From: a virus
Reading direction: 5' to 3' (one strand)
IMG/VR virus record: IMGVR_UViG_3300005843_000014
Coordinates: 1 to 63,153 of that record
Length of the DNA: 63,153 nucleotides
The notes under the pieces: generated by a model
Told to the model about the DNA's origin: nothing
Databases searched by the model: none
What the model saw: the letters and a program-made list of their open reading frames with translations, nothing else
Shown: positions 1 to 63,153 of the stretch, piece by piece
How positions within the stretch are numbered: position 1 is the first letter of the stretch
Layout: each line of letters starts with the position of its first letter
Translations under genes and position numbers: made by a program

Positions 1-15
1 TTACGAAAATGTGAA
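1..15. repeat. terminal direct repeat, left copy
   Basis: The first 15 bases (TTACGAAAATGTGAA) are identical to the last 15 bases of the window. Joining the ends through this overlap keeps a reading frame open, so this is the signature of a circular assembly or a circularly permuted phage genome. It is too short to be read as a true long terminal repeat. Confidence 0.9.
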
Positions 16-184
16 AGGAATCAGTGTATTGCAATCCAAGTACTCGCATAGTGAGGAATGGAAAGTGCTATTTAAGTTCTATAACGAGACCAGCAACGAA
101 AAGCATTTAGGAATGAACTGTATGCCTTGTTATTCGAAAGTATTGACGTTTGTAGGATTGAAAATAAAAGAGGTTGGAGTATAA
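1..184 (+). CDS. 3' part of membrane protein spanning the circle junction
   Basis: This is the C-terminal 60 or so codons of the gene that begins at 62810. Reading on from the right end through the 15-base overlap stays in frame and stops at TAA 182-184, giving a protein of about 170 residues. This part has a Cys-x-x-Cys (CMPC) near the end. The N-terminal half holds the membrane segments and another Cys-x-x-Cys. No function is recognised; similar small 'CxxC' membrane proteins occur in tail-gene neighbourhoods of Bacteroidota phages (from memory, not searched). Confidence 0.8.
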   Translation, partial: YENVKGISVLQSKYSHSEEWKVLFKFYNETSNEKHLGMNCMPCYSKVLTFVGLKIKEVGV

Positions 185-401
185 TGCTTTGATATTATCA
201 TTCGGCTTCTACCCATCCGGTTCCTGCGAATGCGGCGGGGTTCGCAATGAGAAATACCGGAATGGACAATATGTGATCTATATCCGTAAAACAAAGAATC
301 AGTTTAAGATAAAACGGAAGAACGAAGTAGTTGTTCCTTTAAAAAGTTTAAATGAATTGGAGAAATCCCTTCAAGAAACGTTTCCGCAGCAAGTTGCTTG
401 A
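174..401 (+). CDS. small hypothetical protein (TTG start)
   Basis: This 75-residue protein starts with TTG, overlapping the stop of the junction gene by 11 bases and running 50 bases into the chaperone gene. It has an N-terminal Cys-Glu-Cys-Gly-Gly patch (about residues 18-22) and a basic middle. The overlaps on both sides are typical of packed phage operons, but no ATG is available in frame near the 5' end. It sits just before the tail chaperone; no function is recognised. Confidence 0.5.
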   Translation: MEYNALILSFGFYPSGSCECGGVRNEKYRNGQYVIYIRKTKNQFKIKRKNEVVVPLKSLNELEKSLQETFPQQVA

Positions 402-933
402 TGGTAAGCATAATGTAGTAGAGGCATTCCAACTTGGCGGCACGACTTATTACATGTTCGATCAAACGGCAGAGGTGCCAACCGGGCGCATGCTGGCTGC
501 AATAGCTGTTTATACGGAAATGGAAATGAAGGTAGATAAGGAATACCTGGACCTGCATACGCGCGCGATGGAGAAGCTATTGAGCGATCCTAAGAAGATC
601 AATATAATGTACATCGCTCAGTTAAACCTGAACCTAAAAGAGCGCCTGGAATTGATGCCATTACCAGATTTCGTTTATAAGCTGGCAAGTGTGATATTCT
701 TTGATGAAACCGAAAGTCCTTACTCCTATTCATTTGAGTATAACAAAAAGAAGATCGAGCAGTGGAAGAAGTCAGACGATACCCTTGATTTTTTTTTGAG
801 CAGGCTGTCCAGCGAATTGATACCGTCCTTAAGGCCTGCTACAGGAAGTACAAAAATGTTTTTTCAGGTAGCCGAGCAAGTCGCCGGAATACACCTAACC
901 GATCTTACAAAAATATTGTCGGCAAATCAGTAG
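352..933 (+). CDS. tail assembly chaperone, zero-frame product
   Basis: This acidic 193-residue, largely helical protein lies immediately upstream of the tape measure gene, the conserved place for the lambda G-type tail assembly chaperone. Around codons 146-149 the message reads GAT TTT TTT TTG over a run of nine T. The -1 frame opens just there and stays open to 1100, so this product probably has a longer -1 frameshifted partner (see next entry). The role would be to coat and fold the tape measure during tail assembly in the cytoplasm. The call rests on position and frameshift, plus resemblance to chaperones of other Bacteroidota phages. Confidence 0.7.
   Translation: MNWRNPFKKRFRSKLLDGKHNVVEAFQLGGTTYYMFDQTAEVPTGRMLAAIAVYTEMEMKVDKEYLDLHTRAMEKLLSDPKKINIMYIAQLNLNLKERLELMPLPDFVYKLASVIFFDETESPYSYSFEYNKKKIEQWKKSDDTLDFFLSRLSSELIPSLRPATGSTKMFFQVAEQVAGIHLTDLTKILSANQ
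789..797 (+). promoter_or_regulatory. slippery T9 tract for -1 frameshift
   Basis: Nine consecutive T, read in zero frame as (ga)T TTT TTT TTg, match the T-TTT-TTT form of the X-XXY-YYZ slippery heptamer. In the -1 frame a TGA lies at 786-788, directly upstream of the tract, and no further stop appears until 1098. This is where a -1 slip (ribosomal or transcriptional) would join chaperone to extension. A homopolymer sequencing error is the competing explanation. Confidence 0.55.
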
Positions 934-1100
934 ATGATCAAACTGAGCAGATACATTGGCTTGCCGATTTTAATCCTTCTCTAATCGATGCGTACAACCG
1001 CATGCCACTTCCGGAGTATTACTCGATACTCGACACGAAACTAGCTTCACTCAAAAAGCAAATTAAAGACAGTGGCAGAAACGCAACAGGTAATCATTGA
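789..1100 (+). CDS. -1 frame C-terminal extension of tail chaperone (GT-type)
   Basis: In the -1 frame relative to the chaperone, codons stay open from 789 to a TGA at 1098-1100, about 100 residues. The end of the extension contains a tryptophan-bearing helix, then a methionine-proline segment and a helical Lys-rich tail, which look like real coding sequence. It overlaps the tape measure start (GTG at 1072) by 29 bases. In lambda the equivalent GT extension recruits the tape measure. The exact slip position is inferred; slippage later in the zero frame, which runs to 933, cannot be excluded. Confidence 0.55.
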   Translation, partial: FFFEQAVQRIDTVLKACYRKYKNVFSGSRASRRNTPNRSYKNIVGKSVDDQTEQIHWLADFNPSLIDAYNRMPLPEYYSILDTKLASLKKQIKDSGRNATGNH

Positions 1101-4062
1101 GTTTGTAACAAACGATGAACAGCTTGAATCAACTATAGATAAGCTGGAAAAGACTGGCGCTATCGATAGCAAGTTGGCAACGGCTTTTAAGCAAACGACT
1201 GCCGAAATAAGTAAACAATCTTCTGCGATTAAATCTGCAGCCAGCGCAACCGCTCCGCTCAAAAAGAACTTGGAAGATGTAAACAAAGCGACCAAAAGTT
1301 TTACCCAGGATTTCATGACCGGTTTTAATGAAGGCGTATTGGAAATGCTGAAAGAGGCTGGGGTAAGTGCTGAAGAATTTGCGGTCGCATTGGGCAGTGG
1401 CCAAACGGAAGTAGAAAAGTCTTCGGATAGTTTACGCGCCAGGCTGAAAGTTCTTACCGAGCAAATAACGGCCATGAAATTGGCTGGAGATGATGGTACT
1501 GAGGCGTTTCAGAATCTGGTTGCCGAGGCTGCTAATATAAAATCAGCAATGGCAAATGCTGGAAAGGAAATAAATAATGTAGGAAGTGATACTCGAACAT
1601 TGGACAATCTATTAGGTACCGCCCAGGCTGTCGCTGGTGGATTTGCTGTGGCGCAAGGAGCAGCTGCATTGTTTGGAGACGAGAACGAGGATCTGCAAAA
1701 AACTTTACTTAAGGTAAATGCAGTTATGGCAACACTGCAGGGGCTGCAGACCATAGGCAATGCGCTTCAAAAAGAAGGCGCACTTTCATTGCTTGCTGCT
1801 AATATCCAACTCAAAGTAAAGAATGCCCAAAAGGTTATTGAAACGGGATTAGAATCTGAATCAATTATTATCAGAGGAGCGGCTACAGTTGCCCAGAAGG
1901 CCCTTAACGCTGCGATGGCCGCAAATCCTATAGGCATTTTAGTTGTAGCCGTGGCTGGTCTTATAACGATCCTGGCGACATACGGCCGTAGTGCCGCCGC
2001 TGCCAGGCAACAAACGAGCAGTTTAAATGTGGCATTGGGGCAGGGAGCGAAGAATTTTGAAGCAAGATCAGAGGCTGCAAAGCAAACAGGCGATGCGGTT
2101 ATAAATGCATTAGAGAATGAGGGGGCAATTGGTAGTAAAATAGCCGATCAGCGAATAGAAAATGAGAAAAAGGTTGCAGATATAACAAAACAAAGGCTCG
2201 AGGAATTGAGACAAGCGAAAGCAAATAATGCCGAGGCTGATTTAGAAAAGAGACAAGAGGTTGACGCGGAAATTAGCAAGCTAGAGGATAAGACTTTAAC
2301 TGATCAGATTAATATCAACAACTTAACATTTCAACAACAAAAAATCCTAAATGAAGAACGACTAAAAAATACTATCGCCGGTTTAGAATCTGAGTTATCC
2401 GCTGCCGAAGAAGGTAGTAAAAACCAATTAAGCCTACAAAGGCGGTTGATTGCAGCCCGGACCGCATTAGAATTGAATGCAGACGGATTGTTAGCGAACG
2501 AACGAAAGGCTATTGCCGAAAAGGGTCGTAAAGAAGACTTAGAGGCCATAGCGGTTGCAAATAAACGCCGCATAGATTTACAATTGCAAGGGGTCGAAGC
2601 CCAGTTGGTGAACGTTCGCGAGGGGTCCCAGGAAGAACTAGATTTAAGAAAGGAGCAGATCAGTCTACAGGTTGCCAGTGAACTGACAAATACCAAGCTC
2701 AGTGAAGATGAGAAAAAGAAAATCATTGAAAAAGGTTTTCAAGACCGATTAAAATTGCAGCGAGAATTTAATGAACGGGTTCGCAGGGAAGCAATTGAAA
2801 ATCAAATCAGCGTAAATGAGGCGCAGATATCCCAGATTAAAACCAGCGACGATGATCGTCTTATTCTACAGATAGCCAATATAGAACTGGCGGCCGCTGC
2901 CGAGGTTGATGCGGCCAAAGGCAATTCTGCTAAGATAAAAGAGATCAATGCGAAGCGTGACGCTGATATACTGGCGGTCCGTAAACAATTTATTGAAGAC
3001 GCCGCTCAGTATGAAATTGATATCCGTACGGCTGATAACGGGCCCAGTAACCGGGCGTTGCAAAAAACAATTAATGATGAAAAGAAGTCATTGGAAGTTA
3101 GAAAGTCCGCCATTCGACAATTAGCAACCGAGCAAATTAAAGACATTGACACCAGGCTAAAAGCATTGCAAGATGAAAAAGATCAACGGTTAATAAGCGA
3201 TAAAGATTACAATCTAAAATATAAACAACTTCAAGATCAGAAGAAACAAATAAACGAAAAGACTGAAGAAGAGATAACTGCGAAAACAAAAGAGCAAAAT
3301 AAACTTAGATCAGAGGTTGCTTTCGCTGCATTAAATGCAATAGCTACGGTCATTTCAGACATAAACGCAAACCAGGCAGAACAAGACAATCAGCGCATTG
3401 AAGGCGAAAGGCAAAGGGTTGCTGAACTGTTAGAAGCCGGGGCAATAACCGAAGAAGAAGCCAAAAAAAGGAATAAGCGAATCGATATTGAAGAAAAGAA
3501 ACTTAAACGGGAGCAAGCGCAGAGAGAGAAGAACCTGGCGCTCTTCAACGCTTTCATAAATACTGCTCAGGCCGTAACAGTGGCCCTTGCAAGTGCCCCG
3601 CCTCCTTTTAATGCAATACTGGCCGCTATAGCCGCCGCGTTAGGCGCTGCTCAAATTGCAGCTATCGCATCCCGCCCCATCCCCAAGTTCGCCAAGGGTA
3701 AAAAGGATCGATATGAAGGGCCTGGTGAAATCGGTGAAGCTGGAATGGAGTTAATGCAACGTGACGGCCAATTGTATTTAGCCAAAAAGAGAACATTGGT
3801 ATGGCTGGGTAAGGATGATAAGGTTTACAATCCGACTGAGACAAAAGAAATGCTCATGCCTACTGTAGATAAACAGTTAATGCAATGGCAAGCGCCGGTG
3901 CAGAAGCAACTGGATGCGAAAGAAATGGCAGCGGAATTAGTGAAAGCGCTTAATAAGATGCCAGGAACTAACGTGAACATAGACGAACATGGTCTAAAGA
4001 TATGGGTGCAGGAGGGGCAAAGCCGTAAAAAATATATGGACAAGCGATATAGTAGTAAATAA
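1072..4062 (+). CDS. phage tail tape measure protein
   Basis: This 996-residue protein starts with GTG. It has a long central alpha-helical, coiled-coil-prone region (about residues 340-800, rich in Lys, Glu, Ala and Gln) and three hydrophobic patches at about residues 176-202, 283-304 and 843-866. This is the classic architecture of the ruler that sets tail length in siphophages and later helps DNA entry. Position after the frameshifted chaperone and before large tail-tip genes supports the call. The C-terminus (about 870-996) is more globular. Confidence 0.9.
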   Translation: MAETQQVIIEFVTNDEQLESTIDKLEKTGAIDSKLATAFKQTTAEISKQSSAIKSAASATAPLKKNLEDVNKATKSFTQDFMTGFNEGVLEMLKEAGVSAEEFAVALGSGQTEVEKSSDSLRARLKVLTEQITAMKLAGDDGTEAFQNLVAEAANIKSAMANAGKEINNVGSDTRTLDNLLGTAQAVAGGFAVAQGAAALFGDENEDLQKTLLKVNAVMATLQGLQTIGNALQKEGALSLLAANIQLKVKNAQKVIETGLESESIIIRGAATVAQKALNAAMAANPIGILVVAVAGLITILATYGRSAAAARQQTSSLNVALGQGAKNFEARSEAAKQTGDAVINALENEGAIGSKIADQRIENEKKVADITKQRLEELRQAKANNAEADLEKRQEVDAEISKLEDKTLTDQININNLTFQQQKILNEERLKNTIAGLESELSAAEEGSKNQLSLQRRLIAARTALELNADGLLANERKAIAEKGRKEDLEAIAVANKRRIDLQLQGVEAQLVNVREGSQEELDLRKEQISLQVASELTNTKLSEDEKKKIIEKGFQDRLKLQREFNERVRREAIENQISVNEAQISQIKTSDDDRLILQIANIELAAAAEVDAAKGNSAKIKEINAKRDADILAVRKQFIEDAAQYEIDIRTADNGPSNRALQKTINDEKKSLEVRKSAIRQLATEQIKDIDTRLKALQDEKDQRLISDKDYNLKYKQLQDQKKQINEKTEEEITAKTKEQNKLRSEVAFAALNAIATVISDINANQAEQDNQRIEGERQRVAELLEAGAITEEEAKKRNKRIDIEEKKLKREQAQREKNLALFNAFINTAQAVTVALASAPPPFNAILAAIAAALGAAQIAAIASRPIPKFAKGKKDRYEGPGEIGEAGMELMQRDGQLYLAKKRTLVWLGKDDKVYNPTETKEMLMPTVDKQLMQWQAPVQKQLDAKEMAAELVKALNKMPGTNVNIDEHGLKIWVQEGQSRKKYMDKRYSSK

Positions 4063-4109
4063 TAAAACATATTCTTATTTTTAGTGCTATTAACTAAAAA
4101 ATTAAGTAT

Positions 4110-4499
4110 ATGAAAAAATTAACAATTGTTCTTTTTGTAATTATCCTGGCAGCATGCGGTAATAAGAAGGCTGAGATCGTTGAGTTGATAAAGAAAACAA
4201 AGAACGAATGGTATGAAGCTGAAATGAAACGTGGAGCATATTCATCAGCCGCTAATTATTTGATGGGTTATGAAACCATGTTAAAGTTCAGTAAAGAGAA
4301 TAATTCTAAGCAGTCATATGCAGATGCGCAAGCGTATAAAAAATCATATGAAAAGGCAATAAAAGAGATTAAGGGTGAGGAGAATGAAATTATCAAAGAC
4401 CATAATAAACTACAGTCTATAGCTTATAAATGGGCGTTTAAAGCAGATGATTTACAAAGAAGGATCGACTCCTTGGAACTTGAACTTAAAAAGTATTGA
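4110..4499 (+). CDS. small predicted lipoprotein
   Basis: This 129-residue protein starts with a short basic, hydrophobic signal ending in a lipobox (Leu13-Ala-Ala-Cys16), so it should be acylated on Cys16 and membrane-anchored. The rest is Lys/Glu-rich and helical. Its gene is inserted between tape measure and tail-tip genes with its own AT-rich leader of 47 bases. Phage lipoproteins are sometimes superinfection-exclusion factors; that role here is only a guess from topology. Confidence 0.75.
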   Translation: MKKLTIVLFVIILAACGNKKAEIVELIKKTKNEWYEAEMKRGAYSSAANYLMGYETMLKFSKENNSKQSYADAQAYKKSYEKAIKEIKGEENEIIKDHNKLQSIAYKWAFKADDLQRRIDSLELELKKY

Positions 4500-4508
4500 C
4501 AATAATAA

Positions 4509-6713
4509 ATGTACTTCGAATTCTACTTAGACGATCTTGAAATTGAGGAACCCCAGGGCTTCGCAGATATTGTATTGAATTTGAAGCGGGATGATACATG
4601 GCATGGAATATTTTTCGAGGCCAGTACGTCAGAATTGGCTTTTTATGGAACTGCTGCTGCTTACCTTATAAATAAAAAAAAGACCGAAGGGTTAAAATCA
4701 GAAGTTACTTTCAAGGCATTGCAAGCATGTGGCATATATGATGAACCTGAAACAATACTCGAAGGCAGGCTTGATTTTGGAAAATATACTGAAAGTTGCG
4801 GGAATACATGCCTGGTTAAAATACCGGTTGAGCAAATAGGATGCCTGATGACCTTGCGCAACCGGTATGATCAAAAGGTTGATCTCGATGCGACGACTAC
4901 TTTCAATAAAATGTCGGCCCTGCAGCAATATGCCAGGTTAAACTTTGAAATGGAGTTGCCGGCAAAAGCATTGGACGTACGGGCAGAAGGTTACGTTGCA
5001 TTAGATGGCGACACGGCGGCAACAGGAGATCCGGAGACATTGCTTAGCGGCTACGTACACATTCGACCTATTTATTTAAGAGAAATATTTAATTCTATTG
5101 ATACAGGACAAATAGCCTCAGTTAATACCAATCTTTCCACGAATCAAGCATTTGGTGGCCCGCCTCCATCGCCTCAAATATTATTTGAAGATAATGTTAG
5201 TTGTTTTAGTGGTGACGCGGAATATGAAATAAGACTAAAGGGTCATTTTACTGCGGACGGTAATAATGATTTCTTATGGGCTAAACTCAGATGGTTGGAA
5301 TGGTTTCCATTAGAAGATGATGACACGTTAGGGCCAGATGCTACTGTGATACAAGAGTTTGATATCCTTCCTCCAACTAGCCCTGGCGGATGGTCTCGCC
5401 CAATTGATGAAATATACGATCAAACATTCACTGGCTCAATACAACTGAAATTTGGTTATGGGTATTATGCTGTTCTGGAATTGGCGGTGTTACCCGGAGA
5501 TTTTACAATCAGCAATACATTTGACCCGGAAACTTATTTTAGAGTTTCAATTACAAAAGTATGTCCGTCAACTGATGCAAATGTTTATGCAATACACGAA
5601 TCACTGAGTAGGGTTACGGAAGCTATTACGGATAATTGCTTAAAGGTAAAATCAGATTATTATGGACGCACGGATAGCCAACCTTATTCAACTGATGAAG
5701 ATGGATGTGGCGCCTTACGGGTCGTCACAAGTGGCCTTAAAATTCGTAAGGCCGAAAATGCTGCTTTCTTTTCAAGCCTGAAGGATTTGTTTGATGGATT
5801 ACGTGGAATTGATAATATCGGTATGGGAATAGAGGATAACCCAAATATACCGGGTTATAGTTGGCTGCGCATAGAACCGGTTGAGTACTTTTATAAGGAT
5901 CAGGAAATATTGGTATTACCCTTTGTCCCAGAGCCTGAAATATCTATTCAGGAGCAACTTCACTATAGCAATATTGATAGTGGTTATGAGAAATGGGAAG
6001 TCCAAAAAGTGAATGGTCTTGATGAACCTAATAGTAATCGGAAATACCGAACCGGACTTTCGTCAGTAAATAACCCTATTGACATTCGGTCAAAACTAAT
6101 TGCCGGCAGCTACCCAATTGAAACAACCAGGCAGCAAAGTTTTGCCGCAACCGGTGCCGCAGATACTACCTACGATAACGAAACATTTATCATTTGCGTA
6201 GAACGACAGGCTTATAATTTCATTGTAGAGCAAGGTAATGTTGACAATGCAGCCAATGTTTTCAGTCCACAGACCCTTTACAATTGGCGAATAAGGCCTT
6301 TTTCAAATCTTATGCGCTGGTTTAAGTCAATTGCAAATAGCTACCCAAATATAAATGACACTTCAAATAAATTATTCTTCAGTTCTGGTACCGGAAACTT
6401 TCTTGCCCAGGGTGAAATAGGCGGGGCATATCCTGCGTGTAAATTGGAAAATGGAGTAAAGGAAGAAAACCGGGATTTAGGCAAGCTTGACTTTGCTGAT
6501 GTAGTGGATGCGACGCCATTATGGAAACCAGAGTTTGCAAAGCTTAAATACCCATTAAGTATTGCTGACTACAAAACTTTAAAAGCAAATCCATATGGAT
6601 ATATATCATTTCAATGCGGTACCGGAGAGTGGAAGAAAGGTTACATACAGGATTTAAGGTATCGATTAAATAAAGGAGAGGCAGATTTTACATTAAAATT
6701 AAAGTGGGATTAA
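4509..6713 (+). CDS. large tail protein (distal tail or baseplate hub candidate)
   Basis: This 734-residue beta-rich acidic protein follows the tape measure, where siphophages carry distal-tail and hub proteins. The N-terminal 100 residues look like a compact all-beta domain and the C-terminus ends in a short beta segment. No enzymatic motif was seen. Exact role is inferred from order only: tail tip, hub or receptor-interface component. Confidence 0.6.
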   Translation: MYFEFYLDDLEIEEPQGFADIVLNLKRDDTWHGIFFEASTSELAFYGTAAAYLINKKKTEGLKSEVTFKALQACGIYDEPETILEGRLDFGKYTESCGNTCLVKIPVEQIGCLMTLRNRYDQKVDLDATTTFNKMSALQQYARLNFEMELPAKALDVRAEGYVALDGDTAATGDPETLLSGYVHIRPIYLREIFNSIDTGQIASVNTNLSTNQAFGGPPPSPQILFEDNVSCFSGDAEYEIRLKGHFTADGNNDFLWAKLRWLEWFPLEDDDTLGPDATVIQEFDILPPTSPGGWSRPIDEIYDQTFTGSIQLKFGYGYYAVLELAVLPGDFTISNTFDPETYFRVSITKVCPSTDANVYAIHESLSRVTEAITDNCLKVKSDYYGRTDSQPYSTDEDGCGALRVVTSGLKIRKAENAAFFSSLKDLFDGLRGIDNIGMGIEDNPNIPGYSWLRIEPVEYFYKDQEILVLPFVPEPEISIQEQLHYSNIDSGYEKWEVQKVNGLDEPNSNRKYRTGLSSVNNPIDIRSKLIAGSYPIETTRQQSFAATGAADTTYDNETFIICVERQAYNFIVEQGNVDNAANVFSPQTLYNWRIRPFSNLMRWFKSIANSYPNINDTSNKLFFSSGTGNFLAQGEIGGAYPACKLENGVKEENRDLGKLDFADVVDATPLWKPEFAKLKYPLSIADYKTLKANPYGYISFQCGTGEWKKGYIQDLRYRLNKGEADFTLKLKWD

Positions 6714-6857
6714 ATGGCAAAAGAACTCGATGAAGAAATAACTGAGCAAATTGAATTTGTTTTAGATATCAAATTTGAAAATATCCAATCTGCTCATCAG
6801 CAGGAGTTAATTAAAATATTATATGAAAAGTATAAAGAACTGATAAATGGCATATAG
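6714..6857 (+). CDS. 47-residue acidic helical protein
   Basis: The ATG follows the previous stop directly and the end overlaps the next start by 11 bases, so it is translationally coupled on both sides. The product is a strongly acidic, amphipathic helix rich in Glu, Ile and Lys. No function is recognised; it could be a small tail or regulatory peptide. Confidence 0.6.
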   Translation: MAKELDEEITEQIEFVLDIKFENIQSAHQQELIKILYEKYKELINGI

Positions 6858-7599
6858 TATCACATCACCGGCACAATCATTTGTTCAATTCTCTGAGTCA
6901 GGAATTATTGACAATTGCATCTTCAATAATTTACGATTTTGCCTTCCCGTATATGAAGATGGCGATGTAGCATTCCAGGTTTATATTAATGGCACCGAAA
7001 GTGAGATCGATGCTTTGTGCGGTGTTTATGGTACTCCGATAGCTATAGGTATAGTTAACGCCTGCGATGATCAGGATTATTTACTTGAGTTCACGGGAAA
7101 CCCATACAATGACGTACCTGAAATATTTAGGTTAAGCGCCACTCAATTGCTAGTTAATTGGGCGCAGGGCGTACCAGGGTTCGCGTCTGTTATTGAGTAT
7201 AATGAATGTTTTAAGATTCGTGTGCAGATTGGATTGGTTCAGTTTTGTAGCAATTGTTTTGAAAGAACGACCGATAATTGCTTTACCTCTGTAATAGAAT
7301 ACGGGTGCGATGACAATTGTTTCGGATTCAATTATTGTGGAAGTGGAACAACCAATACAGAAGAACTATCATGCGAGCCTACGATTATTTCATTTACAAA
7401 CCAAAGCACTCTATCAATACCTTATACACAGATGCTGAGAGATTCGTACGGGCCGGTGCCCAATGTTTCCGCATGGATAGCTGACGGCTCTGGCAATCTA
7501 TTAAACATGAGTATAACCATTTCGTTTGATGCGTATCCCGTAAATGTAATTAATGCCGATTTTGGCGGAAATGCAAGCGGCATTCTTGTGATCAAATAA
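6847..7599 (+). CDS. cysteine-rich virion-type protein with repeated C-terminal module
   Basis: This 250-residue beta-rich protein has many cysteines (clustered at about residues 128-178). Its last 50-60 residues (Pro-Asn-Val ... Phe-x-x-Tyr-Pro-Val ... Gly-Gly ... Gly-Ile) resemble the C-terminal half of the 80-residue protein at 61774, suggesting a shared virion surface or fibre module. It is probably a minor tail or fibre component by context. Confidence 0.6.
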   Translation: MAYSITSPAQSFVQFSESGIIDNCIFNNLRFCLPVYEDGDVAFQVYINGTESEIDALCGVYGTPIAIGIVNACDDQDYLLEFTGNPYNDVPEIFRLSATQLLVNWAQGVPGFASVIEYNECFKIRVQIGLVQFCSNCFERTTDNCFTSVIEYGCDDNCFGFNYCGSGTTNTEELSCEPTIISFTNQSTLSIPYTQMLRDSYGPVPNVSAWIADGSGNLLNMSITISFDAYPVNVINADFGGNASGILVIK

Positions 7600-7608
7600 A
7601 AATTAATT

Positions 7609-8766
7609 ATGGCTTTTAAGAACAGAATAAGATTGCCTTTCTACGTGACACGGCCACAGTTTCCGACTGAAGAAAACGTATTCCGCCTAGCCAATGGTGC
7701 TAGGAAAACATTGTCTGCAACAGTGCTAAAAACATTCGAAGGGGAAACGGATAATTTGCCAAAAGAAATTCACGAGAGGTTGATTATTGCATTGAAGCAT
7801 GACGATGTTATTATTGAAGGCCGTTATTATTTAGGTGGCGTTTCCATAGACGGTTCTTATGATATAGATTGGAATAAATTTTTAGATTATCCATTAGCAA
7901 AGGCCGCGTTTAAAGTGCAGGTTACGCCGTTCAATTATTCAAATGATAATTGTCATACATGTGAAGATATATCACAAGTAGTATGCGTAGATGATAATTT
8001 AGGAACGATAAATGAGGACGATACTATTACAGTTGATGTGCTTGCGAATGATGAAATTTGTTGTAGCCCGGTTGTTATTTCTTTAGTGACATATAATACC
8101 GATTTCCTGGATAGTTGCATAATATCAGGAAACGATATAGTGATCCATGCAAAACCAAGTCTTCCAAGCGCAAATGGCGTTATTTTAGTGACTTACCGGG
8201 CACAATGTCCAAATGGCTCATATGATGAAGCTAATGTTATTGCAAATGTAAATGGCAGTGAGGTGGCCTGCCTGGCGCCTACTGATTTGACAATAGACGC
8301 AATATCAGATGTGCATTGCTTCATTAGTTGGACGCAACCTGTCGGTGCAATATCATATGAATGGCAATTATATTTAATTACCGATTTGGTTAATCAAGTC
8401 GATGGCGGTACAGCGTTTCCACCAGAAAACGCAATTGATATAATGGGGTTAACTGCATCAACTCATTATAGATTTTATGTCAATAGTGTTTGTGATGACG
8501 ATAATAGAAGTAACAGCGTATATATAGACTTTACAACAGACCCGGCCAGTGGAACAGAAACCTGCGGTCAATATAGTTTAGAAAATCAAAATTTATCTGA
8601 TTTTCTATCCGTCTCTTATATCGATTGCAATGGCGCCCAACAGGATGTATTAGTTCCTCCGTCTGGAAACGTTACAATATGTGCGCTGCAGACTAGTGAT
8701 TGTAATCCGGTAGAAATAATTGTTCAAAATAGTGACATACAAATATTATGCTTGGGACTATGTTAA
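7609..8766 (+). CDS. minor tail protein with cadherin-like and fibronectin type III-like domains
   Basis: This 385-residue protein has an N-terminal phage domain (about 1-120). A segment at about 125-215 contains the 'ED-x-ITV-DVLANDE' signature of cadherin-like/VCBS repeats. A fibronectin type III-like domain follows at about 222-312 (Pro-x-x-Leu, Trp, and a Tyr-x-Phe-x-Val strand), then a cysteine-rich tail. Ig-like folds of this kind decorate phage tails and bind carbohydrate weakly. The gene lies in the tail operon. Confidence 0.65.
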   Translation: MAFKNRIRLPFYVTRPQFPTEENVFRLANGARKTLSATVLKTFEGETDNLPKEIHERLIIALKHDDVIIEGRYYLGGVSIDGSYDIDWNKFLDYPLAKAAFKVQVTPFNYSNDNCHTCEDISQVVCVDDNLGTINEDDTITVDVLANDEICCSPVVISLVTYNTDFLDSCIISGNDIVIHAKPSLPSANGVILVTYRAQCPNGSYDEANVIANVNGSEVACLAPTDLTIDAISDVHCFISWTQPVGAISYEWQLYLITDLVNQVDGGTAFPPENAIDIMGLTASTHYRFYVNSVCDDDNRSNSVYIDFTTDPASGTETCGQYSLENQNLSDFLSVSYIDCNGAQQDVLVPPSGNVTICALQTSDCNPVEIIVQNSDIQILCLGLC

Positions 8767-9635
8767 GATCAAAAGGAATATTATTACTTGCTACTGGGCA
8801 TCCATATTACGGCCGTATGGCATATAATTTAAGTATGTCAATTAAAGCCATAGAACCGGATTTTCCTATCTGCTTAATACATAGTGAAAATTCGCTTAAT
8901 CATTTGAGTGCAGGCCAACGGCGTTTCTTCGACCAAATGATTTTGTTACCGGAATCTCAGGTAAAGGGTTTTGCATGTAAACTTCATTTGGATGAACTAA
9001 GCCCCTTCGAAGAAACGCTTTTTCTTGATGCAGATATGGCCTGGTTGCCGAAACGCGGCCCGAGTGAATTGATAGCCGAACTTTCTACTTATGAATACAC
9101 AGGCATAACGGAAGGGTATTTTAATATTGAAACCACCGACCGATCAGAAATCAGTAAAAAATATTACTTCTGGGCCGATGTGGATGAGATTGTAAAAAAA
9201 TATGATCTAACTGGTAAAATATATCAATGGCGCAGTGAGGTTATTTACTTTAAGAAAACGGAAAAAGTAAAGCAGTTTTTTATAGACGCGAGAAAGATAA
9301 ACGCTGACCACGGATTGAAAAGTATAATCATGTTTGGCAACCAAGTTCCCGACGAATTGGGAATCAATATCAGCGCAGCGATTCACGGCATAGAGCCCCA
9401 TCAATACAAATGGGTACCAGCTTTGTGGCCGCGATTGCATGGTAATAACTCAACTTGTTTCGAGGAAATCTACAACCGGTACTACCTTCTAAGCTGTGGA
9501 AGTAATTACGCTACAGGCGATATTAAGAAGTTATACGACCGTGTTATTAAATGCGCGGCTAATAAGTTCCAGACACAACATATATTTCCTTTAATTGATA
9601 AAAAATCATTCATCCCTGACCGGGCAAAAATGTAA
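8760..9635 (+). CDS. GT8-like glycosyltransferase
   Basis: This protein of about 291 residues starts with ATG at 8760, overlapping the previous gene; an ATG at 8748 is an alternative. The first 100 residues form a nucleotide-sugar-binding fold with a hydrophobic strand ending in the Asp-Ala-Asp (DxD) metal motif near residue 90, followed by a helix-rich half. It resembles GT8/'nucleotide-diphospho-sugar transferase' proteins. It is a glycosyltransferase inside the virion operon on the late strand, unlike the minus-strand cassette further on, so it may glycosylate virion proteins. Sugar and acceptor are unknown. Confidence 0.7.
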   Translation: MLRSKGILLLATGHPYYGRMAYNLSMSIKAIEPDFPICLIHSENSLNHLSAGQRRFFDQMILLPESQVKGFACKLHLDELSPFEETLFLDADMAWLPKRGPSELIAELSTYEYTGITEGYFNIETTDRSEISKKYYFWADVDEIVKKYDLTGKIYQWRSEVIYFKKTEKVKQFFIDARKINADHGLKSIIMFGNQVPDELGINISAAIHGIEPHQYKWVPALWPRLHGNNSTCFEEIYNRYYLLSCGSNYATGDIKKLYDRVIKCAANKFQTQHIFPLIDKKSFIPDRAKM

Positions 9636-9638
9636 AGC

Positions 9639-11444
9639 ATGGCCTACGAATTACCATCATACGATATACTGAAGCCTTATTTTGTCGATAAGCAAACTCA
9701 CTATTATTATGACAAAACCAATAAGAAGTGCAGGGCTTTTGAGCCGCACGCGGAAGGGTGTTATCCTGAGCATTTAATTGGATGCCGGCGCCCCAATGAG
9801 CCCTTGGAAGTGAAGGATTATCGTAAAGAAATATGGGTGCCTAAAACGCTGCCAACATTTAACCGGATTCTTTCTAGCCTGGGCGCAATAAGGCGTAGTA
9901 CGGATTGGTCTATCAAATACCCGGAGTTAGGTGTATTTACAAAAGTACGGGAAGGTGAAAGTCTGGAAAATTACTGTGAAAAACATTTTCCTTATTTTGA
10001 ATCGGTTACCAATTGGATATTTTCAGTTGCGTTGAAAAAATATCTGACTGATTCGAATGGGGTTGTTTTGATTATGCCGTTAACTACCGATATTCTTGAA
10101 ACTGATTTTCTAAAACCTTACCCTATACTGTTTGATTGCTGCGATGTAGTAGAGTTTAAATATGGCGACCATGCTATTTTAAGTAATCCATTGGGGTGCA
10201 TGTATGTGACAAAAAAAGGCGCACTTGAAAAGGGCAGATCATGGTATTATGTTGATGAGTTTGCGATTACAAAGTACGATCAGATCGATGCTAAGGGTAC
10301 AATGGCGCCGAATATTCCATATGAGCATAATCTGGGAATATTACCCTGTTTCAAAATGGGGGGCGTCGTCTGTGAAACCGAAGGGCATAACTTTCTTTAC
10401 GAGAGCCGGATAGCTGGGATACTGCCCGAACTGGACGAAGCATTACGCGAATATAGCGACCTGCAGGCGGCTAAGGTATTGCACGTATACCCGGAGCCAT
10501 GGGAGTTTACGCAGCATGAATGTGCGACATGCAAAGGATCGGGACAACGTAGAAACCCATTATGGTTTGACGGCTGCGATACTGCAACGCCTGTTCAGGT
10601 TCCTTGTGACGCAGGTTGCCAAAATGGATATATATCGACAGGTCCCTATGGTAAATTACTTATACGGCAGCCATCTGCAATAGAAGGGGGTGGGGCAATT
10701 CCAAATCCTCCAAAGGGGTATGTTGTGAAAGATATTGCAATCGTGAAAGTGATGGAAGACAGTGTAAGGCAGCATATTTACGATGGGATGGCTGCCATTA
10801 ACTTTCAGGAGTTAGCAGAAGTCCCCTTAGCTCAATCGGGAGTGGCTAAAGCGGTTGATCGGGATGAGCGTAACAATACCATTCACGCCATTGCTGAAGA
10901 TATAGTAAAGTTAATGGATCTTACTTATAAGATCACCGCTTATTACCGGTACAAGGGTTTATATACTTTCGAGGAAATCGATATAATGTTACCCCAAATC
11001 CCGGTACCCGAAAAGTACGACCTATTATCGATCACGAACATGCAGACCGAATTGAACTCGGCCAAAACCGGTAAGACAAATCCAGTGATAGTAAACGCCA
11101 TGGAGGTGGACTACGCAAGTAAGCGATTCAATACCGACGAATCGGTGCGCGACCTGGTTTCGCTTACACTAAAACTTGACCCGCTCCCAAACATCAGCGA
11201 AGATGAAAAGATGGCTAGGCTTTCAAATAAGGGGATATTACCGGAAACTTATATTGTAAGCAGCAATATTACTGAATTCGTTCAGCGGGCATTAGATGAA
11301 GATCCGAAGTTTGCTGGATTGGCGCTGAAAGATCAAAAAGCAAAGTTGCTGACCTATGCTATTGAGATAACCAATAAACTCGATACGGCAAAAGGTATTA
11401 TTGCGGCTGTTAACCAGGAAGTAAGAAATAACGAAGCGGCTTAA
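9639..11444 (+). CDS. portal protein
   Basis: This 601-residue protein is immediately followed by a Mu F-like minor head protein, the usual portal neighbour. An unusual insertion at about residues 293-330 contains Cys-x-x-Cys-x-Gly-x-Gly and a second Cys-x3-Cys pair, resembling a DnaJ-type zinc finger. The C-terminal third is helical, as in portal barrels. The portal forms the dodecameric DNA channel at the capsid vertex. The call rests on neighbours, size and character. Confidence 0.7.
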   Translation: MAYELPSYDILKPYFVDKQTHYYYDKTNKKCRAFEPHAEGCYPEHLIGCRRPNEPLEVKDYRKEIWVPKTLPTFNRILSSLGAIRRSTDWSIKYPELGVFTKVREGESLENYCEKHFPYFESVTNWIFSVALKKYLTDSNGVVLIMPLTTDILETDFLKPYPILFDCCDVVEFKYGDHAILSNPLGCMYVTKKGALEKGRSWYYVDEFAITKYDQIDAKGTMAPNIPYEHNLGILPCFKMGGVVCETEGHNFLYESRIAGILPELDEALREYSDLQAAKVLHVYPEPWEFTQHECATCKGSGQRRNPLWFDGCDTATPVQVPCDAGCQNGYISTGPYGKLLIRQPSAIEGGGAIPNPPKGYVVKDIAIVKVMEDSVRQHIYDGMAAINFQELAEVPLAQSGVAKAVDRDERNNTIHAIAEDIVKLMDLTYKITAYYRYKGLYTFEEIDIMLPQIPVPEKYDLLSITNMQTELNSAKTGKTNPVIVNAMEVDYASKRFNTDESVRDLVSLTLKLDPLPNISEDEKMARLSNKGILPETYIVSSNITEFVQRALDEDPKFAGLALKDQKAKLLTYAIEITNKLDTAKGIIAAVNQEVRNNEAA

Positions 11445-11447
11445 TCA

Positions 11448-12398
11448 ATGGCAGACTTTAACGAAATACTGGAAAAGATCAACGAATCAATATTAAATAT
11501 GAATAAACGTATACCGTCTATTCAAAAAGATATTTATGATTCATTGCAGGAAGATCTGCGCAACCTGGATTTGCAAAATGGAAAGATAAAAGCCACGGTG
11601 AAAAACCTTTCTCTGATCAATTCGATTAAAAACAAGCTCAACAAATTAATATTAACACCAGAGTATAAAGCAGAGGTAAAAGACTTTGCTAAATCATTCA
11701 ATGAGATCACCGCCTTGCAGAACGACTATTGGCGCGGAATCGAAAAGCAATTTAAGCCAAAACCATTACTGCAGGCTATTAAAGAACAGGCGATTTCAGA
11801 TACTGTCTCCAAACTCACTGAGGCGGGGATAGGTGCCAATATTGCTGACCCCATTGCTGATATACTCCGAACAAACATAACGACAGGCGGCAGCTATAAA
11901 GACCTGTCAGACCAATTACGTGAAAGCCTGGTGAATACTCAGACACCGGGGACCATGGAGAAGTACATTGGGCAGATAACGACCGATGCGGTGAATCAGT
12001 ATAGCAACCAGTACACGCAAGTGGTTTCGTCTGATTTGGGCTATACCTGGTTCAAGTATGATAATACTGATATTCTTACCACCCGCCCTTTTTGCGATGC
12101 CATGACCGACCGGCCATACTTCCATATCAGCGAGGTGCCGGCATTACTGCGCGGTGAAGGGCTTACCTACCTCAATAAAAAGACCGGAAAGCGTCAACCG
12201 GTGGAGATCTACGAAAAGACCGGGCTGCCATCGGGCATGATCCCCGGCACCGATGCGAGTAACTTTTTTATCCGACGCGGCGGTTACCGGTGCGGGCATA
12301 GTATTCGCCCGGTTAATGAGCGCCAGGTGCCGCAAGCTGATAAGGATAGAGTTTTCGCAACTCCTGCGTATATTGCATGGAAAGAAGCAAATTCATGA
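11448..12398 (+). CDS. Mu F-like minor head/morphogenesis protein
   Basis: This 316-residue protein is helical at the N-terminus. Its C-terminal half carries the Mu gpF/SPP1 gp7 pattern: Thr-Arg-Pro-Phe-Cys at about 210-215, then Gly-Gly-Tyr-Arg-Cys-Gly-His near residue 280. It lies 4 bases after the portal gene. Members bind the portal and take part in head assembly or are injected with DNA. Confidence 0.8.
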   Translation: MADFNEILEKINESILNMNKRIPSIQKDIYDSLQEDLRNLDLQNGKIKATVKNLSLINSIKNKLNKLILTPEYKAEVKDFAKSFNEITALQNDYWRGIEKQFKPKPLLQAIKEQAISDTVSKLTEAGIGANIADPIADILRTNITTGGSYKDLSDQLRESLVNTQTPGTMEKYIGQITTDAVNQYSNQYTQVVSSDLGYTWFKYDNTDILTTRPFCDAMTDRPYFHISEVPALLRGEGLTYLNKKTGKRQPVEIYEKTGLPSGMIPGTDASNFFIRRGGYRCGHSIRPVNERQVPQADKDRVFATPAYIAWKEANS

Positions 12399-12399
12399 T

Positions 12400-12591
12400 A
12401 TGGCATCAGATTTAATGCAAATTGAAATCATTTGGAAGGAAATTCCCACCACTTGCGAGCCATGTGTTGCCTGTAAAGAACCTATCTACGGAAAACAATA
12501 TCAAATGTTTACGGTAATTGGCGGTAAAGAAAGTGCAATGGATACTATTGTTTGCGGAAGTTGTTATACTGAGATTGACAAAGAGAATTAA
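12400..12591 (+). CDS. small CxxC zinc-ribbon-like protein
   Basis: This 63-residue protein starts at ATG 12400, one base after the previous stop. Two Cys-x-x-Cys pairs (CVAC around 23-26 and CGSC around 52-55) suggest a zinc ribbon. It is the last + strand gene before the minus-strand cassette; its stop overlaps the stop of the convergent gene by two bases. No function is recognised. Confidence 0.6.
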   Translation: MASDLMQIEIIWKEIPTTCEPCVACKEPIYGKQYQMFTVIGGKESAMDTIVCGSCYTEIDKEN

Positions 12592-13097
12592 TTACCTAAG
12601 GCTTCATTTAATTCAACAAAGTAATTCCGATCTTTTAAGGGTAAATCCACGGTGAGATTATCGTGAGTTCTTCCGTTAGAAAACCTAATACTTTTTACTG
12701 CTTTATTAAGTAGCTTAATTGAAGTAAGGCATTCCCCCAACGCATTAGTAGAGTCGATAAAGAAACCTGAATTGCTTTTACACCCAAATTGATTCCAGGC
12801 TTTTATTTGCAATCTACTGCCATCCTCAAAAAGGAAATCTAATACATCATTTTGGTTACATGCACCTATGCCTGAAAACTTTATAAATAATCCAGTGCAT
12901 TCAACCTTGTCTTCTTCATTCTTTTTAATAATCGGCTCAATAAGGAACCATTTTTTGGCATCCTTCACCGCCTTCAGTCCTTTGGAAGCTGAGTAATAGA
13001 CCTCACCATCCATTTTATCAACCGTTTTTTTTATAGTAAGTTTCTGAGCAAAAGCATTTGAGCATATTAATAACAGTAATGGTAATATTGATTTCAT
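12588..13097 (-). CDS. secreted hypothetical protein
   Basis: This 169-residue protein is read from the ATG at 13097, which gives a clean signal peptide (basic start, Leu-rich core, Ala-x-Ala/Gln cleavage near residue 18). The longer frame start at 13136 would bury it. The mature part is beta-rich with four cysteines. It is the last gene of the minus-strand glycan cassette. A periplasmic or surface role is inferred from the signal peptide only. Confidence 0.65.
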   Translation of the reverse strand: MKSILPLLLLICSNAFAQKLTIKKTVDKMDGEVYYSASKGLKAVKDAKKWFLIEPIIKKNEEDKVECTGLFIKFSGIGACNQNDVLDFLFEDGSRLQIKAWNQFGCKSNSGFFIDSTNALGECLTSIKLLNKAVKSIRFSNGRTHDNLTVDLPLKDRNYFVELNEALGN

Positions 13098-13136
13098 ATT
13101 TTTCTGGGTTTTTAGGGTCGAAATGTACAAAATCAT

Positions 13137-13754
13137 TTAAATATCAACTGTTATAATCCGCCCCTGGGGTATAGTCCGCTCGCCAACAGTCGAATATTGG
13201 CAATTATTTAACCCATCATCGGGGTGCCGGGGAGCTTTAGCCTGCTCCATTTTGACGGGATCGTAACCGGTAGGGTGATCTTTTGGATGGGGTAGTGAAA
13301 GGTAACGATGTTCGCGGGAGGCAACCTGTAACCCAGCAGCTAATACGCTGTAATACAGGCTGTCGTCTTCGCCACCCCAGCCGGGAAATAGGTTGCTATA
13401 CCCATTTATCTTGTCGAAATCAGCCCTGTTAAATGCGACTACACCTCCGAAGTATTTATCATGCGGCATCTTCCAACCGAACTGACTTGCATGCGTGGCC
13501 AGGTGCGTGGGATGTTCGGGGTAGGAATAATCATGCGTGCCCTGCACCAACATATCCACATCGTGGAAAATGAAGTAATCGGAATCCGATAGTAAGGCGC
13601 CGATATTCTTAATTAAACCACGGTTAAATGGCTTATGGATGGATTGCTCAATTACCAGGAATTCAGCTTTCGGTAGCCGGGGCCGGTAGTGTTGGAGGAA
13701 TTTAGCGAGGTGACCGGCGCGGTTACGGTAAGGGATGATAATGGAAAGTTTCAT
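13137..13754 (-). CDS. GT7-like galactosyltransferase family protein
   Basis: This 205-residue protein has the beta-1,4-galactosyltransferase/GT7 landmarks: an N-terminal 'IIIPYRNR' strand, Phe-Asn-Arg-Gly near 43-46, the Asp-Val-Asp metal motif at 65-67, Tyr-Phe-Gly-Gly-Val near 101-105 and the diagnostic Trp-Gly-Gly-Glu-Asp-Asp at 126-131. It should transfer a hexose (galactose or GalNAc type) to a glycan acceptor. Its start overlaps the exostosin gene stop by 4 bases, implying one transcript. Confidence 0.85.
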   Translation of the reverse strand: MKLSIIIPYRNRAGHLAKFLQHYRPRLPKAEFLVIEQSIHKPFNRGLIKNIGALLSDSDYFIFHDVDMLVQGTHDYSYPEHPTHLATHASQFGWKMPHDKYFGGVVAFNRADFDKINGYSNLFPGWGGEDDSLYYSVLAAGLQVASREHRYLSLPHPKDHPTGYDPVKMEQAKAPRHPDDGLNNCQYSTVGERTIPQGRIITVDI

Positions 13755-14611
13755 TTATTAACCTCCTGAAGTATTTTTTGCCGGCAGCCTTCATATCCAA
13801 ATAGAGACTTTATTTCTTCAATTCCTTTCTGCAATATTGGAATGCAATCTTTTCGAACATCATTCAGGAAACTAAAAGCATTTTCATTATTGCTTATAGT
13901 CGCCCCGTATGAATTGAATGGTATACCAAAAGGAAAAACAAATTCATCGCTCACGTAAACCGGAATTGCACCATAATGTATTGCCTCCATTATGCGAAAT
14001 GAGGATTTCCCATACCCGCGCGGGCACAACGCAAACACTGATCTCGCCAGTACATTACAATAGTCCTTCATGGGCAGCTTCTTAATCATTACCATGCAAT
14101 CTTTCTTACCGGCGAACTGCTCAACCAACTGTTTTCGGATCGGATGCGTATCACCCCCAACGAACGATGCGAAAATATCCCGCTTGCAGTCGAACTTATA
14201 GCCGTGTGGCTGGCAGAGAAGCGGGATAGGGTAATCTATCCGGCCGCCAGACATTCCGAACACAACTATATCCAGGTCCTTAAAATCAATTATAGGACCA
14301 TCATCGTACTGACAAATAGTAAAGTACTTTTTATCACGTGGCAGACCGTCAATGAACCGCTGCATAGCGTTGCGGCCTTTCTCTTTTGTCGCATAGCCAT
14401 TGGCCACCCAATACGCAGTCCAAAATATTGGCAGATATGTTCTTCCGGTTATTTCTTCAGGTTGTGTATTGTCATAAAACCACCGCTCAAATTCATGCTT
14501 GTTGTCTTCCGGGTAGGGGTGCGGGTGCTTAATCCGAAATTCGATCGGGGTATAAAAGAACGCTTTATCCTTTGTTGCGTAAGCCGTTCGGGGGAATGTT
14601 CGTCTGATCAT
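13751..14611 (-). CDS. exostosin-like (GT47) glycosyltransferase
   Basis: This 286-residue protein contains the exostosin signature at about 194-220: Phe-Ala-Leu-Cys-Pro-Arg-Gly-Tyr-Gly, then Ser-Phe-Arg ... Glu-Ala ... Gly-Ala-Ile-Pro-Val-Tyr-Val. Exostosin-family enzymes add GlcA, Xyl, Gal or GlcNAc residues to polysaccharides. Size is that of a single catalytic domain without membrane anchor. It overlaps both neighbours by 4 bases (ATGA type). Confidence 0.8.
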   Translation of the reverse strand: MIRRTFPRTAYATKDKAFFYTPIEFRIKHPHPYPEDNKHEFERWFYDNTQPEEITGRTYLPIFWTAYWVANGYATKEKGRNAMQRFIDGLPRDKKYFTICQYDDGPIIDFKDLDIVVFGMSGGRIDYPIPLLCQPHGYKFDCKRDIFASFVGGDTHPIRKQLVEQFAGKKDCMVMIKKLPMKDYCNVLARSVFALCPRGYGKSSFRIMEAIHYGAIPVYVSDEFVFPFGIPFNSYGATISNNENAFSFLNDVRKDCIPILQKGIEEIKSLFGYEGCRQKILQEVNK

Positions 14612-15234
14612 TCTATTTTGTTTTTTCGTACATAAAGCGCATCACTCCAAGCATTCCCTACCCATGCGCCGGTTTCAACCCGATCAAATTCATGCAGAAT
14701 TGCATCGAGCTCATCGATAAGCGTGCATCCTTGGTAAACCTCATCGCGATTCACTTCTGTATACACGTAGTTGACTTGCTTCAGCGTCTCAGTGGCGCCT
14801 TTAAGAACCCGTCCTTCAAACCCCTGGCAGTCCATTACAAGCAATTGATAGCCCTTGTGAGCCAACCCCAGACTATCCAGGCGTTTAACCGTTACTAGCT
14901 CGGTATTGGGTAATGTAATACCAGGGTGAATCTGCAGGTGTTTCTGCATCTTCAGCAGGCTATTGCTTTGTCCTTCATTCTGGCTTCCTGTGTACATAAC
15001 CTGTTCACATTCTACTTCACCGCAGGCAACGTTAAACAATTGGATATGATGGTGGGCGGAGAACTTATTTTTAAGGACGTTAAAGGTTGCCGCGCATGGT
15101 TCTATGTAAACAAATCGTTTTATTCCGGCAGCAACGTAGTCGGGGTGCTCTTGCGCGAAATGCGCACCCACGTGTATGCAACCATCGGCTTTGATGGAAT
15201 ATTTTTTAACAAGGGAAGGGAAGTTTAAGAGCAT
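14608..15234 (-). CDS. FkbM-family O-methyltransferase (first copy)
   Basis: This 208-residue class I SAM methyltransferase has a motif I-like Val-Gly-Ala-His near 22-25, an acidic strand Tyr-Ile-Glu-Pro, and the family pattern of Leu-Asp ... Met-Asp-x-Gln-Gly-x-Glu ... Leu-x-Gly-Ala. FkbM enzymes O-methylate sugars and polyketides. Between glycosyltransferase genes the likely substrate is a glycan hydroxyl. It overlaps the GT47 gene start by 4 bases. Confidence 0.85.
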   Translation of the reverse strand: MLLNFPSLVKKYSIKADGCIHVGAHFAQEHPDYVAAGIKRFVYIEPCAATFNVLKNKFSAHHHIQLFNVACGEVECEQVMYTGSQNEGQSNSLLKMQKHLQIHPGITLPNTELVTVKRLDSLGLAHKGYQLLVMDCQGFEGRVLKGATETLKQVNYVYTEVNRDEVYQGCTLIDELDAILHEFDRVETGAWVGNAWSDALYVRKNKIE

Positions 15235-15236
15235 GG

Positions 15237-15881
15237 TTAATTAATTATTGTAATTACCTTTTTTGCCGTTCTTTTATCAATTTGCCTTTTTAAATCTTCA
15301 AGACTTTCGGAATACTCATATGTAGGGTTGTTATTCCACCATTTTTTGTTGCTTTTATTTATATATATATCGCCCAATGTTTTTATATACAAGGCAGCTT
15401 GAACATCTCCGAAAACCCTTACTATTTTGTTCTCATTATATGTTTCTTTAAATGGGTTCTTTATTTTATCTAATACTATCTGCGCCAATTCAATTGAACC
15501 AAAATCGTAATTTCTATAAATGAGTAAAGCCCTGCCTTCATACCGAAAGTAATTTTCTATTATGCCGCACGAGAAATACCAACAAATAAACTGCTTCTGA
15601 ATTCTATATCTAACCTCCTTGCCGCACTCAATTTTTATTATTCTATACTTTGACATTATGCTTTTTTTTACTGCATTTAGGTAAAATCCGGTTTCGCCAT
15701 TGCCACACTCACAAATAACGAACGAACCACCTGCGTAAGCGGGGCCATCATCTATTCTTATTACTTTTAATGGGCCTTTATAAAAGTATTTGTCAAGGTT
15801 CGGAAATTCATCCCTGTATGTGATATAGTCGCCGGGTTCTATGCCTTTATCATTCTTTCTAATCTTATTCCACCACGACAT
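15237..15881 (-). CDS. hypothetical protein in glycan cassette
   Basis: This 214-residue, Lys/Tyr/Ile-rich protein has low GC relative to its neighbours. The N-terminal 70 residues look like a small beta-barrel with Cys-Glu-Cys-Gly, and the C-terminus is helical and basic. An internal ATG near residue 76 could start a second product. No family is recognised. Two bases separate it from the methyltransferase gene. Confidence 0.55.
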   Translation of the reverse strand: MSWWNKIRKNDKGIEPGDYITYRDEFPNLDKYFYKGPLKVIRIDDGPAYAGGSFVICECGNGETGFYLNAVKKSIMSKYRIIKIECGKEVRYRIQKQFICWYFSCGIIENYFRYEGRALLIYRNYDFGSIELAQIVLDKIKNPFKETYNENKIVRVFGDVQAALYIKTLGDIYINKSNKKWWNNNPTYEYSESLEDLKRQIDKRTAKKVITIIN

Positions 15882-15883
15882 AT

Positions 15884-16291
15884 CTAATTTTTTATTTTCA
15901 GTTCTTCACCGGTTAGGGCGTGGTAAAGGTTTTGTAGTTGGTGGAGGTATTTGATTTCTGTCCTTTTGCCATTGAACTTTGCTAGGATATCATGAAATAG
16001 TCCGGGTAATTCATCGTCTTCAAATAAATAAACCCCATTGCGTCTGTAATGTCCATTTTCGACTGCTCCATCTTTTACAAACTCGCACCGTTCCAGCCAT
16101 TCAACGGTCATCGGGATGGGCTCAAATATCGTTTCATTTTCTATCTTTTCATCAGTGCTCTGGCCTATATCGCAGACTCCAATTAATGATTGGTATTCAT
16201 CATCAATATCCAAGCTTATGCTTGTAACATGAACAATAGAACCTTTGTAATGCAAAAGATTGCCTAACCTCAATTCTGCCGATATTCTCAT
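15884..16291 (-). CDS. small phage-type hypothetical protein
   Basis: This 135-residue protein starts with a 'Glu-Leu-Arg-x-Gly-Asn-x-Leu' beta strand and includes 'Pro-Ile-Pro-Met-Thr-x-Glu-Trp-Leu'. I associate this layout with uncharacterised proteins common in Bacteroidota phages and mobile elements. Function is unknown. It sits inside the glycan cassette without obvious enzymatic motifs. Confidence 0.6.
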   Translation of the reverse strand: MRISAELRLGNLLHYKGSIVHVTSISLDIDDEYQSLIGVCDIGQSTDEKIENETIFEPIPMTVEWLERCEFVKDGAVENGHYRRNGVYLFEDDELPGLFHDILAKFNGKRTEIKYLHQLQNLYHALTGEELKIKN

Positions 16292-16302
16292 ATTGTAAAT
16301 TT

Positions 16303-16860
16303 TTAATACTCCTTTATCATCACAATATTCTGTTCATAAACAAAATTCAGATACCGGTTTTCCGGTAACTGCTTAAACAAACAATCGGCAGTAAACCGAT
16401 AGGGTAATCCCTGTTGATAGAAACCATTCCGGCAGCAGTCGGTGTCTTCAATGAAATAGTGCTTACCATTGAACAGGCCAAAGAAGGTTATCATCTGGTC
16501 ACGGCTATTATGAGAACCGTCATCGATGATCACATCGAAATTTTCATTCCGAAGCTTATCGAGCATAAGCCAATCGCATTGATCACCAGTATGCAAAGTG
16601 ATATTGCTTGACCCATCCGTATTTGCAAAAGATTCATCCCATATTTCTCTTGCCGATTTTTCAGAGAACAAATCCAATCCATGAATTTCGGCATTAGGGA
16701 AATACTCGTGCCACATGAGAATGCTCGCCCCATCTTTTACGCCGATTTCTAAAATTTTATGTGGATGACGAGGTAAATGCTTCTCATAGAATGGCATATA
16801 ATTGTGTCTTAAGCTCCCTTTATCAGTGCCATATTTTACGCTCAGTTCATCCAAGGTCAT
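16303..16860 (-). CDS. class I SAM-dependent methyltransferase (MycE/macrocin-type)
   Basis: This 185-residue protein opens with Lys-Tyr-Gly-Thr-Asp-Lys-Gly, then motif I Ile-Leu-Glu-Ile-Gly-Val-Lys-Asp-Gly-Ala near 36-45, an acidic Gly-Leu-Asp strand, and Val-Ile-Ile-Asp-Asp-Gly-Ser-His near 110-117. This matches the small sugar O-methyltransferase group related to MycE and cephalosporin-hydroxylase-like enzymes, which use a metal-binding Asp-Asp/His. It overlaps the upstream FkbM gene by 14 bases. Confidence 0.75.
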   Translation of the reverse strand: MTLDELSVKYGTDKGSLRHNYMPFYEKHLPRHPHKILEIGVKDGASILMWHEYFPNAEIHGLDLFSEKSAREIWDESFANTDGSSNITLHTGDQCDWLMLDKLRNENFDVIIDDGSHNSRDQMITFFGLFNGKHYFIEDTDCCRNGFYQQGLPYRFTADCLFKQLPENRYLNFVYEQNIVMIKEY

Positions 16861-17500
16861 GGTAGGTAATTAAAAAGTTTGCAAATCGGTAATCTTCTAC
16901 AAAGTTTTCTTTAGTGACTTGCTGCAGCTTTCCTTCGATCAACTCATATATTTTGTAACCATAGAGTTCTACAAAGTAAATCACGTCTATGAATGTTATG
17001 CCCGCATCAGGGTATGTGCCGCCATACTCTACCTGCAAAAACATTATCTTATGCTTACTTAGCATTTTGAAACTTCCTTTCAATACATCAAGTTCGGCGC
17101 CCTCTACATCGATTTTCAGAAAGTCAATAAAATCTATATTAGTGGATTCGCAGAACAGATCAACCGTGGTGCATTTAATCACTTCTTCCTTATGCTCCAC
17201 ATCTCCGAACACGGGCCGATTATATGTGCTTGATAATTCATCGGCCTCATTTGCGCATTGATAGAAGGTCTTAACTCCGGCCGTATCGCCTAATAAAATC
17301 CCAAAGGCGTTATACTTCTTTTCCAGATCTTTTAATAGCCCGGCATTTGGTTCGAATAAAATACATTCCGCGCCTGGTATCTGAGAAAGTACATACTCCG
17401 TATATGCTCCTTTGTGGGCGCCAACATCGAATACCACGGGCGGATTATGCAGATATTTCTTTGAGATATTAAACAATATTTTTTCGTCTTCGGTTAGCAT
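16847..17500 (-). CDS. FkbM-family O-methyltransferase (second copy)
   Basis: This 217-residue protein has motif I Val-Phe-Asp-Val-Gly-Ala-His-Lys-Gly near 18-26, then Leu-Phe-Glu-Pro-Asn, and the FkbM landmark Phe-Leu-Lys-Ile-Asp-Val-Glu-Gly-Ala-Glu-Leu near 134-144. It is clearly diverged from the first FkbM gene, so this is not a recent duplication and probably reflects a different hydroxyl target. It overlaps its upstream neighbour by 7 bases. Confidence 0.88.
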   Translation of the reverse strand: MLTEDEKILFNISKKYLHNPPVVFDVGAHKGAYTEYVLSQIPGAECILFEPNAGLLKDLEKKYNAFGILLGDTAGVKTFYQCANEADELSSTYNRPVFGDVEHKEEVIKCTTVDLFCESTNIDFIDFLKIDVEGAELDVLKGSFKMLSKHKIMFLQVEYGGTYPDAGITFIDVIYFVELYGYKIYELIEGKLQQVTKENFVEDYRFANFLITYHDLG

Positions 17501-17760
17501 AGCTTAAATATTCTTTTAAACCAGTTTATTAATTGTTTCCAGATTGTAAAATTTAAAGGCAGGCTCAAATCGTAATAATCTATCCATCTGCCTTCGATAT
17601 CCCAGCAACCGAACGTGCAGAAATAATGAACGGTTATTATCTGGCCGATCATGCCCGCGTACCACGTTTTAGGATCGCTGCACTTGGTTATCCTTCGCCG
17701 GTCCGGTTTTACGCCGGGTGGATAATTGCGGGCTGCTGAGTCTGGGTATGGGTGGTTCAT
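17494..17760 (-). CDS. small hypothetical protein
   Basis: This 88-residue protein has a Pro/Arg-rich N-terminus and an aromatic-rich C-terminal half ending in Phe-Lys-Leu-Cys. It overlaps both neighbours by a few bases, consistent with co-translation in the cassette. No family is recognised. Confidence 0.5.
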   Translation of the reverse strand: MNHPYPDSAARNYPPGVKPDRRRITKCSDPKTWYAGMIGQIITVHYFCTFGCWDIEGRWIDYYDLSLPLNFTIWKQLINWFKRIFKLC

Positions 17761-18056
17761 GTCTTAAAGTCTTTATTTATTTTTTCTGCTCCTTTTATTG
17801 CAATAGCAATTTCATCATTCATAAAGTTTGGAATTAACATAATATGCACCTTCCCCCAATCATCAGTAATAATAAATTTGGTATGAGTGTCATCTTTCTT
17901 AACCTCAACTTTAGAGCGAGTTGAAACCGGTAAAGCAGTAAAATAACCACCGCCTACCTTCCACTCAAGGTCTACTACATTGCAATCGAATTTTATTATC
18001 TTAAAATATTCCTCATTATTGAAAATGACAGCCTGTGGGTTGAATTTCTTTTTCAT
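17757..18056 (-). CDS. small hypothetical protein
   Basis: This 99-residue beta-rich protein carries charged Lys/Asp patches and no signal peptide. It starts two bases after the fucosyltransferase stop and ends overlapping the next gene by 4 bases. Function is unknown. Confidence 0.55.
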   Translation of the reverse strand: MKKKFNPQAVIFNNEEYFKIIKFDCNVVDLEWKVGGGYFTALPVSTRSKVEVKKDDTHTKFIITDDWGKVHIMLIPNFMNDEIAIAIKGAEKINKDFKT

Positions 18057-18058
18057 GC

Positions 18059-18793
18059 TTACATTTTAATAAACCTTTCCGGCATCAAATCACATGTTTC
18101 TAAGTGTTTTGCTTTCGGCCCATACCACCGATCTTCAGCCGGTGCAATAACAATAGGGTTGTCGGGTCGCAGGAGCGACGGAAAAAGCGAAAATGTTGAA
18201 TTACCAATTATGAATGCACTCGCATTATACATATCCTTCATATCGCTGAGCGGGTCTTTTACGTCCGAATATGTGATAAAGTAATTATCCAAATCAGTTC
18301 TCATAAACATTAGTTTACACCATAATATATCATCCGAAAAAACCTTTAACTGCTTGTTACCAAATGATGCCATCATATGAATTGCGTGTATATAATAATC
18401 CAGTGGCATCACCGGGAACTGATCCGGGTACTTAAGGTAATCTCCACGCCTGATGTGCACCGCTACGTAAGGTTCCGGCTTATGAACGAAACCCAACGCT
18501 TCTGCAATCTGCTCTTTATAGCCATGCCAGTACTTTTCACTTTGGAAATACCCCTCAATAGTCAGGCTGTCCACTTCCGGCAGCGGATCGTAACAATGCC
18601 GCTTCTCTTTATAATAGTGCAGTGTTGCGCTCTTTGTTTCTGGCAAGTGGCTGAAATATGTTCGCCAAATCTGCGGGCTGATAGTTTTTTTAGGGATAGA
18701 GTAGGTGGTGTTCATTTTGAGTGCATGAGAAATTGAGCATGCGATCATGAAACACTGGTTGCCGAGTTGGCCAAAAAGTTTCGGTTGGATCAT
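18059..18793 (-). CDS. alpha-1,2-fucosyltransferase family (GT11)
   Basis: This 244-residue protein has the GT11 hallmarks: Gly-Gln-Leu-Gly-Asn-Gln at 8-13 and the GDP-fucose-binding His-Ile-Arg-Arg-Gly-Asp-Tyr at 113-119. A later Asn-Ser-Thr-Phe-Ser segment (about 199-203) belongs to motif III. It should transfer L-fucose from GDP-fucose in the cytoplasm. Bacteroidota glycans are often fucosylated and O-methylated, which fits the methyltransferases of the cassette. Sugar-nucleotide synthesis genes are absent, so donors must come from the host. Confidence 0.9.
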   Translation of the reverse strand: MIQPKLFGQLGNQCFMIACSISHALKMNTTYSIPKKTISPQIWRTYFSHLPETKSATLHYYKEKRHCYDPLPEVDSLTIEGYFQSEKYWHGYKEQIAEALGFVHKPEPYVAVHIRRGDYLKYPDQFPVMPLDYYIHAIHMMASFGNKQLKVFSDDILWCKLMFMRTDLDNYFITYSDVKDPLSDMKDMYNASAFIIGNSTFSLFPSLLRPDNPIVIAPAEDRWYGPKAKHLETCDLMPERFIKM

Positions 18794-18996
18794 AATTTTT
18801 CCAATTCTTGTTTTACTTCGCGCCAGCCATTTAGAATCCTTATATCTGATATTTCATTCTGAAAATAAAAAACATTAATAGCTGCGATCACCTCGTCAAC
18901 ACACGTAATTGCCGCATCAATTGGAAATTGCGTATTCGACTGACCAAAGTCTGTGAATTTATCAACAAGCTCTTTCGCTTTTTCTTTAGCTGTCAT
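18790..18996 (-). CDS. small hypothetical protein
   Basis: This 68-residue helical protein begins with a Lys/Glu-rich helix, 'Ala-x-Glu-Leu-Val-x-Lys-Phe', a pattern found in many small phage accessory proteins. It overlaps the fucosyltransferase start by 4 bases. Function is unknown. Confidence 0.55.
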   Translation of the reverse strand: MTAKEKAKELVDKFTDFGQSNTQFPIDAAITCVDEVIAAINVFYFQNEISDIRILNGWREVKQELEKL

Positions 18997-18997
18997 G

Positions 18998-19234
18998 TCA
19001 ATTATTATTTATTCTCTCATAATCCACCATCTTAACCATATCCGGCTCGTTCGTTCCTGCCTTACATGGTATTTCTGCAACAAGCTCTCCGATCACTTTT
19101 AAGTATCCACGATTTTCATAACACCATTCCTGCGCTAATTCCAATGTAGGCGCCTCAACATTTTCTCCACACCAGGTTTTAACAACTCCGGTTTTGGCAT
19201 CTGGCGCCTTAAACTCTGTAAGCCACATCTTCAT
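18998..19234 (-). CDS. small phage-type hypothetical protein
   Basis: This 78-residue protein has an N-terminal 'Met-x-Leu-Thr-Glu-Phe-Lys-Ala' strand, a Trp-Cys-Gly, then 'Gly-Glu-Leu-Val-Ala-Glu-Ile-Pro-Cys'. I associate this type with phages of Bacteroidota, where it has no known role. It shows that the cassette mixes glycan enzymes with ordinary phage small genes. Confidence 0.6.
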   Translation of the reverse strand: MKMWLTEFKAPDAKTGVVKTWCGENVEAPTLELAQEWCYENRGYLKVIGELVAEIPCKAGTNEPDMVKMVDYERINNN

Positions 19235-19575
19235 ACAATCCCATTTTGTTGGTTATGCATAGCCAACGCAATTAACCGGTTTGGATTATTCCACGGTTCT
19301 TCGGATTTTGCCATTGCCTTTAATAAAAAGTTCTTATATGATATCAGCCTGACTTCTTCCATCAGTACTTCAATGATAAAAGCCTTACCGGTGTCTGGTA
19401 GCTCCGTTGAGAATGCGACATAATATTTAGTTGCTCGACCTTGCTGGGTTATATTGATAAGGTGAAAGCCGGGCTTCTGCGGTGTGCTGTAATACGCTTT
19501 AATTTGGTCTTGCAGCTGCAGTTCCTGGACTGGCTCGAAGTAGGCGGATAGTTGTTGTGGTTGGAGGTGGATCAT
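19231..19575 (-). CDS. hypothetical protein
   Basis: This 114-residue protein has mixed alpha/beta character and is Gln-rich at the N-terminus. Its start overlaps the stop of the 40-residue membrane peptide and its end overlaps the next start, both ATGA-type. No recognisable family. Confidence 0.55.
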   Translation of the reverse strand: MIHLQPQQLSAYFEPVQELQLQDQIKAYYSTPQKPGFHLINITQQGRATKYYVAFSTELPDTGKAFIIEVLMEEVRLISYKNFLLKAMAKSEEPWNNPNRLIALAMHNQQNGIV

Positions 19576-19694
19576 TCAGTTTCTAGTTTATAAAGGCCAT
19601 ATAATACCCATAGGCATAAGCATACAAATCCTTTTGTTCCGAAAATAATATCGGCTAGTGAAATTATTCCTAATATGTATTGGATCGGCTTCAT
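19572..19694 (-). CDS. 40-residue single-pass membrane peptide
   Basis: This short frame links its neighbours by ATGA overlaps on both sides: its ATG overlaps the GT2 stop at 19691-19694 and its TGA overlaps the next ATG. The product is hydrophobic (Ile/Leu/Phe/Trp-rich) with a Cys-Leu-Cys-Leu-Trp stretch, consistent with one transmembrane helix. Precise coupling argues that it is a real gene. Function is unknown; it could anchor a neighbouring enzyme. Confidence 0.55.
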   Translation of the reverse strand: MKPIQYILGIISLADIIFGTKGFVCLCLWVLYGLYKLETE

Positions 19695-20401
19695 AACGCC
19701 ATTATCATTTTCCTAACCTCCGCCTGCATGCGCATATTGTGATCAACGCCTTGCAGAAAGCCGCTGCCCTTGTGAACCCGGTGGAAGTATTGCATGCCTG
19801 GAACAATATGAAAATTACCACCTGCTTTTAAGTGATTGTAATTGTGCCAAATAGTATCTGAAGCTACATGCGTAGGATTGTAACGATATGTTTTTAAATA
19901 AAAATCACGGTTAACGATGTAGTTTGCAGTGTTCATTAGGCAATTAAATCCATCTTGAATGATGGTTCTTTTAGCCAATGGGGCATCAAACCGCATTCCA
20001 GCACCTACGCCATTATACTTTGTGTAATCAAAGTCAGGTTTAGCAAAATCTGGACAGAAAATATTTAGTTCAATAGGATTACTATCACCCAAATATTTGA
20101 GAAACGCATCCAAGTAATCCGGTCCAATTACATTGTCGCTATCGAAAATTATTACCCACGGGTTCGAAGCATACCCAATTGCATCGGCCTTATTCCTGCT
20201 CATTCCCCTGTTCTGCGCCTGGTGAAATATCTTCACTTTCCCGCCGGCCAAGCTGTTTACCTTTTCTTTTATACCAGGCTCAGTACTGCAATCGTCGACA
20301 ATAATTATTTCGGATATGCGGGGATCATCAATCACTTGGGCGTAGGATTCTTTAAGAAGTTCGAAGCGGTTGTATGTAGTGATACAAAGCGATAGATTCA
20401 T
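19691..20401 (-). CDS. GT2-family glycosyltransferase
   Basis: This 236-residue GT-A fold enzyme has an N-terminal 'Leu-Cys-Ile-Thr-Thr-Tyr-Asn-Arg' strand, Val-Asp-Asp-Cys-Ser at 35-39, 'Asn-Arg-Gly' near 64-66 and the metal-binding Asp-Ser-Asp at 87-89. It should transfer a hexose from a UDP or dTDP donor. It lacks membrane segments. It is the first recognisable enzyme gene of the cassette after the promoter-proximal DNA-binding-like gene. Confidence 0.88.
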   Translation of the reverse strand: MNLSLCITTYNRFELLKESYAQVIDDPRISEIIIVDDCSTEPGIKEKVNSLAGGKVKIFHQAQNRGMSRNKADAIGYASNPWVIIFDSDNVIGPDYLDAFLKYLGDSNPIELNIFCPDFAKPDFDYTKYNGVGAGMRFDAPLAKRTIIQDGFNCLMNTANYIVNRDFYLKTYRYNPTHVASDTIWHNYNHLKAGGNFHIVPGMQYFHRVHKGSGFLQGVDHNMRMQAEVRKMIMAL

Positions 20402-20421
20402 ACCTTTTAGGATTCTTTTAT

Positions 20422-20631
20422 TTAAATATTCTTTTGTCCCTGCCTCGATCTGTCATATTCTCTTATTATATGGTATATCGTAGAGGAAAGGCTGAATTGA
20501 CGCAACCCCCGATTACCCTTCAGCTTCGCCTGCTCCCGCCAGAGAATCTTGTAAACATCTTCCGGGATGTTCTTCAAAGGATACCTCGTTTCCTTCAATA
20601 ATTGGTTACGTTTTGTTTTTTGTGGTGCCAT
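20422..20631 (-). CDS. small basic protein, ribbon-helix-helix-like
   Basis: This 69-residue protein starts at ATG 20631; a longer frame from 20664 would begin at the predicted transcription start, so it is less likely. It has a basic N-terminal arm, then 'Tyr-Pro-Leu-Lys-Asn-Ile-Pro-Glu-Asp-Val-Tyr' and two helices, similar in layout to ribbon-helix-helix or Arc-type DNA-binding proteins. First gene after the cassette promoter; a local regulatory role is a guess. Confidence 0.5.
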   Translation of the reverse strand: MAPQKTKRNQLLKETRYPLKNIPEDVYKILWREQAKLKGNRGLRQFSLSSTIYHIIREYDRSRQGQKNI

Positions 20632-20665
20632 ATGGTTACCGAAATTACTGTAAATATAGAACATT

Positions 20666-20699
20666 CAAACATAAATGAAAGTATTTTTACATTCAACAA
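20666..20699 (-). promoter_or_regulatory. Bacteroidota-type promoter of the glycan cassette
   Basis: On the minus strand a TATGTTTG box (20673-20666) matches the Bacteroidota -7 consensus TAnnTTTG, and a TTG (20696-20694; another at 20699-20697) lies about 20 bases upstream, matching the -33 element spacing. Transcription would start near 20659, just before the 20631 start codon. The -33 lies just 3' of the + strand frame's first ATG (20675), supporting the internal start at 20708 for that gene. Confidence 0.65.
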
Positions 20700-20707
20700 T
20701 CCCAATT

Positions 20708-21001
20708 ATGTATTTCACTTCCTCATATCTCAGAGTAGTTACCCCGGTTACAGAAGATGGCAATAGACCGCGCATTATTAACGGTCAACAGGTTTTTAAA
20801 GAAACCGCATTGCCATTATCTGCAAAAAAGGCATTGCTGGAACAAAACCGGAATCTGCCGGTGCATTTGCGCAAAGTGATCGAGGAAGTACATAATGATG
20901 ATGTGCAGCCGGTTGTAACCAATCAGTCTATAATGACTGCACAGACTGAAAGAAGGAAACCAGGGCCAAAGCCTAAATCATTGCAAAATGCAGAAGCCTA
21001 A
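20708..21001 (+). CDS. hypothetical protein preceding scaffold
   Basis: This 97-residue protein is read from the ATG at 20708 rather than 20675, because the earlier ATG overlaps the divergent promoter. The C-terminus is basic and Pro-rich (Arg-Arg-Lys-Pro-Gly-Pro-Lys-Pro-Lys). It starts the head-gene block. Function is unknown. Confidence 0.6.
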   Translation: MYFTSSYLRVVTPVTEDGNRPRIINGQQVFKETALPLSAKKALLEQNRNLPVHLRKVIEEVHNDDVQPVVTNQSIMTAQTERRKPGPKPKSLQNAEA

Positions 21002-21065
21002 TATTCAAATGTGCTGCGGAAACGGCACACGACCAAAGCCTAAGCCTACAAAACCCAGACGATAA
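20988..21065 (+). CDS. 25-residue Cys/Lys/Pro-rich peptide
   Basis: A short frame overlapping the previous gene by 14 bases and ending 9 bases before the scaffold start. It contains Cys-Cys-Gly-Asn-Gly followed by a Lys-Pro/Arg-Pro tail. Tiny cysteine plus basic-tail peptides are frequent beside head genes of Bacteroidota phages (recalled, not searched). Could be spurious. Confidence 0.35.
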   Translation: MQKPNIQMCCGNGTRPKPKPTKPRR

Positions 21066-21074
21066 TTTTATATT

Positions 21075-22022
21075 ATGCCCAAAACAGCAGCAGACTTCCT
21101 GAAAGAATTGGCGATCAAAGCCGGTGTTAAGATCGAAGACGAAACGTTTAAACCATTATTGGCCGCTCCCGAGTTGGCTAATATCATGATCCCTGACGAA
21201 TTAATTACCGGTATTGATAACGGCCTCCTTTCGCTCGATGCTGCAATGAACAATCACCCAACGATCAAAGGGCGCTACTTCAGTCAGGCATACGATGGTC
21301 TGGATAAAGAAATTGCCAGGTTTATCGATGACCACAAACTGCCTGATGATATTAAGGCGGAGATCCTGGCAGAAAAAAGTTCAACCAAAAAAGCAGTCCT
21401 GCTTGCTGCCAAAATAAAATCGCTTGAAGAACAAAAGGCGAATAGCGGCAAGGGTGAAAAAGATACACTGCAACAGCAAATCAATGATTTGAACGCGCAA
21501 CTACGTGCTGAGAAAGATAAAGAGGCGGGCATACGGGCCGAATATGAAGGCAAGCTGAAAGACGTGAAGATGGGCCATACTCTGGGCGCCTTACTCGGTG
21601 GTTACAAAACAATCTATGATGAACTGGACGGAGAAGTGAAAGACATCACTTTGAAAGCCATTATCAATAAATCACTCAATGCGGATGCGGCAGAATTTAC
21701 TGTAGACGAATCCGGCCAATTGATTTTAAGAAAAAAAGACGGTTCAAATTTCTTCGGCGAGGACAACCGTCTGCTCACTCCCAAGAGCTATCTCGACAAA
21801 ATAATGTCCCGCGACAAAATTCTCAAAGTAACTGACCAGAACCAAAACCAGAATTCAAACGGTAATGGCAATGGTGCTAAGTCTCACTTAAACAATAACG
21901 GTAATCAACAGCGCCAAAACCAAAATAATGGTAATGGCAATGGTAATACCGTTAATCACGCCCTTAATTCTTTAGCGGATGAGGCTTTGGCCATGTTCGA
22001 AAAGAGTAACGGGGTGATGTAA
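21075..22022 (+). CDS. capsid scaffold protein
   Basis: This 315-residue protein lies directly upstream of the major capsid gene, the usual scaffold position. It has a helical N-terminal half, a Lys/Glu/Gln-rich coiled coil at about 115-165, a folded domain near 175-240, and a low-complexity Asn/Gln/Gly linker with repeated Asn-Gly-Asn-Gly (about 255-295). A short C-terminal helix ends it. Scaffold proteins often bind the capsid subunit through such a terminal helix. Confidence 0.75.
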   Translation: MPKTAADFLKELAIKAGVKIEDETFKPLLAAPELANIMIPDELITGIDNGLLSLDAAMNNHPTIKGRYFSQAYDGLDKEIARFIDDHKLPDDIKAEILAEKSSTKKAVLLAAKIKSLEEQKANSGKGEKDTLQQQINDLNAQLRAEKDKEAGIRAEYEGKLKDVKMGHTLGALLGGYKTIYDELDGEVKDITLKAIINKSLNADAAEFTVDESGQLILRKKDGSNFFGEDNRLLTPKSYLDKIMSRDKILKVTDQNQNQNSNGNGNGAKSHLNNNGNQQRQNQNNGNGNGNTVNHALNSLADEALAMFEKSNGVM

Positions 22023-22052
22023 TTCATTTACTCATCATTTAATTTATTGTAT

Positions 22053-23186
22053 ATGGCTACCGGCTTCTGCCCGTACCTGCTTAAGCATATCAAAGAGATT
22101 GCGGGAAACAACGCGCCCGGCTCTAAAATGCATGTGGCAGGTTTTTTGGCAATGACTTTTTGTTGTGCAAATAGCACTGTTTCCCCGCTGAACGACTCAT
22201 ACCAGGGCGGTCATCAAACTTCCATGGTTGTTAAATACCGTCGTCGGCCAACACTTTCGGATGTACAGACAACCGACGATTGTGCAATCAATACCACGCC
22301 CGGTTATCTGGAATGGAATGTACCATCATTGTCGCATGCCCAATATTCATTTCACATTTCTGACGATCAGATCAGCCGCTATTGTGCCGATGCCAGTCGC
22401 ATGGTATCAACAGGCCAGCCCGCCACGCGCGTAATGCAGGAAGTTTACGACCTGGTGGTTGATGGTGCCAATATCGTGTTGAAGAAAATCAACCAGGTAT
22501 TAGTTACCGCTATGGCTACGGAATTTGGAGTTAATGTGGCCAACGGCAGCGCATCGGGCAAAGTGATCAATATTAACCAGGATGGAAACAAAGTCATTCT
22601 GGATAATGGAATCGTTGACATGATGCAGGACTTGCAAGAAAATGAATTCTGCGGTGATCCGTGCATTGTTGGCGGTGGATTATTTGCGGCCTATCAAAAA
22701 GCACAGGCAATTGCATGCTGCAGCGCTGCCGGCCTCGATACCAGCAAAATGGGTTTGCCTAATTTCTTCTTTGATAAAGACACACAAAGTATATGGGGTA
22801 ATAATGCCATTGGTGTTTTCGCTCCGGGCAGTGTGAAATTTATCGGCCGCAACAAGTTTGTCGGTGATTTCGGTGGCCCCAAACCAGGCGGAAGCATATT
22901 CACTACACTTCCATTACCCGTCCAGGAATTTGGCTGTGCTGATGATTGCTTGAAAGACCTGGTTCTTGACCTGCAATTGAAATATTATGATTGCCGCACA
23001 GAGGTTTCCGACGGTGTTTTCGTTGATCGCGGATGGCAGGGTATAATCAGCAAAGATTATGCACTGTGGGTTCAGCCTGATAATGGCTATGCTTCCGGTG
23101 ATGAACTGGAAGGCACCAATGGGACACTGAAGTATTTCATCGGAAATAGCGCTTACAGCGGACCCGCTTACGCATATCCTGTTTAG
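22053..23186 (+). CDS. major capsid protein
   Basis: This 377-residue protein begins at the ATG at 22053; an in-frame TTG lies two codons upstream. It follows the scaffold gene and precedes connector genes. Acidic, beta-rich and cysteine-containing (Cys-Cys-Ala-Asn near 37-40) with well-balanced codon use, as expected of an abundant virion protein. HK97-fold membership is inferred from gene order, not from a motif. Confidence 0.75.
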   Translation: MATGFCPYLLKHIKEIAGNNAPGSKMHVAGFLAMTFCCANSTVSPLNDSYQGGHQTSMVVKYRRRPTLSDVQTTDDCAINTTPGYLEWNVPSLSHAQYSFHISDDQISRYCADASRMVSTGQPATRVMQEVYDLVVDGANIVLKKINQVLVTAMATEFGVNVANGSASGKVININQDGNKVILDNGIVDMMQDLQENEFCGDPCIVGGGLFAAYQKAQAIACCSAAGLDTSKMGLPNFFFDKDTQSIWGNNAIGVFAPGSVKFIGRNKFVGDFGGPKPGGSIFTTLPLPVQEFGCADDCLKDLVLDLQLKYYDCRTEVSDGVFVDRGWQGIISKDYALWVQPDNGYASGDELEGTNGTLKYFIGNSAYSGPAYAYPV

Positions 23187-23231
23187 TTTTTTTTGGGTTT
23201 GTAATACGGGGGAGAAATCCCCCTTTCTATA

Positions 23232-23744
23232 ATGCTGGACTGTTTTATCGACTATATCGGACTTAGCTACTGTTCCGGGGTTTACGAACAACCGGGAAGC
23301 GAGCTATATCTAAATAGCTTACCCGGCATAAGCATCGAAAGCATCGATAAGATAGCCGACAATGAGCAGATTACATACCTGGGAGTTTGGGCCGATGTTC
23401 AAAGTTCAGCCGTTGCACAATTTCGAATTGATGTGATGGCTGAGTTGAATAAATGCTTCAAACTTGAACGAGGTTGCGATTACGACGCATTAATATGTGC
23501 CAATGACGAAACACTTGTTCAGGCATGGAAGTACTGTTTGGGTGTGTGGCTTATGATCTTTCGGATTAATTCACCAAGACTTAACCGATTTACAACAATC
23601 GATGTAAAGAAGGCTGAAGAACTGAAGGACTTCTACCAGGTGGAATACGAAAAGTCGCTGAGACAGGCTGTATTACTCATGGATACTTCGGAATGCTGTA
23701 TGCAATGCGGGGGTAATCCGGAATACGTTTACCAACTGCCATGA
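23232..23744 (+). CDS. head-tail connector protein
   Basis: This 170-residue, acidic, helical protein is the first gene after the capsid, in the position of gp6/gp15-type connector subunits. A C-terminal Cys-Cys-x-x-Cys patch is present. It overlaps the next gene by 4 bases. Connector identity is inferred from order and size. Confidence 0.55.
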   Translation: MLDCFIDYIGLSYCSGVYEQPGSELYLNSLPGISIESIDKIADNEQITYLGVWADVQSSAVAQFRIDVMAELNKCFKLERGCDYDALICANDETLVQAWKYCLGVWLMIFRINSPRLNRFTTIDVKKAEELKDFYQVEYEKSLRQAVLLMDTSECCMQCGGNPEYVYQLP

Positions 23745-24190
23745 TTACGGTAAAATCAAATATCAAAGTTGTTACCGGAAGGATAAAACAGCAATTGGAG
23801 CAGCTAAAGAATAAGGAGTATTTATTGCGACCTGTGGCAATTGAAGTAATTCCGTTGATGACTGAACGAATTCACCAGAAGGGTGAGGCATCAGATGATA
23901 GCCAGATAGGGACATACAGTAGTGGATATCTAAGACTTCGCCAAAAGAAGTATAAGCGCGATGCGAGCAGTAAGGTAATCGTCAGCCTCACTCGCCAATT
24001 GGAAAATAACTGGTCGGTAATAGCAACACAAAACGGGTATGGAATAGGATTTACGAACCCGTTCAATTTGCAAAAAGCCAGATGGGTGGAGGCAGTAAAA
24101 GATAAAATCATTTTCAGCCTTTCCAAATCAGAACAACAATATGCGGTGGACCGAATAAATGAACTCGTAGCCGATGCACTCAATTCGTGA
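23741..24190 (+). CDS. head-tail adaptor (gpG/HK97 gp10-like)
   Basis: This 149-residue basic protein has an N-terminal helix, then 'Thr-Glu-Arg-Ile-His-x-x-Gly' and a Gln-Ile-Gly-Thr-Tyr-Ser-Ser-Gly-Tyr segment followed by Leu-Thr-x-x-Leu-Glu-Asn-Asn-Trp. That arrangement is typical of virion morphogenesis proteins that complete head or tail ends. Overlaps both neighbours. Confidence 0.6.
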   Translation: MITVKSNIKVVTGRIKQQLEQLKNKEYLLRPVAIEVIPLMTERIHQKGEASDDSQIGTYSSGYLRLRQKKYKRDASSKVIVSLTRQLENNWSVIATQNGYGIGFTNPFNLQKARWVEAVKDKIIFSLSKSEQQYAVDRINELVADALNS

Positions 24191-24707
24191 TATAGTACTG
24201 GAATTAAATAGCTCTTTGACCTGGCTACCGGCTGGCAGCGAAGCAAATGGAATTGCTGAATTGCTATTGCGCGATGATGCAACTATACCAGTGATCAACG
24301 AAAAGTATGTCGGCATTGATGATGTTTATCCTGTTCGCATTTATCACCGGTTAAATTCAATGTCGAGCGCAATTAAGGCAAAGACAGGATATGGCCGCGA
24401 GTCTGGTGATCATGTTAATACTTATCAATTAAGCATGGTCGTATTTATTGATCGCCGTAAATCGCGCATGTATCCGGATGAATTCTTATTAGTGTTACAG
24501 GCGAATTTTCCTGAACGCCTTTTGCTGGAGCCTTATAGTTCCATTGTTACAAATTTCGGTTCAGCTGTTTTTGATAGCCAATTGGTTTACCGGCAGGAAT
24601 ATGTTGCAAGTGAGACATACCGACTTAAAGAAGATCAGTTCTTCTTCAAAATAAATTATTCAATCGAAACAACTTTTTCAAAGGGGTGCTTTAAAAAGTG
24701 CCCATAA
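24174..24707 (+). CDS. tail completion protein candidate
   Basis: This 177-residue protein lies between the adaptor and the tail tube gene, the place of tail terminator/completion proteins (gpU type). Mixed alpha/beta with a basic central stretch and a Cys-rich C-terminus. Identity is from order only. Confidence 0.5.
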   Translation: MHSIRDIVLELNSSLTWLPAGSEANGIAELLLRDDATIPVINEKYVGIDDVYPVRIYHRLNSMSSAIKAKTGYGRESGDHVNTYQLSMVVFIDRRKSRMYPDEFLLVLQANFPERLLLEPYSSIVTNFGSAVFDSQLVYRQEYVASETYRLKEDQFFFKINYSIETTFSKGCFKKCP

Positions 24708-24717
24708 ATTTTAAGTT

Positions 24718-25263
24718 ATGGCAGTTTACTATCCATCCGATTGCGAAGTTGAAATACCAGATCACGTTTGCGACCCTTGCGAAGCCCGCGAGAAAGGCCG
24801 AGTAGGCGATGTAGCGTTTATTAAAAGCTCATTTGAGTTTACCGATCCGACCAATCCGACCGAATGGCGAACTGGGATAAACTCAAAAGATATTATTGTA
24901 ATTCCAGGCGTGTTAGGCTCGTTCGATGGCGGATCGGAAGTATTAGGCGCTGGTTATGGCAGGCAGGACGAAAGTTTTATCGGCTACAAATTCACCAGCA
25001 ATTTCAAAGATCCGAATTATAAAAGCAATTGTGAATTCTATAATCTGTTAAAAAACAGCAAGAATTACAGGTATGCTTATAAAACGGAAACACAAATCCA
25101 CATAACCAATAATCCGGTAGTTGTGATTCCAAAGAACCCTGTCACCGAAGATTTGAACAGTGATGTAGTATGGGATGTACTGGTTAAATGGGCTGATAAG
25201 GATGTGCCTTGTCCGTTTGATGAGCCAGCGGGAATTTTCGAATGTTTCACTGTCGCACCTTAA
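24718..25263 (+). CDS. major tail (tube) protein candidate
   Basis: This 181-residue beta-rich acidic protein is the last gene of the head-to-tail completion block. It has a Cys-Glu-x5-His-x-Cys-x-Pro-Cys N-terminal patch. Size and order fit a tail tube subunit, which forms the stacked hexamer rings of the siphophage tail. No motif proves it. Confidence 0.55.
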   Translation: MAVYYPSDCEVEIPDHVCDPCEAREKGRVGDVAFIKSSFEFTDPTNPTEWRTGINSKDIIVIPGVLGSFDGGSEVLGAGYGRQDESFIGYKFTSNFKDPNYKSNCEFYNLLKNSKNYRYAYKTETQIHITNNPVVVIPKNPVTEDLNSDVVWDVLVKWADKDVPCPFDEPAGIFECFTVAP

Positions 25264-25289
25264 TATTTTAAAAATGTCATCCTGACGAT

Positions 25290-28241
25290 ATGAAAAGGAT
25301 AATAATGTTCGTGCTGCTTTTAGCAGCCATAAAAGTAGCCGGCCAAACAACCGGCTACTTACGTTTTGATACGGTTCGGATAATGAAGCAAAATGGAACT
25401 TGCGAGCTTTACATTATCAATAAAACAAAGGATAGTTTAGGGTTATTGACCAATATAGGTGGTGGGTTGACTCAATTTAAAAAATCAAAATCTATCAATG
25501 ACTCCACCTTCATCGTAGGCCTCGACACGATCACTATCCACGGGACTGGCGGTACCGGCAGCTCAGCCGATTCAACAATCTTCGCAACAAAGTATGGGGT
25601 TGATACTGCGAAAACTAACCTGCGTTCGCAGATTGCAGGTAAACAGCCGACCGGTAATTATATTACTGCACTAACTGGTGATGTAACAGCTTCAGGGCCC
25701 GGGAGTGCAGCAGCTACAATCGCTAATAACGCAGTCACCGATGCTAAACTTCGCCAATCGGCTGGCTTATCAGTCATTGGCCGATCTGCGAACAGTACAG
25801 GCAATGTAGCAGATATTACTGCCGGTACCGATAACCAGGTGCTTAGGCGAAATGGTACGGCAATTGGTTTTGGCGCCATCAATCTGGCCAGTAGTAATGC
25901 GGTCACCGGCAACCTCCCGGTTACGAATCTCAATAGCGGCACATCCGCAAGCAGTTCTACTTTCTGGCGCGGTGATGGGACGTGGGCGACGCCAGGTGCA
26001 GGCGCATTCAAGGACAGCGATGTTGTAAATGCACTTAATCAGTATCCTTTACTACACAATCCATTCCGCACAACGTTAACAGATACCATTTATTTTTTCG
26101 GTGATAGCTATACTGCAGGGAGTGGCGCGACATCCGGATACGACTGGGTTACCCTATTCTGTTACAGAATGGGTTGCGTTAAAAAGAACATGGGAGTTGC
26201 CGGGACAACATTAGAAAAAAGAACCCCTGTAGATTATATGTCCGGCCCTAACATGATCGACAACCTGGTAAATGTTCCGCAGAAAGATTTCAAAATAAAA
26301 ATGCTCGTTTTTGCATTTGGTCTTAATGATTTAGGACAGACGGCAGCGGCATACAATACAACAAACTTTAAAACTGATTACGATAGTGTAATGCACTATT
26401 GCATGAATAAAGGCTGGTCTGCAAATGAAATTCTGATAATTCCGCCGTACTGGATCGGACAGGCAGGATATACTACATATGCAGGTATAACCGGCAACGC
26501 AACTCCAACATATCAGCGTCATAGAGATTTCGTTCAAGCTACTCAGGAAACTGCAACCAAATGGGGCACATTATATTTCGACATATACACCGCCCAGTTG
26601 AGAAATGATACAACATTGATCAGTGTTGACAATATTCACCCAACGGATAATGGGTATAAGTTTATTGAATTTGCAATCAGTAAGTATGTGGGGGCGAATG
26701 AACATATTCTGATTGGGACTAAAACGGCTGTAGCAATTCCTAATCCTATGGCAATAAATACAGGGGCGGCTTTTGCGGATGCTACCGGAGATCCTGCTAA
26801 AGTTAAATTATGCCTTTATTGTGATGGGACAGCGAATAATACTTTCGGGTTAGGAGTTAGCTCCGCCTCCTTTGAGTTTCATGCGGGCGGAGCCGGAACA
26901 AATTATAAATGGTTTGTCAACGGAAATAGCACGTCCAGGATGCAATTAGGATTTGATGGCGCCAGTATGCTTGCATTAAGATTTGATCAAAATACATCAA
27001 GTTCTGGATCATCAACGCCTTCTTATATTACATCAGGAGGAGGTTATAATAATAGCAGTTTTGGAGATTCAACAAAATTGAAAGTATACGTATATCAGGT
27101 AATAAGTGCGGGTGCGGCAGGATTTGGTTTGGCTTCCAATGGTTCACGAAACAGCTTTGAATATGTTTCACCTTTTAATGTTGATCATGACTGGTGGGTA
27201 GGGCCGAATAATGTGATGAGATTAAATACTTCTCATAATCTTCTTATAGGAACAACAAGTGACAACGGTAGTAGGTTGCAAATTAATGGAAGTGCCACTG
27301 TATCAGATGATGCTTATGACGCGACAGCCTGGAATGGAAATGTTCAAATTCCAACAAAAAATGCAATTAGAGATAAAATCGAATCTTTAACAAGCGCTAA
27401 CATTTCAAACACATCATTAACCGCTAACGGCAGCTATACTCAAGACTGGAATCATTATCCTTTAACTTTTAACAACGTCAATCAGTGGTCTTTTAATGTC
27501 AAAGAAAACGACGGCGTGTTTGGTACCCGAAAAGTTAAACACGTCTTTCAGACGAGCAACAACTATAGTTCTCAGCCCTTAAACTTATACACTTCCATCA
27601 GGAACCTAGCGGATAATGCGGATAGTATATTAACCGGTTATAGGAATTACGGTAGCGGGGGGCTGCAATATTCGGGGCTTGTTACTACTTCTTCTGCATC
27701 AACAGGAAGGGTGGAGATTGGGTTGTTTGATGCCAATATTAATGTAGCAAAATCCACTAAGAGTTCAGGCATATCGCTCGATACAACTAAACTTACTTTA
27801 ACAGGAAATGATTCTATTTTAATCAAAGGAGCGTTCTCTGCTTCGACCGCAGATTCCCTTATTGCAATTGGGCCTTCTTTATCCGATGCATCTAATAAGG
27901 TTTATAAGATACCAAGGTATGAATACAAGAATTATATAGCATTACTAACCCAATCCGGCACAAGCGCACCTTCTGCAACCGTGCTCGGGACAAATACAAT
28001 CGGTTCTATAGTTTGGACACGTAGTAGTGCGGGCGTATACGTTGGCACTTTATCATCAGCTTTTACGGCTAATAAAACCTGGTTAACTGTTGGTTGGTCA
28101 GATGAATCGGCAGGCACGAACATAGTATTCCGATTGAAGCGAACCGGGAACAATACCGTTGAGCTATTAGCAAGTGGGGACGGCGTGAACGGTTCTGATG
28201 TATTTACGAATTTGTCAATCGAGATAAGAGTTTACCCATAA
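25290..28241 (+). CDS. tail fibre with SGNH/GDSL esterase domain
   Basis: This 983-residue protein opens with a signal-peptide-like segment (residues 1-18, Gln after Ala-Gly). Fibre repeats of 'Leu-Thr-Gly-Asp-Val-Thr-Ala' and 'Phe-Trp-Arg-Gly-Asp-Gly-Thr-Trp-Ala' types follow to about residue 245. An SGNH hydrolase comes next: Gly-Asp-Ser-Tyr near 270 (Ser nucleophile), Gly-Leu-Asn-Asp near 344-347 and Asp-x-x-His near 447-450. The C-terminal half is Ser/Thr/Asn-rich fibre sequence with a final globular domain. It probably deacetylates surface polysaccharide during adsorption. The N-terminal signal sequence is unusual for a tail fibre. Confidence 0.8.
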   Translation: MKRIIMFVLLLAAIKVAGQTTGYLRFDTVRIMKQNGTCELYIINKTKDSLGLLTNIGGGLTQFKKSKSINDSTFIVGLDTITIHGTGGTGSSADSTIFATKYGVDTAKTNLRSQIAGKQPTGNYITALTGDVTASGPGSAAATIANNAVTDAKLRQSAGLSVIGRSANSTGNVADITAGTDNQVLRRNGTAIGFGAINLASSNAVTGNLPVTNLNSGTSASSSTFWRGDGTWATPGAGAFKDSDVVNALNQYPLLHNPFRTTLTDTIYFFGDSYTAGSGATSGYDWVTLFCYRMGCVKKNMGVAGTTLEKRTPVDYMSGPNMIDNLVNVPQKDFKIKMLVFAFGLNDLGQTAAAYNTTNFKTDYDSVMHYCMNKGWSANEILIIPPYWIGQAGYTTYAGITGNATPTYQRHRDFVQATQETATKWGTLYFDIYTAQLRNDTTLISVDNIHPTDNGYKFIEFAISKYVGANEHILIGTKTAVAIPNPMAINTGAAFADATGDPAKVKLCLYCDGTANNTFGLGVSSASFEFHAGGAGTNYKWFVNGNSTSRMQLGFDGASMLALRFDQNTSSSGSSTPSYITSGGGYNNSSFGDSTKLKVYVYQVISAGAAGFGLASNGSRNSFEYVSPFNVDHDWWVGPNNVMRLNTSHNLLIGTTSDNGSRLQINGSATVSDDAYDATAWNGNVQIPTKNAIRDKIESLTSANISNTSLTANGSYTQDWNHYPLTFNNVNQWSFNVKENDGVFGTRKVKHVFQTSNNYSSQPLNLYTSIRNLADNADSILTGYRNYGSGGLQYSGLVTTSSASTGRVEIGLFDANINVAKSTKSSGISLDTTKLTLTGNDSILIKGAFSASTADSLIAIGPSLSDASNKVYKIPRYEYKNYIALLTQSGTSAPSATVLGTNTIGSIVWTRSSAGVYVGTLSSAFTANKTWLTVGWSDESAGTNIVFRLKRTGNNTVELLASGDGVNGSDVFTNLSIEIRVYP

Positions 28242-28549
28242 TGAAAAAATCATTCACCTGGATTTTTTTTGATGAAAAGTTCAACGCCCTTGAAAAGGCG
28301 CTTGAACTCCAGGCGAAGGAATATGAACGAAGGTTAACAGCACTCAATGGTGAGGCGGATAGACTTCACAAGATGCAAGAACAGTACGTACCGCGCGAGG
28401 TGTTCGAACGGATGCTCGACGAACTTAGGAAGGAATTGAAATCCTTATCCGAGTGGAAAACTAAACAGGAAGGTAAGAGTCAATTGACACAATATATTCC
28501 ATGGGTGCTGGCAGCAATAAGCATAGCACTCATGTATGCAAAAAAGTAG
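28241..28549 (+). CDS. coiled-coil protein with C-terminal membrane anchor
   Basis: This 102-residue protein overlaps the fibre stop by one base (TAATG). A long Glu/Arg/Leu helix spans about residues 15-80 and one hydrophobic helix ends the protein (Tyr-Ile-Pro-Trp-Val-Leu to Met-Tyr-Ala-Lys-Lys). It starts the lysis-type membrane cluster. Could be a holin accessory or spanin-like protein; the orientation (C-terminal anchor) is not that of a classical i-spanin. Confidence 0.55.
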   Translation: MKKSFTWIFFDEKFNALEKALELQAKEYERRLTALNGEADRLHKMQEQYVPREVFERMLDELRKELKSLSEWKTKQEGKSQLTQYIPWVLAAISIALMYAKK

Positions 28550-28609
28550 CAACGAGATTTAATCCATTTATCACCGTCCCCGTTTTGTAGCAACAAAAAG
28601 GGATAAAGA

Positions 28610-28858
28610 ATGAAATTAATGGGGCATCAATTTGAAGATGGCAATAACAGGCTAGGCTTTGGCATTGGCGTTGTAACTGGCGTCTTTCAATTCTTTTTGA
28701 AGATAGACGTTCCTACAGACTTTTGGTCTAAGTTGTTAGGAGCTTCTATAACGGCAGGCGTATGCGGATTTGTCGGAGTTATGGGAAAAGAATTATTTGT
28801 GCTTGCTAAAAATAATTTCCTGCAATATTATAGAGCGCGTAAAAAAACAAAAAAATAA
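28610..28858 (+). CDS. holin-like membrane protein (candidate 1)
   Basis: This 82-residue protein has two hydrophobic stretches (about 16-33 and 42-66) and a strongly basic C-terminus (Arg-Ala-Arg-Lys-Lys-Thr-Lys-Lys), the classic form of a small class II holin. It lies upstream of the endolysin, with the rest of the lysis cluster between. A start at the second Met (28619) is possible. Confidence 0.55.
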   Translation: MKLMGHQFEDGNNRLGFGIGVVTGVFQFFLKIDVPTDFWSKLLGASITAGVCGFVGVMGKELFVLAKNNFLQYYRARKKTKK

Positions 28859-28863
28859 TACGT

Positions 28864-29148
28864 ATGAATTTCTTTCAGGAAGCATTTACGGATAAACTTG
28901 GGAAGGCCTCTCATAAAAGGCTAATGTCAGGCGTTGCGTTTGCCGTGTTTATACAAGCAGTTGAGATGAACTTATTTAGCGGTGCGAAATTGGATACCCA
29001 ATTACTATTAATACTAATATCGGTTGTCTTCGGTTTATCCGGGGCTGCTGCTGTTGAAAGCATGGCAACCAAAAATCCGAACGCTAGTAAAAACTTAAAG
29101 GTGACTACTACCACTGACAAGGTGGAAACAGAAACAACAAAGCCTTAA
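28864..29148 (+). CDS. holin-like membrane protein (candidate 2)
   Basis: This 94-residue protein has two probable transmembrane helices (about 20-40 and 48-68) and a Thr/Lys-rich soluble tail. Five bases after the previous gene. Two adjacent holin-like genes suggest a holin/antiholin pair, but which opens the membrane cannot be read from sequence. Confidence 0.55.
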   Translation: MNFFQEAFTDKLGKASHKRLMSGVAFAVFIQAVEMNLFSGAKLDTQLLLILISVVFGLSGAAAVESMATKNPNASKNLKVTTTTDKVETETTKP

Positions 29149-29274
29149 GATATGTGCATTTTCAAATTCGATAAAAAAGTTGATGTTAATATAACCATCA
29201 AAAAGAAACGAAAAAATAAGCCGTACCTATTATTGTCTTTATTAATTGATCAAATAAAAATAAAGGGAAAAATC

Positions 29275-29601
29275 ATGGCAGTAAGTATTACAACTACCCA
29301 GCAGGTCAGTGGAACACTGCAGCCTGTTGACGCGAAAGGTAAACCCGCTTCAGTTGAAGCTGGTACCGTAAAGTTCTCTTCCAGCGATGAAGCTGTATTC
29401 ACGGTTGAGCAGGACCCTTCCAATGAATTATCTGTAAAGGTAGTTGCAGTTGGCCCGGGTACCGCACAATTGAATTACAGCGCTGATGCCGATCTGGGCG
29501 AAGGTGTTAAAACTATCGAAGGCTTCACAGCCATTGAAGTATTACCCGCTTCAGCAGTTGGCTTCGGGCTGAACTTTGGTACGCCGGAAGAACAACCTTA
29601 A
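29275..29601 (+). CDS. Ig-like (Big_2-type) domain protein
   Basis: This 108-residue protein is one Ig-like beta-sandwich: Thr-Gly-x-Val-x-Phe-Ser-Ser-Ser-Asp, 'Val-x-Ala-Val-Gly-Pro-Gly-Thr-Ala' as in bacterial Ig-like domains. The ATG at 29275 follows AAAGGGAAAAATC, a plausible ribosome site. The frame is open back to an ATG at 29152, which would add 41 basic, hydrophobic residues. Might decorate the virion or cell surface. Confidence 0.65.
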   Translation: MAVSITTTQQVSGTLQPVDAKGKPASVEAGTVKFSSSDEAVFTVEQDPSNELSVKVVAVGPGTAQLNYSADADLGEGVKTIEGFTAIEVLPASAVGFGLNFGTPEEQP

Positions 29602-29653
29602 TCTTTCACATCACCCCCGGCTCACTACCGGGGTTGATTTATTCCCATAACCC

Positions 29654-30289
29654 ATGAGCAAAAACATTTTCATCGGCGTATTGATCCTCGGAGTAATTGT
29701 ATGCCTATACTTTATTCTCCACGATCCGAAGCCGACCGATAGCCACAAGACCGACTACGACCTGGTGCAGAATGATAATAAGATATTGCAGGAACAGCGT
29801 AACGCTGGTCTTCGCAAGATCGACAGCCTGGAAGCTGTAAGCCGTTCAAAGGATAGCGTTATTGAAGTGCTGAAGGCTGAGAAATACGCCACCCAAAAAG
29901 AATTGGATAAGATCACGGCCGGAGCAACCAGGCTTGCAAAAGAAGTTAAGGTGCTTCGCAAAGGTGATACTTCAGAGTTTGCCCGCAAGTGCGATAGTCT
30001 CGCCGAACAGGCGCAGAACTTCGCATACCTGTACAATCAATACAAAGATTACAGTGATAGCCTGACGAGTGTTATGGAGAGCCAGTTAACCGATTATACC
30101 GCCGCACTTGCAGAACAGAAAAGACTGTACGATGAGTTGTATAGAAAATATGAACAACTGTATAAGTTATACGACAACCTGTACAAAGATTATAGCAGTG
30201 TGAAGAAAACTGTCAAACGCGAACGATTAAAAACAAAGATCGCGGCTTTGCTCGCGCTGATCGGCGGTGGAGCGGCGGTGTTGAAATAA
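29654..30289 (+). CDS. membrane-anchored coiled-coil protein (i-spanin-like)
   Basis: This 211-residue protein has an N-terminal membrane helix (about 5-22), a very long Lys/Asp/Glu/Tyr-rich coiled coil and a final Ala/Leu/Gly hydrophobic stretch (about 193-210). N-terminal anchor plus periplasmic coiled coil near the endolysin fits an Rz-like inner-membrane spanin. A matching lipoprotein o-spanin was not found next to it. Confidence 0.55.
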   Translation: MSKNIFIGVLILGVIVCLYFILHDPKPTDSHKTDYDLVQNDNKILQEQRNAGLRKIDSLEAVSRSKDSVIEVLKAEKYATQKELDKITAGATRLAKEVKVLRKGDTSEFARKCDSLAEQAQNFAYLYNQYKDYSDSLTSVMESQLTDYTAALAEQKRLYDELYRKYEQLYKLYDNLYKDYSSVKKTVKRERLKTKIAALLALIGGGAAVLK

Positions 30290-30314
30290 AAAAGCCCATC
30301 GTTGGCGCGATGGG
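30286..30314 (-). terminator. hairpin with T-run on the minus strand
   Basis: CCCATCG (30295-30301) and CGATGGG (30308-30314) form a 7-bp stem with a 6-base loop. An A-run precedes it on the + strand, so the U-run follows only in a minus-strand transcript. It begins at the stop codon of the spanin-like gene. It would stop antisense transcription, or protect the + strand mRNA end. Confidence 0.45.
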
Positions 30315-30371
30315 ATGGCGGCATAAATGTTATTCTGAACGCTTTATTCAAATCTAAACAAAATATTTTAT

Positions 30372-30743
30372 ATGCGAATATTCATTCTATCACTCATTAT
30401 TGGCCTGACAGCCTTGGTAATGGCATTCGATTCAAAGAAATGCGACCATGTTTATGTACAAGTAGAGCAACCGGTTATTAAAGTTGAAAAGGGATCAAAT
30501 TTTATTTCTGGTGTTTACTTTGCGCCGCCATCCGGAAAGCATGAAGGCCCTGAATTGGTATGTGTGAAATGTTTTCATACGACAAGGCAGGTAGTTGACT
30601 ATGGGGAAGCAACAAAAATTACCGGTGTGCTTACCAGTCCCGATTTTTTCAGCCCCCTTTTCCTTTCCGATACAGTTAATTCAACGAGATCCAGTGGGCG
30701 CACTTTATTCTTAAAAGTAGATACAATTCAATGGAGTAAATAA
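30372..30743 (+). CDS. secreted hypothetical protein
   Basis: This 123-residue protein has an N-terminal signal-like helix (about 2-18, Ala-Phe boundary) and two Cys pairs (Cys24, and Cys-x-x-Cys near 60-63) followed by His. Probably periplasmic or membrane-associated. Lies in the lysis cluster between two hairpins. Function is unknown. Confidence 0.55.
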   Translation: MRIFILSLIIGLTALVMAFDSKKCDHVYVQVEQPVIKVEKGSNFISGVYFAPPSGKHEGPELVCVKCFHTTRQVVDYGEATKITGVLTSPDFFSPLFLSDTVNSTRSSGRTLFLKVDTIQWSK

Positions 30744-30772
30744 AAAAGCCCGACCACCAAAGGCGACCGGGC
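30743..30772 (-). terminator. second hairpin with T-run on the minus strand
   Basis: GCCCG (30748-30752) pairs with CGGGC (30768-30772) around a 15-base loop. As with the 30286 hairpin, the flanking A-run lies on the left, giving a U-run only in minus-strand RNA, and the element starts at a stop codon. A weaker stem than the first copy. Confidence 0.35.
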
Positions 30773-30830
30773 GACAGGTGTTAAACGGCTCATTGTTTAA
30801 CCAAACTAAGTTACAATAAAAAAATATTAT

Positions 30831-31178
30831 ATGTCAAACTCAAACTCAAAATCAGACAAACCCTTAGCACTGAAAACAATTTTCATTTGCCTTGCAATTG
30901 TAATTATCGCCTACATACTGTTCGGCACTTTCTCTCATCAGGTTGCCGGTAACTTCAAACATAGTGCCTACGTTATTGGTGTGGTTATTCTCGGCATTTG
31001 TTTCGTCGCCTCATCCATATGGGCATACAATGTCGCAGATGATACCGCATATGATAATTTAAGCAGGGCCATTGTTATTGGAATTACAGTAGCAATACTT
31101 GGATGGGCAGGAGGCTGGGTAGTCGGCAGCAATGAAAAGGTTGCACCAGGCTCTCCGCAAATGGAGGATGTGAGATGA
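30831..31178 (+). CDS. three-helix membrane protein
   Basis: This 115-residue protein has three predicted membrane helices (about 16-35, 46-68 and 80-101) and a charged C-terminal tail. It overlaps the next gene by 4 bases. Its place among lysis genes suggests an antiholin or envelope role, but nothing specific is recognised. Confidence 0.6.
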   Translation: MSNSNSKSDKPLALKTIFICLAIVIIAYILFGTFSHQVAGNFKHSAYVIGVVILGICFVASSIWAYNVADDTAYDNLSRAIVIGITVAILGWAGGWVVGSNEKVAPGSPQMEDVR

Positions 31179-31684
31179 TCTTCCGCATCCCATCAGGTCA
31201 TCACCGCGCCCGCCCGCTACGCTTCGGCATATTCTGGCAAAAAACTTCTTTCGCCTGGAAAGTGAAGTTCGATGAATCGTGCCGGTATGATCTCGGCAAT
31301 GATGATCAGTTCGACACCAACAAACTATGCGGTATCGGCTACCTGCCGGAACATCACCATGAATCCGCCCGGTTCGGGTGGCGATACTGGACGGACCGCA
31401 AAGAGATAGAACTATCGGCATACTGTTACGTTAATGGCCGGCGAGTGATTCAGCATATTGCCTTCTGCGAGATCGGAAAGGAGTATCATATAAGCCTGAA
31501 GAAAATCTCCACCGTTTACCTGTTCGATTGCTCGGTGGGTGAAAGCGAATGGTACTTAAAGAGCGTCGGATCTACTGAGGTGTCCTACAATCATAATAAG
31601 AAGTTGGGCTACCGGCTGGGAATTTACTTCGGTGGCAACCAGGTAGCGCCGCATGAAATGAAAATTCAATTGGAAAAATTATGA
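31175..31684 (+). CDS. hypothetical protein between membrane gene and endolysin
   Basis: This 169-residue protein is rich in Trp, Tyr and His with alternating beta-strand patterns (for example Phe-Gly-Trp-Arg-Tyr-Trp). No signal peptide. It overlaps both neighbours by 4 bases, so it is co-translated with the endolysin. I recall uncharacterised phage proteins of this type beside M15 endolysins in Bacteroidota prophages. Confidence 0.55.
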   Translation: MIFRIPSGHHRARPLRFGIFWQKTSFAWKVKFDESCRYDLGNDDQFDTNKLCGIGYLPEHHHESARFGWRYWTDRKEIELSAYCYVNGRRVIQHIAFCEIGKEYHISLKKISTVYLFDCSVGESEWYLKSVGSTEVSYNHNKKLGYRLGIYFGGNQVAPHEMKIQLEKL

Positions 31685-32232
31685 GAGATAAAATAAGCAT
31701 ACCCCGCGCGAAGCTCCTACACCCTGCTATCCGCGAAGAAGTTATTAACCTGATTGACCGGGCGGAAAAGCAATTGCCGGTTAATCTTGCCGTCCGTATA
31801 GTAGAGGGGCTGCGTACATTCGATCAGCAAGAGGCGTATTATGCACAGGGCCGGACCAAGCCCGGCAAAATAGTAACCAATGCGAAAGCCGGATTCAGTT
31901 ATCATCAATACGGTCTGGCGATTGACTTTGCGATTTTGGTTGATAAAGATGGCAACGGTACGTACGATGAACTGAGTTGGGATACAGACCGGGACCGGGA
32001 TGGCGATGGTAAAAAAGATTGGCTGGAAATTGTATCGGTATTCAAACCTGCCGGTTATATATGGGGAGCCGACTGGGACAATGACGGTATTACAAAGGCT
32101 CAGGGCGACAAAGACGAACACCTGGTAGACATGCCGCACATTCAGAAAACTTTCGGCTATACCACTAAGGAGTTACTAGCTAAATACCTTGCTAAAGATT
32201 TTTTTCCAGGAACAAAATATGTAAACTTATGA
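31681..32232 (+). CDS. endolysin, M15-family peptidase with calcium-type acidic loops
   Basis: This 183-residue protein has the M15/VanY-like fold: Arg-Thr-Phe near 45-47, the zinc ligands His75 and Asp82 in Ser-Tyr-His-x6-Asp, and Asp150-x-x-His153 carrying the catalytic acid and third ligand. Acidic Asp/Asn/Gly loops at 88-96, 101-113 and 131-146 look like EF-hand/dockerin calcium sites. The related T5 endolysin is calcium-activated. It should cut the peptide stem of peptidoglycan. No signal peptide, so holin-dependent release is expected. Confidence 0.85.
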   Translation: MRDKISIPRAKLLHPAIREEVINLIDRAEKQLPVNLAVRIVEGLRTFDQQEAYYAQGRTKPGKIVTNAKAGFSYHQYGLAIDFAILVDKDGNGTYDELSWDTDRDRDGDGKKDWLEIVSVFKPAGYIWGADWDNDGITKAQGDKDEHLVDMPHIQKTFGYTTKELLAKYLAKDFFPGTKYVNL

Positions 32233-34457
32233 AAATCCCCGCCGGCGAATCCCGCCTAATATCAGCCGACCTTCCACTTGCCGAAGTGCTGGAAATCGAA
32301 GGTACGCTAACTCTCGACCCAACAAAGTCCGTGACGATCGCCACCACAAAGAATGTGATCCTTACCGGAAAGCTTGTGATGAAGCCGAATGACGCTACGG
32401 TAATTCACCGTATCCTGTTTACCGGCATTGACGAAAATAAATTCGTTGGCGGCGGGGACCAGGTATTAGACAATGATGTTGGGTTGTGGGTAATCGGGGC
32501 CGGTCAGCTTGACTTGCAGGGTACAAAAGATTGGACATGGAAAGATTTAGGCTGGGATCCAGCAACAAATTATAATGAACTATTGAAAGGTGTAACCGGT
32601 TTCACGCGCAATGTATTGATCGAAGGCACCGGCACCGGCCAGTCGCACACCTTTATCAAGTCCTCCAAACCTCAGACGATCCGGTACGTCCAATTCCGCT
32701 TTATGGGCCCCCGCCGCGATCGCACCGGTGATGGCGTGAAAGAGTTGGTCACCGGCAGGTATGCTGTCCACTTTCATCACAGCGATAACGGCAGCCGGGG
32801 AAGTGTAATTGAAGGCTGTATAGCCCGGGATTGCGGGAATCACTGCTTCGTTCCGCACGGCTCCCACGGCATCACCATGCGCGGTAACATCGCCTTTAAT
32901 GTAACAGAGACCCCTTTCTGGTATGACCTCGGCCATAAGACCAATGACCTGGTGTGGGAGAATAACCTGGTGGCCAATGTCAGTTACGTGCCCCGTGCGG
33001 CCGATCAGGACAGTGACGACGCGCCAACGTTCGGCGCCGGTGGGTTCGTACTGGGATTCGGGGATGGGAATATCTGTAGGGGGAATGTGGTGGTAAATAC
33101 AAGTGGGGAAGGGCTGGAAAGCGCCGGTTTCCTCTGGCCTGAAATCCGGGTTGCAGATGTAACCGCACAACCGGAAAGCCCCTGGACATTCGAGGACAAC
33201 GTAATTATCAATTGCCCGATGGGCCTCGGAACTTGGCAGAATAATCTTCATCATCACATAGTCCGAAATACTACTATCATCAATTGCCCGATTGCAATAC
33301 AGCACGGAGCGTACGGCAACCATTACAGGTACGTAGGGGGTAAAATAGTTGGCGGTTACATTGAAATTCGTGCCGCCAGTGCCACCACCAACCGGGTAAG
33401 GTTCGAAGATATGGAGATCGATGCCGGTGGCGGCGATTACTGCGTTGTCATGAACGAAGGTCCGCTGTTGCCGGACAACCCACCGGCCGGCGTGGCGCCC
33501 ATATTATTCCTGCATTGTAAGTTCTCAAACTTCAATAAGAAGGCCATCATCGATCAGAACCCCGGCGCCGGATGGAAGTATGCGGATGTGATTGATTGCG
33601 GATTAACGCTGGATAAGTACCAGGTAAGCAGCGCGGCATTGTCTGGCGAAACAATCCGCGTTCAACAAGGTGATAAGGCGTGGAAGATAACGAAGTCAGG
33701 AATTACGAGCATCGCCAAGTTCGCGCCGTCGCAGTGGGGCACCGGCACGGGCCTGAAAGCTGAGTACTTCACGCCCGACTTCAAGACATTGTTATTATCC
33801 AGGATCGAACCCAACATTAACCTGTTCGACCTGACCCACCCGTCGCCGCATTACGCGGTGCCGACGACCTTTGCCGCCCGATGGACCGGGAAGATACAGC
33901 CGCAATACTCCGAGGCGTATACGTTCTACTGCAATGCCGGGGGTGGAGTACGACTGTGGATAGGCGGGAAACTTATTATTGACAAGTGGGCCGAGCGGTA
34001 TCCTGGTGAGATCAAGAGCAGTACGATTGCCCTAATTGCCGGGCAACTCAACGACCTTAAATTAGAGTTCTTCAACTCCGACGACCGTTCCGGCTGCACC
34101 CTGGAATGGGCGAGCACATCACTGAAACGGGAGTTCATCCCCATGAGCCAGCTGTACCCTGACGCAGTTACGCCGCCGCCACCGCCTCCCGATAACAAGC
34201 CCCCCACGGCTAACGCTGGGGCCGATCAGGTTATAGCGGTTATCACGATGCTATACGGCACCGGGGTAGATCCGGAAGGCGGGGTGCTTACTTACAAGTG
34301 GGAGCAGACGGCAGGCACACCAGCGGTGATTGAAACACCTGCAGCATCTACAACAAAGGTGAGTGGGTTAAAGCCGGGGGAGAATGTTTTCCGGTTGACT
34401 GTGACCGATGATAAGGGGAATACAGGGGCGGATGAAATGAAAGTAATTGTTCAGTAA
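32229..34457 (+). CDS. G8 / beta-helix / PA14 / PKD surface protein
   Basis: This 742-residue protein opens with a G8-like domain (about 1-65). A right-handed parallel beta-helix follows (about 100-470, repeated short strands with Asn and Gly turns, His-rich). A PA14 domain (about 512-655, starting Gly-Leu-Lys-Ala-Glu-Tyr-Phe) comes next, then a proline linker and a PKD domain (about 662-742). These are extracellular glycan-binding or glycan-cleaving modules. No signal peptide is seen. Higher GC than neighbouring genes suggests acquisition. A capsule depolymerase or adhesion role is likely, unproven. Confidence 0.75.
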   Translation: MKIPAGESRLISADLPLAEVLEIEGTLTLDPTKSVTIATTKNVILTGKLVMKPNDATVIHRILFTGIDENKFVGGGDQVLDNDVGLWVIGAGQLDLQGTKDWTWKDLGWDPATNYNELLKGVTGFTRNVLIEGTGTGQSHTFIKSSKPQTIRYVQFRFMGPRRDRTGDGVKELVTGRYAVHFHHSDNGSRGSVIEGCIARDCGNHCFVPHGSHGITMRGNIAFNVTETPFWYDLGHKTNDLVWENNLVANVSYVPRAADQDSDDAPTFGAGGFVLGFGDGNICRGNVVVNTSGEGLESAGFLWPEIRVADVTAQPESPWTFEDNVIINCPMGLGTWQNNLHHHIVRNTTIINCPIAIQHGAYGNHYRYVGGKIVGGYIEIRAASATTNRVRFEDMEIDAGGGDYCVVMNEGPLLPDNPPAGVAPILFLHCKFSNFNKKAIIDQNPGAGWKYADVIDCGLTLDKYQVSSAALSGETIRVQQGDKAWKITKSGITSIAKFAPSQWGTGTGLKAEYFTPDFKTLLLSRIEPNINLFDLTHPSPHYAVPTTFAARWTGKIQPQYSEAYTFYCNAGGGVRLWIGGKLIIDKWAERYPGEIKSSTIALIAGQLNDLKLEFFNSDDRSGCTLEWASTSLKREFIPMSQLYPDAVTPPPPPPDNKPPTANAGADQVIAVITMLYGTGVDPEGGVLTYKWEQTAGTPAVIETPAASTTKVSGLKPGENVFRLTVTDDKGNTGADEMKVIVQ

Positions 34458-34478
34458 CTTAGCGAATAATTATTGCTT

Positions 34479-34751
34479 ATGACACTTGAAGAATTGATAG
34501 AAATCGGAATGAAAATTCCAGCTAATAAACGTAAGGAATTAAAAGTGATGGTCATGATTGAGAACCATTTAAAACCCGGAATGTTCGCATTCGCTGAAGC
34601 GTGTTCATGTGATACCGGCATATCCGAATTAGGGCCGGACGAAGATGGTACGGGCGGTGGCGAGAGTGTTTTCCTTGTATTGCCCCACGGCTCAGGAGTG
34701 CCGGAAAGCGAAATTGACAATGAAGAAAATAAAAGCCCGGAACTGAATTAA
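34479..34751 (+). CDS. small acidic hypothetical protein
   Basis: This 90-residue protein (ATG 34479; a TTG lies two codons earlier) has a helical basic start and an acidic Gly/Asp/Glu-rich end. It is the last gene of the late + strand operon before the terminator. Function is unknown. Confidence 0.5.
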   Translation: MTLEELIEIGMKIPANKRKELKVMVMIENHLKPGMFAFAEACSCDTGISELGPDEDGTGGGESVFLVLPHGSGVPESEIDNEENKSPELN

Positions 34752-34784
34752 TTTCTTTTTTTAAACCCACCAGGGGTACGGGGG

Positions 34785-34816
34785 AGCCCCTGCGAAAGTG
34801 GGGGCTTTATTGTTTT
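34785..34816 (+). terminator. rho-independent terminator of the late operon
   Basis: AGCCCC (34785-34790) pairs with GGGGCT (34801-34806) around a ten-base loop, followed by a T-rich tail. It sits between the end of the + strand late genes and the convergent minus-strand block, overlapping the first minus gene's stop. Confidence 0.75.
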
Positions 34817-35070
34817 GTAGCTGGGTAATGAATAATGTCAGGATCATCACTATCGATGATACCGCCATCGTCCGTATATTTTGAAGAAGGCACATCATAA
34901 TCGTCCTCATCATCCCAGTCGTCCTCATCCCATCCCTGATCTTCCGCGAATTGTTTGCAGCCGCAACCTTCACATTTATTCGGTGTCTTGGAAACAATTA
35001 CATCGTCAATGTCGCCGCTACAATAGCATTCTGATCCGCAATATATACATGAGTGTGCCATTAGTTTCAT
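34807..35070 (-). CDS. small CxxC zinc-binding-like acidic protein
   Basis: This 87-residue protein has Cys-x-x-Cys, Cys-x-Cys, Cys-x-x-Cys-x-Cys in its first 40 residues and an Asp/Glu-rich middle. The fourth residue is also Met (35061) and could be the start. The pattern resembles small Bacteroidota phage proteins beginning 'Cys-Ile-Tyr-Cys-Gly'. Function is unknown; zinc ribbon plus acidic tail. Confidence 0.55.
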   Translation of the reverse strand: MKLMAHSCIYCGSECYCSGDIDDVIVSKTPNKCEGCGCKQFAEDQGWDEDDWDDEDDYDVPSSKYTDDGGIIDSDDPDIIHYPATKQ

Positions 35071-35076
35071 CCGCCG

Positions 35077-35400
35077 TTACCCTTCGGCGTGGGTTTTAGT
35101 AGTCTGAATAATTCGATTAATGAAATCTTTTAATTGACCTTCATTAAATTGATAGGTAGCATCCTGGTGATAATTTTCTTCTTCATCTCCGTATTCAGCA
35201 GTATAATTAACATTTTTCCTTGCCCACTCAATATTGTGTTCTATTATATCGTTAGAAGCAACCTCTGCGTTTTTAATTTCAGCCAACAATGTGTTGAAAG
35301 AAGCGAAATGAATAATCTTCTTTTCTTTAACTACCGCAGTTATCGCATCCTGCAATTGTTGTAAATGCTCGGTTGAGTATTTAATAAAAACTGCGCTCAT
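35077..35400 (-). CDS. hypothetical helical protein
   Basis: This 107-residue acidic helical protein belongs to the minus-strand block between late genes and integrase. The bases before its ATG (GGTAACGGCG, then GAAAGAGG) repeat a block found before the next gene downstream. No recognised family. Confidence 0.5.
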   Translation of the reverse strand: MSAVFIKYSTEHLQQLQDAITAVVKEKKIIHFASFNTLLAEIKNAEVASNDIIEHNIEWARKNVNYTAEYGDEEENYHQDATYQFNEGQLKDFINRIIQTTKTHAEG

Positions 35401-35433
35401 CCTCTTTCGCCGTTACCGTCGCGGCGGCCGGTT

Positions 35434-35649
35434 TTATTTGATCGTTACCTGATTAGAAACACCGGGCAAAATAGCCATAGCCGTATTGCCATCTTCACTA
35501 TATACTTTACTTATTACAAGACCTTTTCTAACATGGTCGTATTTTAAAGTATATTCATCCTCATTTGGTAGTATTATTCTTACTACCTCTTGCGGAAATT
35601 CAATTGGGTCAGCTACTTTTCTGCTGTAATATTTAAGTTTCATCTCCAT
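35434..35649 (-). CDS. small hypothetical protein
   Basis: This 71-residue protein is read from the ATG at 35649 (35643 also possible). Beta-rich, with 'Asn-Glu-Asp-Glu-Tyr-Thr-Leu-Lys-Tyr'. The frame continues upstream to 35754 but that part looks non-native. Function is unknown. Confidence 0.5.
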   Translation of the reverse strand: MEMKLKYYSRKVADPIEFPQEVVRIILPNEDEYTLKYDHVRKGLVISKVYSEDGNTAMAILPGVSNQVTIK

Positions 35650-35680
35650 CTTTCCCCGGCTCCCGTCCGGGCGGTGGTTA

Positions 35681-35824
35681 TTAATTGGAACAAATTGTTT
35701 TGAAAATAAAATGATCAATATCGGAAAAGGTTCTGATCCGGCAGTGCTTGCCATCTATTGCAGAAACGTATATTTCGCAATATTTGCTTTTGGTAGAGTG
35801 AACAATATCCCGGAGTGGGAGGCA
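35681..35824 (-). pseudogene. LytTR-like fragment without start codon
   Basis: On the minus strand a 47-codon open stretch reads 'Leu-Arg-Asp-Ile-Val-His-Ser-x-Lys-Ser-Lys-Tyr-Cys-x-Ile-Tyr', then 'Cys-Arg-Ile-Arg-Thr-Phe-Ser-Asp-Ile-Asp', resembling LytTR DNA-binding strands. A TAG precedes it and no start codon follows. It may be a decayed gene or one side of a frameshift. Tentative. Confidence 0.3.
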
Positions 35825-35865
35825 CTACGCAGTTCCCGCGCCGCTGAACTTGTGGAAACAGCGGA

Positions 35866-36144
35866 CTATGATAATAGCGCATTCATTGCCGCGCGTTGTT
35901 TCTCGATTGACGGTTCAGAAATTATCTTATGTTCTTCAAGACCATAAAGAATATTGCGAAAGCCATTATGTCCCTCGTCCTGCTTTTCGTACCATAATGT
36001 GCAAAGGTTATTTCTACGATCAATCTCAACGAGTACAGCCCGGCCAATTGTTGGATGTTCCAGGATTGTACCAAGAATATTTTCGGAGCCGGTTGTTTTT
36101 TCAACTAACTGTTTCAGGTTTTGAATTTCAGGAGAGAGTTTCAT
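35866..36144 (-). CDS. hypothetical protein of minus-strand block
   Basis: This 92-residue protein starts at ATG 36144 (an upstream in-frame Met at 36189 lies beyond a likely leader). Starts Lys-Leu-Ser-Pro-Glu-Ile and has a central beta region and a helical end. It lies just downstream of the palindromic operator at 36196-36216. Function is unknown. Confidence 0.5.
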   Translation of the reverse strand: MKLSPEIQNLKQLVEKTTGSENILGTILEHPTIGRAVLVEIDRRNNLCTLWYEKQDEGHNGFRNILYGLEEHKIISEPSIEKQRAAMNALLS

Positions 36145-36195
36145 AACTAGCAAGTTTTTGTTTGAATTGATATGACGAAGATAATACAATAATTC

Positions 36196-36216
36196 GTATG
36201 ATACAATTAATTGTAT
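36196..36216. promoter_or_regulatory. palindromic operator candidate (site 1)
   Basis: GTATGATAC (36196-36204) runs into a perfect 16-base palindrome ATACAATTAATTGTAT (36201-36216). The same GTATGATAC word recurs on the other side of the XRE regulator gene at 36492. Probable autoregulatory site for that regulator. Confidence 0.5.
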
Positions 36217-36237
36217 TGATATTGAAAAGTTATTGAT

Positions 36238-36468
36238 TTACGTCAAATCCCATTTAATAATGACCTCGCCGCCCAATACTTCCAGGCATTTCATATAAGT
36301 ATCAATGTCCTTAACCTTCCCATTCTCGATATCAAAAATGCGGGGCTGAGGTTTGCCGATTAACTCAGCCATTGCGTACGTGCTGAGCCCTTTTACCTGT
36401 CGCTGTAGCTTAATTGATTGGCCTAATTTCTTTCGGAACAGTTCAAGTGTATTTACTTTCTTTGCCAT
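36238..36468 (-). CDS. XRE-family helix-turn-helix regulator
   Basis: This 76-residue protein has a single HTH domain: Leu-Gly-Gln-Ser-Ile-Lys-x-x-Arg, 'Tyr-Ala-Met-Ala-Glu-Leu-Ile-Gly-Lys-Pro-Gln-Pro-Arg-Ile-Phe-Asp-Ile-Glu-Asn-Gly' and a closing helix. Too small for a full CI repressor; similar to antitoxin-type or local regulators. Matching operator words flank it on both sides. Confidence 0.75.
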   Translation of the reverse strand: MAKKVNTLELFRKKLGQSIKLQRQVKGLSTYAMAELIGKPQPRIFDIENGKVKDIDTYMKCLEVLGGEVIIKWDLT

Positions 36469-36491
36469 GAGGCAAGCTAATACTATTTAAA

Positions 36492-36518
36492 GTATGATAC
36501 AAAAGGAAGTATCATTAC
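36492..36518. promoter_or_regulatory. inverted-repeat operator candidate (site 2)
   Basis: GTATGATAC (36492-36500) faces GTATCATTAC (36509-36518), forming an imperfect inverted repeat 20-odd bases upstream of the XRE gene start. It shares the half-site with site 1 at 36196. Probably the control region of the XRE gene. Confidence 0.5.
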
Positions 36519-36537
36519 TTGACCCCGATCAACCCGA

Positions 36538-36774
36538 TCAACTCAACTCCCACCATCCCGGCTTTACCACTTTGAATCTTTTTTGACATAATTTGTCAAG
36601 TTGAATGGCCGAACTGACCTCGATCATTAACGACCGTAAATCCTTATCGGGATGAATCTTTTCAAGCTCGGTGACCAGGAACTTGCGCGTGAATGGACCG
36701 GTGTGAACGCTCATGATATAGGCTATCTCCCGGATGAGCTGGGATTCCTGGTATGTTGTACGTCGGCCTTGCAT
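36538..36774 (-). CDS. small winged-helix-like hypothetical protein
   Basis: This 78-residue helical, basic protein ends in 'Val-Val-Lys-Pro-Gly-Trp-Trp-Glu-Leu', a possible wing. May bind DNA; an excision or regulatory role beside the integrase is only a guess. It is the first gene of the minus-strand block. Confidence 0.5.
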   Translation of the reverse strand: MQGRRTTYQESQLIREIAYIMSVHTGPFTRKFLVTELEKIHPDKDLRSLMIEVSSAIQLDKLCQKRFKVVKPGWWELS

Positions 36775-36886
36775 ATAGTGAAGGTCTAAAATTATTTATT
36801 ATAAGGGGCCGGATTGTCCCCCGGAAGTCCCGAAATAAAAAAGCGCTAACCATCGTATTGATAATCAACGCTTAAAAATGTAGTTG

Positions 36887-36906
36887 TGCCCAGAACAAGA
36901 TTCGAA
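36887..36906 (-). other. candidate attP core: tRNA 3'-end-like sequence
   Basis: The minus strand reads TTCGAATCTTGTTCTGGGCA: a canonical T-loop (TTCGAAT) followed by T-stem 3' strand (CTTGT), a 7-base acceptor 3' strand (TCTGGGC) and discriminator A. No matching 5' T-stem precedes it, so it is only the 3' end of a tRNA. Placed 155 bases upstream of the integrase, this is what attP looks like when a phage integrates into a tRNA 3' end. The host tRNA would begin GCCCAGA. Confidence 0.65.
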
Positions 36907-36982
36907 AGGGCTGTTTTGAAATATAGTTGCAAATCAGTTAATTATACTCAAAATCAGGCTGGATAAGGATTACAGACTATTG

Positions 36983-37002
36983 TGTAGAATGGTGTAGAAT
37001 GG
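36983..37002. repeat. tandem 10-base repeat, possible integrase arm sites
   Basis: TGTAGAATGG occurs twice in direct tandem between attP and integrase. Short direct repeats beside a core site are typical arm-type binding sites for tyrosine integrases. No experimental support. Confidence 0.35.
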
Positions 37003-37061
37003 TAAGAAATGGCTACCGATGTCCCTGAAAAGTCCCATATTTGTCCCACAACGATTAGCCC

Positions 37062-38303
37062 ATGTTCATCCTGCACACTCCTAAGAGTGACAAACCTACG
37101 GCTATTATATTAAAGAAGGTGTTATCAGACGGTCCCTTCCGGGAATCGTTGGGACTTTCGATATTAACCGCCATGTGGGACAAGGAAAACGAAAGGGCAA
37201 CCACAGCAAACCTGGACAAGGTGACCGCTGAAGAAAACAAGAGCATCAACGCCGTACTCAAAAGGATCTTCGATTTCATCGATGCCCGGGCCCGGGACGC
37301 CAGGTACACCGGCAACCAGCTCACCTGTGATGAAATGGCGGCAAAGCTGGCCGAGATCACCGGCCGGACTAAACTGAAAAAAGGCGCCGGGTTCTATCCG
37401 AAGTGCCGGGACATTATCGCGGATATGGAATCAGGTAAACTGCTCACGCCCCGGGGCAAGCGGTATAGCGCCGGCACGATCAAGAACTACAACCAATCGC
37501 TCAATACTATCGAGGAATATAATAGCAGCCTCAATTGGGCTAATATCGACATGAGGTTTTACCGGTCCTTTGTAAAGTGGTGCAATGATAAAGACTTTAG
37601 CATGAACTATATTGCCCAGCATATCAAGAACCTGGTACGGCTGATGAAGGTCGGTAAAAGTAAATCGTACAAATACCACAGCTGCACCGGTTATATGGAT
37701 GAAGACTTTAAGGTCATCCAGGAAGAAACAGACGATTATGCACCAACTCAAAAGGAGTTGGATGCAATTGCCGATAAACATATACCTAATGCCCGCTGGG
37801 ATATTGCCCGGGATTGGTGGGTGCTTGGTTGTTACCTGGGTCTGCGGGTTTCGGATGTGAAAGTACTTGATGAAGGGATAAACTTTACTGCAGACTCGGT
37901 AATAATCGCCAATGAAAAAACAGATACAAAGGTTGCCATACCGATCAATAGCCGGGTAAGGGCGATATTAAAGAAGTGGAAGGGACTGCCCCCGGCCATG
38001 CATGAAGTCCTAATAAACAAGTTTATAAAGAAGGTAGCAGAGATCGTTGGCCTGACACAACCCTTTCTATACTTCCTGACAAAAGGGGGCGCCCGGCGTG
38101 ACTTTTATCTTCGCAAATGCGATATGATCTCCTGTCATACCATGCGCCGGTTCTTTATTACCCAGTTGATCAGACTAAAGATACCTGATAATATTATCAT
38201 GCAGTTGGCGGGCATAAAGAAACATTCAACATTACTTCGATATAAGAAGATCAGCGCTGAGGAAAACGCGGAGAATATGCAGGGGGAGGCATTTTTTAAG
38301 TAG
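37062..38303 (+). CDS. int: tyrosine-type site-specific integrase
   Basis: This 413-residue protein has an N-terminal arm/core-binding region (SAM-like helices, about 75-200) and a catalytic domain. Catalytic residues: Arg in 'Gly-Leu-Arg-Val-Ser-Asp' (about 261), His-x-x-Arg in 'His-Thr-Met-Arg-Arg' (about 358-361), a second His near 387 and the nucleophile Tyr near 393. The family recombines attP with attB. It is of the Bacteroidota phage/transposon type. It lies next to the tRNA-like attP. Confidence 0.92.
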   Translation: MFILHTPKSDKPTAIILKKVLSDGPFRESLGLSILTAMWDKENERATTANLDKVTAEENKSINAVLKRIFDFIDARARDARYTGNQLTCDEMAAKLAEITGRTKLKKGAGFYPKCRDIIADMESGKLLTPRGKRYSAGTIKNYNQSLNTIEEYNSSLNWANIDMRFYRSFVKWCNDKDFSMNYIAQHIKNLVRLMKVGKSKSYKYHSCTGYMDEDFKVIQEETDDYAPTQKELDAIADKHIPNARWDIARDWWVLGCYLGLRVSDVKVLDEGINFTADSVIIANEKTDTKVAIPINSRVRAILKKWKGLPPAMHEVLINKFIKKVAEIVGLTQPFLYFLTKGGARRDFYLRKCDMISCHTMRRFFITQLIRLKIPDNIIMQLAGIKKHSTLLRYKKISAEENAENMQGEAFFK

Positions 38304-38314
38304 GGGATGGCCGA

Positions 38315-38536
38315 TCATTTGGGATATTCCTCAACTTTTTCAATTACATAACCGTCATCTTCTGGTAGTTTATTAACCCAGTAGGACGAATTACCGGCAA
38401 ACCCGCTAATATCCATTTCCCCTTGTATACAATACCACACACCACCTTTCTTCTTTCTATACCATTTTGATCCGGAGAACACCTCGGTGAGGTACCAGGT
38501 AATGGCTTTTTTTATTTTAGTAAAAAAATATTTCAT
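38315..38536 (-). CDS. small aromatic-rich hypothetical protein
   Basis: This 73-residue protein is read from ATG 38536 (38563 also possible). Basic and Trp/Tyr-rich N-terminus, acidic C-terminus. Convergent with the integrase, 12 bases from its stop. Function is unknown. Confidence 0.45.
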   Translation of the reverse strand: MKYFFTKIKKAITWYLTEVFSGSKWYRKKKGGVWYCIQGEMDISGFAGNSSYWVNKLPEDDGYVIEKVEEYPK

Positions 38537-38867
38537 GGCGGGGTGATTATGGTGGAATATCACTTGATCGAAATCAATATAATTAGAAAGGATAAAAATA
38601 TAAGTCTGTTCATAATGGTTATCGTTAGTTGATTAATAATCTCTTACCCCTAGACCAATTGGGTATATTCTTATTATTGGCAATTAATATTTAATTTATT
38701 TTTTGATATAAGTCAAATTGATTAAATTCAATATCCCGTCCTTAAGATCGCTACAAATGGTTAACTCTGGTTAATGTCCGAAACCAGATTTCCTAAACAC
38801 CTTAAAGCCTTGAATATGATCATATATACTTCTGGATAATTGACTCTAATCATTTAATTTTGCAGCC
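38537..38867. other. AT-rich intergenic region
   Basis: No gene is seen in these roughly 330 bases between the minus-strand small gene and the small RNA. The stretch is AT-rich with short T/A runs (around 38690-38705). It contains the RNA promoter at its right end. An origin or regulatory function cannot be read from it. Confidence 0.5.
38840..38862 (+). promoter_or_regulatory. promoter of the structured small RNA
   Basis: TAATTTTG (38855-38862) exactly fits the Bacteroidota -7 element TAnnTTTG. A TTGAC (38840) lies only 12 bases upstream, closer than the usual -33 spacing of 19-21, so the -33 is weak or absent. Expected start of transcription is near 38868-38870. Confidence 0.55.
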
Positions 38868-38869
38868 TT

Positions 38870-39042
38870 CACCGGTATGACCGGTCAAACATATTGGTCT
38901 GTTAGTTCTCTTGCGATCGAAACTGGCGAATTGATCTTAAACCAGGAGACTACAGGACGCCGATCCGGCGTGGCTTGTAGTCAAGGTTTAAGGGCGCTCG
39001 CCAGTGCCTAGATCGCTGCGACGAAGGCCGCGCCTTTTTTTT
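38870..39042 (+). ncRNA. novel structured RNA: five nested helices plus terminator
   Basis: Five helices nest perfectly: 38913-38918 with 39011-39016, 38922-38929 with 38998-39005, 38936-38943 with 38985-38992, 38948-38954 with 38976-38982, and 38957-38962 with 38966-38971. Helices are 6-8 bp, without mismatches, separated by small internal loops, giving one 104-base rod. A short hairpin precedes it (ACCGGT-ATG-ACCGGT, from 38871) and a terminator follows. No open reading frame is present. Length (about 173 nt) and rod shape recall 6S-like RNAs, but a large central bubble is lacking. Function unknown. Confidence 0.75.
39024..39042 (+). terminator. terminator of the structured RNA
   Basis: AAGGC (39024-39028), loop CGC, GCCTT (39032-39036), running into an eight-T tract (39035-39042). 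A short but canonical rho-independent terminator defining the RNA 3' end. Confidence 0.75.
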
Positions 39043-39120
39043 ATCTCATACTCCATCTGAGCCAATACATTACGGAACCTGCTAATGATTATGCCATGAA
39101 TTGCCATTGCAACAAGTGCG

Positions 39121-39570
39121 CTATTGATTGTTTTGTAAATCACCTCCCTTTAAGTTTGCGCCGATCAGCTTGCCCACTTCAGCCATTGCTGCTAAAAACT
39201 TTTCCTGATCCCATTTCAACTCCTTCAAAATTTGATATTGCCCATATCCACGAATCTCTGCCCTTATATATGCCTGCCCATTTTCTAAATTCCATAGCGC
39301 CCTGGTTATTGCCTCTAAACTAGCTGACATATCTATCTCTTTGTTTGCAACTTTGATCTTTTCAATATTCAACGGAGTTGAATTATTCAACTTGTCTTTG
39401 AAGGCTATTGTTAATTGAGTGTATACCCCATCCATACCAACGCCTTTGCTTACCAATTGCCCAAGTGTTTTTTCTTCCCAGCCAGCCTCCTTGCTTATTT
39501 GGGCCTGGGTTTTGCCAGTCTTTCCTTTAATCAATTTGATCAAGGCTTGAACGTCCTTTTTAGATTTCAT
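39121..39570 (-). CDS. CI-like repressor (HTH)
   Basis: This 149-residue protein has an N-terminal HTH (Lys-Thr-Gly-Lys-Thr-Gln-Ala-Gln-Ile-Ser-Lys-Glu-Ala-Gly-Trp, about 16-30, followed by a recognition-like helix) and a helical C-terminal region. It is transcribed away from a Cro-like gene with palindromic operators between them and a third inside its own coding sequence (39376-39392). No LexA-like peptidase motif is visible, so induction may not be RecA-driven. Likely maintains lysogeny. Confidence 0.7.
   Translation of the reverse strand: MKSKKDVQALIKLIKGKTGKTQAQISKEAGWEEKTLGQLVSKGVGMDGVYTQLTIAFKDKLNNSTPLNIEKIKVANKEIDMSASLEAITRALWNLENGQAYIRAEIRGYGQYQILKELKWDQEKFLAAMAEVGKLIGANLKGGDLQNNQ
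39376..39392. promoter_or_regulatory. intragenic operator (O3) in the repressor gene
   Basis: AGTTGAATTATTCAACT is a perfect inverted repeat around a central base and matches the core GTTGAATTATTCAA of both intergenic operators. It lies within the repressor coding sequence about 190-250 bases from the others, a spacing that would allow looping or roadblock autoregulation. Confidence 0.6.
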
Positions 39571-39579
39571 CTAATTAAA

Positions 39580-39599
39580 AGGTTGAATTATTCAATCTT
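39580..39599. promoter_or_regulatory. operator O1 of the lysogeny switch
   Basis: AGGTTGAATTATTCAATCTT, an inverted repeat with one central mismatch pair, ten bases upstream of the repressor start codon. Shares its core with O2 and O3. Confidence 0.7.
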
Positions 39600-39618
39600 T
39601 TCTAAAGTTGAAAAAGTA

Positions 39619-39650
39619 GTTGTAAGGTTGAATTATTCAACCTATGTTTG
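39619..39650 (+). promoter_or_regulatory. early rightward promoter (PR-like)
   Basis: TATGTTTG (39643-39650) matches the Bacteroidota -7 box and TTG (39619-39621) lies 21 bases upstream as -33. Operator O2 fills the space between them and touches the -7 box, so repressor binding would block the promoter. It drives the Cro-like gene and early region. Confidence 0.7.
39625..39643. promoter_or_regulatory. operator O2 of the lysogeny switch
   Basis: AGGTTGAATTATTCAACCT is a perfect 19-base inverted repeat located between the -33 and -7 boxes of the early promoter. The strongest of the three matching palindromes. Confidence 0.75.
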
Positions 39651-39683
39651 CTATCACAATTGATAGCAAAATAAGTTTTAAAA

Positions 39684-39914
39684 ATGAGAATCACAAAACA
39701 AGCACTAGAATTGATTAACACGCCTGCTGTACGCAGAGAGCTTATGGCCGCCCTGGGCGATGTTGCAGAGAGCACAATCTATAGGTATATCAATACTAAT
39801 GATGACAACTTGACAAAGGCTGCAGCTCTTAAGGTAATCAGGGAAGAAACTGGATTGACTGATGAACAGATATTGGAAGAAGAAAAGACCGAACCGGCCG
39901 CAACAGCAAAATAG
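39684..39914 (+). CDS. Cro-like HTH protein
   Basis: This 76-residue protein has an N-terminal HTH (Ala-Val-Arg-Arg-Glu-Leu-Met-Ala-Ala-Leu-Gly-Asp-Val-Ala-Glu-Ser-Thr-Ile-Tyr-Arg, about 15-34) and an acidic tail. It is divergent from the repressor gene and directly under the early promoter, the position of Cro. Presumably competes for the same operators. Confidence 0.7.
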   Translation: MRITKQALELINTPAVRRELMAALGDVAESTIYRYINTNDDNLTKAAALKVIREETGLTDEQILEEEKTEPAATAK

Positions 39915-39978
39915 TCGCACAAGAATGTGATTTTATTACATCCATGCAAGTATGCTACAACTCAATTAACATTTCCTT

Positions 39979-40104
39979 ATGCCAGAGCAACTTCATATAA
40001 CCAATAACGATGACCGCATAATCAACCTGATAGTTGAGGAAGCGTTCCGTGAGTTGATAGAGGCAGTTGAAGGCAAGGACAATGCAGAAGAACAAGAATC
40101 GTAA
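39979..40104 (+). CDS. 41-residue acidic protein
   Basis: Helical and Glu/Asp-rich (Ile-Ile-Asn-Leu-Ile-Val-Glu-Glu-Ala-Phe-Arg-Glu-Leu). Second gene of the early operon with good spacing to both neighbours. Unknown function. Confidence 0.55.
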   Translation: MPEQLHITNNDDRIINLIVEEAFRELIEAVEGKDNAEEQES

Positions 40105-40123
40105 CCCTTTAAATATCGTACCC

Positions 40124-40237
40124 ATGTTAGAATTCATTATCGAAATCGCAGCAGTAGCCGCCATATCCTGGACAATTGGAGAAATCTATTACAGGAAACA
40201 AGTAAAGAAAATCACATGTACAAATACTCGAAATTAA
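40124..40237 (+). CDS. 37-residue membrane peptide
   Basis: An Ile/Ala-rich hydrophobic helix (about 3-22) followed by a basic tail suggests a single-pass inner-membrane protein with cytoplasmic C-terminus. Overlaps the next gene by 22 bases. Unknown function. Confidence 0.5.
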   Translation: MLEFIIEIAAVAAISWTIGEIYYRKQVKKITCTNTRN

Positions 40238-40455
40238 CTGATTTGATAAAGTCAACGGAAGCGGCCATCACATGGCCTGTTGAGGCATATGGGGTGGGCG
40301 TATATGTAGATTGCAAACCCGATGACGTGAACCCTGATATCCAAATCGACCCCAACGATGAAAAAGGTATTGCACTGTTCCGCGAATTCGCTGCAAAATT
40401 GGTTGAACATTATAAATCATTATCCAATGGATCAGGAGATCAAGCGCGAATTTGA
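40216..40455 (+). CDS. hypothetical early protein
   Basis: This 79-residue protein is mixed alpha/beta with 'Asp-Cys-Lys-Pro-Asp-Asp-Val-Asn-Pro'. The C-terminus overlaps the DNA-binding gene that follows. Unknown function. Confidence 0.5.
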   Translation: MYKYSKLTDLIKSTEAAITWPVEAYGVGVYVDCKPDDVNPDIQIDPNDEKGIALFREFAAKLVEHYKSLSNGSGDQARI

Positions 40456-40669
40456 ACGCCTTAATAAGAAGTTGAACCAACTGGTTGCCAGCAAAAAAGA
40501 AACCTGGGTGACCGTTAGCTGGGTGACTGATCTAACCGGCTGGGATCGTGAGAAGCTGAGACAAGCGCGGGAAAGTAAGATCATCGAGTTCAAACGCAGT
40601 GAGACAGGCGGCTGGTTGTATAAGTTAGAAAGCATACCAGAGCGGTTCATTATAAACAAGGCATCGTAA
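40427..40669 (+). CDS. small DNA-binding protein (excisionase/MerR-like)
   Basis: This 80-residue protein starts at ATG 40427. A short coiled helix leads into 'Trp-Val-Thr-Val-Ser-Trp-Val-Thr-x-Leu-Thr-Gly-Trp-Asp-Arg-Glu-Lys-Leu-Arg', then a basic strand pair and Tyr-Lys-Leu, as in winged-helix excisionase-like proteins. Could be the excisionase or a regulator. Confidence 0.6.
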   Translation: MDQEIKREFERLNKKLNQLVASKKETWVTVSWVTDLTGWDREKLRQARESKIIEFKRSETGGWLYKLESIPERFIINKAS

Positions 40670-40686
40670 CCCCTTAAAAAAATATC

Positions 40687-40764
40687 ATGAAAAAGTTCTA
40701 CACAGTTTTAATTGGCGCGGCCATTTACGGCGCTATTTACTTCATCAATTATATCTGTCAGTAA
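40687..40764 (+). CDS. 25-residue membrane peptide
   Basis: Basic start then one hydrophobic Ile/Ala/Tyr helix to the end. Spaced cleanly between neighbours, with ATG after a purine-poor leader. Real but uncharacterised, or spurious. Confidence 0.4.
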   Translation: MKKFYTVLIGAAIYGAIYFINYICQ

Positions 40765-40781
40765 CCACTAAACTCATTGCC

Positions 40782-41081
40782 ATGAAATTAATCAGCTTTA
40801 ATATCAACTACAATACAGCAGCTTGTTCTGTTTCATTTGGTCTCCCTTTTGAATACAAAGGTGCTCTTATTAATCTGGCCCGTGAAAAGGACGGCAAAGT
40901 AGTGGCAGTAGTTGGGTTGACTCCCTATACAATTGAGAAGGTTATTTATATCCCTTTTGATCATCGTGCCGAGGCTGATAATATTTGTACCAACTATTAT
41001 TATGATGAGCCGCGCATGATTGAAAAGTTGAAAGAATTAACGGCAAAGCCTGAAACTATTACCCCTGTGACTAACCTGTAA
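40782..41081 (+). CDS. hypothetical early protein
   Basis: This 99-residue beta-rich protein has repeated 'Val-Val-Ala-Val-Val-Gly' strands and 'Tyr-Tyr-Tyr-Asp-Glu-Pro-Arg'. Unknown function. Confidence 0.55.
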   Translation: MKLISFNINYNTAACSVSFGLPFEYKGALINLAREKDGKVVAVVGLTPYTIEKVIYIPFDHRAEADNICTNYYYDEPRMIEKLKELTAKPETITPVTNL

Positions 41082-41091
41082 CCCCCTACAA

Positions 41092-41172
41092 ATGAAAGAC
41101 CAAACCGTAACCCTAACGAGAGAAGAAGCGATACGCGCCTGTGAGAGGATCATGAATCTTTTAACCCAGTAA
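41092..41172 (+). CDS. 26-residue helical peptide
   Basis: A short frame with 'Leu-Thr-Arg-Glu-Glu-Ala-Ile-Arg-Ala-Cys-Glu-Arg-Ile', fitting exactly between neighbours (one base before the next ATG). Tiny but well placed. Confidence 0.4.
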   Translation: MKDQTVTLTREEAIRACERIMNLLTQ

Positions 41173-41173
41173 T

Positions 41174-41533
41174 ATGGCATACACATTCGAACAACTGAAG
41201 GAAGACGTCCGCAAAGAAGCGGAAGCGCTTAGGATTTACGCGACGAAGGAGGAAAGGGAGAGGTTGGATATAGAACAACTTCATCCAAATATTGCGACCG
41301 CTTGTATATATGGGCTTACCACGGGTTCGTGTTTTTCTGAAAGGGCAATAGAATTAATTCAAAATTGCGCACCTGTTTATTATACAACTAGAAGTTTCAC
41401 AAATATGAAAATAGTTCATTCCTATAATGAAACGCGGTGGTCACCGATTGAGGTATATACGCAGCAGCCCGAAGCCCAAAACGCGAACCTTATCGCCTAC
41501 CTGCGCGGCGAAACCGAAACGTTAACCCTTTAA
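41174..41533 (+). CDS. hypothetical early protein
   Basis: This 119-residue protein has a helical, Glu/Arg-rich N-terminus and a beta-rich C-terminus ending in 'Leu-Arg-Gly-Glu'. No family recognised. Confidence 0.55.
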   Translation: MAYTFEQLKEDVRKEAEALRIYATKEERERLDIEQLHPNIATACIYGLTTGSCFSERAIELIQNCAPVYYTTRSFTNMKIVHSYNETRWSPIEVYTQQPEAQNANLIAYLRGETETLTL

Positions 41534-41543
41534 CCAGCATAAT

Positions 41544-41825
41544 ATGGCATGCGCAATTGACAACAAAGATCAGCCAGTTTATCCCGTCATGATGCAGCAG
41601 ATTGGCAATAATGATTATAGACCACAAATGCCTAGCGATCCAAAGCAATATAGCCTACCAATGGCGGGCCTGACAAAACGAGAATACTTTGCAGGAATTG
41701 CGCTGCAGGGGCTTATGGCGAATCCTATTTATAACAATCCTGATGACCCTAAAACGCTACCAACGGTAGAAAACTTTGCGATCACCGCTCTTATTTATGC
41801 CGATGCTCTTTTGTCTAAACTCTGA
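41544..41825 (+). CDS. small phage protein with LTKREYFA motif
   Basis: This 93-residue protein contains 'Gly-Leu-Thr-Lys-Arg-Glu-Tyr-Phe-Ala-Gly-Ile-Ala-Leu-Gln-Gly' and ends 'Ala-Asp-Ala-Leu-Leu'. I recall this as a widespread uncharacterised small phage protein in early regions of many Gram-negative phages. Function unknown. Confidence 0.7.
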   Translation: MACAIDNKDQPVYPVMMQQIGNNDYRPQMPSDPKQYSLPMAGLTKREYFAGIALQGLMANPIYNNPDDPKTLPTVENFAITALIYADALLSKL

Positions 41826-41836
41826 AATTAACCACC

Positions 41837-42148
41837 ATGCTCCTCACCCACTCAATAGCCCACAATGGCCAGACGATCGAGATCAGCGTGTACTACACAC
41901 CATCGATCAACACAGTACGCGAGATCAAAAGTATTTGGATTCATTCTATGGGTGGCAAGCTACCGGTAACTGGTATCCTGATGCACCTTTTCGAGCCACA
42001 GATCAACAAGATCATTGACCTAGTGGACTGGCGGGAGATATACCGGACTGCGATGGAGTATGATTGGAGCGGTACAGAGACGAATGGGATCAACATGAAC
42101 AACATTCATCCGACAATAGCGCAGGCGATAGCGCCCTTTATAAAGTAA
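41837..42148 (+). CDS. hypothetical early protein
   Basis: This 103-residue mixed protein precedes the non-coding stretch with the tRNA. Contains Trp-Arg-Glu-Ile-Tyr. No family recognised. Confidence 0.5.
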   Translation: MLLTHSIAHNGQTIEISVYYTPSINTVREIKSIWIHSMGGKLPVTGILMHLFEPQINKIIDLVDWREIYRTAMEYDWSGTETNGINMNNIHPTIAQAIAPFIK

Positions 42149-42210
42149 TTACATGGAAGGACGGGCCGCAGTTAACCGGATCTGCGGGGTAAAAATCCGA
42201 ACCGGGTGAC

Positions 42211-42281
42211 TGCGGGGTAATGTAATTGGTAGCAGGTAAGGCTCATAACCTTACAGTCCGGTTCGAATCCGGCGACCGCAA
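42211..42281 (+). tRNA. tRNA with CAT anticodon (Met-like)
   Basis: A cloverleaf fits: acceptor TGCGG.. with ..CCGCA, D-loop AATTGGTAG, a perfect 5-bp anticodon stem TAAGG/CCTTA with loop CTCATAA (anticodon CAT), and T-arm CCGG-TTCGAAT-CCGG. The last two acceptor pairs and the first T-stem pair do not match. No CCA is encoded (AACG follows). It could read Met, or Ile2 after lysidine modification. The word TGCGGGGTAA occurs also 28 bases upstream (42183). Confidence 0.75.
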
Positions 42282-42289
42282 CGAAATTA

Positions 42290-42575
42290 AAGTTCTTTTA
42301 AATAGTTAGCAAAGCAGGCTGATAACCTAACGGTCTGCAACATCAACAGACCGGCTTTGCTGATAACTCATAAATGGCGGTTCATGGTAGCCTGAGTGCT
42401 GAGTAAGGTGGCAACAGAAAAGCATGATGAAGGCGAGAGTAAGTACCTAAGCATTGTTTCCCTTGTACTATACAAAGAGTGCATTGTAGGATTGAAATGA
42501 TGTTAAGCCGAAACACTAATAGAGGTACGCCCCTAAGCCGCTCCGGGTAAGCGAGCGGCAAATTTAAATCCCCAA
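42290..42575 (+). ncRNA. structured non-coding RNA after the tRNA
   Basis: About 290 bases without a credible reading frame, rich in complementary blocks: AGCAAAGC with GCTTTGCT enclosing GGTCTG/CAGACC (42313-42357), GTACCT (near 42446) with AGGTAC (near 42525), and a 7-bp hairpin GCCGCTC/GAGCGGC (42537-42559). Parts (e.g. 'GGTGGCAACAG', 'AGTACCTAAG', 'GATGTTAAG', 'AGAGGTACGCC') remind me of domain I of group II introns, but no maturase and no domain V are present. It may instead be a phage ornate RNA of tRNA-adjacent type. Confidence 0.5.
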
Positions 42576-42578
42576 CTC

Positions 42579-42761
42579 ATGGAAATTATTTTTTACTCAT
42601 CAATCGGACTGGCTGCAATAGCAGCAACCGCAGTAGTGCTCATAGTCCGCAAGCACAACCGCATGTTTAACGACAACGAAGATCCCGTACCCTGCGACGA
42701 CCTACCCGGCCACTACGAAGACTACGAATTATCTGAAAGGCCTTATATCGAAATTATATGA
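42579..42761 (+). CDS. 60-residue single-pass membrane protein
   Basis: N-terminal hydrophobic helix (about 3-23), then an acidic, proline-rich soluble tail. First of three small membrane proteins with overlapping genes. Unknown function. Confidence 0.6.
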   Translation: MEIIFYSSIGLAAIAATAVVLIVRKHNRMFNDNEDPVPCDDLPGHYEDYELSERPYIEII

Positions 42762-42862
42762 GACATCAGAATATATATGGCGCTGTTATAGTCATGTTGC
42801 TGATAATGGCGGTACTCGTTATAGGGTTTGTATGGATCAAGAAAGATAAGGATGATAACTAA
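42758..42862 (+). CDS. 34-residue single-pass membrane peptide
   Basis: ATGA overlap with the previous stop. Hydrophobic Val/Ile/Leu/Met core (about 8-27) and a Lys/Asp-rich tail. The precise coupling favours a real gene. Confidence 0.5.
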   Translation: MRHQNIYGAVIVMLLIMAVLVIGFVWIKKDKDDN

Positions 42863-42947
42863 AGAATTCATACAACACGTGATCTCAGTGGCCTGCATGT
42901 TGATTGCTGGTTATTACCTGATAGTATGGCGACCGAAAAGAAATTGA
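42852..42947 (+). CDS. 31-residue membrane peptide
   Basis: Overlaps the previous gene by 11 bases. A hydrophobic helix with Tyr-Tyr-Leu-Ile and a basic end (Arg-Pro-Lys-Arg-Asn). Third in the run of mini membrane genes. Confidence 0.45.
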   Translation: MITKEFIQHVISVACMLIAGYYLIVWRPKRN

Positions 42948-43093
42948 TATGGAAAGGTATTTTTCAAGGGTACGATCAACATAGGCCGGGTTGTTCTCAA
43001 TCTGGCTTCTTTAAAGAAGTTTTTGCGAAAGGTTTATTGGTTAATGGTTCCACCCGGAGACTGGCCGGGTGGTTTTTAAAAAGTAAAGTATGA
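42926..43093 (+). CDS. doubtful 55-residue basic protein over a terminator
   Basis: The frame overlaps the previous peptide gene and reads through the hairpin at 43050-43072 to a TGA overlapping the next ATG. Basic, with Phe/Gly. Coding through a strong terminator is unusual, so the frame may be accidental. Confidence 0.25.
   Translation: MATEKKLIWKGIFQGYDQHRPGCSQSGFFKEVFAKGLLVNGSTRRLAGWFLKSKV
43050..43077 (+). terminator. strong rho-independent terminator in the early region
   Basis: CCACCCGG (43050-43057) pairs perfectly with CCGGGTGG (43065-43072) around a 7-base loop, followed by TTTTT. It separates the mini-membrane-gene block from the recombination and replication genes; transcription beyond it needs read-through or a new promoter. 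Confidence 0.8.
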
Positions 43094-43347
43094 TAACAAT
43101 TTATAAATATCAGTTTCAGATTGCTGATACGGTTGCAATCGAAATGCCGGAAAGGGCAAGGATTCTGCGAATAGACGCCCAAAATAACACGCCATTCTTA
43201 TGGGCTATGGTCAATACGGACTGGGCGAAGGAAACCAGAAAGTTTTATGTAGCGGGCACGGGCAACCCTTTAACTGAGTTGTGGTTGTTTAAAAGTCACA
43301 TATCGACGATTCATATCAACGGCTTTGTTTGGCACATTTTCGAATAA
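43090..43347 (+). CDS. DUF7352-like small phage protein
   Basis: This 85-residue protein has 'Glu-Met-Pro-x-x-Ala-Arg-Ile-Leu', 'Pro-Phe-Leu-Trp-Ala-Met-Val' and 'Gly-Thr-Gly-Asn-Pro', a pattern I recall from a widespread phage domain of unknown function. Starts immediately after the terminator. Confidence 0.65.
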   Translation: MITIYKYQFQIADTVAIEMPERARILRIDAQNNTPFLWAMVNTDWAKETRKFYVAGTGNPLTELWLFKSHISTIHINGFVWHIFE

Positions 43348-43360
43348 AACAATTTAGTAT

Positions 43361-43912
43361 ATGCGCGAATATTTATTCAGAGGTAAACGGGAAGATAATG
43401 ACGAGTGGGTGTACGGCTCATTACTTCAATCTGAAATTGATGTGAATGAAAAATATGTTCAATGCCAAATTCACGAACGATTTGCTGATGATTACTCAAT
43501 TTCGAAAAATGATGTTATTCCCGAAACCGTCGGCCAATACACCGGACTTAAAGACAAGAACGGGAATATGATTTTTGAAGGAGATATAGTAAAATGCGGT
43601 TATGGTGAAGGCATTGTAATCTTTAAGTTAGGTTGTTTTTTTGTAGAATGGTTGGATGATAAAGAAGCGCATATGGAGTTGATTGGGCTTAATAATAAAT
43701 TCAGAAGACAACGAGAAGATGAAGAGCAATTTGAGGTCATCGGCAACATCCATGATGTAATCCCGCCGGCGGACAGTCCGGCTCTCAATACCATGTACAA
43801 CATCGATCCACCGGTAAAACAGGAGGAAGCAACACAGGAAGCAGCAGGCGAACCGGCAGCACAGCAAGCCGCTGAAGAAACAACACAGGAAAGCGAAGGC
43901 ACAGAAGGGTAA
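43361..43912 (+). CDS. YopX-family protein with Ala/Glu-rich tail
   Basis: This 183-residue protein has YopX features: 'Arg-Glu-Tyr-Leu-Phe-Arg-Gly-Lys-Arg', 'Val-Gly-Gln-Tyr-Thr-Gly-Leu-Lys-Asp-Lys-Asn-Gly' (about 57-68), 'Ile-Phe-Glu-Gly-Asp-Ile-Val' and a final 'Val-Ile-Gly-Asn-Ile-His-Asp'. A low-complexity Ala/Gln/Glu tail follows (about 155-183). YopX proteins are common phage accessory proteins; role unknown. Confidence 0.85.
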   Translation: MREYLFRGKREDNDEWVYGSLLQSEIDVNEKYVQCQIHERFADDYSISKNDVIPETVGQYTGLKDKNGNMIFEGDIVKCGYGEGIVIFKLGCFFVEWLDDKEAHMELIGLNNKFRRQREDEEQFEVIGNIHDVIPPADSPALNTMYNIDPPVKQEEATQEAAGEPAAQQAAEETTQESEGTEG

Positions 43913-43929
43913 GCAACCCGCGAAGTGAG

Positions 43930-43949
43930 GGCCCGGTGAAGGCCGGGCC
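43930..43949 (+). terminator. GC-rich hairpin before the recombination genes
   Basis: GGCCCGG (43930-43936) pairs with CCGGGCC (43943-43949) around a 6-base loop; followed by TATTTAAAA rather than a clean T-run. May be a weak terminator or an mRNA-processing/stabilising element. Confidence 0.5.
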
Positions 43950-43994
43950 TATTTAAAAACAAATCATCAAACTACATAAATCGAAAGTAAAATT

Positions 43995-44720
43995 ATGGAA
44001 AATAAACAACAACTACCATTTGATGAAAAAGCGCAGGCGCCAGCAGCAGAAGCAACCGCACAGGTTGTTACAGAGGCGCAACCTTCCGCTACAGTCCCAG
44101 CTATCGTAAGTGAACAAGCACTGACAATGCTGCCCGCTATGCCGGTTTTCGCCGACAAGGCTATATTCGAGCATTCGCAACGGGTCGCCAAAATGATGAC
44201 CACTTCCAGCCTGGTTCCGAAAGAATACCAGAACAATATTCCCAACATCATGATCGCCCTGGAAATGGCGAACCGCATCGGCGCTTCTCCGCTCATGGTA
44301 ATGCAAAACCTGAACATCATTCAAGGCCGGCCATCATGGAGCAGCCAGTTTATTATATCGGCTTTAAACAGCTGTAAACGCTTCAGCCCCCTTCGCTTCA
44401 AAATGGATGGCGACGGCGACGAATACGGCTGTACAGCATGGGCGAAAGACAGTAGTGGTGAAATCTTGGAAGGGCCAAAGGTTACCTGGAAGATGGCGAC
44501 GGCAGAAGGATGGACAACTAAAGGAGGCAGTAAATGGAAGACAATGCCGGAATTAATGTTCCGTTATCGTGCCGCTGCTTTCTTCGGTCGGCTATATGCT
44601 CCTGATGTTCTTATGGGAATGGGGACTACTGATGAATCAGAAGACATTGCGGCCGCTGAAATAAATTCCGTGGAGCAGAAGGCCAACAACATGAATAACG
44701 CCTTAAACGCTTTGAAATGA
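43995..44720 (+). CDS. RecT-family single-strand annealing recombinase
   Basis: This 241-residue protein has a disordered Ala/Gln/Glu N-terminus (about 1-45), then the conserved core: 'Leu-Val-Pro-Lys-Glu-Tyr-Gln', 'Ala-Leu-Glu-Met-Ala-Asn-Arg-Ile-Gly-Ala-Ser-Pro-Leu' and 'Gly-Arg-Pro-Ser-Trp-Ser-Ser-Gln-Phe'. It anneals complementary DNA in recombination-dependent replication or repair. It overlaps the YqaJ nuclease gene by 4 bases, its usual partner. Confidence 0.85.
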   Translation: MENKQQLPFDEKAQAPAAEATAQVVTEAQPSATVPAIVSEQALTMLPAMPVFADKAIFEHSQRVAKMMTTSSLVPKEYQNNIPNIMIALEMANRIGASPLMVMQNLNIIQGRPSWSSQFIISALNSCKRFSPLRFKMDGDGDEYGCTAWAKDSSGEILEGPKVTWKMATAEGWTTKGGSKWKTMPELMFRYRAAAFFGRLYAPDVLMGMGTTDESEDIAAAEINSVEQKANNMNNALNALK

Positions 44721-45445
44721 CGGATAAGGAATGGAAAACGGAACGGCTGGGAAAGTTCACAGCCTCCGAAATCGGGAAACTGATGGTTAAGGGACGCAGC
44801 AAAGACCAATACTTCGGTGACGGCGCCATTACCTATATCGAAAGCCGGGCGGCCGAGATATTCAACCAGGAACAGGTTTCTGATCTGGATGGCCTGCGGG
44901 CGATAGAATGGGGAAACACCCATGAACCGGAAGCTGCCGCCCTTTTCAGCGAACGCATGAAAGGAGAGTTTGATTACTATGGGAAAGCCAATGGCAAATT
45001 CTTTCCTTATGGCCCGGTGAAACAATGGGCCGGTGGTTCGCCTGATGGACTGGTACCGCATAAGTCAGTGGTGGAAATCAAATGCCCCGAGGTCTCAACG
45101 CATCACATAAAGTACTGGCGCATGAAGACAGGCGAAGACCTGAAAGATGTGAAGCCGTTGTACTATGCCCAACTGCAGTTCAATATGATGTGCACCGGCC
45201 TGCATCATGGTTATTTCGTCAGCTATGATCCCCGGCCGCTGGAGCGCTGCGTTCAGTTAAAGGTTCTTGAAGTGCCGTATGATAAAGCGTACTGCAAAGA
45301 ACTCGATGAGCGGTTGCATAAGGCGGTTGAACTGCTGCGGAAAATCATTTTTACAGATGTTTTGAATAACCCGGTGTTGATCGCTTCGCACGATAAGGAA
45401 GTAAACGCAACAGTTGTTCAGAATGCAAATTCACTCATTGTTTAA
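44717..45445 (+). CDS. YqaJ-family exonuclease
   Basis: This 242-residue protein has 'Phe-Thr-Ala-Ser-Glu-Ile-Gly', 'Gly-Asn-Thr-His-Glu-Pro-Glu-Ala', the catalytic 'Gly-Gly-Ser-Pro-Asp-Gly' (about 109-114), 'Val-Val-Glu-Ile-Lys-Cys-Pro' (about 120-126) and 'Tyr-Tyr-Ala-Gln-Leu-Gln-Phe' (about 152-158). This is the lambda-exonuclease-like PD-(D/E)XK fold making 3' single strands for the RecT partner. Confidence 0.9.
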   Translation: MTDKEWKTERLGKFTASEIGKLMVKGRSKDQYFGDGAITYIESRAAEIFNQEQVSDLDGLRAIEWGNTHEPEAAALFSERMKGEFDYYGKANGKFFPYGPVKQWAGGSPDGLVPHKSVVEIKCPEVSTHHIKYWRMKTGEDLKDVKPLYYAQLQFNMMCTGLHHGYFVSYDPRPLERCVQLKVLEVPYDKAYCKELDERLHKAVELLRKIIFTDVLNNPVLIASHDKEVNATVVQNANSLIV

Positions 45446-45462
45446 TCTCTCAAAAAAATAAA

Positions 45463-45912
45463 ATGACAGATCATAATTCATCACTTGTAAATCTTTCAAT
45501 TCCCAAAGAAGTTACTCAGCCAATAGTTGCCGCCAAAATACAGGAAGCAGTATTGGCGGCATTGGGAGGCGCTGATAAAATAGTTGAATCCCTGCTTCAT
45601 AAAATCTGCTATACAAAAGTTGATGATAAAGGGCAGGTTTCCAGTTATTCAAGTGAGAATAAAAATAACTGGATCGATCATCATGTTACAAAAATAATTG
45701 AAGGCGCCATAAATGAGGAATTAAAAAGGCAATTGGATGCGGGCGCCCTTCCTATTAAAGATGCATTGATAAAGGTCATGCAATCTAAAGCCGGTAGTTC
45801 ACAAATAGCGGATGCAATACTAGCATCCCTAACCGGGACCTTTAAGGGAAGCAATGATCTTATCCCGAAAATAGTTATTGACTTTTCAAAGAGAAAAACT
45901 AACAACTGGTAA
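45463..45912 (+). CDS. hypothetical protein in recombination operon
   Basis: This 149-residue helical protein is rich in Ile/Ala/Lys, with no clear motif. Lies between exonuclease and SMC-like ATPase, suggesting a recombination or replication accessory role. Confidence 0.55.
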   Translation: MTDHNSSLVNLSIPKEVTQPIVAAKIQEAVLAALGGADKIVESLLHKICYTKVDDKGQVSSYSSENKNNWIDHHVTKIIEGAINEELKRQLDAGALPIKDALIKVMQSKAGSSQIADAILASLTGTFKGSNDLIPKIVIDFSKRKTNNW

Positions 45913-45915
45913 GCC

Positions 45916-47343
45916 ATGAAAATAAAAGAAATATCACTTAATAATTTCGCTAACTATGGTAAGGTTACAATTAACCTTGACCCAAATGTCAATTATTATG
46001 TTGGGAAGAACGGCTCAGGAAAAAGCACATTAGGTCTAACCGGCGTACAAGCAATTTTTCAGGGTATAGCCGAAAAGGCAACGAATGGTACTAGCCCGGT
46101 AATTGCCGAACGATTTAGATTCATTGGCAATGCTGGTGCCACATCAAAGAATCACATCATTCTTATTGACGAAAAGAATGGAAACGCTGAAATTAAGATC
46201 AGCCGGAAGATTACAAAGACTGGTAGCGAGCTTCAGATTGAAGCACCTGATAGTTACGGCCAACTTGATCAGGAATGGTTGAATTCTCTGTTCAATATTT
46301 TCCTTATCAGCCCTAAACGGTTTCTGGAACTATCGGCTAAAGACCAGGCTAAAGCGCTGGGTATCGATACGAAGCAATTCGATGATAAGCTGGCAGCAAA
46401 GAAAAAGGAGTTTACCGAAATCAATGCAGTATACCGGTCATTCGGTGAATTGGCGGAAGTGGAGAAAGTAGATAGGGTGGATGTGAGTGCATTACAAGCC
46501 CAAAAGAGTGAGATAGCTGATAAGTTGAATGCAAAGTACCTGGAAAACAAAAAGGCGAACGAAGCGACTAAAAAAGCATGGGAAGCGGCATGTGATGTTG
46601 TTGATTCCGAATGCAACGAGTTTAACAATAAGCAGATTATCCTGGCGAACACCATTGAACAGGCCAATAAATTATATTCGCAATTGGAAGGCCTTGGTTA
46701 TGGCGGATATGAAGTAAGCGAATGGATAAAATCGTTGGGCCAGCCTGAAGAAACAAAGAACTCGGAACAGCTGTACCCTGCTGAACCTACCTACATTATC
46801 GAACTCCCCGACCGCGCTGAACTCGATGCCATCGATCAGCAGATCATTGCCGCCGGTGAAACGAATAACAATGCACTCCTTTACGAACAATACCTGCAGA
46901 AGAAAGCACAAAAGGAAGCCAAAGAAGCCGAGCTTAAGGCGAACAAAGAGGCGCAAACGAAGATCGAAACAGAGCGCCTGGAATACATAAAGTCTTTCAA
47001 ATTCCCCTTCTCAAATCTCACAGTTGGCGAAGATGGCGAACTGCTTCTCAACGGCAAGCCGATTAAAGCCGAATACTTCTCTACTGGTGAACTCCTTAAA
47101 ATCATTCCTGTTCTTATTGCCACTACTCAGCCGGAACTGAAATATGTTTTCCTGCAGGACTTCAACCTTATGGACGACGAAAAGCAAAAGGAGATCGAAG
47201 AATACCTAACTGGCAAAGGCTTCCAACTTGTTGTTGAGATGGTTGGCAAAACAAAAGTGGCTGATAAGAACTGCATACTGCTTCGTGATAATGTGGTGGT
47301 TGATAATTATGAGGAAGCGAAGGGGGAGACCATTTGCGTTTAA
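45916..47343 (+). CDS. SMC/RecF/Rad50-like AAA ATPase
   Basis: This 475-residue protein has an N-terminal 'Phe-Ala-Asn-Tyr' strand, Walker A Gly30-Lys-Asn-Gly-Ser-Gly-Lys-Ser-Thr38, a central Lys/Glu coiled coil (about 145-355), a short signature-like Ser-Thr-Gly-Glu-Leu (about 390) and a C-terminal Walker B-type 'Tyr-Val-Phe-Leu-Gln-Asp' (about 413). It is a short Rad50/RecF-like ATPase. Next to RecT and YqaJ, it probably helps process or repair DNA ends. The coiled coil is short and no zinc hook is visible. Confidence 0.85.
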   Translation: MKIKEISLNNFANYGKVTINLDPNVNYYVGKNGSGKSTLGLTGVQAIFQGIAEKATNGTSPVIAERFRFIGNAGATSKNHIILIDEKNGNAEIKISRKITKTGSELQIEAPDSYGQLDQEWLNSLFNIFLISPKRFLELSAKDQAKALGIDTKQFDDKLAAKKKEFTEINAVYRSFGELAEVEKVDRVDVSALQAQKSEIADKLNAKYLENKKANEATKKAWEAACDVVDSECNEFNNKQIILANTIEQANKLYSQLEGLGYGGYEVSEWIKSLGQPEETKNSEQLYPAEPTYIIELPDRAELDAIDQQIIAAGETNNNALLYEQYLQKKAQKEAKEAELKANKEAQTKIETERLEYIKSFKFPFSNLTVGEDGELLLNGKPIKAEYFSTGELLKIIPVLIATTQPELKYVFLQDFNLMDDEKQKEIEEYLTGKGFQLVVEMVGKTKVADKNCILLRDNVVVDNYEEAKGETICV

Positions 47344-47379
47344 TCCTACCCAATCCAGTCAAACCAAAATTGAAATAAG

Positions 47380-47760
47380 ATGTCAACAGTAAACCAAAAC
47401 GCCAGCATACTCAACCTTGCTACAAAAAAGCAAACTGAAGTAATTAGGCATGTATTTTCAGAAGATGAAATCAACGAAATGAATAGTACTATTTCATCAA
47501 ACCTGCGCAAAAACTATGAATTGGAAGCTGCGCTGAATGAAATAAAAGAGGATTATAAAAGTAAAATGAAACCTCTTGAAAAGGAAAACAAAGTTCTTTT
47601 AAAGCAGACCAAAGACGGGTTCGTTGATCGCGATCAGGACGTATACTTAATCCCGGATTACGATAACCGTATCATGGAATTATACAACGAAGACGGTTTC
47701 AAAGTGGGTGACCGGAAAATGTTAATGGCTGAACTGCAGGGCCATTTAGATTTAAAATAA
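47380..47760 (+). CDS. coiled-coil hypothetical protein
   Basis: This 126-residue protein has a central Lys/Glu helix (about 28-78) and a beta-type C-terminus. Part of the recombination/replication operon. Unknown function. Confidence 0.55.
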   Translation: MSTVNQNASILNLATKKQTEVIRHVFSEDEINEMNSTISSNLRKNYELEAALNEIKEDYKSKMKPLEKENKVLLKQTKDGFVDRDQDVYLIPDYDNRIMELYNEDGFKVGDRKMLMAELQGHLDLK

Positions 47761-47784
47761 TTATTCACCATTCAAAATCTATAA

Positions 47785-48486
47785 ATGGATCAGAAGCTCA
47801 CAATTGTCCCATCCGGCGATACATTAGTAATTCGCACCGGCGAGGCAGAAAAGATTTATCCTCCCCGTAAAGTTCTTATCTCAGGTAACATCCAGGCTCC
47901 TGGCGAATATTTCACTAAACGGCAACCGCAGATATCAGACAAATTACACCTCACTCATGTTATTATCGATATCGAAAAGTTATCAATAAGTTTGGTTATA
48001 AATGAAACCAGCGAGTTTGCTGAATATGTTTCTGGTAAACTGGAACACTTCAAAGAATTCGTTGATTTCGGTATTAACCGGAATAAGAAATACGGCGTTC
48101 AAGAGCTATATAAAATGCTCAAATTGAAACGTGCCTATTTTCAAAACAGAGAAGACCACGCTGTTATTCTTGATCAGCTGAAAAAGTTTGAAGCTAAAAC
48201 TGAAATCGAATTTCAAAGTATGAACGATTTCAAGGGCTCCGCTGCCCTTAAGAAAATCGAAAGCTGCAAGACAAATCTCACTTACAACTTTGTTTTAAAT
48301 ATTCCCATTTACAAAGGCTTCGACCCTTCTTCTTTCCCTGTAGAAATCGAATTTGAGCCGCATGATGGTGGAATTATTTGCTGGCTTGCATCCCAAGACC
48401 TGGCGGAGCTTGAAATAAAGATTCGTGACGAAATCATGGCTAAAGAAATTGAGCTGTTTAAAAGCGTGGTATTAGTTAGGCAGTGA
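47785..48486 (+). CDS. DUF2303/YfdQ-like phage protein (tentative)
   Basis: This 233-residue protein has an N-terminal beta region ('Val-Pro-Ser-Gly-Asp-Thr-Leu-Val-Ile') and C-terminal strands 'Phe-Val-Leu-Asn-Ile-Pro-Ile-Tyr-Lys-Gly' then 'Gly-Gly-Ile-Ile-Cys-Trp-Leu', reminiscent of DUF2303 proteins found near phage recombination genes. Role unknown. Confidence 0.55.
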   Translation: MDQKLTIVPSGDTLVIRTGEAEKIYPPRKVLISGNIQAPGEYFTKRQPQISDKLHLTHVIIDIEKLSISLVINETSEFAEYVSGKLEHFKEFVDFGINRNKKYGVQELYKMLKLKRAYFQNREDHAVILDQLKKFEAKTEIEFQSMNDFKGSAALKKIESCKTNLTYNFVLNIPIYKGFDPSSFPVEIEFEPHDGGIICWLASQDLAELEIKIRDEIMAKEIELFKSVVLVRQ

Positions 48487-48522
48487 TCTAGAAATAATTT
48501 GAAGTGACCCAACCCGTTTTAT

Positions 48523-48894
48523 ATGAACACAATATTGAATTATATGGCAATCCCTGGTGTACAGAAGTCGATTAATAGGGATCGATCAAGATTGCTTTCA
48601 AGGTTTGAGCAGGATATTATTATTAAAACTATATGCGATTATTTCCGAATCGAATTTACTGCCTTACAGAATAATTCAAAAACACGATCGATTGTTTACC
48701 CCCGACAAATAATAATGTACTTTCTTACCGAATACACAGACTTGACATATTTAGCAATAGGAAAATTATTCGGTCGTGATCACACTACAGTAATTCATAG
48801 TAAGAATCTCATTAAAGATTTTATAAAGGTGGTGGAAAGCGTCAGGGATGAAATTGAAATCATAAAGAAGCAAATCATTGACAATCACATTTAA
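48523..48894 (+). CDS. stand-alone DnaA domain IV DNA-binding protein
   Basis: This 123-residue protein is a DnaA C-terminal domain: a helical lead, 'Arg-Gln-Ile-Ile-Met-Tyr-Phe-Leu', then Ile-Gly-Lys-Leu-Phe-Gly84-Arg-Asp-His-Thr-Thr-Val-Ile-His92, the DnaA signature helix that recognises DnaA boxes. It lacks the AAA+ domain. It may bind phage or host origins, steering or blocking host DnaA. Followed by replication genes. Confidence 0.85.
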   Translation: MNTILNYMAIPGVQKSINRDRSRLLSRFEQDIIIKTICDYFRIEFTALQNNSKTRSIVYPRQIIMYFLTEYTDLTYLAIGKLFGRDHTTVIHSKNLIKDFIKVVESVRDEIEIIKKQIIDNHI

Positions 48895-48903
48895 ATCAAC
48901 GCC

Positions 48904-49134
48904 ATGACAGACCGCCAGCAACTCGAACGCCTGATGGCAATAGTGGAACAAGCCAGGGATACGCAGAAGTCCTATAACATAGTTAAGAAGCAAGGCAATG
49001 GTGATCAGATCAAAAAGGCGCTATCAGAGCTGCGAATGAAATGGGATGCGGTGGATAATTTATTCAAGGTGCTACGCGAGGCCGGGTATATCCCAACGAA
49101 GCACGCGGAGGCTGATCAATCTAAAATGTTTTAA
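48904..49134 (+). CDS. small helical hypothetical protein
   Basis: This 76-residue helical, charged protein sits ten bases after the DnaA-like gene. Unknown function. Confidence 0.55.
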   Translation: MTDRQQLERLMAIVEQARDTQKSYNIVKKQGNGDQIKKALSELRMKWDAVDNLFKVLREAGYIPTKHAEADQSKMF

Positions 49135-49144
49135 AACTCAATTT

Positions 49145-49324
49145 ATGCAGGATAATAAGCTAACAATTCGAATTGATTCAATAGTAATTGTAACAGACCA
49201 GCAAGGCAACAAAAGAGAAGGTAAAATAATCAACCATGATCCAGGAGCAAATAAATACGTTGTAAGATTCCCTGCAACAGCCATGGGCGAATATTGGTCG
49301 CCCGAGTTTGTTAGGCAGAAATAA
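49145..49324 (+). CDS. small beta-barrel-like hypothetical protein
   Basis: This 59-residue protein is read from ATG 49145, which fits neighbour spacing better than the longer frame. 'Gly-Lys-Ile-Ile-Asn-His-Asp', 'Tyr-Val-Val-Arg-Phe' recall an SH3-like/KOW fold. Unknown role. Confidence 0.5.
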   Translation: MQDNKLTIRIDSIVIVTDQQGNKREGKIINHDPGANKYVVRFPATAMGEYWSPEFVRQK

Positions 49325-49376
49325 CCCTATCATACATTTAATCCGTGCCACAAATCAAACCTATAAAACTGTTATT

Positions 49377-50162
49377 GTGGCAAGACCGACTCGACAAGGC
49401 ATAGACTACTTTCCGTATGACGTAGACTTGGATCAGGACGATAAATTGGGAATGATCATAGGTGAATTTCAAATTAAGGGCGAAATACTGTATACAAAAC
49501 TTTGTGCATGGATTTATAAGACGAATGGGTATTATACTGAATGGAATGAAGAAGTACAACTGAGGTTCCTGAGACGTTACGATTATTGTGGTTTCTCAGT
49601 GAGTTTCACTAATGAGGTTGTACCGAGGTTAATCAAATGGGGTTTATTTGACAAGGCCGTGTTTGATTCGTTTCAAATTCTTACTTCAGCGCGTATCCAA
49701 GAAACATGGAAAGATGCAACACGCAAGCGAAAGGACTGTATAATAGATGAAAAGATTCGCATTCCATTGGTTATTGACGCCGATAAGCCGGAAGAAACTA
49801 AAAAAAAGCCGGAAGAAACTCCACAAAGTAAAGGAAAGGAGAGTAAAGAAAAGGAAAGGAAAGGAGAGCCGCCACCCGAAATAAATGATTACGGCGAAGT
49901 TAGTCAGTGCTATGATATCGAAAAGGAACTAACTAACAACCAAATTTATTTTCAAAAAATTTGCATGGCGGCGCAAAAAGACGAAGAGACTGGGCGCCGC
50001 GTTTTGAAAAAATATCACTTAAGCATGATTGAAAATGAAAAATATCCACGATCAAAAAAGTCACTTTATGCCGGATTTGAAAAATGGTTGATGGACGAAA
50101 AATCTTATCGTAATGTTAAACCAGGAACTAAACAAATTGGCCGCGACTTTATCCCCGACTGA
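49377..50162 (+). CDS. DUF4373 (Lin1244/Lin1753-like) replication protein
   Basis: This 261-residue protein starts with GTG at 49377: this gives 'Met-Ala-Arg-Pro-x-Arg-Gln-Gly-Ile-Asp-Tyr-Phe-Pro-Tyr-Asp-Val-Asp', the family's standard N-terminus, while a longer frame from TTG 49308 does not. A winged-helix-like N-terminal domain is followed by a Lys/Glu/Pro-rich linker (about 135-175) and a C-terminal helical part. Resembles phage replication initiators (DnaD-like role) next to DnaC loaders. The next gene overlaps its end by 50 bases. Confidence 0.8.
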   Translation: MARPTRQGIDYFPYDVDLDQDDKLGMIIGEFQIKGEILYTKLCAWIYKTNGYYTEWNEEVQLRFLRRYDYCGFSVSFTNEVVPRLIKWGLFDKAVFDSFQILTSARIQETWKDATRKRKDCIIDEKIRIPLVIDADKPEETKKKPEETPQSKGKESKEKERKGEPPPEINDYGEVSQCYDIEKELTNNQIYFQKICMAAQKDEETGRRVLKKYHLSMIENEKYPRSKKSLYAGFEKWLMDEKSYRNVKPGTKQIGRDFIPD

Positions 50163-51024
50163 CCCGATTCCCGCGGACCCTTATTTACTAACCCCGAAAG
50201 AGGAAGAAAGGGCAGTGGCCTATGCTGTTGAGCAGGCAAAAAAGTTCATGGCCTGGAAAATGAGGCGTGTGCTTAAGACTCATGAGGAAATTGAATTTAA
50301 GCTGAGTCAGGTTAACTGGGAGGAACGAATTGATCGGCAAAAAGTTTTGAACCTCGCCAACACGGCAAAGAATCAACAGATATGGCAGATTTCACAACGT
50401 CAGGCCGACAAAGAGAGAGAGCTTTTGCGACTGAAAGAGTTATCGCAGTACTGGGGATATGGGCGTATTTACAAGCTAATCAAGTATAACAGTTTTCATT
50501 TATTTGGCAAAGTACTCGATGAAACTCAAGACAACATGCCGGCCCTAAAGGCCCTTTGTTTCTTCCTTGCGCGGGATGATAGGTTTGCCACTGATCTTGG
50601 CTTTGATCGGCTTAAAGGGTTGCTGATCCGCGGTCCCACTGGCACAGGTAAGACGCACCTTGTTCGATGTGCCGAGGATAACGGTTTGAACCCTATACTT
50701 ACTCTTTCCATGCTTGAAATTACAGACAAGGTTGAGGAAGATGGTAGTTACAAAATTGATATGGATGGAAAGAAAATAATTTACCTGGATGATGTTGGTA
50801 CTGAAGAAGCAGAGGTAAAACATTTCGGTACAATCAAGTTGTGGTTCAAAAATTTTATCGAAAAAAGTTATTTAAAATCAAAATGCTACAATCACATTAT
50901 TATAACTACCAACTTAAACTTTAAAGGGTTGGAGGATCATTATGGGGTTCGTGTTGCGAGCCGGATGCGAGAGATGTTCAATGTGGTTGACCTGACAGGA
51001 GAAGATAGGAGGAAACAAAAATGA
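50113..51024 (+). CDS. DnaC-like helicase loader ATPase
   Basis: This 303-residue protein has a helical N-terminal half (about 1-130) and an AAA+ domain with Walker A Gly174-Pro-Thr-Gly-Thr-Gly-Lys-Thr181, Walker B 'Ile-Ile-Tyr-Leu-Asp-Asp-Val-Gly' (about 226-233) and 'Ile-Ile-Thr-Thr-Asn-Leu' sensor I. A late Arg-x-x-Ser/Arg region precedes the C-terminus. It should load the host replicative helicase. No helicase gene is present in the window, so the phage relies on the host's. Confidence 0.85.
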   Translation: MLNQELNKLAATLSPTDPIPADPYLLTPKEEERAVAYAVEQAKKFMAWKMRRVLKTHEEIEFKLSQVNWEERIDRQKVLNLANTAKNQQIWQISQRQADKERELLRLKELSQYWGYGRIYKLIKYNSFHLFGKVLDETQDNMPALKALCFFLARDDRFATDLGFDRLKGLLIRGPTGTGKTHLVRCAEDNGLNPILTLSMLEITDKVEEDGSYKIDMDGKKIIYLDDVGTEEAEVKHFGTIKLWFKNFIEKSYLKSKCYNHIIITTNLNFKGLEDHYGVRVASRMREMFNVVDLTGEDRRKQK

Positions 51025-51194
51025 CCACCAAATCCTGCACCCACTGCCACATCCCGTTACCGCTATCCGCCTTCGCGAGAAAAACGGAGAAGAAAGACGG
51101 CAGGGATAGCATGTGCAAGGAATGCGAGAGGAAGGCCCGGGCGAGGAAGAAGGAACAGGAGAAAGAATACGGTAAGAAATATTTTATTTTTTGA
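51021..51194 (+). CDS. small zinc-finger protein (endonuclease VII N-terminus-like)
   Basis: This 57-residue protein overlaps the loader stop by 4 bases. Cys-x-x-Cys (6-9) and Cys-x-x-Cys (32-35) frame 'Leu-Ser-Ala-Phe-x-x-Lys ... Lys-Asp-Gly', as in zinc ribbons preceding recombination endonuclease VII/HNH proteins. The catalytic part is absent and a basic tail follows. Probable nucleic-acid binder. Confidence 0.6.
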   Translation: MTTKSCTHCHIPLPLSAFARKTEKKDGRDSMCKECERKARARKKEQEKEYGKKYFIF

Positions 51195-51196
51195 TT

Positions 51197-52288
51197 ATGG
51201 ACACTAATAGGATCATACAATACAATGTTTTGAATACCCCATGGCCGTTGGCTGATAACAGCATTGACTGTTGCGTGACAAGTCCGCCATATTGGGGACT
51301 TCGGGATTATGGTGTGGCGGGCCAGTTGGGCCTTGAAAAAACACCTGAAGAATATGTGCAGAAAATGGTTTTTGTGTTTGAGGAAGTTAAAAGGGTGTTG
51401 AAACCATGCGGAACATTATGGTTAAACTTGGGCGATAGTTACGCAGCCTCTGGTAGAGGCGGGGGCGGGGGAAGTATAAACGAACACGATATAGGCAAAA
51501 AGATAACAGGGGATAACAATAGGAGAAAACCTGTAATCGGTTTAAAACCAAAAGACCTTGTTGGCATCCCCTGGATGGTAGCATTTGCTCTACGTTCAGC
51601 TGGTTGGTATTTACGATCAGATATTATTTGGGCAAAAAAGAATTGCATGCCAGAAAGTGTAACTGACAGACCAACACGATCACATGAATATATATTCCTT
51701 CTAAGCAAATCTACAAAATACTATTATGACCAAGAAGCAATAAAAGAGCCAGCCATTTATGACGTTGATGGGACCGGTACTGCAGCCAGGAAGGCAAGAC
51801 AGAAAGAAGAAAACAAAAGTATGCCTACTATTATAAATGGAGGAATAAGGCCTGCAGGATTTAAGGATGCCGAAAAAATGAATGGTAAGCATGGGGGTAA
51901 AGGAAATCGAAAGACCTTCCGCGGGGGTGGAAAATATACAAAGAATCAATCTTTTGATAACAGTCAAATTGTCGAAAATGATTCTCATGGTAATGCTCCA
52001 AGTTTAACTGGCATGCGTAATAAGAGAGACGTTTGGAATGTTGCACCAGCGCAGTTTCCTGAAGCTCACTTTGCCACCTTCCCTGAAGAGCTTATAACAC
52101 CATGTATTTTGGCTGGCTGCCCCAAAGATGGTATTGTGCTTGATCCATTTATTGGCGCCGGAACTACTGCCCTGGTATCATTATCTCATGGTAGACAATT
52201 CATCGGTTTTGAATTGAACCCGGCATATATCACAATTGCCAATAAACGACTGAAACAAAAATTCGGAATGTTTTATAATGAAAAGTAA
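51197..52288 (+). CDS. DNA methyltransferase, N4-cytosine/N6-adenine beta class
   Basis: This 363-residue protein has motif IV Thr-Ser-Pro-Pro-Tyr-Trp (28-33) near the N-terminus and motif I 'Asp-Pro-Phe-Ile-Gly-Ala-Gly-Thr-Thr' near 308-316, the beta-class order. The SPPY form is most common in N4-cytosine methyltransferases. A central region is low-complexity Gly/Lys-rich. No partner restriction gene, so an orphan methylase: anti-restriction or regulatory. It overlaps the VRR-NUC gene by 11 bases. Confidence 0.88.
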   Translation: MDTNRIIQYNVLNTPWPLADNSIDCCVTSPPYWGLRDYGVAGQLGLEKTPEEYVQKMVFVFEEVKRVLKPCGTLWLNLGDSYAASGRGGGGGSINEHDIGKKITGDNNRRKPVIGLKPKDLVGIPWMVAFALRSAGWYLRSDIIWAKKNCMPESVTDRPTRSHEYIFLLSKSTKYYYDQEAIKEPAIYDVDGTGTAARKARQKEENKSMPTIINGGIRPAGFKDAEKMNGKHGGKGNRKTFRGGGKYTKNQSFDNSQIVENDSHGNAPSLTGMRNKRDVWNVAPAQFPEAHFATFPEELITPCILAGCPKDGIVLDPFIGAGTTALVSLSHGRQFIGFELNPAYITIANKRLKQKFGMFYNEK

Positions 52289-52604
52289 ACCACCTATACC
52301 CCTAACCAAAGACGCAATCCGCGCCTCAGCGCTAAAGGAACTCGCCTGGCGGGGTCATGATTGCTGGCGCCAAAACAATATTGCCGTTCGTGGTAGGACG
52401 TTCATTGGCCGGCGTGGGGTCAGCGACATCATCGGCATAACCAAGGACGCGCGCTGGGTCGCCTGCGAGGTGAAAACCTTAAATGACCGCCTTTCGCCCG
52501 ATCAGATACTTTTCCTCAACGATATAAAGAAAGCTGGTGGCGAGGCTTATATCGCGTGTCAGGTGGGTAATACGGTTGAATTGAAGGAGTGGGAGGTGAA
52601 ATAA
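52278..52604 (+). CDS. VRR-NUC-type nuclease
   Basis: This 108-residue protein fits a minimal PD-(D/E)XK VRR-NUC domain: 'Gly-Val-Ser-Asp-Ile-Ile-Gly' (about 47-53), 'Ala-Cys-Glu-Val-Lys' (about 62-66) and 'Leu-Ser-Pro-Asp-Gln'. Stand-alone phage VRR-NUC proteins are thought to be structure-specific nucleases in replication or recombination. Confidence 0.85.
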   Translation: MKSKPPIPLTKDAIRASALKELAWRGHDCWRQNNIAVRGRTFIGRRGVSDIIGITKDARWVACEVKTLNDRLSPDQILFLNDIKKAGGEAYIACQVGNTVELKEWEVK

Positions 52605-52613
52605 ATTAAAATT

Positions 52614-53240
52614 ATGAGACGCTTTACCAAAGAAGAAGATCAATTTATTGAGGATCATTACCTCAGTTTACCGGCTTCTTTTATATCAAGGCTATTTGGC
52701 AGGTCGAAAGGAGCGGCGAGGCAGCGGATGCCTATATTAGGATTAACGGTTCCCGACAATATTAAAGCACAGTTTGTTAAAGATAACATATTTAAAAAAG
52801 GAATGGCCGCCTTCAATAAAGGCAGGTCGATTGAGCAATGGATGGGGAAAGATCAGCGGGAGAATATGAGGGCTACTCAATTTAAACAAGGCAGGCTACC
52901 ATGGAATACAAGGCAAAAGTTTGAGATCAGTAAGCGGCAGAAGAAAGGGGAAAAGCCATACCTGGTCATCTTCCTGGCTGCTAATAGACCTAAGTACCTG
53001 CATAGATTTATTTGGGAACAGGCTCACGGCCCCATCCCTAAAGGTTTTAACATAGTGTTTAAGGATAGCAATACACTGAACTGCAACCTTGACAACCTGG
53101 AAATCATAAGCAATGCTGATCTCATAATAAGGAATAGCGCACACAGATTCGGCCATGAAATATTCAAAATAATTCAATTGCGTGGCGCCCTTAATCGCCA
53201 AATAAATAAACGACTTAAACAGTTATCAAATGAAAAATAA
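52614..53240 (+). CDS. HNH endonuclease (homing-type)
   Basis: This 208-residue protein has an N-terminal HTH/Myb-like start (Phe-Thr-Lys-Glu-Glu-Asp-Gln-Phe), a basic middle, and a C-terminal HNH: 'Leu-His-Arg-Phe-Ile-Trp-Glu', 'Gly-Phe-Asn-Ile-Val-Phe-Lys-Asp', 'Asn-Leu-Asp-Asn-Leu-Glu' (about 137-178). Free-standing, mobile HNH endonuclease. Overlaps the next gene by 11 bases. Confidence 0.8.
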   Translation: MRRFTKEEDQFIEDHYLSLPASFISRLFGRSKGAARQRMPILGLTVPDNIKAQFVKDNIFKKGMAAFNKGRSIEQWMGKDQRENMRATQFKQGRLPWNTRQKFEISKRQKKGEKPYLVIFLAANRPKYLHRFIWEQAHGPIPKGFNIVFKDSNTLNCNLDNLEIISNADLIIRNSAHRFGHEIFKIIQLRGALNRQINKRLKQLSNEK

Positions 53241-53529
53241 AATTAGTGATTTACGCGATCACATGTTTGCTGCACTGGAAAGACTTGGAGAGAAAGATAT
53301 TACACCGGAACAACTCAAGAGTGAGATCGAAAAGGCAAAAGCTGTATCTCAGGTAGGCCAGGTTATAATTGAGTCTGCAAAGGTAGAAATACTTTATGCT
53401 GAAAAGGTGGGCTATAAGGGAGAAAGAATAAGCAAGTTTATGGAAGACAAGGATGACGAAGCAAAAGAGCCCAGGCCGGTTGCTGTTTATTCAAACAAAT
53501 CACCGTTAGGTATTGCAAATGGAGGATAA
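53230..53529 (+). CDS. helical hypothetical protein
   Basis: This 99-residue protein begins 'Lys-Ile-Ser-Asp-Leu-Arg-Asp-His-Met-Phe-Ala-Ala-Leu-Glu', a form common to small phage proteins before DUF551-type genes. Function unknown. Confidence 0.6.
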   Translation: MKNKISDLRDHMFAALERLGEKDITPEQLKSEIEKAKAVSQVGQVIIESAKVEILYAEKVGYKGERISKFMEDKDDEAKEPRPVAVYSNKSPLGIANGG

Positions 53530-54415
53530 ATGGATAAAGCCTTCGGATCAATTGCCGGAACCATGGTCATATGTTTTAGCAACGATAGAATCCCCTGTTG
53601 ATAAGTGGGTAGAGATAGTTCATATTGATGATAAAGGTCATTGGCTTTTGTATGGTAGGCCAAGAACTACTTTTGTTATTGCGTGGATGAAATTACCTGA
53701 ACCAGCTAAAAAAATAATTATGAAAGAAATTCCGATGCTGTTTAGTACTGCTATGGTGCAAGCAGAACTGGATGGGCGAAAGACTATGACCAGGCGCCTG
53801 AAAGGATTAGAATTAGTAAATGCAAATCCCGGCAAGTGGAGTCTAGTTGAGGTTGATTCGCCTTTCAAGCCGGCCGATATATTTTGGTTTGAAGGTCATG
53901 GCGAAAGAGTTGCGATTAAATGCCCTTATAGTCAGGCTGGCGATCTTCTTTGGGTCCGGGAAACTTGGCGTGGTATTAAGCAAGATTTCGGTCCTGACCG
54001 TATTGAATACAAAGCAACCGAAACCGTCAACCTTGCTGATAAGTGGCGCCCATCGATCCACATGCCAAAGGAAGCCGCCCGGATCTGGTTGCAGGTGACT
54101 AATGTGTGCGTGGAGCGATTACAGGACATCAGCGAGGAAGATGCGAAAGCAGAAGGAGTAAAACCTGCTCATTGTGAAACTAATGACGGATGCCCTTCGC
54201 TGAATTGTAAAGATCAATGCTGCGAAATTGGGAATTGGTGGAATTACAGAGCCCCCGATGGTGAAGGGTTTCCGGCTTTCACTGCAAAATCTAGTTTTGA
54301 ATCACTATGGGAGTCAATAAATGGCCGTGAATCATTAGACGCCAATCCCTGGGTCTGGGTTATTTCCTTCAAGGTTCTTTCAACTACCGGTAAACCATTA
54401 ACCACCACCCCATGA
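53519..54415 (+). CDS. DUF551 plus ASCH-like fusion protein
   Basis: This 298-residue protein starts at ATG 53519. The N-terminal domain (about 1-66) has DUF551 features: 'Trp-Ile-Lys-Pro-Ser-Asp-Gln-Leu-Pro', a Gly-His-Trp turn and 'Ala-Trp-Met-Lys-Leu-Pro'. The C-terminal domain (about 73-290) has 'Met-Thr-Arg-Arg', 'Gly-Asp-Leu-Leu-Trp-Val-Arg-Glu-Thr-Trp' and a closing 'Asn-Pro-Trp-Val-Trp-Val-Ile', as in widespread ASCH-related phage proteins. ASCH domains bind RNA or modified nucleosides. Such fusions are not the usual form of either family in my experience. Confidence 0.7.
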   Translation: MEDKWIKPSDQLPEPWSYVLATIESPVDKWVEIVHIDDKGHWLLYGRPRTTFVIAWMKLPEPAKKIIMKEIPMLFSTAMVQAELDGRKTMTRRLKGLELVNANPGKWSLVEVDSPFKPADIFWFEGHGERVAIKCPYSQAGDLLWVRETWRGIKQDFGPDRIEYKATETVNLADKWRPSIHMPKEAARIWLQVTNVCVERLQDISEEDAKAEGVKPAHCETNDGCPSLNCKDQCCEIGNWWNYRAPDGEGFPAFTAKSSFESLWESINGRESLDANPWVWVISFKVLSTTGKPLTTTP

Positions 54416-54564
54416 CAACCTGCCAATTCTTCCTCTGCCTGTGCCTTATCGTCGCGGCGTATGTCGTGTTCTTTACGGTCGTCGGGCTGGTATTGGGGTT
54501 GTGTTGGGTGTTGAATAAAATATTTAAAAATGACAAATCTAAGGGAACAGTATTGGGCCGTTGA
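54412..54564 (+). CDS. 50-residue cysteine-rich membrane protein
   Basis: ATGA overlap with the previous stop. One or two hydrophobic helices (about 4-34) with three cysteines, then a basic tail. Overlaps the next gene by 35 bases. Unknown function. Confidence 0.5.
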   Translation: MTTCQFFLCLCLIVAAYVVFFTVVGLVLGLCWVLNKIFKNDKSKGTVLGR

Positions 54565-54919
54565 GGTGCCGGAAGGGACAAAAAATTTCCGAATAGGCAA
54601 ATCGGCTCGTTTAAAAAGGAGAATATTTTACGACACTGACCTGAATTTTTTTGCAATCGGTCAGCGAATAGTACTTCCACCAGGAACTTGGTCGATCGTC
54701 TGCACCAGTAAGGAGGTGACATGTGATCATGCCCATGAGATCGTCGAGCGAGATGGTGAAGGCTTCAAAGACTACTCGCAAGGCTTTCACCACGATATTC
54801 CTTTTCCTGATCCGGTGCAGTCGTTTGAAACGCTGCTCACCTCGAAAGGATGTGATAGGGATAAAAATTATTTGATAATAAAAAAGATGTCAGATGGAAG
54901 AAAAGAAAGTCGCTTTTGA
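54530..54919 (+). CDS. hypothetical accessory protein
   Basis: This 129-residue protein has mixed alpha/beta sequence with 'Trp-Ser-Ile-Val-Cys-Thr-Ser'. No recognised family. Confidence 0.5.
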   Translation: MTNLREQYWAVEVPEGTKNFRIGKSARLKRRIFYDTDLNFFAIGQRIVLPPGTWSIVCTSKEVTCDHAHEIVERDGEGFKDYSQGFHHDIPFPDPVQSFETLLTSKGCDRDKNYLIIKKMSDGRKESRF

Positions 54920-55238
54920 AAAATGGACTATTGAAGATATTGCTGATATTTTGAATTGCGCACTTGATGATGGAGAATGGCACACTCCCGGCGTTTCAGA
55001 TATTAGGATTCACACCAATAACGGAGTAGCCATATATGGGCTTTGCAATATTTCAAAGCATAATACTTACCATGATATAGAACATTGGTTCAATATAAAC
55101 TGGTATTCAGTCAAGATATGGAGGGAAGAATATGTAAGAGGGAAGGCGAACATGTGTCATCATAGGTCGATTTACAATTTGCAGAAATTAGTAGAAAAAT
55201 TAAAACTTCACGAAATAACCACCCATGCCAAAGACTAA
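54894..55238 (+). CDS. hypothetical accessory protein
   Basis: This 114-residue protein is rich in Trp, His and Asn. Overlaps its neighbours. Unknown function. Confidence 0.5.
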   Translation: MEEKKVAFEKWTIEDIADILNCALDDGEWHTPGVSDIRIHTNNGVAIYGLCNISKHNTYHDIEHWFNINWYSVKIWREEYVRGKANMCHHRSIYNLQKLVEKLKLHEITTHAKD

Positions 55239-55500
55239 AAACACCCCCGGCATCCACCTTTACAAGACAATTGTAAAAAGAAAGGTTGGAGCCAAGTTTC
55301 AATATCGATCTGAATATTATTGGAACATTGTCGCTTCCAATGGCCGGGAGATCGCCCGCAGTTCTGAGACGTATACCACAAAAAGAGCAGCAGTAAGGAG
55401 TATAAGGGTGGCCTCTAAAATATTTTGCACTTATCCTGGCTGGAATAGTTTCTACGACAATAGCGGGAAAGATTCACCACTTGTAAATTATCTGGGATGA
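55225..55500 (+). CDS. DUF1508/UPF0339-like small protein
   Basis: This 91-residue protein has 'Trp-Asn-Ile-Val-Ala-Ser-Asn-Gly-Arg-Glu-Ile-Ala-Arg-Ser-Ser-Glu-Thr-Tyr' followed by a helix, the single-repeat layout of the DUF1508 family. Function unknown; found in bacteria and phages. Confidence 0.65.
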   Translation: MPKTKNTPGIHLYKTIVKRKVGAKFQYRSEYYWNIVASNGREIARSSETYTTKRAAVRSIRVASKIFCTYPGWNSFYDNSGKDSPLVNYLG

Positions 55501-55793
55501 AATTTCTTCTTAAGGCCTCCGAAGAAAAAGATCACTTCTATGACATGATATACAAAGAAGTCACGTTTGCTAGTGATATAATCACCATTGGCGGTCATTT
55601 AATGCATGCAAAGGGAGAGAAGGCGTTTATTAGTGAAGTGGAATACACGGCTGGTCATTGGTCTAATCTCTGTCCTGATATTTACATTCAACCAAAGATA
55701 AGCACCTTCAAAATAAATGGCATTCCTTCTACATGCTGGAAACCAGACACATTCATTGAGTATAAACAACAATCAAATGAGCAACATAAGTAA
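55497..55793 (+). CDS. hypothetical accessory protein
   Basis: This 98-residue protein has an ATGA overlap with the previous stop. No recognised motif. Confidence 0.5.
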   Translation: MKFLLKASEEKDHFYDMIYKEVTFASDIITIGGHLMHAKGEKAFISEVEYTAGHWSNLCPDIYIQPKISTFKINGIPSTCWKPDTFIEYKQQSNEQHK

Positions 55794-56028
55794 AGAAACG
55801 TTATGGCGAATACAGGCTGATGCTCGTGCAATACCAGAGGAAGCAGGGCCAGTAAAAACCGGATACATAAGAGCTGGTTATCAAGCAGGCGCAGTATATG
55901 AGGCAGAAAAGGCGCAAGGGCTTGTGGAGGCATTGGAATTTATTTTCAGAATGACCAATCCAGGCACACCCGAAAGAAATGCAGCCGAAACCGCTCTCGC
56001 CAAATACAAGGAGGTAAGTAATGGATAA
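55777..56028 (+). CDS. small hypothetical protein
   Basis: This 83-residue protein starts at ATG 55777, overlapping the previous stop. Helical, with 'Thr-Pro-Glu-Arg-Asn-Ala-Ala-Glu-Thr-Ala-Leu'. Common type among accessory phage proteins. Confidence 0.5.
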   Translation: MSNISKETLWRIQADARAIPEEAGPVKTGYIRAGYQAGAVYEAEKAQGLVEALEFIFRMTNPGTPERNAAETALAKYKEVSNG

Positions 56029-56578
56029 GCTAACACTCGAAGAACGTCTCAATGAAATCATATCTGAAAAAGATGATCTGATTACCGAACTTGAAAATAA
56101 GGTTGATGCGCTAACCGCTGATTTAGATTACGCAAATCATTCGTGGCAGCATCATTCCGCATTTGAAAACGATGACTTCTTTAGACAAATGCCATTCCCA
56201 AGACTTGAAATGAGATTAAGGAGAACATCAAAAGACAATTGGTATAGTATTGAATGGACTTATGGTTTGGTATACAGGCATTCCTCTGATACCTTCAGCG
56301 ATGACAATAATATGCTAAGATTTATTCCATTCAGCAAAACCACATCGAGTGGCGGAAAAGGCACCTTTGATAATTGGTGTAAGGCAGGAAGGCTTGAACT
56401 GCCATATCGGGATAGTATGCATATTCATACCGAAAGTAAAGTATTCAATCTCCCCGCATTCATTATTTGCCAGGAGATGGGTGTTATAAACAAAATTGAG
56501 CGACAGAGTGAAAACCCTGAAGTTATTCAAAAAATGAAATCACATGGAGACTTCCCCAAACACACTATTACCGGTTGA
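56021..56578 (+). CDS. hypothetical protein with N-terminal coiled coil
   Basis: This 185-residue protein has an N-terminal Glu/Leu coiled coil (about 4-36) and a beta-rich, aromatic C-terminal domain. Unknown function; no catalytic motif seen. Confidence 0.55.
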   Translation: MDKLTLEERLNEIISEKDDLITELENKVDALTADLDYANHSWQHHSAFENDDFFRQMPFPRLEMRLRRTSKDNWYSIEWTYGLVYRHSSDTFSDDNNMLRFIPFSKTTSSGGKGTFDNWCKAGRLELPYRDSMHIHTESKVFNLPAFIICQEMGVINKIERQSENPEVIQKMKSHGDFPKHTITG

Positions 56579-56876
56579 GGTTTTGAATAAAATATCTCAG
56601 GACGCCGAAACGCTTTATAATGAATTGGATGAAATGGCCAGACAGGCTGATTCTTATTCTTTTGGTTTACCAATGAGCAAAAAAATAAAAGGTCCAATAA
56701 TCAAAGCACTAACCGAATACGCTGCCAAACTTCACCAGGCGCAGCAGGAGATTGAGAGACGAAACAAGCTACTGGAATCTAACCATAAATTGAGTATGCG
56801 GCTTAATATGATAGGTTGCTCTGAAGCGGCGCAAGAGGAAAGTTGGCAGGACTACAAACGACGCAATAACTTATAA
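56544..56876 (+). CDS. coiled-coil hypothetical protein
   Basis: This 110-residue protein is a long Glu/Lys/Leu helix with few aromatics. Overlaps the previous gene by 35 bases. Unknown. Confidence 0.5.
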   Translation: METSPNTLLPVEVLNKISQDAETLYNELDEMARQADSYSFGLPMSKKIKGPIIKALTEYAAKLHQAQQEIERRNKLLESNHKLSMRLNMIGCSEAAQEESWQDYKRRNNL

Positions 56877-56896
56877 CGAAATAAAAACATTTTTGG

Positions 56897-57421
56897 ATGG
56901 AACGAAATAAGAAAATGATCAAACCTATGATCGAAGAAATTCCTGAATTCACGGAAAGCATCAATTCCATGCCTGATGATATAAAAAATAAAGTTGATCA
57001 AAAAATAGAAGCCATGTATAAAAGTCCCCATAATTGTACATTGACAGATTCAGAGCTTTTTGAAAAAGCAGAAAGCGCCCTTAATGATCTTATAAAAACT
57101 GGCGGCAAATCCTTCACCATGCAAGTTCCTGCCCGTCCAAATCACGATACTGATTTGATATTATCTGAAGTGATAAACCGATTTAAATCCATCCAAGCCA
57201 AATGCGATAGGTACGAGAAAGTTATGAAGCAAATTATTCCATATTTAAGTGCGCCGGGAACCAATGGAAATCATTGGGTTCCTGTTATCAATGAAGCCCT
57301 ATCCGGAGACGGGGATCGCATATGCCCAAACTGCAAAAAGGTATTTAATGCCGATCGTAACGGTTGTTGCAGAGAGTGCGGATCGGATAAATTTCTAAAC
57401 CAAAAGGAGGATAAACAATGA
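56897..57421 (+). CDS. hypothetical protein with C-terminal zinc ribbon
   Basis: This 174-residue helical protein ends in a zinc ribbon: Cys-Pro-Asn-Cys then Cys-Cys-Arg-Glu-Cys (about 142-163). May bind nucleic acid or protein. Overlaps the next gene by 4 bases. Confidence 0.55.
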   Translation: MERNKKMIKPMIEEIPEFTESINSMPDDIKNKVDQKIEAMYKSPHNCTLTDSELFEKAESALNDLIKTGGKSFTMQVPARPNHDTDLILSEVINRFKSIQAKCDRYEKVMKQIIPYLSAPGTNGNHWVPVINEALSGDGDRICPNCKKVFNADRNGCCRECGSDKFLNQKEDKQ

Positions 57422-57648
57422 ATAGCCAGATTAATTTCCCTGTAAGGGTTCAATATACTAATGAATATCTTATCAATAACCCAGGCGTAAAACAACGCCA
57501 AGGAGTTGCAGTTAAAATGGCAAGAAACTACGAACGAGCTTTGTCAATAAAATGGGATAATCGAAAAGGGAAGGGGTTGGCTATTATACAGATCGATTAT
57601 TTAGAAGAAGTTACTGACACCACTAACCCGTTAAATGATGGACAATGA
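57418..57648 (+). CDS. small hypothetical protein
   Basis: This 76-residue basic, beta-rich protein is joined by ATGA overlaps to both neighbours. Unknown. Confidence 0.5.
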   Translation: MNSQINFPVRVQYTNEYLINNPGVKQRQGVAVKMARNYERALSIKWDNRKGKGLAIIQIDYLEEVTDTTNPLNDGQ

Positions 57649-57902
57649 GTAAAATTGAAATGAAACCCGGAAAGATATATTTCCTGAGTTATGGAGGCAC
57701 CGAAGTAGTTGGTAGGTATAAAAGAGATGATACCTGCAATTATTTCTTTTATGATTACCTCCACCAGTGGGCGGGCTTTGAAAATTTTCACCACGGCGAT
57801 AGCTTGTATTGCGTAAAGAGTGGTATTTCTGAAATAAGGGAAGCAACACAAACAGAGAAGCAAGCACTGCTGAGGAAGTCGATTGAGCATAATAGTATAT
57901 AA
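57645..57902 (+). CDS. small aromatic-rich hypothetical protein
   Basis: This 85-residue beta-barrel-like protein opens with 'Gly-Lys-Ile-Tyr-Phe-Leu-Ser-Tyr-Gly'. Unknown. Confidence 0.5.
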   Translation: MSKIEMKPGKIYFLSYGGTEVVGRYKRDDTCNYFFYDYLHQWAGFENFHHGDSLYCVKSGISEIREATQTEKQALLRKSIEHNSI

Positions 57903-57921
57903 CCAACTCAAACAATAAATA

Positions 57922-58152
57922 ATGGGAAAGAAAAATGAACTACAAGTAGGCGACAAAGTTCGCGTAATGGATCAGGGGCTTATAATGCTACAAAAGTTTG
58001 CGCCTCCTGGTGCCAAGCCAAATAACGAAGGTACTGTTTCTGAAATTTTAGAAGACGAGGCTTTGCTGATCGAATTTCCGATTGGTGATGATGACCCGAA
58101 TGAACATAGTCAAGTAGCGCCATACCCCGCTTCTCTTTGTGTTAAAATTTGA
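57922..58152 (+). CDS. small SH3-like hypothetical protein
   Basis: This 76-residue protein has 'Val-Gly-Asp-Lys-Val-Arg-Val' and 'Gly-Thr-Val-Ser-Glu-Ile', an SH3/KOW-like strand layout. Unknown function. Confidence 0.5.
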   Translation: MGKKNELQVGDKVRVMDQGLIMLQKFAPPGAKPNNEGTVSEILEDEALLIEFPIGDDDPNEHSQVAPYPASLCVKI

Positions 58153-58163
58153 AATCAGTAATA

Positions 58164-58307
58164 ATGGAAAAGAAATACCTGTACAGCATCGACACATATT
58201 ACTTCACATATAAAGTATGGGAGGTTAAGGGGTATGACGGTAAATGGTTTAAGACAAGGACCATACATCCTAAGAAGCGTATTCAATTAATGAACCCACT
58301 TAAATAA
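58164..58307 (+). CDS. 47-residue hypothetical protein
   Basis: Tyr/Lys-rich beta-strand peptide; starts eleven bases after the previous stop and ends five bases before the next gene. Good placement, unknown role. Confidence 0.5.
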   Translation: MEKKYLYSIDTYYFTYKVWEVKGYDGKWFKTRTIHPKKRIQLMNPLK

Positions 58308-58312
58308 CGAAC

Positions 58313-58966
58313 ATGCAAACCAAATACCCAATAGGAGGATATGCGCCGGGAAGTTATTATTGCACATGCGCAACATGTGGCAACAAGTTTCATGGCGATA
58401 AGAGAGCGGTGCAATGTGAGCCGTGTGCTGTAGCTGACAAAGTAAAATTCGATGCATTGTCGCCAGCTGAACAAGAGGAACTGATGAAAAGGAATGCTCA
58501 AATAATAAAGGCTATGTTCTCTGGCAAACTCCCCGACCCGATCAATGAGCGAAAGGAGGCGACAGGCGCGGTATGGGTGAAGGCGACAACGCGGCTGCCG
58601 GGAAAAAACATACAAGTTATCGTTCGAAATTTAACTACTGGTCGTGTAAAGCGAACAAAAAATTTTGGACATAATGGTGGATGGGATATTGCCATGGATC
58701 ATCAGTTTAGGTGGGATAATACTGAATGGCTCGACGAAAGCGTGGTCGACAACTGGATAAGCGTCGAAGACAGGCTACCCCAGATCGGTGAATACGTTAT
58801 GGTCTATAACACAGAAGGGGCGATATTAAAAGGCAGACTAATGAGCAACGGATGGGTTGCCATGTTCGCAGACGGGGAAAAGATGATGGGTGAACTGACA
58901 GCCACTCACTGGCGACCTTTACCTGAGGCGCCGAAGAAGGTAATGCCTGGAAATGATGGGCGATAA
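58313..58966 (+). CDS. zinc-finger plus DUF551 protein
   Basis: This 217-residue protein has an N-terminal finger 'Cys-Thr-Cys-Ala-Thr-Cys-Gly', then 'Gln-Cys-Glu-Pro-Cys' (about 17-39). The C-terminal DUF551 domain (about 146-206) has 'Trp-Ile-Ser-Val-Glu-Asp-Arg-Leu-Pro', a Gly-Trp turn and 'Thr-His-Trp-Arg-Pro-Leu-Pro'. A middle segment (about 85-140) resembles a second, degenerate copy. Typical of phage accessory regions; function unknown. Confidence 0.75.
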   Translation: MQTKYPIGGYAPGSYYCTCATCGNKFHGDKRAVQCEPCAVADKVKFDALSPAEQEELMKRNAQIIKAMFSGKLPDPINERKEATGAVWVKATTRLPGKNIQVIVRNLTTGRVKRTKNFGHNGGWDIAMDHQFRWDNTEWLDESVVDNWISVEDRLPQIGEYVMVYNTEGAILKGRLMSNGWVAMFADGEKMMGELTATHWRPLPEAPKKVMPGNDGR

Positions 58967-58978
58967 AAGCAATGAATT

Positions 58979-59203
58979 ATGGAAACCAAACCAATATATC
59001 TGGGGAGCCTGGGGTTGATGGAATACTTTAAATTACCTGGCACTGAAGCTGTTTACCGGACAATAGATTACCGGCCATCCAATACTAATGAGACTTATGG
59101 AACGCGGTGGTGTTTGAATATGCAAACTTTAAAAGCAAAGTGGTTGTTTTGTCGGGAGAAAATCGTAAAAGTTGAAAACGTTCCCCGTGCCACAATTAAT
59201 TGA
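58979..59203 (+). CDS. small hypothetical protein before terminase
   Basis: This 74-residue protein is Tyr/Arg-rich and mixed in character. Last small gene before the terminase operon. Unknown function. Confidence 0.5.
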   Translation: METKPIYLGSLGLMEYFKLPGTEAVYRTIDYRPSNTNETYGTRWCLNMQTLKAKWLFCREKIVKVENVPRATIN

Positions 59204-59229
59204 AATTTCAGGAAAAAGTGAAAATAAGT

Positions 59230-59237
59230 TAACTTTA
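59230..59237 (+). promoter_or_regulatory. possible late promoter box (TAACTTTA)
   Basis: TAACTTTA resembles the Bacteroidota -7 box with A instead of the final G. The same 8-mer occurs upstream of the gene at 61418 (61391-61398). It lies only 8 bases before the small terminase ATG, which would give a nearly leaderless message. Weak evidence. Confidence 0.3.
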
Positions 59238-59245
59238 TCTAACCA

Positions 59246-59770
59246 ATGGATGAATTAACCCCCAAAATAAAAAGGTTTTGTGAGGAATATATTAAAGACC
59301 TCAATGGAACTCAGGCAGCAATTAGGGCCGGGTACAGTGAAAAAACCGCTAATGAGCAATCCTCTCAACTCTTAGCAAAGCTTAATGTAAAAAATTACAT
59401 TGCGGAACTAAAAAAAAACTTATCCGATAAGAATGAAGGACTTGCGCAGCAGGTAATTGATGAATTGAAGAAATTGGGGTTCTCGAACATCCAAGATTAT
59501 ATTGAAGAAGAAAATGAAATCAAAGACCTGACTAAAATTAATCGCGATAAAGCCGCAGCCGTTGAGTCAATTAAAAAAACAGTTACCGAATTCAGCGGGG
59601 CCGGCGAAGCATCGGGGAAAAAAACTTGCATTCAATTTAAGCTCTACGATAAGATTGCAGCGCTGGAAAAGCTGGGCCGGCACTTGGGCATATTCGAATT
59701 AGATAATCAGCAGAAGGCCGCCACAATCAACGTAAACATTACGGATGATGACGAACCAAATAACGGTTAA
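59246..59770 (+). CDS. terminase small subunit
   Basis: This 174-residue protein starts 'Leu-Thr-Pro-Lys-Ile-Lys-Arg-Phe-Cys-Glu-Glu-Tyr', then 'Asn-Gly-Thr-Gln-Ala-Ala-Ile-Arg-Ala-Gly-Tyr-Ser' (about 20-31), the Terminase_2 HTH signature, then a helical oligomerisation region. It recognises packaging start sites. Overlaps the large subunit by 26 bases. Confidence 0.92.
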   Translation: MDELTPKIKRFCEEYIKDLNGTQAAIRAGYSEKTANEQSSQLLAKLNVKNYIAELKKNLSDKNEGLAQQVIDELKKLGFSNIQDYIEEENEIKDLTKINRDKAAAVESIKKTVTEFSGAGEASGKKTCIQFKLYDKIAALEKLGRHLGIFELDNQQKAATINVNITDDDEPNNG

Positions 59771-61079
59771 TATCCCGAAAAAAGCATTTCTCCCATGTTA
59801 TCATCATCTACTAACCTCTGATGCCCATATTGATTTTTATTGGGGAGGTCGCGATAGCGGTAAGTCGCAAGATATTGCACAGCAATTGATTAAAGACTGC
59901 TTAAGCCTGCCCTACTTCAAATGCATGCTGATTAAAAAGACTTTCAATTCAATTAAAGAAAGTCAGTGGGAGACAATTAAAAACATCTGCGAGAGTTGGG
60001 GAATTGATCATTTATTCACGTTCAAGGTTGCGCCTCTTACTATTGAATGCATTAACGGTAACCGGTTCTTGGGTCGAGGGTGCGACAACCCGCAATCAAT
60101 AAAATCCACTCGAAATCCTTCCCATAGCTGGATCGAAGAAGGGAATCAACTTACGCTTGACGATTTTATTACCGTAACTACCACATTACGAGCCAATAAC
60201 GCAAAGATAAAGCAACGGGTTTCGTTCAATCCAGAGTTCGATGGGGATTATGAAGACCACTGGCTATGGAAGAACTTTTTTGCAGGGAAGAATCCAAATG
60301 GAACCTATTCATGGAAATTTCAATTGCCCAACGGTAAAGCATTTCAGTATACCTACACTTCAACCCACACGACATATAAAAGCAACCCAAAAGTAAGCCC
60401 TGAGCGAATTGCCTTTCTGGAAATGCTGGCCAATATTGACCCTTACTATTATCGGGTATTTACATTGGGGCTGCCTGGCCGTCGTAAGAATAATTCACCA
60501 TTCATATTTGCATTTGATCGGTCAAAACATTTGGGGCCGACAGCCTGGAATCGGTCATATGAGACGATGATTTCATTTGACTTTAACAAGTCGCCGATTA
60601 CAGCATCTGTTTGGCAATGGTATAATAACCACCTCTACGGAATTGAGACTATTAAATTGGATAATAGCGATATATATGCCCTTTGCGATTATATACTACT
60701 CCATTACCCCGGGGCTGTATGGATGGTAACGGGTGACGCGACCGGACAGCATACGACAGCCCTTGTTCAAGACAATTTAAATTTCTATACTGTAATCAAA
60801 TCGAAATTTAATTTGGGAATAAGCCAATTAAAGGTACCCAGCGTAAACCCGAAATTGAAAGAGAACCAGGTATTATCAAATGCGGTACTTGCCATGGTAA
60901 ATGTGACAATTGATCCCGTGAAGTGCAAAGGGCTAATCTTCGATTTCGAAAATGTTCGCGTCTTGGCGGATGGCACCATCGAAAAGAGAGACCGGGAAGA
61001 TCCTGCGCAACAGGCCGATTTATTGGATACTTATCGGTATCTATGTAATACGTTCTTTCGTTGGGTTCTTAAGCAATAA
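59745..61079 (+). CDS. terminase large subunit (PBSX-like)
   Basis: This 444-residue protein has Walker A Gly34-Gly-Arg-Asp-Ser-Gly-Lys-Ser41, a Walker B-type 'Trp-Ile-Glu-Glu-Gly' near 127-131, and a C-terminal nuclease domain with 'Phe-Asp-Phe-Asn-Lys' near 277-281 and 'Gly-Asp-Ala-Thr-Gly' near 330. It pumps and cuts DNA. PBSX/SPP1-type large terminases usually package by headful, matching the circular assembly. Confidence 0.92.
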   Translation: MMTNQITVNIPKKAFLPCYHHLLTSDAHIDFYWGGRDSGKSQDIAQQLIKDCLSLPYFKCMLIKKTFNSIKESQWETIKNICESWGIDHLFTFKVAPLTIECINGNRFLGRGCDNPQSIKSTRNPSHSWIEEGNQLTLDDFITVTTTLRANNAKIKQRVSFNPEFDGDYEDHWLWKNFFAGKNPNGTYSWKFQLPNGKAFQYTYTSTHTTYKSNPKVSPERIAFLEMLANIDPYYYRVFTLGLPGRRKNNSPFIFAFDRSKHLGPTAWNRSYETMISFDFNKSPITASVWQWYNNHLYGIETIKLDNSDIYALCDYILLHYPGAVWMVTGDATGQHTTALVQDNLNFYTVIKSKFNLGISQLKVPSVNPKLKENQVLSNAVLAMVNVTIDPVKCKGLIFDFENVRVLADGTIEKRDREDPAQQADLLDTYRYLCNTFFRWVLKQ

Positions 61080-61099
61080 TTAATTATTACCTTGTATGT

Positions 61100-61318
61100 A
61101 TGCGTAAAACTGAGGCAAATAGCATGGAGTTTTATCCAGGTCAAGAGGTAAAGTATAATGGCAAAACAACCCACATAGACGTAATCTATGGTGATCAAAC
61201 CTGTCGCATCGTAAACCCAGATTGGGACTGGGATATGGAAGCCGAATGCGTAGCTGCCGACCTTGAATATGAAGTTCCATTTTGGATAACCGTTAACATC
61301 CAAGACTTGTCACTCTAA
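61100..61318 (+). CDS. small acidic hypothetical protein
   Basis: This 72-residue protein (a start at the ninth-codon Met, 61124, is equally plausible) has 'Tyr-Asn-Gly-Lys' and Trp/Asp-rich parts suggesting an SH3-like fold. Unknown. Confidence 0.5.
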   Translation: MRKTEANSMEFYPGQEVKYNGKTTHIDVIYGDQTCRIVNPDWDWDMEAECVAADLEYEVPFWITVNIQDLSL

Positions 61319-61390
61319 ACTTTTGTTCAGGGTAAGATTGCCACAATTTTCATTTCTTTTCATTTCTTTCAACTTATTCTGAAATTACTG

Positions 61391-61398
61391 TAACTTTA
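61391..61398 (+). promoter_or_regulatory. possible late promoter box (TAACTTTA), second copy
   Basis: Same 8-mer as at 59230, here 19 bases before the ATG at 61418 in an AT-rich 99-base gap. A late-gene promoter is plausible; no clear -33. Confidence 0.35.
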
Positions 61399-61417
61399 GT
61401 TAATTAATTAACGAGTT

Positions 61418-61777
61418 ATGGTTAATTGTGACTGTTGTTTCACGGACTTTTTGGCGAAATGTAACCTATCGATCCAGGTTTTTGCCCAATTATCCCCGTT
61501 GACGGACTATATATGGATCATAACTGACAAATTCGGGAACAAATATCAGGGTGAATTCACTACCGATGCAGATGGCTTCTGGCAAATCGCTGTTGCCGAT
61601 CTTCCGCCGGGTATGCTTACTCAATATTCCGGCGATTTCACGCTGCAGGTACAGGACAGCGGATGCAAACCGGTAAAGTTCAAGGTGGCGCAGGAATATG
61701 ATTGCATCAATTTCACCATCAAAGGCGGCAATTATGAGAAAGATACTTTAGGCTGCGACTTCAATTGTATCCCATGA
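61418..61777 (+). CDS. cysteine-containing virion-type protein
   Basis: This 119-residue protein has an N-terminal 'Cys-Asp-Cys-Cys' and a beta-sandwich with 'Trp-Ile-Ile-Thr-Asp-Lys-Phe-Gly-Asn' and 'Gly-Glu-Phe-Thr-Thr-Asp', resembling Bacteroidota phage structural proteins. Starts the structural block after the terminase. Overlaps the next gene by 4 bases. Confidence 0.6.
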   Translation: MVNCDCCFTDFLAKCNLSIQVFAQLSPLTDYIWIITDKFGNKYQGEFTTDADGFWQIAVADLPPGMLTQYSGDFTLQVQDSGCKPVKFKVAQEYDCINFTIKGGNYEKDTLGCDFNCIP

Positions 61778-62016
61778 GTTGCTGTAATCCAACCATAATA
61801 CCATTCTTCCATGCAACAAGCACAACGGTTAGCTATGGCCCATCAATGCAATTGCAATATGGTAATGCGCCGAATGTGACCGTAAGCTATTGGGATGGTA
61901 CGCAATATGTGGCAGCTGGGATAATGACGCAGATAAAGTTTAATACCTACCCGGTTACGAGCATAACGGTTGATCATGGTGGAGATAATCAAACGGGGAT
62001 AATCCGCATAGGCTAA
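61774..62016 (+). CDS. short virion-type protein sharing a module with the 6847 gene
   Basis: This 80-residue protein starts at ATG 61774 (ATGA overlap). Its C-terminal half resembles the C-terminus of the 250-residue protein at 6847: Pro-Asn-Val, Ile-x-Phe-x-x-Tyr-Pro-Val, Gly-Gly-x-x-x-x-Gly-Ile. Likely a related virion surface module. Confidence 0.6.
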   Translation: MSCCNPTIIPFFHATSTTVSYGPSMQLQYGNAPNVTVSYWDGTQYVAAGIMTQIKFNTYPVTSITVDHGGDNQTGIIRIG

Positions 62017-62018
62017 AA

Positions 62019-62813
62019 ATGAAAGGCATATATAAAATAACATCACCATCTGGAAGGGTTTATATTGGGCAGAGTACCAATATAAAAACAAGATTCTATA
62101 ATTACAGGAAATCTATTTCATGCCAGAAACAGAGAGTTCTTTATAGTTCATTTATGAAATACGGAATTCATGCTCATGAGTTCGAGGTTATCCATGAATT
62201 GCCAATCGATGTAAGCGCAGAAACACTAACTTTTTACGAGCAGTTTTGTATTGATCAATTCAAGGAAGCCGGATTCGAAATGATGAATTTAAAAGATGCG
62301 GGATCGCATGGTGGACATTCAGAGGAAACGAGAAAGAGGATATCAATGGGGCATAAAGGAAAGCCTAAATCAAAAGAAGCGGTTGCGAAACGATCCTTAT
62401 CTATGAAAGGGCGACCGTCTTATATGAAAGGCAGGACACATACCGATGAAGCAAAGTTAAAGATTAAACAGAAAAGGGCGCTTCAAACTAATTTTAGGAA
62501 ACCTAAAAAAGAAAAGCCAATCAAAATATTTAATCCTGATGGGGTTCATCCGTTAAAAGGAAGGAAGTTATCGCCAGAATCAATTGCTAAACGTGAGGCA
62601 ACGAGAAAGGCCAATGGGAATAATAAAGGGTGGAGTGATGAAGCCAGAAAACGAAGGTCTGAATTGTACAAAGGAAGACCGTCGCCAAACAAGGGTCGAA
62701 AACTAACACAGGAAGCTATTGAAAAATTGCGGCTTATAAATATTGGTAGGAAGGCTTCGCCTGAAACCAAGTTAAAGATGTCATTGGCGCATAAGAAACG
62801 TTTTAATAAATGA
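62019..62813 (+). CDS. GIY-YIG homing endonuclease with NUMOD3 repeats
   Basis: This 264-residue protein has the GIY-YIG core at the N-terminus: 'Gly-Ile-Tyr-Lys-Ile-Thr-Ser-Pro-Ser-Gly-Arg-Val-Tyr-Ile-Gly-Gln' (3-18), with Arg26 and Glu74 as likely catalytic residues. Several basic NUMOD3-type repeats follow ('Ser-x-Glu-Thr-Arg-Lys-Arg-Ile-Ser', 'Lys-Gly-Arg', from about 100 to 260). It is a free-standing mobile element between virion genes. Confidence 0.9.
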   Translation: MKGIYKITSPSGRVYIGQSTNIKTRFYNYRKSISCQKQRVLYSSFMKYGIHAHEFEVIHELPIDVSAETLTFYEQFCIDQFKEAGFEMMNLKDAGSHGGHSEETRKRISMGHKGKPKSKEAVAKRSLSMKGRPSYMKGRTHTDEAKLKIKQKRALQTNFRKPKKEKPIKIFNPDGVHPLKGRKLSPESIAKREATRKANGNNKGWSDEARKRRSELYKGRPSPNKGRKLTQEAIEKLRLINIGRKASPETKLKMSLAHKKRFNK

Positions 62814-63153
62814 TCAACCAAATCATCATAATCGCCTTACTCGTCCTGGCTATTCATTACACGATGCAACCGGACGAGATATTTGGCAAGCTAGGTGATT
62901 GGCTGGAAGATCATTTGCCAGACGCGATACACCCGGCAGTGTTCGCGTGCAATGTTTGTATGACGCCATATTATGGCAGCATACTATACTGGTTGATTCC
63001 CTGGCAACATGAACTTTGGCAATGGCCTGTGGTCGTTATAGGAGCGATGGGGGCGAATGTGGTGATAAATAAATGGGCGCCTGAGAAAAAGGAGACAATA
63101 ACTGAAAACAAAATGATACCTGCTAACATATTAAATGCTTACGAAAATGTGAA
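62810..63153 (+). CDS. 5' part of membrane protein spanning the circle junction
   Basis: ATG 62810 overlaps the homing-endonuclease stop (ATGA). The product starts with a hydrophobic helix (about 3-17), then an acidic segment, a Cys-x-x-Cys-Met with an aromatic hydrophobic stretch (about 48-66) and a third hydrophobic helix (about 73-87). It runs off the window in frame and continues at base 2 to the TAA at 182-184. Function unknown; membrane location expected. Confidence 0.8.
   Translation, partial: MINQIIIIALLVLAIHYTMQPDEIFGKLGDWLEDHLPDAIHPAVFACNVCMTPYYGSILYWLIPWQHELWQWPVVVIGAMGANVVINKWAPEKKETITENKMIPANILNAYENV
63139..63153. repeat. terminal direct repeat, right copy
   Basis: The last 15 bases equal the first 15. 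Removing one copy gives a closed circle of about 63,138 bases in which the junction gene is intact. Confidence 0.9.

What the first reader, a model, noticed from the sequence alone, without database searches (positions are those of the whole stretch)
12588..20699. Minus-strand glycan cassette inserted inside the head-gene operon
Between the Mu F-like head gene and the scaffold gene, 17 minus-strand genes encode GT2, GT11 (fucose), GT47, GT7-like and three methyltransferases (two FkbM, one MycE-like). Most genes are a few bases apart or overlap. No sugar-nucleotide synthesis genes are present, so host donors would be used. Bacteroidota are known for fucosylated and O-methylated glycans on proteins and surfaces. 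A phage-borne, methyl-capped, fucosylated glycan pathway, for virion decoration or lysogenic conversion, would be an unusual system.
Basis: partly seen in the sequence, partly recalled or inferred. Interest (0 to 1): 0.9.

Follow-up and report, generated by a model that had tools for sequence, protein, structure and literature searches.

The report
Phage-encoded glycan pathway beside head genes
This bacterial virus carries its own set of sugar-attaching and sugar-methylating enzymes between its shell-building genes, and about fifteen relatives show that this spot, next to an ever-present sugar-transfer gene, is a swappable site that probably lets each virus coat its particles with a different sugar chain.

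Summary
In detail: 17 tightly packed minus-strand genes lie between the MuF-like and scaffold genes. Pfam confirms GT2, GT11, GT47, GT7, two FkbM and one MycE-like methyltransferase. It is not a one-off insertion. In a 100%-supported clade of 15 phages, every member with a visible slot (13) has a GT/methyltransferase cassette there, usually co-linear (GT2-GT11-MT-FkbM-GT47-GT7) and under strong purifying selection. Distant relatives keep only short genes in the slot, or different glycan genes, sometimes on the plus strand. In four related genomes a palindrome (TTTCA-N8-TGAAA) marks late-operon starts and the cassette promoter, with identical 6-nt spacing to the -7 box; this points to late expression. 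No conserved membrane enzyme exists. Best reading (0.55): a late, cytosolic, phage-encoded pathway that glycosylates virion protein, with a constant portal-linked transferase and variable outer-glycan enzymes, like chloroviruses and mimiviruses. Late masking of host surface glycans is the main rival; lysogenic conversion is disfavoured. The acceptor is unknown. New variant of a known kind.

The parts
8748..9635 (+). GT8-fold (GT-A, DxD) glycosyltransferase, between tail protein and portal; constant part of the system
   Evidence: AlphaFold2 pLDDT 86, Foldseek to glycogenin/GT8 E 2e-9; DxD (LDADM) conserved in 13 relatives; portal next in 58 of 59 relatives
9639..11444 (+). portal protein
   Evidence: phrog_7376 8.5e-8
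11448..12398 (+). MuF-like head gene, left border of the slot
   Evidence: conserved position and C-terminal motif; no profile hit
12588..13136 (-). small exported protein (signal-peptide-like N-terminus), last cassette gene
   Evidence: 75-79% identity in L006, L009; only cassette protein of 60 aa or more over the hydropathy threshold
13137..13754 (-). GT7, animal-type beta-1,4-galactosyltransferase fold; DVD, Y101 (=Y289), D130 (=D318) and H156 (=H347) invariant
   Evidence: Pfam; full-length match to beta4GalT1 1e-28; invariants
13751..14611 (-). GT47 exostosin-type glycosyltransferase
   Evidence: Pfam 1.7e-16; exostosin-1 by profile; fused to FkbM in L014 and L152
14608..15234 (-). FkbM methyltransferase 1
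   Evidence: Pfam 1.7e-14; TIGR01444
15237..15881 (-). unknown protein, not seen in relatives
   Evidence: no hit
15884..16291 (-). small protein of a family common in these phages
   Evidence: homologues in L003, L011, L016-L019
16303..16860 (-). MycE-like sugar O-methyltransferase (Methyltransf_24)
   Evidence: Pfam 2.5e-6; MycE 3ssm 5e-15 by profile
16847..17500 (-). FkbM methyltransferase 2 (variable part)
   Evidence: Pfam 1.3e-19; clear orthologue only in L004 (59%), weak match in L021
17494..18056 (-). two small unknown genes (17494-17760, 17757-18056)
   Evidence: homologues in L003 and L009
18059..18793 (-). GT11 fucosyltransferase with HIRRGDY, SDD and NST/S motifs
   Evidence: Pfam 2.5e-14; phrog_2644 5e-29; motifs
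18790..19694 (-). four small unknown genes (18790-18996, 18998-19234, 19231-19575, 19572-19694)
   Evidence: two have homologues in L003 and L009, one of these also in L011
19691..20401 (-). GT2 glycosyltransferase
   Evidence: Pfam 7.5e-21; nearest solved: chondroitin synthase
20422..20631 (-). first cassette gene: small ribbon-helix-helix-like protein, kept in relatives with and without a glycan cassette
   Evidence: sequence pattern only, no Pfam hit; homologues
20663..20680 (.). palindrome WTTCA-N8-TGAAA in the divergent promoter region; 6 nt before a TANNTTNAG-type -7 box in the cassette direction
59206..59223 (+). same palindrome before the terminase operon
61367..61384 (+). same palindrome before the gene at 61418, from which same-strand genes run through the circular junction to GT8-portal-MuF
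22047..23186 (+). major capsid protein, HK97 fold
   Evidence: AlphaFold2 plus Foldseek to phage capsids E 2e-6

Best explanation
The cassette, together with the plus-strand GT8-fold enzyme before the portal gene, encodes a soluble, cytosolic glycan-assembly pathway expressed with the late (virion) genes, and it glycosylates one or more virion proteins. Proposed steps: the constant GT8-fold enzyme acts at or near the protein (inferred); GT2, GT47, GT7 (UDP-Gal predicted) and GT11 (GDP-fucose) extend and branch the chain using host sugar nucleotides (inferred from families and motifs); the MycE-like and FkbM enzymes O-methylate sugars (inferred). The slot between MuF and scaffold is where relatives swap the outer enzymes, so closely related phages would carry different outer glycans on a common base. 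Shown: the genes, families, conserved catalytic motifs, purifying selection, syntenic slot, GT8-portal linkage and shared promoter element. Inferred: timing, acceptor, linkage, order and function (probably receptor or host-range tuning, or shielding of virions from predators or phage-binding factors).
For: GT8-fold gene immediately before the portal in 58 of 59 relatives, median gap about 3 bases, DxD kept (fold). Cassette in every clade-A member with a visible slot, clade support 100/100 in MCP and portal trees. Variable composition on a constant base, including independent plus-strand glycan genes after MuF in other clades. FkbM-GT47 fusion in L014 and L152 links methylation and transfer. 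pN far below pS for every enzyme in close pairs; omega 0.05-0.13 where dS is measurable. Late-promoter palindrome at terminase, structural and cassette starts in the window's nearest relatives, with 6-nt spacing to the -7 box in 11 of 11 sites including all five in the cassette direction, but not in the scaffold direction. No transmembrane segment in any GT or MT. Host family supplies the GDP-fucose precursor enzyme. No thymidylate-synthase-type gene for DNA hypermodification.
Against: No acceptor identified, and no virion protein gained an obvious new region. The palindrome was not found in the slot promoter of more distant clade-A members, and clade B's different slot palindromes are not at its terminase genes. 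The cassette is antisense to the late operons, so readthrough could silence it. A lone 20-nt-spaced Bacteroidota promoter match (20666-20696) could give lysogenic expression instead. Host-surface modification would use the same enzyme families. GT8 is lost in two prophages, so it is not essential.
Confidence: 0.55

Rival explanations
1. Late host-surface masking: the enzymes modify a host lipid-linked or surface glycan during lytic growth, so that progeny do not rebind debris or the infected cell is not superinfected.
For: Same promoter evidence for late timing; GT2, GT11 and FkbM families are typical of surface polysaccharide loci; tail proteins carry glycan-active domains (GDSL, CEMIP-like beta-helix); cyanophage GT/epimerase clusters were interpreted as cell-wall or LPS modification (PMC9602691).
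Against: No flippase, polymerase, GtrA/GtrB or other membrane GT in the cassette; does not explain the strict GT8-portal linkage.
Confidence: 0.22
2. Lysogenic conversion: a moron expressed from the prophage that changes the host surface glycan and so its phage sensitivity.
For: Integrase in the window and most near-complete relatives; antisense orientation with its own RHH-like first gene is moron-like; exported protein at the end; promoter match at 20666-20696.
Against: Late-type promoter geometry shared with the terminase and structural operons; no PF00589 integrase found in cassette carriers G008 and G013, although these records may be incomplete; no membrane components.
Confidence: 0.13
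3. Glycosylation of phage DNA bases.
For: Phage GTs can hypermodify DNA (work cited in PMC12619734).
Against: No thymidylate-synthase-like enzyme in the window or 8 relatives; GT7, GT47 and GT11 have no known DNA-modifying members (own knowledge); TET/JBP-type enzymes were not searched for.
Confidence: 0.03

Closest known systems
Mycobacteriophage virion glycosylation (Che8, Corndog, Myrna; Freeman et al. 2023, as cited in PMC12363180 and PMC12619734)
   Same: phage-encoded GTs; capsid and tail-tube proteins glycosylated
   Different: as described there it rests on one or a few phage GTs; here about five GTs plus methyltransferases in a dedicated antisense operon next to head genes; no virion glycan shown yet
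Chlorovirus (PBCV-1) capsid glycosylation (PMC7019647)
   Same: virus-encoded GTs and methyltransferases outside the ER/Golgi route; fucose, galactose and O-methylated capping sugar; conserved core and virus-specific outer part
   Different: algal virus, unrelated genes; proven chemically there, inferred here
Mimivirus clade-specific glycogene clusters (PMC9614988)
   Same: lineage-specific swap of clustered glycan genes including GTs
   Different: giant virus fibril glycans, most genes with their own promoter; here one compact operon in one slot of a 63-kb phage
T4-like cyanophage GT clusters, for example S-SCSM1 (PMC9602691)
   Same: phage-borne GT11, GDP-mannose 3,5-epimerase and several GTs; distant GT11 (28-31%) and GT47 (31%) homologues in cyanophages
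   Different: large phages; no close homologue of GT7 or of the structural genes; interpreted there as cell-wall modification
GtrABC serotype-conversion cassettes of temperate phages (own knowledge)
   Same: temperate-phage glycan genes
   Different: no GtrA or GtrB membrane proteins; location and promoter differ

Membership tests
Phage-encoded virion glycosylation | phage-encoded soluble glycosyltransferases with intact catalytic motifs | tested here: met
Phage-encoded virion glycosylation | genes linked to or co-expressed with virion genes | tested here: met
   GT8-portal linkage; promoter element, as sequence evidence only
Phage-encoded virion glycosylation | glycan detected on a virion protein | not testable with these tools
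   uncultured virus
Gtr-type serotype conversion | GtrA flippase, GtrB bactoprenol glucosyltransferase and a membrane Gtr | tested here: not met
   no such Pfam/PHROG assignment, no TM segments in the GTs; phrog_841 (GtrB-like) only weakly for the GT2 (0.004), without a TM tail
DNA hypermodification | thymidylate-synthase-type nucleotide hydroxymethylase | tested here: not met
GT7 beta-1,4-galactosyltransferase | DVD metal site, Y289 donor residue, WGGEDD loop, H347 | tested here: met
   WGGEDD intact in the window, degenerate in L004, L011 and L014, catalytic Asp kept in all
GT11 fucosyltransferase | HxRRGDY motif | tested here: met
   HIRRGDY at residue 113; HIRLCDY in L004
GT8 | GT-A fold with DxD and GT8 sequence signature | tested here: inconclusive
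   fold and DxD met; no Pfam family hit, TM-score about 0.5-0.55

The most novel reading that the evidence does not exclude
A whole lineage of Bacteroidota phages has a two-tier virion glycosylation system: a constant portal-linked glycosyltransferase plus a hypervariable outer-glycan cassette in a fixed late-regulated slot, acting like a phage counterpart of O-antigen variation, with animal-type GT7 and GT47 enzymes producing fucosylated, O-methylated virion glycans.
Probability: 0.45. Interest if true: 0.82.

Novelty: new variant of a known kind. Interest (0 to 1): 0.62.

Why it matters
Phage virion glycosylation is known from a few mycobacteriophages. A lineage-wide fixed slot that swaps five-GT, multi-methyltransferase cassettes beside a constant portal-linked transferase would mean that some temperate phages vary their coat sugars the way bacteria vary O-antigens. 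It gives defined genes to delete and a cultivable host family in which to test it.

Tried and rejected
A one-off insertion: rejected by synteny in clade A. GT8 as a late acquisition absent from an outgroup (my first reading of L032/L033): rejected, since those prophages nest inside GT8 carriers in the portal tree, so the gene was lost. DNA hypermodification: no enabling enzyme. Defence island: no PADLOC hit for the small genes. Isolated phage relatives: none in INPHARED for portal, MCP or the region's DNA. Cassette taken over from the host family: only stand-alone chromosomal GT7 genes of 36-39% identity were found in 149 genomes. RHH identity of the first gene could not be confirmed by Pfam. 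The simple Bacteroidota promoter pattern gave 9 matches in the window, so its single match at the cassette is weak alone. A palindrome common to the slot and the terminase was not found in clade B.
Full report
OBSERVATION. Between 12588 and 20664 lie 17 minus-strand genes: 16 of at least 60 aa and a 40-aa ORF at 19572-19694 that overlaps both neighbours by ATGA. Gaps are 0-20 bases or 4-14-base overlaps, so this is one operon-like unit. Pfam confirms all seven named enzymes above curated cut-offs: GT2 19691-20401, GT11 18059-18793, FkbM 16847-17500, Methyltransf_24 16303-16860, FkbM 14608-15234, GT47 13751-14611 and GT7 13137-13754. Profile searches of solved structures place the Methyltransf_24 protein nearest MycE, a macrolide sugar O-methyltransferase (5e-15), the GT47 nearest exostosins, the GT2 nearest chondroitin synthase, and the GT7 over its full length on animal beta-1,4-galactosyltransferase 1 (1e-28). 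In the GT7 the metal site DVD, the tyrosine that in beta4GalT1 selects Gal (Y289; numbering from own knowledge), the catalytic Asp and the metal His are invariant in the eight sequences aligned. The GT11 has the HIRRGDY motif.

CONTEXT. The record is a 63,153-base virus genome, circular by a 15-base exact end overlap and by contig L012. Terminase small and large subunits are at 59246 and 59745, the portal at 9639 and an integrase at 37062. The protein at 22047 was modelled (pLDDT 68) and has the HK97 capsid fold. The MuF and scaffold labels rest on position. Nothing alike is in the isolated-phage collection for the region's DNA, the portal or the MCP. Relatives are environmental viral contigs, a Taibaiella MAG contig and more distant prophages in two genomes of the same host family.

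A MISSED ENZYME. The gene at 8748-9635 (+), overlapping the preceding tail-protein gene and 3 bases before the portal gene, has no Pfam hit. It models well (pLDDT 86) as a GT-A/GT8-fold glycosyltransferase; the best solved matches are glycogenin and the cytosolic Skp1 galactosyltransferase (E 2e-9 to 3e-9). The DxD is invariant in the first 13 sequences. A collection scan with this family found 64 loci. Of the 59 with enough flank, 58 have the portal gene next, with a median gap of about 3 bases.

COMPARATIVE ANATOMY. In relatives the space between MuF and scaffold is a cargo slot. A clade of 15 portal rows (support 100/100; the same group in the MCP tree) contains the window. Thirteen of these have sequence reaching the slot (counting both contig ends of one circular record) and all thirteen have GT and/or methyltransferase genes there on the minus strand; the other two contigs end earlier. 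The usual order from the promoter is RHH-like gene, GT2, GT11, MycE-like MT, FkbM, GT47, GT7, with small genes and homing endonucleases interspersed. L014 and L152 fuse FkbM to GT47. L021 lacks GT47 but adds GT25, more methyltransferases and a GDP-mannose 3,5-epimerase (1.8e-85 to the plant enzyme). L147, L149 and L151 have reduced or different sets. Most other GT8-bearing relatives have only short genes in the slot, and some of these clade-B phages carry an RNA ligase. Yet L161, L170 and L181, in distant clades, carry glycan genes on the plus strand after MuF: TylF and FkbM methyltransferases, GT2-like genes and, in L181, GDP-mannose 4,6-dehydratase plus a fucose-synthase-like epimerase ('fucose synthase' is my reading of the sequence). 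So glycan genes reached this position more than once. Every enzyme is under strong purifying selection (pN about 0.07-0.36 against saturated or near-saturated pS in close pairs; omega 0.05-0.13 where measurable).

REGULATION. The pattern WTTCA-N8-TGAAA has 6 strand-matches in the window against 0.90 expected, and 0 of 100 shuffles reach 6. The four sites include 59206 (before the terminase operon), 61367 (before the gene at 61418, from which same-strand genes run through the junction to GT8, portal and MuF) and 20663 (between the cassette and the scaffold side). In four related genomes 10 of 14 matches fall at these three intergenic places, with 0.4-0.6 expected per whole genome. The terminase and 61418 sites all have a TAACTTTR-like -7 box exactly 6 nt downstream of the palindrome. 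In the divergent region the same 6-nt spacing to a TANNTTNAG-like box occurs in the cassette direction in all five sequences, while in the scaffold direction the box is 1-3 nt away. I read this as late-type control of the antisense cassette. Limits: related genomes are not independent; more distant clade-A members lack the motif at the slot; clade B has different palindromes at the slot that are not at its terminase genes; and the window also has a lone TTG-N20-TATGTTTG match reading into the cassette.

MECHANISM. No GT or methyltransferase has a transmembrane segment, so assembly would be cytosolic. Together with late-type control and the strict GT8-portal linkage, this favours glycosylation of virion protein (0.55) over late surface masking (0.22) or lysogenic conversion (0.13). 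Donors would come from the host: GDP-mannose dehydratase is above cut-off in 44 of 61 genomes of the probable host family. The acceptor, linkage and order are not shown. That the GT8-fold enzyme starts the chain is a guess from its constancy and its glycogenin-like fold.

COMPARISON. The closest functional parallels are mycobacteriophage capsid and tail-tube glycosylation (PMC12363180, PMC12619734 citing Freeman et al. 2023), chlorovirus capsid glycans with conserved core, hyperbranched fucose and O-methylated cap (PMC7019647) and mimivirus clade-specific glycogene clusters (PMC9614988). Cyanophage S-SCSM1 has a GT and epimerase set with distant GT11 homology (PMC9602691). I found no paper describing this lineage or the portal-linked GT8 (the library is incomplete). 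I therefore call it a new variant of a known kind.

Noticed in passing
L016:7369-8106, L022:774-1526, L023:4013-4744, L036:1100-1840 (reversed locus): An RNA ligase (PF09414 in L016, 2.9e-20; the others by sequence similarity) sits in the same MuF-scaffold slot in clade-B phages and, beside the glycan cassette, in clade-A phage G008; possibly an RNA-repair cargo.
   Followed up: partly
window 1072-8766 versus 9639-23186: Unusual gene order: tape-measure-like and tail genes lie between terminase and portal, before the head genes.
   Followed up: no
window 25290-28241: Tail-fibre-like protein with an internal GDSL/SGNH esterase domain (8.8e-14), a candidate glycan deacetylase.
   Followed up: partly
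window 32229-34457: CEMIP-like beta-helix plus PA14 plus PKD protein in the lysis/tail region, in a locally GC-rich stretch.
   Followed up: partly
L006:15746-16324, L009:18076-18834, window 62019-62813: NUMOD/HNH homing endonucleases lie inside cassettes of relatives; a GIY-YIG/NUMOD-like gene in the window is judged from sequence only.
   Followed up: partly
window 48523-48894: 123-aa protein resembling a stand-alone DnaA C-terminal domain (GRDHTTVIHS).
   Followed up: no
window 42211-42282: Single tRNA-Met (CAT) gene.
   Followed up: no
window 12409-12591: 60-aa CxxC...CxxC zinc-ribbon-like protein at the MuF side of the slot, conserved in L003, L004, L009 and L011; its stop overlaps the cassette end by 4 bases.
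   Followed up: partly
L149:11363-13725: A second minus-strand block of seven small genes sits between portal and MuF, a different cargo position.
   Followed up: no
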